From: Nannocystis sp.
Lineage (GTDB): Bacteria; Myxococcota_A; Polyangia; Nannocystales; Nannocystaceae
DNA length: 40,231 nucleotides
NCBI RefSeq assembly: GCF_013812955.1
Contig: NZ_JACCSO010000582.1
Coordinates: 1 to 40,231 of the forward strand
Direction: 5' to 3'
Part shown: positions 1 through 40,231 of the stretch, piece after piece
Position numbering within the stretch: the first letter of the stretch is position 1
How the letters are laid out: each line of letters starts with the position of its first letter
Translations under genes and position numbers: made by a program
Notes under the pieces: model-generated
The model's input: the letters and a program-made list of their open reading frames with translations, nothing else
What the model was told of the DNA's origin: nothing
The model's database searches: none

Positions 1-1052
1 GCACCCGCGTGATCACCCCCGGGCTGTTCGCCGCCGACACCCAGCTGGGCCTGATCGAGATCGACCTCGAATCCAGCACCCGCGACGACGGCAAGACCAC
101 CGAGCACCCGATCCGCGCCGCCCACGACGCCGCCACCGCCGTCAACGCGGCCTCGAGCCTCATCCCCGTGCAGGCCGTCGAGGGCATCACCTCCGCCGCC
201 GTCGCCCCCACCGGCGGACTCATCTCCGGCCAGGTCGCCATCATCGACCTCGTGCACGGCGACCACCGCGGCCTCGTCGCCAAACCCCGGGCCGCCACCG
301 CCGCCCACTTCGGCCAGAACCACGCCGGCTCGCGCGCGGCCACGCTCGCCATGCTCCGCGAAGTCCTCACCGACGCCCGCTCCTTCCCCGCCCGCCGCGC
401 CGCCTTCGAACGCGCGCAATCGCGGCCCCTCTCCGCCCACCCCCTCGACCTCGAGGCCCTCCAGCCCATCCTCCGCCAGCAGGCCGTCCTCACCCTCCAC
501 GCCGACCGCGCCTCCGACATCCTCGCCGCCCTCGACCTCGCCGCCGAGTTCAAGCTCCGCCTCACCATCATCGGCGGCGCCGAGGCCTGGAAGGTCGCCG
601 GCGAGCTCGCCCGCGCCAAGGTCCCGGTCATCGTTCAACCGAGCCAAAACCTCCCCGAGTCCTTCGACAGCATGGGCGCCCGCCTCGACAACGCCGCCCT
701 CCTCCACCGCGCCGGCGTGCCCGTCGTGATCGCCATCCTCGGCGGCGTGCACAACCTGCGCAACCTGAATCAGGAGGCCGGCATCGCGGTCGCCAACGGT
801 CTGCCGTGGGAGGCCGCGCTGACGGCCGTGACCCTCGGCCCCGCGCGCGCCTATGGCGTCGAGCGCACGCACGGCAGCGTCGCGGTCGGCAAGGTCGCCA
901 ACCTCGTGGTCTGGAGCGGCGACCCCTTCGAGCTGTCGAGCGCGGCGATGCAGGTCTATGTGCGCGGCGCCCTTGTCCCACAAGTGACGCGTCAGACCCT
1001 GCTGCGCGACCGCTACCGCGACCTCGAACAATTTAATCGCAAGCGCAACTAG
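1..1052 (+). CDS. Amidohydrolase-like protein, 5' end outside window, probably catalytically inactive
   Basis: This is the 3' part of a gene; the first complete codon is at position 3 and the frame is open to the window edge. The fold matches the imidazolonepropionase-like amidohydrolases: the opening TRVITPGL corresponds to the strand before the metal-binding HxH, and the end (GSVAVGKVANLVVWSGDPFE) is the usual C-terminal beta segment. The HxH is replaced by D-T-Q (codons at 36-44). The region that normally carries the last catalytic Asp reads ILGGVHN (about 735-755) without an Asp. HADRASDI (about 499-522) is retained. Known family members are metal-dependent hydrolases; from the lost ligands I infer an inactive paralogue, possibly a partner of an active copy upstream. 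RidA follows after a 50-bp gap. Confidence 0.8.
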   Translation, partial: TRVITPGLFAADTQLGLIEIDLESSTRDDGKTTEHPIRAAHDAATAVNAASSLIPVQAVEGITSAAVAPTGGLISGQVAIIDLVHGDHRGLVAKPRAATAAHFGQNHAGSRAATLAMLREVLTDARSFPARRAAFERAQSRPLSAHPLDLEALQPILRQQAVLTLHADRASDILAALDLAAEFKLRLTIIGGAEAWKVAGELARAKVPVIVQPSQNLPESFDSMGARLDNAALLHRAGVPVVIAILGGVHNLRNLNQEAGIAVANGLPWEAALTAVTLGPARAYGVERTHGSVAVGKVANLVVWSGDPFELSSAAMQVYVRGALVPQVTRQTLLRDRYRDLEQFNRKRN

Positions 1053-1102
1053 TTCGAGCGCAGCGCAGACGTGACGACCGCGACCGGGCCAGGGTATAGA
1101 TC

Positions 1103-1492
1103 ATGGTGCGTATGCCGAGTCACCGCCCCACCCACTCTCAGCTCGAGCACGGGCCGATCTTCTCGTGGTACCGGGACCACAACGGCCTCATCTTCACCTC
1201 GGGCCACGCCTCCGTCGAGGTCGACAGCCTGAACATCACGCTCGGCGACCTCGCCAGCGAGACCACCGCGACGCTCAACAACCTCAAGCGCACGCTCGAG
1301 CGCGCCGGCTCGCAGATGGACAACGTCCTGAAGGTCACGGCCTACATCACGGACATGAACCAGTTCGCCGTGTTCAACGCCGCGTACGCGAAGTTCTTCC
1401 CCGGCCCCCGCGTGCCCGCTCGCACCTGCGTCGAGGTCTCTCGCCTGCCCTTCAACTTCAAGATCGAGATCGAGGCCGTCGCCCACATCTGA
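1103..1492 (+). CDS. RidA/YjgF/UK114 family protein
   Basis: A 129-residue protein with the full RidA fold. Family members act as trimers in the cytoplasm and hydrolyse reactive enamine/imine intermediates released by PLP enzymes, or have related deaminase roles. The C-terminal stretch ARTCVEVSRLPFNFKIEIEAVAHI carries the conserved Arg that binds the substrate carboxylate, and the acidic residue in the IEIEA strand. Length is close to the usual 125-130. An AGGG at 1091-1094 sits 8 nt before the ATG and supports this start; an in-frame ATG at 1112 is an alternative. The exact RidA subfamily and substrate cannot be read from the sequence. It converges with the TPR gene on the other strand, leaving 42 bp between the two stops. 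Confidence 0.88.
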   Translation: MVRMPSHRPTHSQLEHGPIFSWYRDHNGLIFTSGHASVEVDSLNITLGDLASETTATLNNLKRTLERAGSQMDNVLKVTAYITDMNQFAVFNAAYAKFFPGPRVPARTCVEVSRLPFNFKIEIEAVAHI

Positions 1493-1534
1493 GCCCGCCG
1501 GCTCGAAGCCCGCCCCAGGCTCGAAGCGCACCGC

Positions 1535-3172
1535 TCAGGCGCCCGAGCCGTCGCCCTCGTCGTCGAGCTTGCCGATCGTCGGCGCTCGAAACTTCGGCGT
1601 CGCGCTCGGCGGCATGAAGGTCCCCGGCTGCTCGGGCCGTCCGGCCTTGTTCGGCAGACCCGGCCCATGGCCACCGGTCGGCAAGTTGCCGAGCGGCACA
1701 TCGGGCACCGCGGGCAGACCGAGCAGCGTCTGCTTGCGCCGGAACACCGGCACATCGACCTCACCGGACGGCGTCACCGGCCGCGCAGGCTCGGGCAACG
1801 GCGGCAGCAACGACGGCAACGACGGCAACGGCAGCAGCACCTTGCTCGGATCGCCGACCATGGGCACCACCACCGAAGGATTGATCAACCCCGAGGGGAT
1901 CATCCCCTTCCCCGAAGACTCCGCCGACAACGCCGTCAACACCGAGTCGACGAGCGACGCAGTCGAGACCACAGGCGATGAGGCAGCCGAGGCAGTCGCA
2001 GCGACCGGCACGACCGGCGCCGTCGAATGCGGCGCCGAATCCTCGTCGCTCGTATCCTCTTCCTCATCGGGCTCGTCCTCCTCGATGGAGAACGAGCTCT
2101 CGTTCTTGCTCTTGCCCTTGCGGCCGCGCTGATCGGGGATGTTGAGCATCGTCCGCTCCTCGCGGCTGAGCACACCATCGACCGACCGCGCCGAGATCAC
2201 GCTCGCCTCGCCCGCGGGCCGAAAGCTCGTGGTCGGGTTGTCGAGCTGCGCCTGATCGACAGGGCCGATCTCCCCCGAAACGATCTCACTGGCCGCGAGG
2301 TCGCTCGACACGACGATCGTCGTCCGGCGCGAACGTGAGCGCCGCTCGCGACGCAGCTGCGCCTCGATGAACGCCTCCAGCCCCTTGCGCGCGCGCTTGA
2401 CCAGATCCGCGACCACCGGATCGGCCTCGCCGCCCTGCAAGCTGATCTGCACCTGCTCGAGCAGCTCCGAGGACTCGTCGGTGCGCTCGGTCTTTTGCAG
2501 CGCCAGCGCCATCGCGGCGAGCACCCGCGGATGCTCGCCGATCGACTTGCGCGCCGCCTCGACATACGCCAGCGCCTGCTTGTTCTTCTTGTTCGACTCC
2601 GTCAACAGCACGATGCCGAGGTCGAGCTGGTCGCGCGGCCCCATCAGGTTCTCCTGCGCCAGTCGCTGCAACAGCTCGCGCGCCTCGGCCCGCTCGCCGC
2701 CGACCACCAGCGCGTGGGCCTGGGCGCTCACCAGCATCACCGCGTCGGGTTGCCCCACCAGTCGCGCAGTCGCCACGAAGTTCGCCGCCGCCGCCTTGCC
2801 GTCGCCGACCTTGAGCTGCAGCACACCCTCTTGCAGGGTCACCCACGCGTGCGGCGCGAAGAATTGCACCAACGACCGCTGCCGCAGACCGGCGAGCAGC
2901 TGCGCCGCCCCTTTACGATCGGCGGCCTGGACCGCGAGCCCCAGGCGCTCGAGGCGCCCGAGCACCAGCACCGGCAGCAACAAGAACAGCCCGAGGCCCG
3001 CCAGCACTAGCCCGACCCGCAGCGCCGTCCCCGATGCCAGCAAGCCGGCGAGGACCAATAAACCCGGCAGAGCGAACTGAACAATTCGCCCCTGCACTGG
3101 TCGGCCGCTGCGCATCCACAGGTGCGGCGGCACGACGACGGCCGGGAGCTCAATGTGCTTGGCAGCAGCCAT
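1535..3172 (-). CDS. Membrane-anchored helical-repeat (TPR-like) protein with acidic low-complexity tail
   Basis: A 545-residue protein of unknown function. Two closely spaced hydrophobic segments at about residues 30-50 and 52-72 form an N-terminal membrane hairpin. Residues about 80-270 are Ala/Leu-rich helical repeats of TPR type (for example AWVTLQEGVLQLKVGDGKAAAANF). The remainder is disordered: a basic patch (RRERRSRSRR), an acidic run (EEDEPDEEEDTSDEDS) and a Pro/Val-rich C-terminus. With a hairpin anchor the repeats and tail would lie in the cytoplasm. It is divergent from the M48-like/dynamin module and may share its promoter region. No Shine-Dalgarno is obvious; a promoter-like pair lies at 3190-3218. 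Function unassigned. Confidence 0.75.
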   Translation of the reverse strand: MAAAKHIELPAVVVPPHLWMRSGRPVQGRIVQFALPGLLVLAGLLASGTALRVGLVLAGLGLFLLLPVLVLGRLERLGLAVQAADRKGAAQLLAGLRQRSLVQFFAPHAWVTLQEGVLQLKVGDGKAAAANFVATARLVGQPDAVMLVSAQAHALVVGGERAEARELLQRLAQENLMGPRDQLDLGIVLLTESNKKNKQALAYVEAARKSIGEHPRVLAAMALALQKTERTDESSELLEQVQISLQGGEADPVVADLVKRARKGLEAFIEAQLRRERRSRSRRTTIVVSSDLAASEIVSGEIGPVDQAQLDNPTTSFRPAGEASVISARSVDGVLSREERTMLNIPDQRGRKGKSKNESSFSIEEDEPDEEEDTSDEDSAPHSTAPVVPVAATASAASSPVVSTASLVDSVLTALSAESSGKGMIPSGLINPSVVVPMVGDPSKVLLPLPSLPSLLPPLPEPARPVTPSGEVDVPVFRRKQTLLGLPAVPDVPLGNLPTGGHGPGLPNKAGRPEQPGTFMPPSATPKFRAPTIGKLDDEGDGSGA

Positions 3173-3189
3173 GGAACCGTTCGTTGCCG

Positions 3190-3218
3190 GGCATACCTAG
3201 ATCAGCGGTAGGCCGCAA
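3190..3218 (-). promoter_or_regulatory. Predicted promoter of the TPR membrane protein
   Basis: On the minus strand TTGCGG (3213-3218) and TATGCC (3190-3195) are separated by 17 bp. Transcription would begin about 11 nt before the ATG at 3172, a very short leader. Prediction by eye only. Confidence 0.4.
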
Positions 3219-3262
3219 GCTGCTTCGGATGCCCACGGGCACCTTTTTAAAAAATCGCCGCG

Positions 3263-3292
3263 GCGACAGATCCGGCGGGTGCCTGCTAAAAT
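3263..3292 (+). promoter_or_regulatory. Extended -10 promoter placing transcription start at a GTG codon (leaderless)
   Basis: TGCTAAAAT at 3284-3292 is an extended -10 (TG-n-TAAAAT, 5 of 6 to consensus). GCGACA at 3263-3268 can serve as -35 with an 18-bp spacer. The GTG at 3300 lies 7 nt after the -10, where transcription should begin, so the mRNA is probably leaderless. This favours GTG 3300 over the in-frame GTG at 3279, which lies upstream of the -10. Confidence 0.5.
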
Positions 3293-3299
3293 CACTCCA

Positions 3300-4292
3300 G
3301 TGAGCTCCCCACTCGATCTCGGCCGCTTCGTGCAACGCCGGCAGTTTCGCTCCTTCGAGCAGGACATGGCCCGCGTCACCTACGCCTACGGCGTCGACGT
3401 CCGCCGCTTCCGCTGGCTCAACCAATCGATGACGGCGCAAACCGTCATGCGCGCCCTCGAGCTGCGCTGGACGGTCGTCGCCGAGGAACTGATGCGCGAG
3501 GAGTTGCAGGCCCCCGAAGGTGCCGCCGCGCTGCCATTTCTGCAAGAGATCGTCCGGATCACCGAGCTGCTGCGCCTGACCCTGCCCAGGGTCCGCCTGG
3601 TCCGCCCGAACGCGCGCGACCCCTGGCCCCTCGTCACCCCGCTCGGCAACGCCCGTAACAGCGACGACTGGCTCGTCATCGACGCCCAGCGCCTCGCCGC
3701 CCTGGCACCCCCACAGCGCGCCTTCCTGCTCGCCCAGGGCCTCGGCCACATCCAATGCGGCCACGCGGCGCTGTTCATGGCCCACTACGTCTCGGCCCGC
3801 GAGCACCGCGGCCACGCCGCCCTGCGCCTGCTGCTGCGCCCGCTGAGCCGCATCGCCGCCTTCTCGGCCGACCGCGCCGCCCTGCTCGCAGCGGGCGAAT
3901 TTGAGCCCGCCGCCCAGATGCTCGCCCGCAGCGCCCAGGATCTCCCACCCTGGTACCCGAGCCTCGCAACCCTCCCCGAACGCCGCCGTGCCCTCGAAGA
4001 ATTCGACCGCAGCCGCGTGGTCGCCCGCGTCCGCTCGAGCCACCGCTTCGCCCAGGCCAATCCTTCTGTCACCGTCCTGGTCGAGCAGCTGATGCAGCGC
4101 CAAACCCCGGACGCCCTCCCCGAAGCCTCCCCGTCCACCACCGACACCACCACCACGCCAAGCACGCCCACCACCGACAGCGCCGCGCCCGCGGGCTCGC
4201 CGGAGTTCGCGGCGGGCTACGCGGTCCCGGCCGACGCCTGGCCGCTCGCACGCTGCGACCAGCGTCTCACCCAGCGCCTGGGGATCTTATAA
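3300..4292 (+). CDS. M48-like metallopeptidase homologue lacking zinc ligands
   Basis: A 330-residue protein related to M48-type peptidases. The region corresponding to the HExxH zinc helix reads LLAQGLGHIQCGH: His146 to Gln and Glu147 to Gly, with His150 kept. The downstream helix, usually with a Glu ligand four residues before the Asp of ADR, reads IAAFSADRAAL with Ala187 there. Two ligands and the catalytic Glu are therefore gone. I infer a non-proteolytic scaffold. The C-terminal 60 residues include a Thr/Pro/Ser linker. The start is set by the -10 element at 3284-3292; no Shine-Dalgarno is seen. The gene ends 4 bp before the first dynamin-like GTPase and is probably co-transcribed with both GTPases and rnhB. 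Confidence 0.72.
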   Translation: MSSPLDLGRFVQRRQFRSFEQDMARVTYAYGVDVRRFRWLNQSMTAQTVMRALELRWTVVAEELMREELQAPEGAAALPFLQEIVRITELLRLTLPRVRLVRPNARDPWPLVTPLGNARNSDDWLVIDAQRLAALAPPQRAFLLAQGLGHIQCGHAALFMAHYVSAREHRGHAALRLLLRPLSRIAAFSADRAALLAAGEFEPAAQMLARSAQDLPPWYPSLATLPERRRALEEFDRSRVVARVRSSHRFAQANPSVTVLVEQLMQRQTPDALPEASPSTTDTTTTPSTPTTDSAAPAGSPEFAAGYAVPADAWPLARCDQRLTQRLGIL

Positions 4293-4296
4293 ATTG

Positions 4297-6201
4297 ATGC
4301 CGAACGCCGACCTGTCCCCCAGCGACCTCGCGTCCACCCTCCACGATCGCGCCCAGGAGCTCGCCGACATCGCCGGCAAGCTCGGCCTGCCGCAGCTCGG
4401 CGAGCACATCCTCAGCGACACCGATCGCCGCCTCGACCGCGCCCAGCTGCGCGTGCTCGTGCTCGGTGAGATCAAACAAGGCAAGAGCACGCTCATCAAC
4501 GCGCTGCTCGGCGAGCCCCTCCTCCCCAGCGGCGTCACCCCGACCACCGGCGCCGTCGTCCAGATCGTTCGCGGCGACGAGCTCGGCCGCTTCCTCATCG
4601 CCCCCGACGGCCAGCGCAATTCCCTCGTGCCCGAGACCTTCGCCAGGCTCGCCCGCGGCAAAGAAGACTTCGTCGGCTCCCTCCTCCTCACCACCCCGAG
4701 CCCGCACCTCCCCCCGGGCGTCGAACTCATCGACACCCCCGGCATCAATGACCTCGCCCGCTTCCGCAGCCTCATCAGCCGCGGCGAGCTCCCGCGCGGC
4801 GACGCCATCATCCTCGTGCTCGACGCCACCCAGGTCCTCAAGCTCACCGAGGTCGCCTTCCTCCGCGACGCACTCATCGCCCTCGGCGGCACCGAGGACA
4901 CCGGCGCCACCCTCCTGCTCGCCCTCAATCGCATCGACCTCGTCCCCGAACCCGACCGCCCCACCCTCGTCGACCACATCCATCGCGAGCTGACCGCCGT
5001 GCTGCCCGGCCCGGTCGAGGTGTTTCAAACCGACGCCCGCGGCGCCAGCAAGCAGCCGGACAGCGACAGCTTCGGCGCCCGCGAAGTCGCCCGCCTGCGC
5101 GCGCGCCTGCTGACCCTCGCCGGCACCACCAAGAAGGTGCTGCCGACCCGCACGCGCGCGAGCCTGCAGCGCAGCGTCGACCTGCTGCTGCACCACACGG
5201 CCGTCGAGGCCCGCGCGCTTCGCCTCGAGTCCGCGGCCCTCCAGGCCGAGCTCGCCGCGGTCCGTGACGCATACACGCAGCAGCGCCTCGACCTCGACCA
5301 CATCGAGGCGACGATCACCGCCGGCCGGGCCCAGATCGCCCGCACCGTCCACGAGCACCTCGTCGACTTCCGCGCCGAGCTGCAGGCCTCGATCCTCGCC
5401 CAGCTCGAGCGCAGCGACCTGCGCACCACCGCCGACCTGCTGCCCGGCGCGATCCAGGACGCGCTGCTCCACTTCACCTACCACGAGGTCGAGCGCCTCC
5501 GCCTCGCCCTCGAGCAGCTCACCCGCGACGCCATCCACACCTGCGGCGAACAGGCCCAGCGGCGCCTCGCCGAGACCATGCTCAACCTCGGCTTTCGCGG
5601 CCCCGCCATCCACCTCGAGCCGCCCTCCGTCGGCGTCGAGGCCGGCACCCTCGCCGTCGGCATCGCCGGCACCGCCATCATGTACTTCGGCAACATCGTC
5701 GCCGGCATGCTCGTCACCATCGCCGCCCCGCTCGCCACCATGTACCTGCGCGAACGCTCGGTCCGCGAGCTCCGCGACGCCGCCCGCAAGACCGTCCCCC
5801 ACGCCCTCACCCAGAGCTTCTCCGACCTCGAGGCCACCCTCCTGCGCGCCGTCGATGCCAACGTCGCCGGCCTGCGCGAGTTCATCGTGCTCGCCCACAA
5901 CCAACTCGGCGCCCAGCTCCAGGCCCTGCTCGAGCGCGCCGCATCCTTCACACCACCCGCGCTGCCCGCCGCCAACACAGCCGGTCCTGACTCCACTGGC
6001 CCCACTGGCCCCACGGCCTCCGGCCTGACCGGCTCCGGCCCCACTGGCCCCACGACCTCCGCCGCCTCCGCGACCCCCGCCGCGGTCGCCACCCCGGACC
6101 CACGCCGCGCGGCCCTCGCCGAACTTCGCACCTTCGAGCAGCGCCTCGAGCAGCTTCGCACCGAGCTCGCTCACCTCGCACCCACCCCCGAGCCCGAATG
6201 A
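4297..6201 (+). CDS. Dynamin-like GTPase with C-terminal membrane segment (DLP1)
   Basis: A 634-residue bacterial dynamin-like protein. The GTPase motifs are clear: P-loop GEIKQGKST (about 57-65), switch Thr in PTTG (82-85), DTPG (146-149) and NRID (211-214) in place of NKxD. Helical stalk follows (about 270-440), then a strongly hydrophobic segment at about 448-483, expected to be the membrane-inserting paddle, and a second stalk stretch. Near the end is a low-complexity run of Thr-Gly-Pro repeats (about 568-590) and a final coiled-coil helix. Known bacterial dynamins bind and remodel membranes on GTP hydrolysis, often as hetero-oligomers of two neighbouring genes. The ATG follows the previous stop by 4 bp, and the last codons overlap the second GTPase (ATGA). 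Confidence 0.9.
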   Translation: MPNADLSPSDLASTLHDRAQELADIAGKLGLPQLGEHILSDTDRRLDRAQLRVLVLGEIKQGKSTLINALLGEPLLPSGVTPTTGAVVQIVRGDELGRFLIAPDGQRNSLVPETFARLARGKEDFVGSLLLTTPSPHLPPGVELIDTPGINDLARFRSLISRGELPRGDAIILVLDATQVLKLTEVAFLRDALIALGGTEDTGATLLLALNRIDLVPEPDRPTLVDHIHRELTAVLPGPVEVFQTDARGASKQPDSDSFGAREVARLRARLLTLAGTTKKVLPTRTRASLQRSVDLLLHHTAVEARALRLESAALQAELAAVRDAYTQQRLDLDHIEATITAGRAQIARTVHEHLVDFRAELQASILAQLERSDLRTTADLLPGAIQDALLHFTYHEVERLRLALEQLTRDAIHTCGEQAQRRLAETMLNLGFRGPAIHLEPPSVGVEAGTLAVGIAGTAIMYFGNIVAGMLVTIAAPLATMYLRERSVRELRDAARKTVPHALTQSFSDLEATLLRAVDANVAGLREFIVLAHNQLGAQLQALLERAASFTPPALPAANTAGPDSTGPTGPTASGLTGSGPTGPTTSAASATPAAVATPDPRRAALAELRTFEQRLEQLRTELAHLAPTPEPE

Positions 6202-9200
6202 CCAACGGCAGCGACGACCGCAAGGACGACCCCCCGGCACCCGCCACCACCCTGCGCTCGGTCGGCAGCGCGCTCGGCGGCTGGGCCAAGCGCGTCGGCA
6301 CGTTGATCGGCGAGGTCGCCGGTCCGCAACAACCAGAGGAGGTCATGCGCGCCCTCACCGAGGCCCGTGACCTTCGGCTCGCCGGCAAGTTCAGCGCCGC
6401 CCACACGCGCCTTCAGGATCCACTCAAAGCCCGCCCCAACGACCCGAGCCTGCTGCTCAGCCTCGCGCTCACCCTCGTGCAGCAGGCCCTCGTCGAGCCC
6501 GCCCGCGCCGATGTATTGCACGCCTTCGCGCAGGGCCTCGGCAAGCGCGCCGAACGCAACCCCGCCGTCCTGCTCGTGGAGGCCACCCAGAGCCTCCTGC
6601 GCCGCGAATTCGACCCCAGCCTCGACGCCCTGCGCCGCGTCCGCAAGCCGGTCGACGACATGGTCGGCGGTCTGCAACCCGAGACCCGCTTCGTCTTCCA
6701 CCTGCTGATCACCCTCGCCCACGCCAGGCGCGGCCGCCACGAACGCGCCCAGCTCGAGCTGCACAAGACCCGCGCCCGCCTGCCCGAGGGCACCCGCGGC
6801 CCGCTCCGCCAGCTCCTGCTCGCCGAGGGCGCGCAGATCTCCCTCGCCACCGAAAGCCTCGACGAGGCGATCGCCTGGCTCGGCAGCGAGGCCGAACCAG
6901 CCCCCGGCGACACCGATGACGCCGCCGCTCGCACCGCCCGCGCCTACCTCGCCCTCGCCCTCGCCGCCAAAGGCGACCGCCTCGGCGCCGAGGCGGCCCT
7001 CGCCCGCGTCGCCCCCGACGACCCGACCTGGGACGAACTCCGGGTCCGCATCGGCCTGTGCCTTGGGACAGGTCCCGAGAGCCAGCCCGAACTCACCCGC
7101 GACCTCGCCCTGCGCCACCTCCAGCGCAACCCCGACGAACCCGGCCGCAAGCGCCTGTGGGCCCTCGCCGAGGCCGCCACCTGGCCGAGCAGCGGCACCC
7201 TCGCCCCGCTCCCCGCCCGCACCGCCTGCCTCGAGGCCTTGCTGGATGCCGCCCGCACCGCGCCGCCCGACCTCGTCGAGCCCTCGCTGCAAGAGCTCGC
7301 GCACCTGTCCCTTCGAGCAGATCTACTCCCCGACTCGGTCGTCACCGCGATCCGCAAGCAGCTGCAACACCACGGCGCCACCGCCCCCGAGGAACTGCGC
7401 CTCGTGCACGCCCGCAAGCGCCTGCAAGACCACGACGAGCAGGCCAGCGACGACTTCCTGCCCGGCCCGCCGCCGCGCTTTCGCGCCCAGGCCGACCTCG
7501 GCGGCCCGCACGGCCCCGACGAGGTCTCGCCCCTGCGCGACGCCGGCCTGCGCCTCGGCGTGCTCCGCAGCCAGCGCGCCCTCGCCTCCGCCGAGCTGTG
7601 CCTGCAGCGCGATCTCCCCGAGCCCGCCCAGGAGTACCTCGTCGAGGTCCTGACCGAATTCCCGGAGCACAGCCACGCCCGCGCCCTGCTGATCCAGCTC
7701 GCGCGCCCGGTCGACAGCAACCGCCTCGAGGACCTGCTCACCGCCGCCACCGGCCTGCTCGCCGCGATCCCCGGGCGCATCCTCGGCGTGCCGCTCGGCG
7801 GCGTGCAGGAGGCCCTCACCGGCGTCATCGCGGCCCGCGAGCGCCTCGCCAGGCCGCTGACGATCGCCATCATGGGCGAGTTCTCGTCCGGCAAGAGCAC
7901 CTTCATCAACGCCCTGCTCGGCGAGGCCGTCGCGCCGATGGGCGTGCTGCCGACGACCTCCACGATCAACCTGTTTCGTCGCGGCCCCTCCGGCAGCGCC
8001 CGCGTCCACTACCGCGACGGCTCGATCGGCACCGTCGCCCGCGACGAGGTCCACACCTTCCTGCAACACCTCGACGACCTCGAGGCCAGCCGCATCCGTC
8101 ACATGGAGATCGAGCGCACCGGCCCCCGCCTCGGCGAGGCCGCCGTCGTCGACACCCCCGGCCTCAACGCCCTCGACGCCTTCCATGAACGTGTCACCCG
8201 CGAGTTCGTCGAGGAAGCCGACGCCATCATCTGGATCTTCTCTGCCACCCGCGGCGGCGCGGCCTCCGAGGGCAGCGCACTCAAGAGCCTGTGCGCCGAC
8301 GGCCGCCAGGTCCTCGGCGTGCTCAACAAGGTCGACACCCTCGAGCCCGAGGAGCGCGCCGAGCTCGTCGCATACCTGCAGGACCAATTCGGCGCCCTCC
8401 TCCTCGACGTCATCCCCGTCTGCGCCAGCGCGGCCCTCGAGCTGCGCACCCAGCATCCTTCTTTCGCGCGCAGCCCCGACGAGAGCAACGCCCCCGCGAT
8501 CCCCGCGGGCCTCGACCACGATCACGACTCGGCCCCCGCGGCCGACCCCTTCATCGCCGTCGAGGACGCCCTCGAGCGCCACTTCTTCGAGCGCGCGCGC
8601 GAGCTCAAGCGCGCCCTGACCGCTCGCCGCCTCGCCGACGCGATGGCCCGCGCCCGCGCGGCCGTGCTCGCCACCGCCACCGCCCTCGACGCCAAGGCCG
8701 ACGCCGCCGCCATCGGCGACGCCAGCGACCCCGCCCAGCTCGAGTTTCGCCTCGTCAACTTCGCCGACGCCATCTACGGCCAGATCCTCGGCCTCGACGA
8801 CGTGCTCACCCGCGAGTGCCTCTCCCTCGGCATCCTCCGCCCCGGCGCCGCCCCGGCCCGCGCCTTCCTCGCCCCGCAAGACGCCACCTACCTGTCGGCT
8901 GTCCTCCGGGACAGCATGCTGCGCGCCCTCCAGACCTCCCTCACCGACCTGACCCAAACGCCAGGTGCCGAGGCCCTCGGCGACGTGCTCACCGGTCGCC
9001 TCGTGCCCTGGGCCCAGGGCTTCCTCGACAGCCTCGACTCCTCCGGCTTCGTCGCCAGCCTCGTGCAAGAGCACGGCCCCGCCGTCGCCAAGGGCGAGGG
9101 CGCCCTGCGCGAGCGCTACCGCGTCGCCCTGCAGCCGGTCGCCGCCAGCTGGCGCAAGTTCGTGCGCGGCCTGTTTCGCCACATCCGCGAGGCGCATCGC

Positions 9201-9314
9201 CAGGCCCGCCACACCGCAGCATCGGCGCCGCGGGCCGAGGCGCTGCGCCTGCGCACGACCACGGTCGCCAGCCTCGACGCCGTGGTCACCAGCCTCGAGA
9301 GCGTCGCGCCATGA
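6198..9314 (+). CDS. Helical-repeat/dynamin-like GTPase fusion (DLP2)
   Basis: A 1038-residue protein. Residues about 50-520 are Ala/Leu-rich helical repeats of TPR type. A dynamin-type GTPase domain follows: P-loop GEFSSGKST (about 560), PTTS switch, DTPGLNALD (about 651) and NKVD (about 709), then a helical stalk to the C-terminus. No convincing transmembrane segment is seen, unlike DLP1; an amphipathic stretch near residue 20 (GSALGGWAKRVGTLIGEVAG) could touch membrane. The start codon overlaps the DLP1 stop and its own stop overlaps rnhB, so the three are translationally coupled. I infer that DLP1 and DLP2 work as a pair, with the repeats recruiting a partner. Target membrane and trigger are unknown. 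Confidence 0.9.
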   Translation: MTNGSDDRKDDPPAPATTLRSVGSALGGWAKRVGTLIGEVAGPQQPEEVMRALTEARDLRLAGKFSAAHTRLQDPLKARPNDPSLLLSLALTLVQQALVEPARADVLHAFAQGLGKRAERNPAVLLVEATQSLLRREFDPSLDALRRVRKPVDDMVGGLQPETRFVFHLLITLAHARRGRHERAQLELHKTRARLPEGTRGPLRQLLLAEGAQISLATESLDEAIAWLGSEAEPAPGDTDDAAARTARAYLALALAAKGDRLGAEAALARVAPDDPTWDELRVRIGLCLGTGPESQPELTRDLALRHLQRNPDEPGRKRLWALAEAATWPSSGTLAPLPARTACLEALLDAARTAPPDLVEPSLQELAHLSLRADLLPDSVVTAIRKQLQHHGATAPEELRLVHARKRLQDHDEQASDDFLPGPPPRFRAQADLGGPHGPDEVSPLRDAGLRLGVLRSQRALASAELCLQRDLPEPAQEYLVEVLTEFPEHSHARALLIQLARPVDSNRLEDLLTAATGLLAAIPGRILGVPLGGVQEALTGVIAARERLARPLTIAIMGEFSSGKSTFINALLGEAVAPMGVLPTTSTINLFRRGPSGSARVHYRDGSIGTVARDEVHTFLQHLDDLEASRIRHMEIERTGPRLGEAAVVDTPGLNALDAFHERVTREFVEEADAIIWIFSATRGGAASEGSALKSLCADGRQVLGVLNKVDTLEPEERAELVAYLQDQFGALLLDVIPVCASAALELRTQHPSFARSPDESNAPAIPAGLDHDHDSAPAADPFIAVEDALERHFFERARELKRALTARRLADAMARARAAVLATATALDAKADAAAIGDASDPAQLEFRLVNFADAIYGQILGLDDVLTRECLSLGILRPGAAPARAFLAPQDATYLSAVLRDSMLRALQTSLTDLTQTPGAEALGDVLTGRLVPWAQGFLDSLDSSGFVASLVQEHGPAVAKGEGALRERYRVALQPVAASWRKFVRGLFRHIREAHRQARHTAASAPRAEALRLRTTTVASLDAVVTSLESVAP
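8898..8915. repeat. Mini-palindrome, CTGTCC/GGACAG family
   Basis: GCTGTCC and GGACAGC form a 7-bp stem with a 4-nt loop, inside the DLP2 coding sequence. Near-identical palindromes recur in the window (see findings). Confidence 0.55.
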
Positions 9315-9982
9315 AGGACCACGTCTACGGCGTCGACGAAGCCGGCCGCGGCCCGGTCCTCGGACCGATGGCGCTCGCGGTGGTCGTGCTCGACCGCAAG
9401 TCGACGCGCGCGCTCACCAAGCTCGGCGTCCAGGACAGCAAGCGCTTCGGCGCCGGTCCCAGGGCGCAGGAGCAGCGCGCCGCCCTCACCGCGCAGATCC
9501 ACAAGCACGCGATCGCCTGGACCTGCGAGCTCGTGTCCGTCGAGATCATCGACGAGCACACCTTCCGCGGCCAGCTCAACCGCCTCGAGCAAGACGTCGC
9601 CTTGCAGCTGCTGCGCCGACTCGGCGCCTCGCTCGAGGCCGCGATCATCTGCGACGGCGCCAACCTGTTTCGCCCGCTGCAGCAACACTACCCCCGGCTA
9701 CAGGCCGTGAACGACGGCGAGTCCCACCACGTCGCCGTCGCCGCCGCCTCGATCATCGCCAAGCACGCCCGCGACACCGCCTTCGCCGAGATCTGCAGCC
9801 GCTACGAGCCGGAGTTCGGCCCCGTCGCCGGCGGCGGTTATGCCAACGCCGCCACCCGCCGCTTCCTCACCGCCTACGCCGCGGCCCGCGGCGGCCTGCC
9901 ACCCGAGGCCCGCAAGAGCTGGGGCGCCGAGAAGCTCCCAACACGGCCCGCGACCACCCAGCTCTCCCTCGCCGAGCTCTGA
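9311..9982 (+). CDS. rnhB: Ribonuclease HII
   Basis: A 223-residue RNase HII, which nicks RNA in RNA/DNA hybrids and removes misincorporated ribonucleotides. The catalytic DEDD set is visible: VDEAGRG (Asp9, Glu10), ICDGAN and the Asp of AKHARDTAF. Motifs are divergent: GPVLGPM for the common GPLAGPV, and the strand before AAASIIAK reads NDGESHHVAV instead of KGDAxSxxIA. The C-terminal tail contains the PxHR-like region only weakly. The ATG overlaps the stop of DLP2 (ATGA), so it is the last gene of the dynamin operon; the link may be regulatory rather than functional. Confidence 0.88.
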   Translation: MKDHVYGVDEAGRGPVLGPMALAVVVLDRKSTRALTKLGVQDSKRFGAGPRAQEQRAALTAQIHKHAIAWTCELVSVEIIDEHTFRGQLNRLEQDVALQLLRRLGASLEAAIICDGANLFRPLQQHYPRLQAVNDGESHHVAVAAASIIAKHARDTAFAEICSRYEPEFGPVAGGGYANAATRRFLTAYAAARGGLPPEARKSWGAEKLPTRPATTQLSLAEL

Positions 9983-9993
9983 GTTCTGAGAAC

Positions 9994-10009
9994 CTGTCCA
10001 CAAAGACAG
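9994..10009. repeat. Mini-palindrome, CTGTCC/GGACAG family
   Basis: CTGTC-CACAAA-GACAG just after rnhB; a weaker relative lies at 10069-10082. Could contribute to ending rnhB transcription, though no T-tract follows. Confidence 0.4.
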
Positions 10010-10144
10010 CCCAAAGATCCCGGACCGCGCTCACCCAACTCGCGCGCCGGAGTCGAGGGCACACAGCCTGTCCTCAGAGACATCTCCGAGGTCCCGGACC
10101 CGCGTGGTCGCGCCTGCCCTCTTTCTCTTTCTTAAAGAAGGGGC

Positions 10145-10861
10145 TCACTCCTTATTAAAATCCGCGAGCTCGGTGCGCAGCTTGTCGAGCGCGTAGCGCA
10201 TGCGACTCTTCACCGTGTTCTCCGGCGCGCCGACGATCTCCCCGATCTCCTTGAACGACAGCCCGCTGACCTGTCGCATCAGGAACACCTCGCGCTGGTC
10301 GTCGGGCAGCCCGTCGATCGCTGCGGCGATGCGCTCGCGGATCTGCGGCGCTGCGGCGGCGTCGTCGGTCGCCACCTGGTCGGCCGCGACCGTGTCGAGC
10401 ATCACCGGGCCGTCTTCACCGCCCGAGCCGCGCCGCGGCGCGTCCAGCGACACCGTGCGGCGAAACTTGGCCCGCCGACTCTCATCGACGCACAGGTTGC
10501 GGGCGATCGTGTACACCCAGGTCGTGAACTTCGCCGTCTGCTCGTAGCGCTGCTTCGACCGCACCACCCGCAGAAACACCTCCTGCAACATCTCCTCCGC
10601 GCGGCTGCGATTTTGCACGCTGCGCAGCAAGAAGTTGAACAGTCCGCGGCGGTGCCTGACCACGAGCACATCGAAGGCGCGCGCCTCGCCCTCACGAAAG
10701 CTCACCATCAGAGCCTCGTCGGCCCGCGTCTCCTGCAATGCGCCGGATGTACCGGTTGCACCGGCGGACGCCGGACCAGATGCGGATGGGCCGGATGGGG
10801 GGCCAGTGCTGTGGACTTCGTCCATGCCGTCGAAGCTGGGGCGGTGAAAGTGTGCGCCCAT
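10145..10861 (-). CDS. ECF-type RNA polymerase sigma factor
   Basis: A 238-residue group 4 sigma factor if started at the ATG at 10861; ATG 10825 is an alternative. Region 2 (FNFLLRSVQNRSRAEEMLQEVFLRVVRS, then FTTWVYTIARNLCVDESRR) and region 4 (LPDDQREVFLMRQVSGLSFKEIGEIVGAPENTVKSRMRYAL) are complete and typical. The first 55 or so residues are a Gly/Ser/Pro/Ala-rich extension absent from most ECF factors. AGGG about 8 nt before 10861 supports that start. No anti-sigma gene is adjacent, so control must come from elsewhere or from the extension. mutM ends 98 bp upstream, in the same direction. Target genes unknown. Confidence 0.88.
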   Translation of the reverse strand: MGAHFHRPSFDGMDEVHSTGPPSGPSASGPASAGATGTSGALQETRADEALMVSFREGEARAFDVLVVRHRRGLFNFLLRSVQNRSRAEEMLQEVFLRVVRSKQRYEQTAKFTTWVYTIARNLCVDESRRAKFRRTVSLDAPRRGSGGEDGPVMLDTVAADQVATDDAAAAPQIRERIAAAIDGLPDDQREVFLMRQVSGLSFKEIGEIVGAPENTVKSRMRYALDKLRTELADFNKE

Positions 10862-10958
10862 GCCCGAATCCCTGGCAAGCGGTCTGTTCGCGCGCCGGGG
10901 ATCGCCGCTGCGAGGCCCCGGATGGCCTTCGTGGCCCCGGCACTGCCCGCGCCGGCCC

Positions 10959-11822
10959 TCAGCGCAGCAGTCGGGTGCGCGGTCGCGGCTGGTCTTTGGG
11001 ACAGAAGGCCCCGCTACGCCCGCCCGACACGAAGCCCGCCAGCGGCGCACCGCAGCGCGGACAGGGTTCGCCGGCCCGGCCATAGACCTTGAGATCGTCC
11101 TGATTGCGACCGACCTCGCCGACGACGTTTCTGAAGTCTTTCAAGGTCGTGCCGCCGTTCTCGATCCCCTGGCGCAGCACGGTGACCACGGCGACGGCGA
11201 GTCGGTCCCAGGCGCTTCGATGCAAGCGACGGGCCTCGAGCTGCGGGTGGATCCCCGCGAGGAACAGGGCCTCGACCGCATAAATATTTCCGAGTCCGGC
11301 GACCGCCGACTGGTCGAGCAATGCGTCCCGGATCGGCCTGGAAGATCCCCCGAGCGCCTGCTCGAGCACGGCCCCCGAGAACCCGGTCTCGAGTGGTTCT
11401 GGCCCGAGCTCGGCGATCGGCGGCGTCGCATACAGTTGATCCAACGGTCCGGCTCGCAGCCCGCCGAAGCGGCGCGGATCGACCAGTCGCAGCTCACGGC
11501 CGTCCGCGAAGCCCAGCGCCAGGTGGGTATGCAACACCCGCGCTTGCTCGGCCGAGGCGATGCCGCAGCGTCCGCTCATCCCGAGGTGGATCACCAGCCC
11601 GAGCGCCGCCCCATCTTCACCCGTGAACGACCACAGGATGTACTTTCCGCGGCGTCCGACTTCACCCGGCATCGCCCCCTGCAGACAGCCGAGGTTCTCC
11701 TCCGCCCAGTGCTTGCCGATGCGCAGCCGCGCCGGACTGCGCCACAGTGAACGGACCGGCGTCCGCAGCTGCGCGGCGACCAGGCCGCGGCGCACGGATT
11801 CGACTTCAGGGAGCTCCGGCAC
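10959..11822 (-). CDS. mutM: Formamidopyrimidine-DNA glycosylase with altered zinc finger
   Basis: A 287-residue Fpg/MutM, which excises oxidised purines such as 8-oxoguanine and cleaves the abasic site. The start MPELPEVE provides the catalytic N-terminal Pro and Glu; Lys in GRRGKYIL and the helix-two-turn-helix region (DQSAVAGLGNIYAVEALF) are present. The C-terminal zinc finger reads CPRC, then 16 residues, then CPKD: the fourth Cys is Asp (about 10985-10995). Expected chemistry needs the first three domains, but DNA binding by the finger may be weakened. The gene overlaps the end of rsmA by 17 bp, so the two are co-transcribed with tsaD. Confidence 0.93.
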   Translation of the reverse strand: MPELPEVESVRRGLVAAQLRTPVRSLWRSPARLRIGKHWAEENLGCLQGAMPGEVGRRGKYILWSFTGEDGAALGLVIHLGMSGRCGIASAEQARVLHTHLALGFADGRELRLVDPRRFGGLRAGPLDQLYATPPIAELGPEPLETGFSGAVLEQALGGSSRPIRDALLDQSAVAGLGNIYAVEALFLAGIHPQLEARRLHRSAWDRLAVAVVTVLRQGIENGGTTLKDFRNVVGEVGRNQDDLKVYGRAGEPCPRCGAPLAGFVSGGRSGAFCPKDQPRPRTRLLR

Positions 11823-12678
11823 CGTCGTCTCCCTGACCGACGGCGTCGGCCTCGGCCTCGCGCGCGCGCTGCAGCGCGGCGAACTCCTCGGGGCCGAGCC
11901 GCTCGGGCCGAATATTCGGGTCGATCCCGGCCGCGATACACCAGCGCAGCGCCGCCTCGCGACTGTCCAGCGAGGACAGCGCGTTGCTGAGCATCTTGCG
12001 CCGCTGCTGGAACGCCGCCCGCACCAGCAGCCGATAGCCCTCGTCGTCGCGCACCACCCCGCGGACCTGGGCGCGCGGATCGAGGCGGATCACCGTGGAG
12101 TCGACGCGCGGCGGCGGCAAAAAACATCCACGATTCGCCGAGCACACCCGGGAGATCGCCCGCACGCGCGACAGCACCGCCGTGACGCCGCCGTACTCGC
12201 GCGAGCCCGGCGGTGAGCACAGCCGATCCGCGACTTCCTTCTGAACCATCACCACCCATGGCCCGGTGATCGCGTGGTGATCCAGCAGCTTGAACAGCAG
12301 CGGCCCCGTCAACTGATACGGAAGATTCCCGACGATCGCCGGCGGCTGCGACTGCCCCGTCGCCGCGCTCGCATAGTCGAAGCGCACCGCATCGGCCTCG
12401 TGCAGCACGAAGTTCGGGCGGTCCCCGAGCTCCGCGCGCAGCACCGTGCACAGGTCGCGATCACGCTCGATCGCCCACACCTCGGCGCCCGTCCCCAGCA
12501 GCCGGTCCGTCATCGTCCCGAGGCCGGCACCGATCTCGACCACGCGCATCCCGGGCTTTGCGCCCGAGGCGCGCACGATCGCGTCGTGCACCTCGATCGC
12601 GTGCAAGAAATTTTGCCCCCAGCTGTGCCGCGCGTGCAGCCCGTGGCGGCGCAGCAGCTGGCCTGGCGCGTCGATCAT
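11806..12678 (-). CDS. rsmA: 16S rRNA dimethyladenosine transferase (KsgA/RsmA)
   Basis: A 290-residue methyltransferase that dimethylates two adjacent adenosines in helix 45 of 16S rRNA during 30S maturation. The SAM-binding motif VVEIGAGLGTMTDRLL and the catalytic NLPY (IVGNLPYQLTGPLLF) are intact, as is the C-terminal domain (RRKMLSNALSSL). The ATG at 12678 is chosen because GAGGAG lies 6 nt before it; an ATG at 12714 in the same frame would overlap tsaD and has no such site. It sits 25 bp after tsaD and overlaps mutM, forming a tsaD-rsmA-mutM operon of translation and repair genes. Confidence 0.94.
   Translation of the reverse strand: MIDAPGQLLRRHGLHARHSWGQNFLHAIEVHDAIVRASGAKPGMRVVEIGAGLGTMTDRLLGTGAEVWAIERDRDLCTVLRAELGDRPNFVLHEADAVRFDYASAATGQSQPPAIVGNLPYQLTGPLLFKLLDHHAITGPWVVMVQKEVADRLCSPPGSREYGGVTAVLSRVRAISRVCSANRGCFLPPPRVDSTVIRLDPRAQVRGVVRDDEGYRLLVRAAFQQRRKMLSNALSSLDSREAALRWCIAAGIDPNIRPERLGPEEFAALQRAREAEADAVGQGDDGAGAP
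11963..11979. repeat. Mini-palindrome, CTGTCC/GGACAG family
   Basis: CTGTCC-AGCGA-GGACAG within rsmA, at the codons for SLDS. Coding constraint could explain it, so it counts as a weaker family member. Confidence 0.35.
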
Positions 12679-12703
12679 CTGTACTCCTCGCGGCGAACCC
12701 GGA

Positions 12704-13744
12704 TCATGCGGCACCCTGTGCGCCGTCGATCGCCCGGCTCGCGAACACTTGCACCTTCGGGGTCAACCCGGCCTGCATGCGCAGCGCCGCGGCGGCCCCG
12801 ATCATCGCCGCATTGTCGCCGCAGTAGCGCAGCGCCGGCGTCCACAACTCGAAGCCATCGCTCGCCGCGGCGGCCGCGAGCGCGTCACGCAGCCCACGAT
12901 TGGCCGACACACCGCCGACCACCGTCATCGCCGTGCAGCCGAATTTGCGACGTGCCGCGCGGGCCTTCGCGACCAGCACCTCGATCACGGCCGCCTGGAA
13001 CGACGCGCACAGGTCGGCGAGCGCCGCCCGCGAGTCCGGCTGTCCGTGGCGTTCGACGTGCACGGACACGGCCGTCTTGAGGCCCGAAAACGAGAACTCG
13101 AAGCGCTCGCGATCGGCCAGCATCGCCCGCGGAAAGTGGATCGCTTTCGGGTCGCCCTCGGCCGCGAGCGCATCGATGACGGGCCCGCCGGGATAACCGA
13201 GACCGAGCAGTTTGGCGACCTTATCGAAAGCCTCACCCGCCGCGTCGTCGCGCGTCGACCCGAGCACTCGATAATTTCCCAGCCCCGAGACCAGCACCAA
13301 TTCGCTGTGTCCACCGGAGACCGAGAGCGCCAGGTGCGGCGCGAAGCGACGTGCGGGCCGCTCCGCATCTCCGAGGAACGGAGACATCAGGTGCCCTTCC
13401 ATGTGGTGGATCCCGTACAGCGGCAGCCCCGTGGCGAGCGCCAATCCGTGTGCCAGTTGAACGCCGACCAGCAGCGCGCCGACCAGTCCGGGGCCCTCGG
13501 TCACGGCCAGCCCGTCGAGATCTTCGAGCCCGATGTTCGCGCTCGCCATCGCCTCCTGCAGCACGGGCACCGCCGCGGTCAGGTGGTGTCGACTTGCGAG
13601 CTCCGGCACGACCCCGCCGAACTTCGCGTGCACTGCCACCTGCGAGGCGATCACGCTGGTGTGCACATACAAGCCTTCGACGACGGCGCAGGCCGTCTCG
13701 TCGCACGACGACTCGATGGCGAGGATCTTCGGGCCGTGACGCAT
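12704..13744 (-). CDS. tsaD: tRNA N6-threonylcarbamoyladenosine synthase subunit TsaD
   Basis: A 346-residue ASKHA-fold protein that transfers the threonylcarbamoyl group to A37 of ANN-decoding tRNAs, in complex with TsaB and TsaE (not in this window). It opens with ILAIESSCDETACAVV, carries the metal-binding HHMEGH, the GGHSELVLV phosphate loop and the C-terminal CGDNAAMIGAAAAL. Length matches the family. No strong Shine-Dalgarno precedes the ATG at 13744. First gene of the tsaD-rsmA-mutM operon. A perfect 8-bp inverted repeat, TGTCCGTG/CACGGACA with a 12-nt loop, lies inside it at 13041-13068. Confidence 0.95.
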   Translation of the reverse strand: MRHGPKILAIESSCDETACAVVEGLYVHTSVIASQVAVHAKFGGVVPELASRHHLTAAVPVLQEAMASANIGLEDLDGLAVTEGPGLVGALLVGVQLAHGLALATGLPLYGIHHMEGHLMSPFLGDAERPARRFAPHLALSVSGGHSELVLVSGLGNYRVLGSTRDDAAGEAFDKVAKLLGLGYPGGPVIDALAAEGDPKAIHFPRAMLADRERFEFSFSGLKTAVSVHVERHGQPDSRAALADLCASFQAAVIEVLVAKARAARRKFGCTAMTVVGGVSANRGLRDALAAAAASDGFELWTPALRYCGDNAAMIGAAAALRMQAGLTPKVQVFASRAIDGAQGAA

Positions 13745-13825
13745 CGCAGTTCGGACCGTCAGCGGCCCAGCGTGGGGTAGCGCGCTTTCGCGGCGAGTTC
13801 AAGCGCCCGCCGGTTCAAGCGCCAG

Positions 13826-16162
13826 CTACTCACCGCGAAGGGTCTTGATCTGCAGGCGGATGCTCCCGGCGTAGCGAGATTTGGGGTCGAGCTCGAGGAA
13901 GCGCTCGTACGCGGCGATCGCGGCCACCCCGGCGCCGCGCTCCTGCTCGATCACCCCGAGCGCCATATAGGCCTCCACCAGCCCCGGATCACTCGTCAAC
14001 GCCAGATCCACCGCTTGCTTCGCCAGATCCAGCTCGCCCAGCTCGAGCAGCACGTTGGCCCGCAGCAGCCGCGCCGGCGCATGATTCGGCGCGGCCCGCA
14101 GCACCTCGTCCACCGCCACCAGCGCCTCCGGCAGCCGACTCGCCCGATGCAACTTCGCCGCGCGCTCGAGCGGAACCCTCAACGCCGTGAGATCGACCTC
14201 CGCCGGCTCCTCCAGTGTCGGCGCCGGCACCTCGGGCGCCGTCGCATCGACAGGCACCGGCACGGGGACCGGCGCCGGGAGCTCCGGCGGGACCCGATCC
14301 TCGCCACGCTTCGTGGTCACCTCGTCGTGCTTCGGCGCCGCGGGAGGCATCGCCTTGGGGGTCGACGGCGGGCGAGGAGTGGCGGCGCCCGACATCTTCA
14401 CCGCGACGAGCGCGACCGCCGAGAGCGCCGCCAGTGTCCCCCACAAACCCCAGTTCGACCGCGGCTTGGAGATCGGCTCGGGCTCCGCGGCGGGGATCAC
14501 AGGCGCCGGCGCCGGCTTGAGCGACGCGACCAGGGCGCTGAGTCGGCCCATGTCGTCCGAGCTCTCCTCGAGCAGTTGCGGCGAGACATCCTTGAGCCAG
14601 CTGGTCGAGGCCGTCGCGCGTGACGCCTCGGCGGGTCGTGACTCGTTCGCGGCCGCGGTCACGGCCGAGTTCGCGGCCACGTGCACCGCCGAATTCGCGG
14701 CCGCGCCGATCCGCGAAGACTGCGAACGAACGACGATGGACGTCGACGGCGAGTGGGTGCGAGCGTCGGGAACACCATCACCACGGGCGGACTGGAGCTC
14801 GCCGAAGGCCTCGGCGCGGGCGGTGCCCATCGGCACGGCGATGCAGCCGTCGATCGCCTCGAGGCGTTGCACGGTGAGGCCCTCGAGGATCGCGCTCGGC
14901 GGCGCCTTATCGGTGATGCGCTGCCGGGGCGTGGTCGGCTGGAGCACGCGGTCATCCTCCGACTCCGCCGGCAGCTCACGCACGTCCTCGGGGATGCCAC
15001 CCACCAGCACGTCGTCATGATCTGCGTTCGCGCTGAGATTGGGGAATGGCAACGGAAAGGCCGGCAGCGGCGGGAGGTCGGCCGCCGTCGCCACCGGCAC
15101 CACCGTCTCGACCGGGCCCGCCGGCAGCGGTGGAACTCCGGCGCGGGTCACTGCCGGGTCCCAGGTCTCGGCCGTGCGGGGATCGGGTGTGAGCGGCTCG
15201 ACGAGCTCGTCTTCCCCGCTGCCGAGCTCATCCGTCAGCAGGCCCTCGAAGTACAGACCACCGATCATCTGCAACACCTCGAGGTCATCGACCCCGGCGT
15301 CGTCGATGATCGCGATGATCGTGCGCCGGCCATCGAAGCGCCGCAGCAACGCCGCCTCGGCGGACGGCAGCGGCTCCGAACGGACCGCGAGCAGGCGCTC
15401 GTCCAGGGTCAAGATGTGGTCGAGCGGCGGCAGGCCCTCGAGCAGCCGGACCCACTCGTCGACCCGCCGCATGCCTTCCATCAACAGCGTCTGGGTCGCA
15501 TCCTCGATCACGCTGGTGCGGCTGATCGTCCGGAACTCGACCTCGAAGGTCCCCTCGCTGATCCCCAGCAGCCGGTACACCGCCGCCGCTGCCTGCAGAC
15601 GACCCATCTGCGCGTCGATCACCTTGCCGTCGCGAAACCACACGGTGGCATTGCCGAGGTCGGTCTCGAGCTCGATCGTCCCGCTCTTGCGCGAGATCTC
15701 GATCGTCTGCAGCAGGTCGACGATCGCCATGTCGGCGAGCTGTCCGCTGAACTTGGTGCGCGCGTCCTTGCGGCCGATCCGCTCCTGCTGCTTGCGCTGC
15801 AGCAGCATCTTCACCCGCGTCATCACCTCTTTCACGTAGATCGGCTTGGTGAGGTAGTCCTCGACCCCGAGCTCGAGCCCACGGACTTTGTCTTCCAGCT
15901 CGCCTGCGCTGGTCAGAAAGATGAAGGGGATCGCAGCCCAGCGCGGGTCCTGTTTGACCGAGCGACAGAACTCGAAGCCATCACCACCACGCAGCTGCGT
16001 GTCGGAGATGATCAGATCCGGCTCGGCGTGCTCGAGGTACTGCAGCCCCTGCTCGGCGCTTCCGGCGGTCGTGATGCTGAAGCCCGCCTTGCGCAGGCTG
16101 ACCTCCAGCACCCGCAGATTTCGGGCATATCCGTCGACGAGCAGCAGGTTCTGGCGAGCCAT
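13826..16162 (-). CDS. Response regulator with PATAN (DUF4388) domain, membrane segment and C-terminal TPR
   Basis: A 778-residue hybrid. Residues 5-120 are a receiver domain with phosphoacceptor Asp54 (IISDTQ), Thr84 and Lys106 (YLTKP). The acidic pair is reduced to Asp10-Gly11. Residues about 130-240 match the PATAN/DUF4388 domain ([28 protein letters not shown]). A long disordered region with Ala/Asn/Ser repeats follows. A single transmembrane helix at about 570-590 ([20 protein letters not shown]) comes next, then a Pro/Val linker and TPRs. The N-terminus would be cytoplasmic and the TPRs periplasmic, so it may carry a phosphorylation signal across the membrane. No histidine kinase is adjacent. 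The start [11 protein letters not shown] is chosen because it begins the receiver fold; longer starts lack support. Confidence 0.88.
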
Positions 16163-16262
16163 GGTCCCGTCCCCTACCGACCCCGGCCGGCCAGGCCGGC
16201 GAACGCCCGTACCACGCGTCTTCGGCCTGATGGGATCACGATTGAGCGCACCCTGTCCGCCC

Positions 16263-16292
16263 ACGATAGCAACCGCCGAGGCCCGATCGCAA
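16263..16292 (-). promoter_or_regulatory. Predicted promoter of the REC-PATAN-TPR gene
   Basis: On the minus strand TTGCGA (16287-16292), 18 bp, then TATCGT (16263-16268) preceded by TGC, an extended -10. The leader to the ATG at 16162 would be about 94 nt. Confidence 0.5.
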
Positions 16293-16355
16293 GCCAACGG
16301 ATCTGCATCCTGTGGGCGCAAAAGTGCCCCTCCGTGCCCGATCCGGGGAGATGAC

Positions 16356-16371
16356 ATGTCCCAAAGGACAT
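16356..16371. repeat. Mini-palindrome ATGTCC-CAAA-GGACAT
   Basis: Perfect 6-bp stem with a CAAA loop in the divergent region. It belongs with the CTGTCC/GGACAG set, but its location also fits an operator. Confidence 0.5.
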
Positions 16372-16482
16372 ATCACGGGAGCGCGCCGAAGTCCCGTCCC
16401 ATCCTTTAAATACCCCGGTGTCACCCGCGACGCGGCCCGGTCGCCGCGATCCGCCGATCTTCCAGGTTGCGGCGCGCCCATC

Positions 16483-16491
16483 TGCTAGGTT
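16483..16491 (+). promoter_or_regulatory. Extended -10 element of the rhomboid gene (leaderless)
   Basis: TGCTAGGTT, fitting TG-n-TAnnnT, ends 6 nt before the GTG at 16498. Transcription would begin at or next to the start codon. Confidence 0.45.
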
Positions 16492-16497
16492 GCGCCG

Positions 16498-17634
16498 GTG
16501 CAGGCCGACCCGGAGCAGGACCCCGACGATGACATGGCCTGGTGGCGTCGCCTGCCGCAACGGCCAGTCACCGCGACGCTGATCTCCGTCTGCCTGCTTG
16601 CCTATACAGCGAGCTTCGCCGCGGCGGTCGCCAGCTCGGCGGAGCCGCTGGACACTGCCCTTCGAAGTCTGTGGAGCCTCGAGGGTAGCGAGGCGGTGTT
16701 GGTGAACCTGGGTGCTCTCGACCTCACCCATGTCTGGGTGGACGGCGAGTGGTGGCGGGTGCTGACGACGGGATTCCTCCATGGGTCCTGGCTTCACCTG
16801 TTGCTAAACATGACGGCGTTGGGGTCGATCGGCGACTGGGTCGAGCACGCTTGGGGGCCATGGCGCACCCTGTTGCTGTTTCTGGCCAGCAGCGCCGGTG
16901 GTTGCCTCGCCTCCCTGATGTGGTGTGAGTCTCAGCTGGTCGTCGGCGCTTCTGCCGGCGTTCTTGGGCAGGCAGCGGCCCTCTGGCTGGCGCGTCGCTT
17001 CGGCTCCGAAGACCTTCAAGAGAAGATCTTTCCGATCTCGGTATTGAGCCTCGGCATCCTCATCGGCCTGTGCCTGTCTCTGGGCCTGGTGATCCCGGGG
17101 ATCGCTCAGGCCGGCCACATCGGCGGACTGATCACCGGGGCGGCGCTCGGCGTGCTGCTGCTACGGAGGCGGTCCACATGGCTGAACTCGCTCGGCGGGT
17201 TGGGTGTGGCTGGCGGACTGCTCACGGTCGCGCTGCTCGGTCGGGCGCCGACCTGGCAGGTGCAGTATCACGCGATGCTCGGGTTCCGCGCGACCGTCGA
17301 CGGCCAGGTGGAAGCGGCGAAGCACCACTTCGACGATGCTCTGACCCGCGACCCGGACAACGGGTCGCTGCTCAATGCGGTGGCGTACCAGCTCGCGCTC
17401 GACGGAGTGGAGCTGGAGCTGGCGCAGTCGTACGCGCTTCGGGCGCTTTCGACTGACCCGGCGAACCCCAATTTTTTAGACACGCTCGGGTGGATCTTTT
17501 GTCGCAAGGGCCAGGCCGCTGCTGCGGACCCTTTGCTCCGGGCCGCAGTGGCACTATCGGACGAGGCGGTCCCCGAGGTCATCGCCCACGTGGACGAGTG
17601 CAGCTCCGCCGCGGTCCCCCGCCCAATTTTTTAA
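16498..17634 (+). CDS. Rhomboid-family intramembrane serine protease with C-terminal TPRs
   Basis: A 378-residue polytopic protein. The rhomboid core is complete: HGSWLHLLLN (His/Asn helix), the nucleophile Ser in VVGASAGVLG, and the catalytic His in QAGHIGGLITG. About six to seven membrane helices span residues 20-245. The last 125 residues form two to three TPRs (AKHHFDDALTRDPDN, YALRALSTDPANPNF) on a soluble face. Rhomboids cut transmembrane helices of substrate proteins; the TPRs could select substrates. GTG 16498 is favoured by the -10 element just before it; ATG 16534 is an alternative. It converges on rsmG across the parS-containing gap. Substrate unknown. Confidence 0.9.
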   Translation: MQADPEQDPDDDMAWWRRLPQRPVTATLISVCLLAYTASFAAAVASSAEPLDTALRSLWSLEGSEAVLVNLGALDLTHVWVDGEWWRVLTTGFLHGSWLHLLLNMTALGSIGDWVEHAWGPWRTLLLFLASSAGGCLASLMWCESQLVVGASAGVLGQAAALWLARRFGSEDLQEKIFPISVLSLGILIGLCLSLGLVIPGIAQAGHIGGLITGAALGVLLLRRRSTWLNSLGGLGVAGGLLTVALLGRAPTWQVQYHAMLGFRATVDGQVEAAKHHFDDALTRDPDNGSLLNAVAYQLALDGVELELAQSYALRALSTDPANPNFLDTLGWIFCRKGQAAAADPLLRAAVALSDEAVPEVIAHVDECSSAAVPRPIF

Positions 17635-17645
17635 GAAAAGAATAG

Positions 17646-17661
17646 TGTTCCACGTGGAACA
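17646..17661. promoter_or_regulatory. parS: parS chromosome segregation site 1
   Basis: Perfect 16-bp palindrome TGTTCCACGTGGAACA, the ParB/Spo0J-binding parS sequence in its Myxococcus-like form. Lies 12 bp after the rhomboid stop. Confidence 0.95.
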
Positions 17662-17733
17662 TTCCTGAGTAGCTTCAGCCCACCGCTCATCACTCCGTTC
17701 GCAGAGGGGCCCCGGCGGGACGCGACACTGGCG

Positions 17734-17934
17734 CGAGCGCGGCCTCAGGGCGACCGCCCCGGACGCCAGCGTGGCGCAGCAGGGCAGGGGCAACCCCGAC
17801 ATTGAAGCGAGCGCGGCCTCCTCTCAAAGGCGAGCGTGAAGCCGTGACAGTGGTGTGGCGCCTGAGTGGGATTGAAGCGAGCGCGGCCTCAGGACGAGCG
17901 CGGCCTCCTCCTCTTAAAGAGGAGAGTGAAGCCG
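17734..17934. repeat. Block of short intergenic direct repeats
   Basis: The 13-mer CGAGCGCGGCCTC occurs four times (17734-17746, 17808-17820, 17878-17890, 17895-17907). Two of the copies are preceded by ATTGAAG and lie exactly 70 bp apart. GAGCGTGAAGCCG (17832-17844) and GAGAGTGAAGCCG (17922-17934) form a second pair. A hairpin CTCCTCT-TAA-AGAGGAG lies at 17908-17924. The block sits between parS sites 1 and 2. Confidence 0.85.
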
Positions 17935-17942
17935 GCCAGAAT

Positions 17943-17958
17943 TGTTCCACGTGGAACA
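17943..17958. promoter_or_regulatory. parS: parS site 2
   Basis: Perfect copy of TGTTCCACGTGGAACA, 281 bp from site 1. Confidence 0.95.
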
Positions 17959-17980
17959 CTTTACTGAGAAGACTTGCCGA

Positions 17981-17996
17981 TGTTCCACGTGGAACA
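17981..17996. promoter_or_regulatory. parS: parS site 3
   Basis: Perfect copy of TGTTCCACGTGGAACA, start-to-start 38 bp from site 2 and 17 bp outside the rsmG stop codon. Confidence 0.95.
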
Positions 17997-18013
17997 TCTC
18001 CCCAGCAACCGGA

Positions 18014-18673
18014 TCAGGGCCCAGCCAACCGCTCAGCCTCGACGCGATAGCCCCGTACCGACCAGCGCGCACCCTCGACCGCATCAACAACAGTCCAGCC
18101 TTCAGGGTCGGCATCACCTCGATGCAAATGCGCGACGGTCACCCCGCCGTTCACAAGCAGCGCGGCCGATGACTCGAGCCACACACCTGGCGAAAACACA
18201 GCCCGCGCGGAGGCCCACTCAAAAAGCCCAAGTCCAGCGTCCCGTCGGCCCTGAAGCTCGATACCCCCCGCCTCGAGCCGTCCGCGAATCACTCGTCCGC
18301 GCCCTCCCGACTGCGCCATCATCAGCTCGAGGAACGACGCCCTGCGCTCACGCGGTTCGACGAGCACGACCTCGACCGGCAAACACGCAGCAACGATCAG
18401 CCCCGGGAATCCCGCCCCCGACCCAACATCGATCCAGCGCTGCCCCGCCGAACAGCCGAGTCTACTGGCGAGCGTCACCACCTGGAGCCCCTCGCCGATC
18501 TGCTCGGCCAGCGCCGGTAGGTCCTTGGCGCCGCTCAAGTTCATCACCCGTCCAAATCGAAGCCACTGTTCGGCGAGTCGCTCGAGTTTTTCCCAGGGCA
18601 ACGCAACAGCCAAACCCATGGCCTCGACCGCAGGCGCCAGCAATTTTTGGAGAGGAGATCGATCCTTGCTCAT
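18014..18673 (-). CDS. rsmG: 16S rRNA (guanine-N7) methyltransferase RsmG (GidB)
   Basis: A 219-residue protein that methylates a conserved guanosine in helix 18 of 16S rRNA; loss of it gives low-level streptomycin resistance in other bacteria. The SAM motif IDVGSGAGFPGL is complete, and the N-terminal W-x-x-x-MNLSG region matches (LRFGRVMNLSGAKD). The ATG at 18673 gives the usual length; the frame is open further upstream, but that overlaps the neighbouring divergent gene. In most genomes rsmG is followed by parA and parB; here it is followed by parS sites and then an unrelated convergent gene. Confidence 0.92.
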   Translation of the reverse strand: MSKDRSPLQKLLAPAVEAMGLAVALPWEKLERLAEQWLRFGRVMNLSGAKDLPALAEQIGEGLQVVTLASRLGCSAGQRWIDVGSGAGFPGLIVAACLPVEVVLVEPRERRASFLELMMAQSGGRGRVIRGRLEAGGIELQGRRDAGLGLFEWASARAVFSPGVWLESSAALLVNGGVTVAHLHRGDADPEGWTVVDAVEGARWSVRGYRVEAERLAGP

Positions 18674-18689
18674 GCCCACGGAAACGCAG

Positions 18690-18718
18690 TAGAAACAGCA
18701 CGGAACGACGGCTGTCAA
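18690..18718 (-). promoter_or_regulatory. Predicted rsmG promoter
   Basis: Perfect -35 TTGACA (rc at 18713-18718), 17 bp, then a weak -10 TTTCTA (rc at 18690-18695). The leader would be near 10 nt. Confidence 0.4.
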
Positions 18719-18730
18719 GAGCGCTCCCCG

Positions 18731-19888
18731 ATGAATCACCTCGACCGCCGGCTTCGAACCCGCCTTGAAACCCTCGAGGGCGCCGGGCTGAGCCGCGTCC
18801 CGCCGAGCATCACCGAGCGCGACGGCGTGCGCTACCGGATCCACGATCGCCCCGTCGTCGGCTTCTGTAGCAACGACTACCTCGGCCTCGCCAATCACCC
18901 AAGCTTCGCCGGGCTCGCCCCGACAGGGAGCGGCGCCACCGCCTCGCGCCTCGTCTGCGGCGATCTGCCCGAGCATCGCCGCGTCGAGGCTCGCCTCGCC
19001 GAGCTCGCAGGCACTGAATCAGCCGTCCTGTTCCCGAGCGGCTTCCAGCTCAATGTCGGGGTCCTCCCCGCACTGATCGAGGCGACGGATCGAGTTTCCA
19101 GCGACGCCCTCAACCACGCCAGCCTGATCGACGGCCTTCGACTCGCCCGCGCCCAGGTCGAGGTCCTGCCCCACGGCACCGCCCCTCCCGCAGTCGGTGA
19201 GGCCCCGCTTCACTGGTGGGTCACCGAGGCCCTCTTCTCCATGGACGGCGACTACGCGGATCCCACCGCCCTGGGCGCTCACCTCGAGGCCGGCGGTGGG
19301 CTCTACCTCGACGAAGCCCACAGCTTCGGTCTCTTCACCGCCGCCACTGGCCGCCCGACGGGCTTCGCCGGGCGCCACAACCTCCAGCCCACGGTCCTGG
19401 TCGGAACCCTCGGGAAATCCTTCGGCTGTGCAGGCGCCTTCGTTGCCGCATCCACCCTGACCTGCCGATGGATCCGTGCCTGTGCACGCAGCTTCGTGTT
19501 CAGCACCGGACCCTCGCCGATGGCCAGCGCCCATGTCGAACACGCCATCGAGCTGCTCGCCGGTCCCGAAGGCGACCTTCGACGACAGCAGCTCTGGGCG
19601 AACATCGACCGCCTGGCCACCCACCTCCGGGTGTCACCACGCTCACCGATCTTCAGCATCATCATCGGTGACAACCAGGCCGCCATGGGTCTGAGCGCCG
19701 CCTTGCTCGAGCGCGGCTGGCATGTCCAGGCGATCCGTCCTCCGACTGTTCCACGTGGAACGGCCCGCTTGCGCATCACGATGACCGCGAGCCACGACAC
19801 GACCCAGATCGATGCCTTCGCCACCGACCTCCGCGAGTTGCTCGCGGCCGACCACGGCGACCTCACTTGCCGATACAAAATCGGCTGA
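18731..19888 (+). CDS. BioF-like alpha-oxoamine synthase (8-amino-7-oxononanoate synthase family)
   Basis: A 385-residue PLP-dependent enzyme of the AONS/KBL group, which condenses an amino acid with an acyl-thioester; biotin synthesis is the commonest role. Typical motifs: FCSNDYLGLANHP, GSGATASRLVCGDLPEHRRVEARLAEL, the Asp/His of LDEAHSFG, and the PLP lysine in GTLGKSFGCAGAF. No other biotin gene is nearby, so the acyl donor is uncertain. ATG 18731 starts the conserved region and is divergent from rsmG (57 bp apart). The final 26 bp overlap the end of mnmE on the other strand. A parS site (15 of 16) lies inside at 19747-19762, encoding the VPRGT stretch. Confidence 0.85.
   Translation: MNHLDRRLRTRLETLEGAGLSRVPPSITERDGVRYRIHDRPVVGFCSNDYLGLANHPSFAGLAPTGSGATASRLVCGDLPEHRRVEARLAELAGTESAVLFPSGFQLNVGVLPALIEATDRVSSDALNHASLIDGLRLARAQVEVLPHGTAPPAVGEAPLHWWVTEALFSMDGDYADPTALGAHLEAGGGLYLDEAHSFGLFTAATGRPTGFAGRHNLQPTVLVGTLGKSFGCAGAFVAASTLTCRWIRACARSFVFSTGPSPMASAHVEHAIELLAGPEGDLRRQQLWANIDRLATHLRVSPRSPIFSIIIGDNQAAMGLSAALLERGWHVQAIRPPTVPRGTARLRITMTASHDTTQIDAFATDLRELLAADHGDLTCRYKIG
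19747..19762. promoter_or_regulatory. parS: parS-like site 4, within the BioF-like gene
   Basis: TGTTCCACGTGGAACG, one mismatch at the last base from the three perfect copies. Intragenic parS sites are known in other bacteria. Confidence 0.85.
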
Positions 19889-21170
19889 AAATACTGCGCA
19901 ACACCTCATCCCCGATCGGCCCGAGCAGGCCACGGCCGCTGACCTCGGCGAGTCGATGTTCCGCGATGCCGAGCTGGAATCCGACGACCTCGAGCAAGCC
20001 CTCGACCGCGAGCAGGCCATCGGCCTCCGCCAACGCCGCGAGCGCATCACTGGCCCGATCGCGATGCCGGGCCAACCCGATCCACGGCAAGCGCCCGCGC
20101 GACTCGGCCCACTGCGCCAGCGCGTCCCGGACCTCACCGACACCTTGCGCGCTCGCCACGGCTCCGACCCATCCCGCCCGCCGCGCCCCGAGATCTCGCT
20201 TGTTCTCGACACACACCACTTCCCCGGGTGGTGCCCCGAGCAACTCGGTGTCGGCAGCCTCGACCCACACGACCAGGTCAGCCCCATCCATCTGCTCGCG
20301 ACTGCGAAGGATCCCCGCGTCCTCGAGCACGTCGCACGCCACGCGGAGTCCGGCCGTGTCGACCAGCACGACTTCATGCGCACCGAGGCGCAGCTCTGCC
20401 TCGACATAGTCGCGCGTCGTGCCGGGCAGCGGCGAGACAATTGCCCGCGGCCGTCCGAGCAACGCGTTGAACAGCGCGCTCTTCCCGGCATTCGGCGGCC
20501 CGGCCAGCACGACCCTGGCCCGCTCCCGCGAGCGCCGGCTGACCTCGAAGCGCGCGACCCAGGACCCGAGCACCGCCGCGACCTCGGAGATCTCCCCACG
20601 CCACCTGGTCAGGTCGCCCTCGGCGACATCGTCCGGAAAGTCGAGGTTGGCCTCAATTTCACAGCGAAGCGCATGCACCTGCCCCACCAGCGCTTCGACC
20701 TCCCGCCCGAGCTCGCCGGCGACCAGTCGGCGCGCCTGCTCGAGCGCCGCGTCCGTCTGCGCCGCGATCAACGCGGCGATGCCCTCGGCCTGCTCGAGGC
20801 TCAGGCGCCCGTGCTCGAAGGCCCGGCGACTGAACGCGCCGGCATCGGCAGCGACCGCCCCGAGCGTCAACAACCGCTCGAGCACGCTGCGAACATTGCG
20901 CTCGCCACCGTGCACATGCAGCTCGACCACATCTTCCCCGGTGAACGAGCCGGGTCCCGGCATCCGCACCACCAGCGCATCCTCTTCCGCCTCATCAGCG
21001 TCGGCTGACAGCCGCAAGCGCCGTCGGCTGAGCACCCGGGGTACAGGTGGCTCGCCATACAGCGCGCGGCCGATCTCCTCCGCACGAGGACCACTCAAGC
21101 GGACGATCGCCACGCCACCATCCGGGCTACCGGTGGCGACGCCGACGATCGTCGCGCGTTCGCTCCCCAC
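19863..21170 (-). CDS. mnmE: tRNA uridine-5-carboxymethylaminomethyl modification GTPase MnmE
   Basis: A 435-residue protein that works with MnmG to modify the wobble uridine of certain tRNAs. The N-terminal folate-binding domain (GGVAIVRLSGP; FTGEDVVELHVHGG) precedes helices and an inserted G domain: GPPNAGKS, PGTTRDYVEAEL, DTAGLR, and NKRD. The C-terminal CIGK (FCIGK) is intact, so the catalytic Cys is present. GTG start at 21170, two bases after the khpB stop, so the two are coupled. Last gene of the rpmH-rnpA-yidD-yidC-khpB-mnmE run; mnmG is not in the window. Confidence 0.95.
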   Translation of the reverse strand: MGSERATIVGVATGSPDGGVAIVRLSGPRAEEIGRALYGEPPVPRVLSRRRLRLSADADEAEEDALVVRMPGPGSFTGEDVVELHVHGGERNVRSVLERLLTLGAVAADAGAFSRRAFEHGRLSLEQAEGIAALIAAQTDAALEQARRLVAGELGREVEALVGQVHALRCEIEANLDFPDDVAEGDLTRWRGEISEVAAVLGSWVARFEVSRRSRERARVVLAGPPNAGKSALFNALLGRPRAIVSPLPGTTRDYVEAELRLGAHEVVLVDTAGLRVACDVLEDAGILRSREQMDGADLVVWVEAADTELLGAPPGEVVCVENKRDLGARRAGWVGAVASAQGVGEVRDALAQWAESRGRLPWIGLARHRDRASDALAALAEADGLLAVEGLLEVVGFQLGIAEHRLAEVSGRGLLGPIGDEVLRSIFSRFCIGK

Positions 21171-21172
21171 GC

Positions 21173-21736
21173 TCAGGCCCGGGCGTCGTCGCTCTCGGAG
21201 CGCCGGCCGTCACCCTCACGCGACGGGAACACCACCACATGCCGGAAGCGACCCTCGCCCTCCGACTCGGTGCGAAGCCCGTCCATCTCCATCAGCGTCA
21301 TGTGCACGACCCGCCGCTCCATCGCCGACATCGGATCGAAGTGGTACGGGCGGCCGCTGCTGAGCACCTTCTGACCGACCCCCTGCGCGAGCTCCTTGAG
21401 GCTCTTCTCGCGTCGCTCGCGGTAACCGCCGACGTCGAGGGTGATGCGCATCCGGTCGAAGCCCTCCGCCTGCAGCACGCGCAGCGTCAGGTACTGAAGC
21501 GCGTCGAGGGTGGCGCCGTGCCGGCCGATGAGCAGGCCGCCGTCCTCCTCGCTGGTGTTCAGGTCACAGTGGAGGCCGTCCTCCTCGATGTCGATGTCGA
21601 CCTCGACCTCGACGCCGAGGAGGCCGAGCACGGACTCGAGGAACGAGCGGACGACAGGGACCGCCTTGCCATAGTTTTCGTCCGCATTCACGGGGTGGGA
21701 TTCTGCCGGGGAGGCAGCTTGCTTGAGGTCAACCAT
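21173..21736 (-). CDS. khpB: KhpB/Jag RNA-binding protein
   Basis: A 187-residue protein with a KH-type domain (GLLIGRHGATLDALQYL, the GxxG loop) and a C-terminal R3H domain (RRVVHMTLMEM). Family members bind RNA, pair with KhpA, and influence cell division and elongation in other bacteria. The N-terminal Jag domain found in many homologues is missing; instead there is a short start and an acidic strand-rich stretch (VEVEVDIDIEEDG). A poly-charged tail ends it. AGGAGA lies 13 nt before the ATG, a rather long spacing. Position between yidC and mnmE is the usual one. Confidence 0.92.
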   Translation of the reverse strand: MVDLKQAASPAESHPVNADENYGKAVPVVRSFLESVLGLLGVEVEVDIDIEEDGLHCDLNTSEEDGGLLIGRHGATLDALQYLTLRVLQAEGFDRMRITLDVGGYRERREKSLKELAQGVGQKVLSSGRPYHFDPMSAMERRVVHMTLMEMDGLRTESEGEGRFRHVVVFPSREGDGRRSESDDARA

Positions 21737-21757
21737 GATTTCTCAACTCTCCTGAGA

Positions 21758-23368
21758 CTACTTGGCTGCGGCGGTCGGCGAGGGACGGAGCTGGATGACC
21801 GTCTGGACCAGCGACAGCAGCACGTTGGCGAAGATGTAGACGCACAGGCCGGACGGCAGGAACAGCATCATGACCGTGAAGATGATCGGCATCATCCACG
21901 CCATCATCTTGGCCTGGTCGTTGTCCACGCCGGACGGCTGGATCTTCATCTGGAAGTACATCAAGGCGCCCATCGCGAGCGGCAGGATGTAGTAAGGGTC
22001 TTGCTCGGTCAGGTCGGGCAGCCACAGGAACGGCTCGCGGTACAGCTCGACCGCCGTGTTCAGCATCGCGTACAGCGCGATCCAGACCGGCAGCTGAACC
22101 AGCATCGGCAAGCAGCCGGCGAGCGGGTTGACGCCGGCGCGCTGGAACAGCGCCTGCATCTCCTGGGCCTGGCGGACGCGGTCGTCGGCGTACTTGGCCT
22201 TGAGCGCGGTGAGCTCCGGCTGGATCTCCCGCATCTTCTTCATCGAGCGCATCTGCTTGAAGGTCAGCGGCAAGGTCACGACCTTGACCACCACCGTCAG
22301 CAAAATGATCGCCACGCCCCAGACGCCGGTCAGGTTGTAGAAGACCCGCAGCAGCCACAGCATCTTTTCGCCGAGGAAGCGCGTCAGTCCGCCGAACCAA
22401 CCCCAGTCGACCGCGTCCTCCAGGTGCACGCCGGGCACGACCGCATACCGGGACAGGCTCTCCATCTCCTTGGTGCCCATGTACAGCCCGAACTCGTAGG
22501 TCCGCGACTCATTGGGCTCCAGGGTGACGGCGCTCGAGCTGATCGTGTTGACCAGCTTGGCCGCGTCATCGCTGAGGCGGACCTCGCAGGTCTGGACCGG
22601 ATGGGTCGGCACGACCGCGGAGAGGAAGTACTTGCTGTCGATGCCCGCCCAGCGGATCTGCCCGCGGATGGTGCCGGACTGCTCGGTCACGTCGCTGGCC
22701 GAGAACTCCTCGACATCGTCGGGCGTCGCGCACAGACCACGCTGGATGTTGTAGCTGCTGCTCTCCTTCGGAAGCCCGTACTGGGTCTTCAGCATCAGCT
22801 TGTGGCCCTGCCGCTTGCTCGAGCGGTTCAGCACCTTGAGATTGAGCAGCCCCTCGTAGCCCTCGACCAGCTTGAGGTCGCCGAGGATCTCCACGTCGAG
22901 GTCCTTGTAACGCAGGCTCCAGCTGGAATCCGTCTGGCCCACGACCTCCCAGCCGGCGCCCCGGGGCATCCGGAAGTCGGTCTCGTTGGCGTCGAAGCTG
23001 ACCTGCAGCGAGGTGTCGCCGTTCAGCTTCAGGAAGTCGTCGCCCCGTTCGTCGCGCCCCATGAACTGCTTGCTCAGCAGCTCGGTGCGACGGACGAACC
23101 CGCCGACGTTGCCAACCTCGAGCGCAAGCAGATCGGTCGCGATGCGGTGCGTGACCAGCGGGACGTCGACCGACGGCGAGGCCGCCGCAGCGACCTCGTC
23201 CGCGGCGGCCTTGTCCGTGGCGGCCTTGGCGTCGGCGCTGGCCTCGGTAGTGGTCTTCGCGAGATCGGCCTTCGGTGCTGGTGGCGGCGGCGCGAGCAAG
23301 CTCGCGTAGACGACCCAGATCAACACACAGACGACGATCGCCAACAGGGTACGGCGCTGGAAATCCAC
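21758..23368 (-). CDS. yidC: Membrane protein insertase YidC
   Basis: A 536-residue YidC of the Gram-negative type, which inserts and folds inner-membrane proteins with or without SecYEG. An N-terminal membrane helix (residues about 7-27, LLAIVVCVLIWVVYASLLA) is followed by an Ala/Asp-rich linker and a large periplasmic beta-domain. The conserved five-helix core runs from about residue 335: VAIILLTVVVKVVTLPLTFKQM, NPLAGCLPMLVQLPVWIALYAML, then MMAWMMPIIFTVMMLFLPSGLCVYIFANVLLS. Start is GTG 23368, three bases after the yidD stop codon. The C-terminal tail is short. Confidence 0.96.
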   Translation of the reverse strand: MDFQRRTLLAIVVCVLIWVVYASLLAPPPPAPKADLAKTTTEASADAKAATDKAAADEVAAAASPSVDVPLVTHRIATDLLALEVGNVGGFVRRTELLSKQFMGRDERGDDFLKLNGDTSLQVSFDANETDFRMPRGAGWEVVGQTDSSWSLRYKDLDVEILGDLKLVEGYEGLLNLKVLNRSSKRQGHKLMLKTQYGLPKESSSYNIQRGLCATPDDVEEFSASDVTEQSGTIRGQIRWAGIDSKYFLSAVVPTHPVQTCEVRLSDDAAKLVNTISSSAVTLEPNESRTYEFGLYMGTKEMESLSRYAVVPGVHLEDAVDWGWFGGLTRFLGEKMLWLLRVFYNLTGVWGVAIILLTVVVKVVTLPLTFKQMRSMKKMREIQPELTALKAKYADDRVRQAQEMQALFQRAGVNPLAGCLPMLVQLPVWIALYAMLNTAVELYREPFLWLPDLTEQDPYYILPLAMGALMYFQMKIQPSGVDNDQAKMMAWMMPIIFTVMMLFLPSGLCVYIFANVLLSLVQTVIQLRPSPTAAAK

Positions 23369-23371
23369 GAC

Positions 23372-23662
23372 TCAGCAGTGCTCCGGATGAGAGGATGCGC
23401 CCGCAGCGTCCACAGTGGACACGGTGGACACGGGCAGACACCCCCTCGGGGGCGGCGGCAGGTCGAGCCCCCCGGGATGCCAGGGATGGCAACGCAGCAG
23501 ACGACGCAGGGTCAGCCAGCCGCCGCGTAAGGCGCCGTGGTCGCGGATGCAGGCGACAGCGTAATGCGAGCAGCTCGGAGAGAATCGACAGCACGGCCCA
23601 AGCAGCGGGGAGAGCCCCACTTGATACAGGCGGATGCACGCGATCATGAACTGTCTCAGCAC
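23372..23662 (-). CDS. yidD: Membrane protein insertion efficiency factor YidD
   Basis: A 96-residue YidD, thought to help YidC-dependent insertion at the inner membrane. The core ACIRLYQVGLSPLLGPCCRFSPSCSHYAVACIRDHG with its Cys cluster, and the RRLLRCHPWHPGGLD box, are textbook. The tail from about residue 72 is a low-complexity Pro, Ser/Val extension not found in the family. Start is GTG 23662, overlapping the rnpA stop, or ATG 23647; the second fits the family's usual start equally well. Confidence 0.93.
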   Translation of the reverse strand: MLRQFMIACIRLYQVGLSPLLGPCCRFSPSCSHYAVACIRDHGALRGGWLTLRRLLRCHPWHPGGLDLPPPPRGCLPVSTVSTVDAAGASSHPEHC

Positions 23663-24090
23663 GCAGCTCCCGGCGGTACTCGCCTGGTCAGGGCATCCAT
23701 CGCGGCCGCCACCTCGGCGTAGCCCACGGATGCCGCGCTCTGTTTCGCAACCCAGACCATATCGCAGCCAGGGGTAAAGCTGCCACGTTTCCGCCGGAAT
23801 GCCTCCCGGACGTAACGTTTTATGCGATTTCGCACGACTGCCGGCCCGACTTTACGGGTGACCGTCACACCGAGCCGAACGAGCGTCTCGTCGCCCGGTC
23901 GGCGCGGCGGCATCGCCGATGCGGCAGATGCCACGGATGCGGCCGAAGCGGACGACTTGGACGACAGGGACGTCGGCGACATGAACACGAGAAAGTGGCG
24001 CAGGTGGTGTTTGGCCCCCGCGCCCTGAATCTGCAAAAACTCCCTGCGCTTCCTCAAGCGGATCGCAGCAGGGAAGCCTTCAGGCTTCAT
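23656..24090 (-). CDS. rnpA: Ribonuclease P protein component with a low-complexity insertion
   Basis: A 144-residue RNase P protein, which helps the catalytic RNA mature tRNA 5' ends. The basic helix [14 protein letters not shown] (the RNR motif) and the surrounding strands ([24 protein letters not shown]) are intact. The family is usually 110-125 residues. The surplus is a Ser/Ala-rich insert at about residues 38-68 between two core beta-strands, encoded by a GC-rich stretch of near-repeats (about 23890-23975). The ATG overlaps the rpmH stop codon (ATGA), as in many genomes. Confidence 0.94.
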
Positions 24091-24239
24091 TTGCCGCCGA
24101 TCGTCACGGTCAGGCGCTTGCGGCCACGCCGGCGGCGGGCGGCGAGCACCTTGCGACCATTGGCGGTCGCCTTACGCGCGCGAAACCCGTGGGTGCGGGA
24201 GCGGCTCAGGTTGTGGGGCTGGTACGTGCGCTTCGACAT
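24087..24239 (-). CDS. rpmH: 50S ribosomal protein L34
   Basis: A 50-residue protein starting [20 protein letters not shown] and ending in a basic run ([11 protein letters not shown]): unmistakable L34. The usual 44-47 residues are slightly exceeded by the C-terminal TIGGK. GGAAG lies 8 nt before the ATG. A strong promoter pair lies at 24323-24351. The stop overlaps the rnpA start. Confidence 0.96.
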
Positions 24240-24322
24240 GGGGAGAACTTCCGTGAGTGGATCGATGGAGCCGACAGCAGCTCGACACGCGAGCGCGCGA
24301 CCCCGGTCGGCAAGGGGCCGGA

Positions 24323-24351
24323 TCGATACCAGCGCGACCCCGGTCTGTCAA
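24323..24351 (-). promoter_or_regulatory. Promoter of the rpmH-rnpA-yidD-yidC operon
   Basis: Minus-strand TTGACA (24346-24351), exactly 17 bp, TATCGA (24323-24328). The leader would be about 77 nt. A 14-bp direct repeat GCGCGACCCCGGTC lies in the spacer (24332-24345) and again at 24295-24308 within the leader, so a regulator could bind both. Confidence 0.6.
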
Positions 24352-24438
24352 CGCAAGCACCGCCAGCGTGATGGGCTCTCCTCACTTCTCCGTTGTGTAT
24401 CCAGCTGGGCGAACATTGCTCCAGCAGCTTGATCCGAT

Positions 24439-24447
24439 CTTTCCACA
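24439..24447 (+). promoter_or_regulatory. Weak DnaA box
   Basis: CTTTCCACA, 8 of 9 to TTWTNCACA. Confidence 0.35.
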
Positions 24448-24803
24448 CACGCCCGGCCCCTCCGGACGCACCTACACCGCCCCCCTAGATCCGACTTTTA
24501 GTGGTGCCGCGAAACTGGCTCGACAAGCCGACTTGCGACACCCGAGCGGCGCAAATCCGCTTCCTCTCTACCCGGTCCGCCCCTGCTCCTACCGATCGAC
24601 CAATTTTTCCAGTGATCCCAAATGGATATCCCCCGTAAAGACCCTGATGCTGCGCACTCTCGCGCGAGGGTCGCGGCCCCCAATTCCGGCCTTAACGCTT
24701 TGATCTCCGCCGCTTACAAATTCGCGGTGGTGATCACCTTGTCGGCGACAGGCCGGCCCGAGTAGAAGACTCGTCCCGCGCCGCCCGGCGCGCAGACAAC
24801 TTC

Positions 24804-24852
24804 ATCGCCTCGATTTCGTAATCGCCTCGATTTCGTAATCGCCTCGATTTCG
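24804..24852. repeat. 17-bp tandem repeats (nearly three copies)
   Basis: ATCGCCTCGATTTCGTA occurs at 24804-24820 and 24821-24837, and its first 15 bases at 24838-24852. Each junction can form CGATT-TCGT-AATCG. The repeats are less GC-rich than the surroundings and lie 170-215 bp before dnaA, as iteron-like origin elements might. Confidence 0.8.
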
Positions 24853-24979
24853 CACGACGAACGCGCGCGATGCCCACCCACCTGAGAGTTTCCCGGGTAC
24901 CCCCTCCGGAGAACTCACAGACTGTGGACAGGGCTCCAATTGCAGCGCGCAACTCGCCGTAATTCCACCCGTTTTTGAG

Positions 24980-24988
24980 TTTTCCACA
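24980..24988 (+). promoter_or_regulatory. DnaA box
   Basis: TTTTCCACA, exact to TTWTNCACA, 30 bp before the dnaA start; probably for autoregulation or origin binding. Confidence 0.6.
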
Positions 24989-25017
24989 ACCGTTTCCAAG
25001 CTGTGGACGGAGGGTTC

Positions 25018-26403
25018 ATGACCGATATCTGGAGCGAGGCACTGCAAGGACTGCAACCGCGACTTGGCGCGCAGACGTACGATCTGTGGCTGCGACCGAT
25101 CGCGCTGCGCCAGGTGAGCGGCACCCGTCTGCATCTCACGGCGCCCAATCGCTTCATGAAGGAGTGGTTCGAAAATCACTACCTCGGGGTCGTCCTCGAC
25201 GAGCTCCGCGCCCGCACCGACCAGATCTTCGACGTGGAGATCGAGGTGCTGCCTGGCGACCCGGGGACCTCCGCGCTGCCCGCGGCCCCCACCCCGTTAC
25301 CGCTTCGTCCGGCGCCGGCCGCCCCGCCACCAAAGATCTCCTCTCCCCTGGTCGCGCCTCCGCCGCAGCTGTCGGGCCGGTATCGCTTCCACAATTTCAT
25401 CAAGGGCGCCGGCAACGAGCTCGCGGCGTCGGCGGCCTGGGCCGCGGCGCACGAGCCGGGCACCCGCTTCAACCCGCTCTTCATCTATGGCGGCGTCGGC
25501 CTCGGCAAGACCCACCTGCTGCACGCGATCGGCCACCACATCCATGCGGCGCGCCCGGAGCAGCGCATCGTCTATCAGAGCGCCGAGCGCTTCATGAACG
25601 AGTTCATCGCCGCGGTGCGCTTCAACCAGTTCGACGAGTTTCGGGCCCGCTACCGCGAGCAGTGCGACGTGCTGCTGATCGACGACATCCAATTCATCGC
25701 CGGGCGCGACCGGACGATGGACGAGTTCTTCCACGTCTTCAACGTCCTCTACGAGGCGGAGAAGCAGATCGTCGTCACCTCGGACCGCATGCCCTCGGAG
25801 ATGCAGGGCATGGAGGACCGCCTGATCTCCCGGCTCAACTGGGGTCTGGTCGCGGACATCAAGCCGCCCGACCTCGAGACGCGGGTGGCCATCTTGCGAC
25901 AGAAGGCCGCGCACGATCACATCAACATCGCCGACGAGGTCACGCTGCACCTTGCGAACGTCGTGCGTTCCAACGTCCGCGAGCTCGAGGGCTCGCTGGT
26001 GCGGGTCTCGACCTTTGCCGCCCTCAAGAACGTCCCGATCACCTGCGAGTTCGTCAGCGAGATGCTGGGTGGGCCGGCCCCTAACGCGCAACCGCCGCCC
26101 GTCAGCATCGAGAGCGTGCAGAAGGTCGTCGCCACCCACTTCTCGGTCCGAATCGCCGACCTGAAGGGCCCCCGCCGCCACCAGGGCATCTCCAGGCCCC
26201 GCATGATCGCCATGTACCTGAGCCGCCAGCTGACCGGCGCCAGCTTCCCGGAGATCGGGCTACGCTTCGGCGGCAAGGACCACTCCACGGTCATCAACGC
26301 ATGCAAGCGCATCGACAGCATTCAGAACGATGACCGCGAGCTGCGGGCCACCGTCGACACCTTGCGGCGCCAGCTCACCAGCGATACCGGCGCCACCTCC
26401 TAG
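25018..26403 (+). CDS. dnaA: Chromosomal replication initiator protein DnaA
   Basis: A 461-residue DnaA. Domain I covers about residues 1-85 (IWSEALQGLQPRLGAQTYDLWLRPI). Domain II is a Pro/Ala-rich linker (about 85-120). The AAA+ domain has Walker A GGVGLGKTHLLHAIG (about 158) and Walker B LLIDDIQFIAG (about 219). Domain IV carries the DNA-recognition signature GGKDHSTVINACKRI (about 418). The ATG at 25018 is preceded by GGAGGG; a GTG at 25003 is in frame but less likely. It is divergent from rpmH across the putative origin. A hairpin terminator follows at 26443, so dnaN may be separately transcribed. Confidence 0.97.
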   Translation: MTDIWSEALQGLQPRLGAQTYDLWLRPIALRQVSGTRLHLTAPNRFMKEWFENHYLGVVLDELRARTDQIFDVEIEVLPGDPGTSALPAAPTPLPLRPAPAAPPPKISSPLVAPPPQLSGRYRFHNFIKGAGNELAASAAWAAAHEPGTRFNPLFIYGGVGLGKTHLLHAIGHHIHAARPEQRIVYQSAERFMNEFIAAVRFNQFDEFRARYREQCDVLLIDDIQFIAGRDRTMDEFFHVFNVLYEAEKQIVVTSDRMPSEMQGMEDRLISRLNWGLVADIKPPDLETRVAILRQKAAHDHINIADEVTLHLANVVRSNVRELEGSLVRVSTFAALKNVPITCEFVSEMLGGPAPNAQPPPVSIESVQKVVATHFSVRIADLKGPRRHQGISRPRMIAMYLSRQLTGASFPEIGLRFGGKDHSTVINACKRIDSIQNDDRELRATVDTLRRQLTSDTGATS

Positions 26404-26442
26404 CGCGACTGCTCCGCTAGCGCCTGCTCCGCGCTGCCTCAC

Positions 26443-26473
26443 ACGCCAGGTCGCCACAAGCGCCCTGGCGTTT
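26443..26473 (+). terminator. Probable dnaA terminator
   Basis: ACGCCAGG (26443-26450) and CCTGGCGT (26464-26471) form a perfect 8-bp stem, followed by TT. The T-tract is short, so the strength is uncertain. Confidence 0.5.
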
Positions 26474-26675
26474 GTCGTGCCCGCAAACCGGACCGTCCAC
26501 AGACCCATGTGGATGGACCTGCGGACAAGCCGGTGATGGCGAGCTGCCCGGCTGACCCGGGGATAATCCGGCTCCCTATCCCCGGCCGCCCACACCCCCT
26601 ACTTTTCCCGATTTGCGAGTCTTAACGATGCTATACCGTCCGCCCCCACCGACCCACAGCGCCGATCAAGACGAC

Positions 26676-26705
26676 GAGATCTTTAAATTAAAGAGTTAAG
26701 ATCTC
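26676..26705. repeat. AT-rich inverted repeat before dnaN
   Basis: GAGATCTT (26676-26683) and AAGATCTC (26698-26705) flank a 14-nt A/T-rich centre (TAAATTAAAGAGTT). It lies 44 bp before dnaN in a genome that is otherwise very GC-rich. Confidence 0.75.
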
Positions 26706-26748
26706 TAACTAGCTCTGTGTTTCACACCCCGATTTGAGTGAGGCCTCG

Positions 26749-27855
26749 ATGGAATTCGAGATCGACCAGTCCAGATTCCTCGCCGCGCTCGGCCTGGCGC
26801 AGACCGTCGCCGACAAGCGCAGCAACACCCAGCCCATCCTTGCGAACGTGCTGCTGCGGGCGACCAAGGACAACAAGCTGGTGTGCAGCGCGACCGACAT
26901 GATGATCTCGGTGACCGAGACCATCCCTGTCGAGGTCAAGACGCCCGGCGCGTTGACCCTCGGTGTCCGCTACCTGCACAACGTCGTGCGCACGCTGCCG
27001 GCCAAGCCGCTGCGCATCAAGGGCCTGGAGAACCACTGGGCCCAGGTGATCGTGGGGCGCAGCGAGTTCAAGCTGATGGGTCAGGCGCCCGCCGACTTCC
27101 CCGAGCTGCCGGACCCGACCAAGGGCGTGAAGTTCACGCGCGTGCCGAGCCACACCCTCGCCGACCTGATCCAGAAGACTCAGTTCAGCGTGTCGACCGA
27201 CGAGGCGCGGGTGAACCTCAACGGCGTGTTGTTCGAGAGCAACGGCGAGCTCGGCACCATGGTCTCGACCGACGGTCACCGCCTGACCAAGCTCTCGCTG
27301 CCGCTGGCAGGCCCCAAGCTCGAGCGCGGCATCATCATCCCGCGCAAGGGCATGCTGGAGATCAAGCGCGTGCTCGACCGCCTGAACGGCGAGGTCGGGG
27401 TCGCCGTCGACGGGCAGCACCTGTTCCTGCAGGCCGACGAGCTGACGCTCTCGGTCAAGCTCAACAACGTGGTGTTCCCGCCGTACGAGCAGGTCATCCC
27501 GCGCGAGCACAAGCGCCGCGTCACCGCCCTGCGCGACGAGCTGATCGACGCGCTGCGCCGGGCCGAGGTCATGGCGCCGGAGAAGACCGCGACCGTACGC
27601 GTCCAGCTCGCGCCCGGCAGCCTGCAGCTGACCGCGGACAACCCGGACCTCGGCGTCGCTCACCAGGAGATCGAGATCGAGTACCAGGGCGAGCCGCTGG
27701 TCGCCGGCTTCAACGCCCGCTACCTGATCGAGGTCCTCGAGGTCATGGACACCAAGCAGGTCTACATGGACTTCCAGGGCGAGCTCGACCCCTGCGTCCT
27801 GCGCCCGGTCGATGGCCCCGACTACCTCGGCGTCGTCATGCCGATGCGCATCTGA
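26749..27855 (+). CDS. dnaN: DNA polymerase III beta sliding clamp
   Basis: A 368-residue beta clamp that rings DNA and tethers polymerase III. Three clamp folds are visible: the start MEFEIDQSRFLAALGLAQTVADKRSNTQPIL, the middle SVSTDEARVNLNGVLFE and the end YLIEVLEVMDTKQVYMDFQGELDPCVLRP followed by YLGVVMPMRI. The ATG at 26749 has GAGG 5-8 nt before it; an upstream TTG (26734) is in frame but unlikely. recF begins immediately after the stop codon. Confidence 0.97.
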   Translation: MEFEIDQSRFLAALGLAQTVADKRSNTQPILANVLLRATKDNKLVCSATDMMISVTETIPVEVKTPGALTLGVRYLHNVVRTLPAKPLRIKGLENHWAQVIVGRSEFKLMGQAPADFPELPDPTKGVKFTRVPSHTLADLIQKTQFSVSTDEARVNLNGVLFESNGELGTMVSTDGHRLTKLSLPLAGPKLERGIIIPRKGMLEIKRVLDRLNGEVGVAVDGQHLFLQADELTLSVKLNNVVFPPYEQVIPREHKRRVTALRDELIDALRRAEVMAPEKTATVRVQLAPGSLQLTADNPDLGVAHQEIEIEYQGEPLVAGFNARYLIEVLEVMDTKQVYMDFQGELDPCVLRPVDGPDYLGVVMPMRI

Positions 27856-27856
27856 C

Positions 27857-31587
<3,731 letters not shown>

Positions 31588-31614
31588 GTCCGGGCAGCCG
31601 AAAGGCGCAAGCAA

Positions 31615-31661
31615 GATGGCCCGGGAGACATGTCTCTCGGGCCATCTTTCTTTCTCTTTTT
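31615..31661 (+). terminator. Intrinsic terminator after gyrB
   Basis: GATGGCCCGGGAGACA and TGTCTCTCGGGCCATC are 16-bp arms with one wobble pair, followed by a T-rich tract (31647-31661). The adjoining TAAAAAG may let it serve the minus-strand lipoprotein gene too. Confidence 0.9.
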
Positions 31662-31669
31662 AAAAAGTT

Positions 31670-32152
31670 TCAGCCCGGCGCTTTTTCCCAGGCGACCTTG
31701 TCGCCGCAGTGCAGCATCATCATCCCGTGGTAGGGGTTGTTGATCTCACCGCTGCGCTGCACCCAGAACGCGCCCTTGTTATTAAAGGCCATCGGGCAGT
31801 GCACGACCTCGAGGTCGGCGCGCTCGCCCGGATGCTGCTTTAAATAGGAGATGAGGCCCATGCTCATCTTGGAGAAGGCCAGACGGGCAGTGTCGATGTC
31901 CGGCACGGCGACGCGCCCGGCCCCGGCGATGAGCTCCGGGACGCCGGCGGCGGCCTGGGCCGACTCGGCCGCGGTGACGACCCGGGCCGACAGCTGGGAC
32001 AGCCCATCGATGCTGTCTCGCGCCAGCGTCTCCTGGATCGTCAGGTAGGGGGTGGTCATCGCCTCTGGACCTTCCACCACGGTCTGGTCCGAAACGCCGG
32101 AACCACACGCTGCAGCGAGGGCCAGGGTCAGAGAGAGGAGCCAGCGGATCAT
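31670..32152 (-). CDS. DUF3347-like periplasmic lipoprotein
   Basis: A 160-residue exported protein. The signal MIRWLLSLTLALAAAC carries a weak lipobox (AAAC), so Cys16 is probably lipidated. The mature part fits the DUF3347 domain: YLTIQETLARDSIDGL near the start, and the Cys/Asn-rich end CPMAFNNKGAFWVQ, INNPYHGMMMLHCG. Members occur with copper/metal efflux (CusB-like) proteins. The His, Met and Cys residues could bind metal, but that is inference. GGGAG is next to the ATG. It is divergent (51 bp) from the outer-membrane gene and may belong to that redox module. Confidence 0.75.
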   Translation of the reverse strand: MIRWLLSLTLALAAACGSGVSDQTVVEGPEAMTTPYLTIQETLARDSIDGLSQLSARVVTAAESAQAAAGVPELIAGAGRVAVPDIDTARLAFSKMSMGLISYLKQHPGERADLEVVHCPMAFNNKGAFWVQRSGEINNPYHGMMMLHCGDKVAWEKAPG

Positions 32153-32185
32153 GCTCCCGGCGTACCACAAGCCCTGGACCTGAGG

Positions 32186-32191
32186 TAGAGT
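32186..32191 (+). promoter_or_regulatory. -10 element of the outer-membrane protein gene
   Basis: TAGAGT, within TGAGGTAGAGT; transcription would start 5-6 nt before the ATG at 32204, an almost leaderless mRNA. Confidence 0.35.
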
Positions 32192-32203
32192 CGCGCGGGC
32201 TTC

Positions 32204-33964
32204 ATGCACCCGCTCGTCATCGCCACCGGCGTCTGGCTCGCGCAGGCACCGATCTCGCCGGGCGGACGGACGGCCGATACGCCGCTCGAGGTCCCCGCCG
32301 CGCCGCCACCGCAGCCCGCCGCGCAGCCGACCGCGCCTGCGCCCACGCGCCCGACCGAGGGGAGTTTTTTCGGAAGCGACACCGCCGGTGCCATCCCGCC
32401 GCCCCCTCCAGCGGCGCCCGCGTCACCGCCCGCACCCTCGGGCGCGACTCCGGCGATGCCTCCGATCGAGCAGCTGCCGCCACGTCCGGGTCAACCGAGC
32501 AAAGGCGACGCTTTTTTTAAAGATAAAACCAAGATCACGTTCGGCGGCGCCAAGGACCGCAAGCCGGTCGCGGGCGGCGGCGCCGGCTTCTTCGATCCGG
32601 GCAAGCTCGGCGACGACGCGACCGGCGGCGGCGGCCTCCAGGTTCGCGGCTACCTCGGCTTCAACTTCGCGGTCACGCAGCGCACCGACACCACGGCGCA
32701 CAATCCCGAGACCGGCACCTTCAACAAGTTAAAAACCCTGCCCTACTTCGGCGGCGGCGCGGCCAATCTTTACGTCGGCGCTCCGGTCTACTCCGACGTC
32801 GTGTATGTGCGCATCGCCTTCGAGTTCCTCTCGGTCCCCCGTTCGACGCCGGGCGCGGCCGACGTCTCGCCGGCTTTCAACCCGGTGGTGTTGATGGAGT
32901 CCGCCGCGCTCGAGGTCAATCCCTTCGCGTGGGCGAGCAAGTCCCCGCGCTGGTTCAGCGAGGGTTTTAAGCTTACCGGCGGGGTGTTCGTGGTGCCCTT
33001 CGGGCTCGAGGACGAGGAGCACGACGCGCCCGTGCGCTGGTGGGCGACGCGGCCGCTGGCGATGAGCGCGGGGAGAGTTTATCCGGGCACGTGGATCGAC
33101 ATCGGCGCGATGATCAAGTGGAAGCCGACCTTCGGCCGCGACAAACCGATCCGGCCGATCGAGATCGACGTCGGCATCATCAACGGCGACGCCTGCACGC
33201 AGACCCGCAGCAACGACCTGCTGTACCGCTATCAGCCGGTCGGCGAGGTCGACGAGACCTGCGAGCATCGCCTGCGTGAGGTCCAGAAGATCAACCGCGC
33301 TGACGGCTCCGTGCTCGGCATCGCCCCCGACAACAACGGCAACAAGTCGGTGATGGCGCGCCTCATGATCCGCCCGGTGGCCGCGCTGAACGTCGGCGGC
33401 TCGTTCGTCTGGGGCCGCCACCCCGAGAGCAACGTCGGCAACCTCGACTTCCAGGGCGCGACCTTCGTCGAGACCAAGCAGGCCGTGACCTGGCGCGCCG
33501 GCGCCCACCTCGACCTCAACTTCGACGAGATGTTCCAGAGCCCCTTCCCACTCCCGCACATGCGCGGCGAGGTCGTCTACGGGGTCGACGCGGCCGCCAG
33601 GCAGGACCCGAGCAACCCGATCCTCAGCGACCGGCGCATGCTCGGCGGTTACGCCCAGGTCGCCCAGCCGCTGTGGCGGCGCAAGAAGACGCGGCTCCCG
33701 GGCCTGATGCTGCAGTACCGCTTCGACCACGCCGACCCCGACCGCGCGGTGCCCGGCCCGCGCGGCCCCAACGCGTTCAAATCCGACTTCTCGGATGAGT
33801 TTCGCTACGACGAGGCGCTGCAGGCCCACGTCGTCGGCCTGCGCTTCCCGGTCCTGCCGCGCTTCACGCTCAAGGCGGAATACGCGTTTGTGCGTGAAGA
33901 CGGGGGGCGCAGCAACCGCCTCTACAACGACAACTTCCAGTTCCAGGCGGTCGCCGACTTCTAA
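32204..33964 (+). CDS. Outer-membrane beta-barrel protein (porin-like) with Pro-rich N-terminal linker
   Basis: A 586-residue exported protein of no specific family I recognise. After a short hydrophobic start (MHPLVIATGVWLAQA) comes a Pro/Ala-rich linker (about 16-100). It contains SFFGSDT and DAFFKDKTK, encoded with T6 and T7 runs (32367, 32512), and then GFFDPGKLGDD (128-138). From about residue 145 alternating strands begin (LQVRGYLGFNFAV, VVYVRIAFEFLSV) and run to a terminal Phe (FQFQAVADF), as in outer-membrane barrels; size fits a phosphate-selective-porin-like fold. First gene of the redox module; the GFFDPG motif recurs in the ferredoxin-like protein. Confidence 0.75.
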   Translation: MHPLVIATGVWLAQAPISPGGRTADTPLEVPAAPPPQPAAQPTAPAPTRPTEGSFFGSDTAGAIPPPPPAAPASPPAPSGATPAMPPIEQLPPRPGQPSKGDAFFKDKTKITFGGAKDRKPVAGGGAGFFDPGKLGDDATGGGGLQVRGYLGFNFAVTQRTDTTAHNPETGTFNKLKTLPYFGGGAANLYVGAPVYSDVVYVRIAFEFLSVPRSTPGAADVSPAFNPVVLMESAALEVNPFAWASKSPRWFSEGFKLTGGVFVVPFGLEDEEHDAPVRWWATRPLAMSAGRVYPGTWIDIGAMIKWKPTFGRDKPIRPIEIDVGIINGDACTQTRSNDLLYRYQPVGEVDETCEHRLREVQKINRADGSVLGIAPDNNGNKSVMARLMIRPVAALNVGGSFVWGRHPESNVGNLDFQGATFVETKQAVTWRAGAHLDLNFDEMFQSPFPLPHMRGEVVYGVDAAARQDPSNPILSDRRMLGGYAQVAQPLWRRKKTRLPGLMLQYRFDHADPDRAVPGPRGPNAFKSDFSDEFRYDEALQAHVVGLRFPVLPRFTLKAEYAFVREDGGRSNRLYNDNFQFQAVADF

Positions 33965-34053
33965 AACGGGAGCAAGTGCGGACCGGCTGAAGCTTCCGGG
34001 GCGCTTGACGTCCCTGGCTCCTGCGGCCATCGTGAGGTGGCCGGGAACAGCCC

Positions 34054-34659
34054 ATGCTCAAGCGCCTTTCGGTCAAGATCGGTCTCTCGCTGTTGATGTG
34101 CCTCGCCTTGCCCGCGCGGCCGAGCGAGGCGCACTTGGCGAAGTGGGGCACCTGGGAGATTACCCATCGCAACTTGATGAAGCTGTTCCCCGACGCGGAC
34201 CCGAACGCGTGGCGGATCAAGCGCTACCAGTACTCGGACCCCGAGGTGAAGTTCCTCGAGGCGCAGCTCGGCTTCGAGCTCTACCCCGAGGACAAGCAGC
34301 CCGAGTTCTTCATCGCCCAGGACAAGGCCGGCGACTTCCTCGGCGTCGCCATCTTCATCGACCCACGCACCAAGCCGAAGATCCTCGCAGGCGGCATCTT
34401 GACCCTCGAGGTCGGCATCGGGGTCAATGCCAGCGGCAAGATCAATCGCATCAAGGTCTACGACTACCGCGGCAACCTCGAGTTGACGAAGGAGGCCTTC
34501 CTCGACCAGATGCGCGACCGAACCCTCGACTCGAACTTCACGATGGGCAAGGACGGCCTCAGCGCCGTCACCTCGGAGCCCGAGGAGAGCCAGCTGGTCG
34601 GCAACGCCGCCCGTGAAGCGCTGCTGCTGATGAAGGTCGCCCTCGGCCGCCGCGAGTGA
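34054..34659 (+). CDS. Secreted FMN-binding-like protein
   Basis: A 201-residue protein with a cleavable signal (LSLLMCLALPARPSEA). The domain LAGGILTLEVGIGVNASGKINRIKVYDYRG followed by a C-terminal helix matches the FMN_bind fold of NosR/RnfG-type proteins. In those an FMN is attached to a Thr/Ser in Dxx(S/T)GAT. Here the corresponding site reads D167-G-L-S-A-V-T173, so the Gly and Ala of the motif are changed while the Asp, Ser and Thr remain. FMN attachment is plausible but not certain. The 4Fe-4S protein of the operon lacks such a domain, so the two may together do what NosR does in one chain. Confidence 0.65.
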   Translation: MLKRLSVKIGLSLLMCLALPARPSEAHLAKWGTWEITHRNLMKLFPDADPNAWRIKRYQYSDPEVKFLEAQLGFELYPEDKQPEFFIAQDKAGDFLGVAIFIDPRTKPKILAGGILTLEVGIGVNASGKINRIKVYDYRGNLELTKEAFLDQMRDRTLDSNFTMGKDGLSAVTSEPEESQLVGNAAREALLLMKVALGRRE

Positions 34660-34746
34660 GCCCGCCCTTGCCGTCGCTTCGCTGACCCGCCGTCGGGCGG
34701 CTGTCTCGCTGACCCTGCGCGGGAGCAGCAGCCCGCACGAACAGTG

Positions 34747-34755
34747 TGCTAGCGT
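34747..34755 (+). promoter_or_regulatory. Extended -10 element of the lipoprotein gene (leaderless)
   Basis: TGCTAGCGT ends 6 nt before the ATG at 34762, placing transcription start at the A of the start codon. No Shine-Dalgarno is present. Confidence 0.5.
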
Positions 34756-34761
34756 GCCCGC

Positions 34762-36204
34762 ATGTCCTGGCGACGTGCGTCTCCGGTCCTCGCCCTCGCG
34801 GCCGCCGCGGCGTGCCTGCCGGACAACCCGCTGCCCCTGGACACCGACGGCCAGTCGACGACCCTTGATTCGGGCGTGACGACCGGCGTGACCACAGGTG
34901 GCGCGGCCGCGGGCCTGTTCGGTTGTATGAGCGACAAGTGCACGCTCGTGCTGGTCAGTCAGACCCTCGACGACCGCATCGACGTCTTCGATGTCAGCGG
35001 CGCGACGCCCAGCCTTCGCGGTCGCATCAACCTCGACTTGAAGCCGGATGCCTCGGGACTGCAGACCAGCGGCCTGCTCGACGAACCCTACAGCCTGGCC
35101 CTGACCGACAGCGACCTGCTGGTGGCGCTCGGCCATTATCCGGCCTCTGATGCCGGCTCGTTGCTTCGCTTCCCGCGCGCGATCTTCGCCGAGCTCGAGC
35201 CGGGCGAGGTGTTTGGGACCGACCGGTACTTCCAGTCCGGTGTGTTCACCGGCGGCGTCGAGGCGCTGGCGCATGGGCGGCAGGAGGGCATCTTCCTGCT
35301 CCCGCATCCGAGCGGTCGGGTGCTGATCGGTGTGTTCGCCAACAACCTTCAGACCACGCAGTGGACCACCCCGAGCGAGCTGCTGATCGCCGACCCGATG
35401 GACCTCGCCGCCGGCGTCGCCAGCGTCGACCTCGGCGCGCTGCCCACGCCCTGCGTCGGCGCCTGGGAGCTGCAGGCCCTCGATCCCGCGGTCTCGAAGG
35501 TCGCGCTCGCGTGTGACGGCAGCGAGTCGGTGGCCGTGCTCAGTCTACCGGCCGACTTCGGCACCGCGCCGCTCGCCGAGGCCGCAAAGGGCGTGACCGG
35601 CTGCGGTGCCACCCTCGGCGGCGCGAGTCAGTCGACCCAGTTCGTCTCCGGGGACGGCGCCGGAGGCTTCCTCGCGGTGCAGTCACAATTGTCGGCGCCA
35701 CCGCGCCTGTGGCACGTGCTCGCCAATTGCACGACCGGCAAGCCCACAGTCACCGTCCCCGAGGCGCTGAACCAGGTCCGGCTTCTGCGGCAACCAGCGT
35801 TGCTGCGGGCCACCACAAGCGACGCACCGCCGCTGTGGCTGGTCGCCGCCGGTCCGACCGAAAATGGCGTCGTGATCGTGCAGGGCGGCGCCTCGCCGAC
35901 GATGTGCGGCGCGCTCACCGGCCTCGACGTGCTCGCCGCCGAAAACTCGCCCTGGGCGCTCGCCCTCGCTGGTGATCGCACCCACCTGGCCATTGGGGCA
36001 GGTCCCGCGAGCAACCCACAACTGTCCTCCGGTCGGGGACAGGTGCTGTGGGCGACGCTCGACACCAGCGGCCTCGACAGCTGCCAGCTGCACGCCAGCC
36101 AGGTCGTCGACCTCGGCGCCGGGATGTTCTCGGCCAGCCAGCCCGCCACCTGGATGCGCGCGCCCAACGTCGTCGTCGTCGCCGAGCTCGGAGGTGCCTC
36201 ATGA
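34762..36204 (+). CDS. Lipoprotein, predicted beta-propeller-like
   Basis: A 480-residue exported protein of unknown function. MSWRRASPVLALAAAAAC is a lipoprotein signal (Cys18). A Thr/Gly linker (TTLDSGVTTGVTTGG) is followed by repeated beta-strand units rich in Gly and Val (LVLVSQTLDDRIDVFDVS; SLALTDSDLLVALGHYP; HPSGRVLIGVFANN; LWLVAAGPTENGVVIV) that look like propeller blades. At least seven Cys are scattered in the mature part, probably disulfides. Two mini-palindromes of the CTGTCC type lie near its end (about 35984-36042). The stop overlaps the ATG of the ferredoxin-like gene, so they are coupled and likely act together on the periplasmic side. Confidence 0.65.
   Translation: MSWRRASPVLALAAAAACLPDNPLPLDTDGQSTTLDSGVTTGVTTGGAAAGLFGCMSDKCTLVLVSQTLDDRIDVFDVSGATPSLRGRINLDLKPDASGLQTSGLLDEPYSLALTDSDLLVALGHYPASDAGSLLRFPRAIFAELEPGEVFGTDRYFQSGVFTGGVEALAHGRQEGIFLLPHPSGRVLIGVFANNLQTTQWTTPSELLIADPMDLAAGVASVDLGALPTPCVGAWELQALDPAVSKVALACDGSESVAVLSLPADFGTAPLAEAAKGVTGCGATLGGASQSTQFVSGDGAGGFLAVQSQLSAPPRLWHVLANCTTGKPTVTVPEALNQVRLLRQPALLRATTSDAPPLWLVAAGPTENGVVIVQGGASPTMCGALTGLDVLAAENSPWALALAGDRTHLAIGAGPASNPQLSSGRGQVLWATLDTSGLDSCQLHASQVVDLGAGMFSASQPATWMRAPNVVVVAELGGAS
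36022..36042. repeat. Mini-palindrome, CTGTCC/GGACAG family
   Basis: CTGTCC, 9 nt, GGACAG in the lipoprotein gene; a degenerate relative (ACCTG/CAGGT) is at 35984-36003. Confidence 0.5.
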
Positions 36205-38279
36205 AGCCTCGCATCCGCTTGCCGATCATCACCGCCCAGGCGGTCAGCGAGGACGATCCGCTCGAGCTCCTGCGCGGCGGTCGCTTCGCCCGGTATTTCG
36301 CCGGCACGCTGGCCGTGTTCGGCCTGGCCTGGGTGGTCTCGGCCCGCGTCTCGGCGCGCGACACCAGCGACGCCGTGATCGGCGTGCACGCGGCGCTGAG
36401 CGCCGAACCCCAGGTCCAGGCGCTGGTCATCGACGCCCAGGCCCCACCGCCTCCGCCGGTCGAGGACATCACGCCCTCACGCGCCCCACCGCCTCCGGTC
36501 GTCGAAGACATCACGCCGGGCACGCGCCCAAATGCTGTCTCCGAGGACAGGTTCGGCCGTAAACGGACCGCTGCGGGCGCGCTCGTGCTGTCCGAGGATG
36601 ACGCCGGCGACGCCGAAGTCGGCCTCAGTCAACGCCAGCTCGGCGAGCTCAAGACCGGCGGCTTCTTCGATCCCGGCGCCTTCGACGACGTAAAGACCGT
36701 CAAGAAGAAGGCGTACGTGCACCTGATGCCGGGGATCCCGAACGAGGCCTTCTTCGTCGGCATCATCGTCATCTTGTTGGCGAGCTTCACCCTGTTCGAG
36801 CGCCGCGGGAGCAAGCCGCGGGTGTACTGGAAGCTCGAGCTGACGCGCTGGCCGCCGCTGGCGCGGGCGATGAAGAGTCGATGGTTTCAGCCGGCGATCC
36901 AGCTGCCGGTCGTGATCGGCTTCGTCGCGGTGATCGTGATCGGCCTGATCGGCTCACAGGAGCCCGGTCGCAACCTCGCGCCGGTGCTCACCTGGAACAT
37001 CTGGTGGATCGGCCTGATCTTCATGGTCCTGCTGTTCGGCAACCTGTGGTGCCAGATGTGCCCGTGGACGGCGATCCCGGACTGGTTCATGCGCCGCGGT
37101 CTGACCCCGGTGCGCAAGATCGCCAGCCTCAACCGCAAGTACCCGCGCTTCAAGTTGTGGATGTGGCCGGCGATCGTGCTGTTCGGCTTCATCACCTGGC
37201 TCGAGATCATCTTCGACGCCGCCAACCGGCCGTGGCTGACCTCCGTGTTCGGCATCCTGATGGTCGCGCTGTCCTGGCTGCTGCTCGTCGTCTACGAGCG
37301 CAAGGCGATGTGCCGCTACGTCTGCTTCGTCGGCCGCGTGTCCGGGCAGTACGCGATGATGGGCATGCTCGAGCTGCGCCGCCGTGACCCCGAGGTGTGC
37401 AGGGCCTGCAAGACCAAGGACTGCTACCACGGCAACGAGCGCGGCTACCCTTGCCCGACCCACGAGTTCATGGGCGCGATGAAGGAGAACGAGTACTGCA
37501 CGCTGTGCACCGAGTGCGTGAAGAGCTGCCCGCACGACAACATCGGCCTCAGCCTGCGCAGCAGCGGCGCCGACGTCTTGAACCCGCACCGCAGCCGCGC
37601 CGACGAGGCCTACATGGCGCTGCTGATCTTCATCGTCAGCGCGTTCCACGGGGCGGCGATGATCCCGCTGTGGATGGAGTGGGAGAGCCTGCTGCGCGGG
37701 GCGCTCATCGACGCCCAGGTGGCGCTGTTCGGCGCCGACGTGCTGGGCTTCTCCGGCAGCCAGGGCGGCATGATGACCTTCACGCTGATGATGCTCGCCT
37801 GCATCTTCGTGCCCGGGGTCCTGTACTGGCTGCTGTGCGCCGCGATGCGCCTGGCGAGCGGCCGGCCCGACATCGGCGTCCGCAAGCTGTTCATCAAGTT
37901 CAGCTACACCCTGCTGCCGATCGCCCTCTTCTATCACCTGGCCCACAACGCGGTGCACGTGTTCTGGGAGTGGTCCAAGGTCCGGCGCCTGATCTCCGAC
38001 CCGCTCGGCTGGGGTCATGACATCTTCGGCACCGCCCGCGCGCCGCTGACCGCCCTGTGGTCGCCGGAGAGCATCTGGTACCTGCAGGTGGCGCTGGTCG
38101 TCATCGGCCACATCTACGGCATCTACGTCGCCCAGCGCGAGGCGGTCCGCGTCTACGGCGGCGACCGCAAGGCGGCCCTGCGCGTGCACATCGTGATGAT
38201 GCTCGGCATGATCGCCATGAGCCTGCTGAGCCTGTGGCTGCTCGCGCAGCCGATGTTCATGCGCACCGCCGACCTGTGA
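36201..38279 (+). CDS. Polytopic 4Fe-4S membrane protein of the NosR/NapH/CcoG type
   Basis: A 692-residue inner-membrane electron carrier. One helix at about 33-50 leads to a periplasmic Pro-rich linker with a duplicated PPPPxVEDITP unit (about 82-106) and GGFFDPGAFDD (153-163). Several membrane helices follow. Motif WCQMCPW (Cys284, Cys287) and CRYVCFVGR (about 370) correspond to the membrane Cys pairs of NosR/NapH. A cytoplasmic ferredoxin part holds CRACKTKDC (about 400) and CTLCTECVKSCP (about 433-444), a 4Fe-4S binding set. More membrane helices complete it. No FMN domain. GGAGGT lies 5 nt before the ATG, which overlaps the preceding stop. It probably moves electrons from the quinone pool or cytoplasm to the periplasmic partners. 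Confidence 0.85.
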   Translation: MKPRIRLPIITAQAVSEDDPLELLRGGRFARYFAGTLAVFGLAWVVSARVSARDTSDAVIGVHAALSAEPQVQALVIDAQAPPPPPVEDITPSRAPPPPVVEDITPGTRPNAVSEDRFGRKRTAAGALVLSEDDAGDAEVGLSQRQLGELKTGGFFDPGAFDDVKTVKKKAYVHLMPGIPNEAFFVGIIVILLASFTLFERRGSKPRVYWKLELTRWPPLARAMKSRWFQPAIQLPVVIGFVAVIVIGLIGSQEPGRNLAPVLTWNIWWIGLIFMVLLFGNLWCQMCPWTAIPDWFMRRGLTPVRKIASLNRKYPRFKLWMWPAIVLFGFITWLEIIFDAANRPWLTSVFGILMVALSWLLLVVYERKAMCRYVCFVGRVSGQYAMMGMLELRRRDPEVCRACKTKDCYHGNERGYPCPTHEFMGAMKENEYCTLCTECVKSCPHDNIGLSLRSSGADVLNPHRSRADEAYMALLIFIVSAFHGAAMIPLWMEWESLLRGALIDAQVALFGADVLGFSGSQGGMMTFTLMMLACIFVPGVLYWLLCAAMRLASGRPDIGVRKLFIKFSYTLLPIALFYHLAHNAVHVFWEWSKVRRLISDPLGWGHDIFGTARAPLTALWSPESIWYLQVALVVIGHIYGIYVAQREAVRVYGGDRKAALRVHIVMMLGMIAMSLLSLWLLAQPMFMRTADL
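36535..36550. repeat. Mini-palindrome, CTGTCC/GGACAG family
   Basis: CTGTC-TCCGAG-GACAG inside the linker region of the 4Fe-4S protein gene, coding for SEDR. Confidence 0.45.
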
Positions 38280-38326
38280 CAGCGCCCAGGCGCGCGTTCA
38301 CGACCTGCGAGTCACGTCAGCGCGAC

Positions 38327-38818
38327 TCACTGCAGCGGGAACATGGTGTCGAGCTCACGGACCACGTCCGAGTTCTCGACGCCCTTGGCGAGGGCCAGCT
38401 CCTGGACCAGCAGGGTACGGGCCGTGTCGAGCATCTTGCGCTCGCCGAAGCTCAGGTCCTTGTCGCTGCGCAAAATGCTGAGGTCACGCAGGACCGCGGC
38501 GATTTCCATCAGCGAGCCGGTCTTGATCTTCTCCATGTACTCGCGGTATCGGCGATTCCACGTGGCGGTGGAGATCTTCTCGCCCCGACGCTCCAAAACG
38601 CCGTAGACGTCCTTGATCTCCTGCTCCCCGACGATGCGACGCAGGCCGACGGCGCTGGCGTTGCTCTTCGGGACCATGACCTTCATGTCATTTTCGAGGA
38701 CCCGGAGGACATAAAACTCCATGGCTGAGCCGGCAATCTCTCGCCGCTCAAGGCCCATGACCTCTGCCACACCGTGGCCGGGATAGACGGCCTTGTCACC
38801 GATATTGAAATCGCCCAT
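38327..38818 (-). CDS. cdnL: CarD-family RNA polymerase-binding regulator CdnL
   Basis: A 163-residue protein matching CdnL/CarD throughout: N-terminal Tudor-like domain that contacts the RNA polymerase beta subunit (FNIGDKAVYPGHGVAEVMGLE, YVLRVLENDMKVMVP) and a C-terminal helical domain with the conserved Trp (TATWNRRYREYMEKIKTGS). Known CdnL proteins stabilise open complexes, mainly at rRNA promoters, and are essential in Myxococcus. It lacks the HMGA-like tail of CarD itself. Length equals the known CdnL. Expressed from a strong promoter (38943-38970) through a 5' leader of about 118 nt containing C-rich repeats. Converges with the 4Fe-4S gene. Confidence 0.95.
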   Translation of the reverse strand: MGDFNIGDKAVYPGHGVAEVMGLERREIAGSAMEFYVLRVLENDMKVMVPKSNASAVGLRRIVGEQEIKDVYGVLERRGEKISTATWNRRYREYMEKIKTGSLMEIAAVLRDLSILRSDKDLSFGERKMLDTARTLLVQELALAKGVENSDVVRELDTMFPLQ

Positions 38819-38841
38819 GAACTGCCGTTAAAGTGCCTTCA

Positions 38842-38904
38842 GGGGGGCCGAGAGAGGGACCGGGGCCGAGCGGGGGGACCGAGCGGGGGGCCGGAGCGGG
38901 GGGC
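38842..38904. repeat. G-tract repeats in the cdnL leader
   Basis: Six runs of 3-6 G on the plus strand (38842-38847, 38856-38858, 38862-38865, 38872-38877, 38885-38890, 38898-38903). The last three are 13-bp tandem units of the form CCGAGCGGGGGGA. The cdnL mRNA would carry the C-rich complement, and the plus strand could fold into a G-quadruplex. Confidence 0.85.
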
Positions 38905-38942
38905 CAGAGTGATTCAGCTGGAACAGCCGAAAAAGCCCGCTC

Positions 38943-38970
38943 AGGCTATCATTTTGGCGCCTCCTGTCAA
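38943..38970 (-). promoter_or_regulatory. cdnL promoter
   Basis: Minus strand: perfect TTGACA (38965-38970), 16 bp, TAGCCT (38943-38948) with TGA before it (extended -10). The best sigma70-type match in the window together with that of rpmH. Confidence 0.65.
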
Positions 38971-39191
38971 CGGCTGCCGCTCGCTCCCGAGCATCCTCAC
39001 CCTGAGCAATCGCGCCGCGGTGGACGCATCTGTGAGTTTTACGGCGGCGCTGTCCCCCCATTTTGTAGCCCGCGCCGGGCCCGTATCACTCAACCCCCAA
39101 ACGGTTTTTTGCGCCGCGCCCGAAGCTCAGGGCCGCGGTTCGCGTCCATGGCCCCCGCGCCGGACACCGGGCTTTACACACTGCCGCATTC

Positions 39192-39219
39192 TTGAACCAA
39201 CGGACGGCTTCCCTATGAT
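39192..39219 (+). promoter_or_regulatory. Promoter whose -10 covers the first ATGs of the small lipoprotein gene
   Basis: TTGAAC (39192-39197), 16 bp, TATGAT (39214-39219). Transcription would begin near 39226-39227, at the third in-frame ATG (39227), giving a leaderless mRNA. Confidence 0.5.
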
Positions 39220-39226
39220 GCACCGC

Positions 39227-39721
39227 ATGTCTCGTCCCCTCACCTCCACGCTGTCGCGCCTGGTCGCTGGTCTCGTGCTTTGCAGCGCCCTGGCCTGCGC
39301 GATGACACGGGAGAGATTGCCTGATCTTGACCGTAAATTTTATGACAACCTGCCGAGCGAGGCCGACAAGAGCGCGTTCTTGCGGCTGCAAGACACGAAG
39401 CGCCAGCCGTTCCTCGAGCAGAAGGGATTGTGGGCGCGCTGGTCGGAGCTGACGCCGGCGGAGCGCGAGGCGGTCGCCCGCGGCGAGGTCAAGGCGGGCC
39501 ACAAGGAGTTCGTGGCCTTCATGGTGTGGGGCCCGCCGGCGGACACGCAGGGCAGCAAGGCCGCCGCCCGCGACGTCCGCTTCCACACCTTCATCCGCTG
39601 CACGAGCGGACCGCGGGTCGGCCGCTACGTGCAGAGCAACCTCGACTGCGACGGCACCTCGAGCGAGGTCGAGATCGCGGTCGAGAACAACCTGATCACC
39701 GAGATCAAGTTCCTCAACTGA
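39227..39721 (+). CDS. Small lipoprotein of unknown function
   Basis: A 164-residue exported protein. The signal (SRLVAGLVLCSALAC) ends in a weak lipobox, with Cys24 as lipid site. The mature part begins as a helical stretch (ERLPDLDRKFYDNLPSEADKSAFLRLQDTKRQPFLEQKGLWARWSELTPAEREAVARGEVKAGHKEFVAFMVWGPPADT) that resembles the 'WGxP' strand of small outer-membrane/lipid-anchored proteins, and ends in strands with two Cys (IRCTSG, NLDCDG). No named family recognised. Starts at 39215 or 39218 are also in frame but overlap the predicted -10, so 39227 is preferred. Confidence 0.65.
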   Translation: MSRPLTSTLSRLVAGLVLCSALACAMTRERLPDLDRKFYDNLPSEADKSAFLRLQDTKRQPFLEQKGLWARWSELTPAEREAVARGEVKAGHKEFVAFMVWGPPADTQGSKAAARDVRFHTFIRCTSGPRVGRYVQSNLDCDGTSSEVEIAVENNLITEIKFLN

Positions 39722-39777
39722 GCGCTCGCACGCGCCGGGTCGCGGACCACCGCAGGCCCGGCGCGCTGCGCTCCGGC

Positions 39778-40231
39778 TCAGCGCAGGAACTCGAGCAGGG
39801 CGGCGACGGCGAAACCGGAGCCGCCCTCGTCGTTGACGCCGAAGGGCTTGCGGACCATCGCCGGCCCGGCGATGTCGACGTGCACCCAGCGCTGGCCCTC
39901 GGTGAACTCCGAGAGGAACAGGCCGGCCGTGATGGCGCCGCCCCAGCGCTCGCCGGTGTTGCGCATGTCGGCGATCGGGCTCTTGAGCTGCTCCTTGAGC
40001 GGCTCGGGCAGCGGCAGCCGCCACATGTCTTCGCCGGCCCGCTCCCCGGCGGCCATCCACTCGGCCAGGAACTCGTCGTCCTTCGACATCACGCCGGCGA
40101 TGTGGGGCCCGAGCGCGACGATGCAGGCGCCGGTCAGGGTCGCGAAGTCGAGGATGTAATTCGGCTGCAGCTTGCCGGCGTAGACCAGCGCATCGGCGAG
40201 GGTCAGGCGGCCCTCGGCGTCGGTGTTGTCG
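39778..40231 (-). CDS. pepA: Leucyl aminopeptidase (M17), C-terminal part
   Basis: The 3' part of a gene running off the right edge; the first complete codon ends at 40230. The frame opens with the M17 signature NTDAEGRLTLADAL (metal ligands Asp/Glu and the catalytic Arg), continues with FATLTGACIVALGPHIAGVM, and ends LLEFLR. M17 enzymes are hexameric, two-metal aminopeptidases of the cytoplasm. The conserved C-terminal GAITAGLFLSEF, VHVDIAGPAM segment is present. The N-terminal domain and the Lys ligand are outside the window, so whether it is a functional full-length enzyme cannot be judged. Confidence 0.92.
   Translation of the reverse strand, partial: DNTDAEGRLTLADALVYAGKLQPNYILDFATLTGACIVALGPHIAGVMSKDDEFLAEWMAAGERAGEDMWRLPLPEPLKEQLKSPIADMRNTGERWGGAITAGLFLSEFTEGQRWVHVDIAGPAMVRKPFGVNDEGGSGFAVAALLEFLR

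Follow-up and report, generated by a model that had tools for sequence, protein, structure and literature searches.

Why should a gene of apparent peptidase descent stand directly in front of two dynamin-like GTPases and a ribonuclease, and which of these neighbors belong together? The question is raised by a stretch of Nannocystis sp. DNA (GCF_013812955.1), and the window referred to throughout is the whole of that stretch, contig NZ_JACCSO010000582.1, 40,231 bp in length. Its reading frames include an M48-like gene, two dynamin-like genes (DLP1 and DLP2) and rnhB, arranged head to tail and all on the forward strand.

Four genes read as one series

The M48-like gene, which would encode an M48-fold pseudo-peptidase, occupies 3300..4292 (+; 330 aa) and runs from a GTG at 3300 to a TAA stop; this start is the one indicated by homologues (MSSPLDLGRF...), and an earlier in-frame GTG lies at 3279. 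DLP1, a GTPase of the BDLP/IniA type, follows at 4297..6201 (+; 634 aa), from ATG 4297 to a TGA stop, with an alternative TTG start at 4294. DLP2, a dynamin-like GTPase with a predicted N-terminal helical (TPR-type) domain, is at 6198..9314 (+; 1038 aa, ATG start), and rnhB, for RNase HII, at 9311..9982 (+; ATG start; PF01351, RNase_HII, 2.8e-26). An earlier, sequence-only reading of this DNA had described the two GTPases and rnhB as overlapping at ATGA, with the M48-like gene 4 bp upstream. The window coordinates bear out both overlaps (DLP1/DLP2 and DLP2/rnhB), and the M48-like/DLP1 gap is indeed 1-4 bp, according to the start chosen. At related loci a stop codon commonly overlaps the next start by 1 or 4 bp, and chance can be dismissed as the source of a gene order that dozens of genomes repeat.

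Both dynamins are recognizable by sequence. DLP1 matches PF00350 (Dynamin_N, 1.3e-18) and carries the GTPase motifs GEIKQGKST (G1), PTT and DTPG (G3), with NRID where (N/T)KxD is usual; its nearest solved sequences in the PDB are BDLP (2j68, 6e-14) and IniA (6j72, 8e-13). A paddle-like hydrophobic stretch is found at the expected place (residues ~458-480, 5668..5736, +; Kyte-Doolittle peak 1.77) and is conserved in all aligned DLP1 proteins. DLP2 matches PF00350 at residues 556-712 (2.9e-22) and Cj-DLP chain 5owv_C in the PDB (8e-16), and its hydropathy profile has no obvious hydrophobic stretch at the paddle-equivalent place. The earlier reading of a membrane paddle in one of the GTPases agrees with the profiles. 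In the predicted DLP2 model, which is of moderate quality (pLDDT 76.9, pTM 0.50), helix pairs extend over ~530 residues before G1 and are followed by a dynamin G domain and trunk; Foldseek aligns this model with IniA, BDLP, Cj-DLP and mitofusins (E 1e-7 to 4e-10), and TPR families score in one DLP2 orthologue (L126). The earlier reading had put some 470 residues of helical repeats ahead of this GTPase. In N. pusilla Na p29, DLP1 is represented by two overlapping frames (L032:8682-10513, -), by frameshift or sequencing error.

The identity of the M48-like protein is less evident from direct searches: Pfam, NCBIfam and PADLOC gave no family match to the window protein, and phmmer against the PDB gave no believable one. 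The AlphaFold model, built with 52 homologues in the input, is good (pLDDT 89.8, pTM 0.86). Foldseek on this model returned weak matches (best E 0.04), and VIA structural alignment placed M48/M56 gluzincins at the top of its list (BepA, Z 9.9; 3c37, 9.7; BlaR1, 9.1), with Ste24/ZMPSTE24 at Z 7-8 and HtpX at 6.4. In other families, the orthologues occupying this locus match PF01435 at 1e-21 to 1e-26 if they retain the zinc motif and at 1e-8 to 1e-12 if part of it is lost. From these orthologue matches, together with the alignment of the predicted fold, the window protein can be assigned an M48/gluzincin fold and descent.

Its zinc site is degenerate. Alignments place QGLGH (3735..3749, +; residues 153-157 when numbered from GTG 3279) where active relatives have HExxH, and the third zinc ligand, a glutamate ~40 residues downstream of HExxH, is replaced by alanine (AAFSADRA in the window, RRAEITCDRA in intact relatives), leaving the protein without three of its four catalytic and ligand residues. 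No TM-like segment was found in it. The family consensus includes a conserved C-terminal motif, AWxLARCDxRLTxRLGxL (4236..4289, +); in the AlphaFold model a helix at residues 316-327 (pLDDT ~97) stands behind a low-confidence, disordered linker, and D320 and L327 are invariant in the family alignment. One genome in the window's family also encodes a second M48, intact (GHELGH) and fused to TerB, at a site separate from the dynamin locus (L063:10886-12121, -).

M48 and DLP1 form an ancient gene pair

The distribution of the four genes separates a constant core from looser companions. Of 290 Polyangia genomes, 187 contain M48 together with DLP1 and 99 lack the two; one genome has M48 only and three have DLP1 only, the lone M48 lying at a contig edge and the three DLP1-only genomes being 65-80% complete. 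Fisher's test gives p 5e-73 for this co-occurrence, a value which ignores relatedness, and the genomes missing both genes are spread over several families. Where both positions are listed, M48 is directly upstream of DLP1 on the same strand in 114 of 116 Polyangia genomes, the remaining two having the genes on separate contigs. Of the best 80 DLP1 loci in titled public records, 73 have an adjoining M48, four end at a contig edge and two lack it; one more (L161) was scored as non-adjacent although M48 adjoins, because the strongest dynamin domain found there was that of DLP2. The names of these records refer to Myxococcota, to the old 'Deltaproteobacteria', or only to a 'proteobacterium' or 'bacterium'.

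Further regions extend the pattern. They number 40, from ~20 other families; M48 is immediately 5' of DLP1 in nearly all of them, and DLP2 and rnhB lie downstream in about half. The pair is also found in Bradymonadales (f39, which includes a Lujinxingiaceae genome, and f47), mostly with an intact HECGH; f58 and f67 carry a degenerate version of it. L149 and L150, loci of the phylum whose dynamin is not DLP1, have no M48 alongside. M48-DLP1 is an ancient gene pair, inherited or absent together in Polyangia and present in Bradymonadales as well.

DLP2 is less constant. DLP2 is found in 169 of the 290 class genomes (E 1e-56), is unlinked in f14, f25 and others, and is strongly diverged in f11; the two unlike dynamins share one operon in the window and in about 10 families. 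The sequence-only reading had proposed M48-like, DLP1 and DLP2 as a trio whose neighborhood might be conserved among Myxococcota. The surroundings of the trio are strongly conserved in two classes of the phylum and the genes are coupled, but the constant core is M48-DLP1 only, with DLP2 elsewhere in several families.

In most genomes of the window's family the order is a divergent TPR/TM gene, M48-like, DLP1, DLP2, rnhB, and a convergent ECF sigma factor gene. The divergent gene (window 1535-3172, -) has two TM-like segments near its N terminus as well as weak TPR matches; it is kept beside the M48-like gene in most of this family and was not detected at that place in other families. The ECF sigma factor (window 10145-11083, -) is convergent to rnhB, has the same place across the window's family, and occurs at the equivalent position in f9, f10, f12, f16, f20, f23 and f24. 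In one genome (G016) an insertion of ~4.5 kb separates DLP1 from DLP2 (L042:5300-9700).

The chromosomal setting bears on a possible role in defense. The window also holds tsaD, mnmE, yidC, dnaA, dnaN and gyrB, the last five as an origin-region set at 19863-31587, and the locus is ~15 kb from dnaA; in four Nannocystis genomes the distance is ~25-27 kb, and in the checked complete genomes of other families dnaA is not near the locus. These origin-region neighbors mark the locus as core chromosome in Nannocystis rather than a defense island. Also close by, at window 13826-17634, are a response regulator containing DUF4388 and a rhomboid protein bearing a TPR at its C terminus.

An anti-phage context had been suggested for the tandem GTPases, and the locus might be imagined as a dynamin-based defense module resembling DynA or the candidate system LeoABC: DynA of Bacillus subtilis confers phage tolerance (PMC8844932), and PADLOC reports LeoA/LeoBC matches to the dynamins. 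Those matches are weak, however (36-47 bits), and at the level of the dynamin superfamily, and the distribution among class genomes is vertical, with none of the patchy, mobile or island-like context looked for. With tsaD, yidC, dnaA, dnaN and gyrB flanking a core, vertically inherited locus, the anti-phage suggestion finds no support here, and we regard a defense function as very unlikely.

Repeated loss of the zinc site and a shared change of rate

Was the M48 protein ever an enzyme? HExxH...E is intact in most relatives outside the window's family (f1), with Pfam M48 matches of about 1e-26, and the sequences therefore point to an ancestor that was very probably an active peptidase. The motif is intact in every sample of f11, f14, f22, f25, f31, f32 and f39. 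In the window's family the dead form is found in all 27 sampled members; other losses occur in f2, f3, f6, f9, part of f12, f16, part of f20, f58 and f67, and f12 includes GHQLGH, in which the catalytic glutamate alone has become glutamine. Mapped on the DLP1 tree, which was made by a quick method and has long branches, the intact or dead state changes eight times, at least six by starred branches. The description of a zinc-dead peptidase homologue accordingly holds for the window, but as a derived state, most relatives having the intact motif.

Loss of catalysis does not look like decay. In Nannocystis, dN/dS is 0.27 for the dead M48 and 0.17-0.21 for neighboring genes, which argues that the protein is retained by selection for something besides zinc catalysis. 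That only one of its catalytic and ligand residues survives would be expected of a decaying pseudogene product; against such decay stand an open frame in all genomes of the window's family where the gene was found, this dN/dS value, a well-predicted fold and invariant noncatalytic residues, and a pseudogene is scarcely credible. Loss of the zinc site happened several times and is complete in every sampled member of the window's family, and the protein is still under selection.

The stem of the window's family gives a further indication of which genes change together. From 29 shared taxa, the stem measures 1.74 changes per site for M48, 1.94 for DLP1 and 1.41 for DLP2, and 0.18 for rnhB. This joint shift makes M48, DLP1 and DLP2 look like one co-evolving unit, with rnhB outside it as a co-transcribed passenger. 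Might all four genes, RNase HII included, nevertheless serve one pathway? The dlp2/rnhB ATGA overlap is shared by the window and many families, as such a pathway might predict, but rnhB did not take part in the acceleration of the other three (0.18 against 1.4-1.9), is on the opposite strand or farther off in some members of the window's family (L039, L042, L045), and does not occur at the M48-DLP1 loci examined in f11, f14, f22 and f25. A single four-gene pathway is highly improbable.

Distances within the unit are unevenly correlated. Given rnhB, the partial distance correlation of DLP1 with DLP2 is 0.84-0.89, and DLP2 co-evolves tightly with DLP1; for M48 with DLP1 it is 0.71 inside the window's family and 0.32 outside it. 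A strict coupling of catalytic loss to a linked DLP2 was also considered and rejected: f4, f10, f23 and f24 combine a linked DLP2 with an intact M48, and f58 and f67 have a dead M48 with no DLP2 seen alongside.

The weak M48-DLP1 correlation outside f1 is what one would expect if the M48-like protein did its work apart from DLP1, as an envelope-quality or cytosolic factor with no tie to the dynamin beyond a common operon and regulation, the gene order having been frozen by a need for co-expression or by history; rnhB shows that unrelated genes may persist in an operon. Such a factor would not readily explain the near-perfect joint presence and absence of M48 and DLP1, with absences in several different families, the acceleration of M48, DLP1 and DLP2 together on one stem where rnhB was unaffected, or adjacency in two classes. 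We consider a separate factor unlikely, though deserving more weight than any of the other alternatives above.

A candidate regulator of dynamins and its known counterparts

A dynamin system with a dedicated partner is the reading we find rather probable: a vertically inherited chromosomal system for membrane remodeling, in which an M48-family protein serves as partner or regulator and has become a pseudo-enzyme in Nannocystis. DLP1 would use its paddle to bind the inner membrane. DLP2, paddle-less but TPR-armed, would join it as a hetero-oligomer, as Cj-DLP1/2 do, and may recruit or sense client proteins. The M48 protein may bind DLP1 and control its assembly, by limited proteolysis in lineages with an intact site (compare OMA1 on OPA1) and, where catalysis has been lost, as in Nannocystis, through binding only, the protein then being a pseudo-enzyme. 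The likely job would be maintaining, tethering or repairing the envelope of these large-genome bacteria.

Against the dedicated-partner model stand the modest M48-DLP1 co-evolution outside the window's family (partial r 0.32) and the limits of the three-gene module, which is not universal: f11 and other families have a DLP2 that is either unlinked or highly divergent. The action of M48 on DLP1 is inferred, and the persistence of both active and dead M48 forms fits binding and would also fit an M48 function unrelated to DLP1. A more specific and less probable proposal is a bacterial M48 switch on dynamin, independent of OMA1-OPA1 but alike in logic, in which M48 would clip or dock on DLP1 and so control membrane fusion or tethering; several lineages, Nannocystis among them, would then have made the peptidase a noncatalytic subunit and re-engineered both dynamins.

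A search of the non-subscription literature found no description of this M48-dynamin system, or of a dynamin in Nannocystis or Bradymonads, in keeping with the suggestion that an M48-like gene with tandem dynamins is an undescribed combination. The new element is the partnership with an M48 protein that has turned into a pseudo-enzyme more than once; as dynamins, DLP1 and DLP2 are of known kind. The control of bacterial dynamins is largely open, and M48 offers a dedicated candidate regulator conserved at class level, with natural active and dead versions available for comparison. If M48 acts on the dynamin, the locus would provide a bacterial counterpart of the best-known mitochondrial peptidase-dynamin switch and a case in which the recurrent origin of pseudo-enzymes could be tested. 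Polyangia and Bradymonadales, the two groups in which the pair occurs, are both large and comprise soil and marine bacteria.

How does the locus compare with systems already described? The M48 family (HtpX, Ste24, BepA) shares the predicted fold, and orthologues have HExxH...E, but the window protein lacks both HExxH and the third ligand glutamate. LeoABC, as listed in PADLOC, likewise contains dynamin-family GTPases, related here through weak superfamily-level matches; unlike the core chromosomal locus described here, it has no M48 partner. Nostoc BDLP1 and mycobacterial IniA are the closest solved relatives of DLP1 by sequence (2j68, 6j72) and share its hydrophobic paddle region, but the sequence match covers just 150-200 residues or so. 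We know of no M48 gene coupled to either of them.

In mitochondria, OMA1 acts on OPA1. The former is an M48 protein and the latter a dynamin-family fusion GTPase (PMC10078952), so that here too an M48-domain peptidase is paired with a dynamin-family GTPase. The likeness is offered as an analogy of possible working, with no common origin claimed; the window M48-like protein has no TM-like segment and has lost catalytic residues.

Bacterial dynamins are usually paired and hetero-oligomeric, and in Campylobacter jejuni two unlike dynamins, Cj-DLP1 and Cj-DLP2, adjoin in an operon (PMC6104087). The present locus resembles that arrangement in its operon of unlike dynamins, in the DLP2 GTPase, whose best PDB sequence match is 5owv_C, and in the strong covariation of DLP1 and DLP2 distances. 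It differs in having an M48 gene, a partner not reported for the Campylobacter pair, and in the predicted TPR-type arm of ~530 residues on one of its dynamins.
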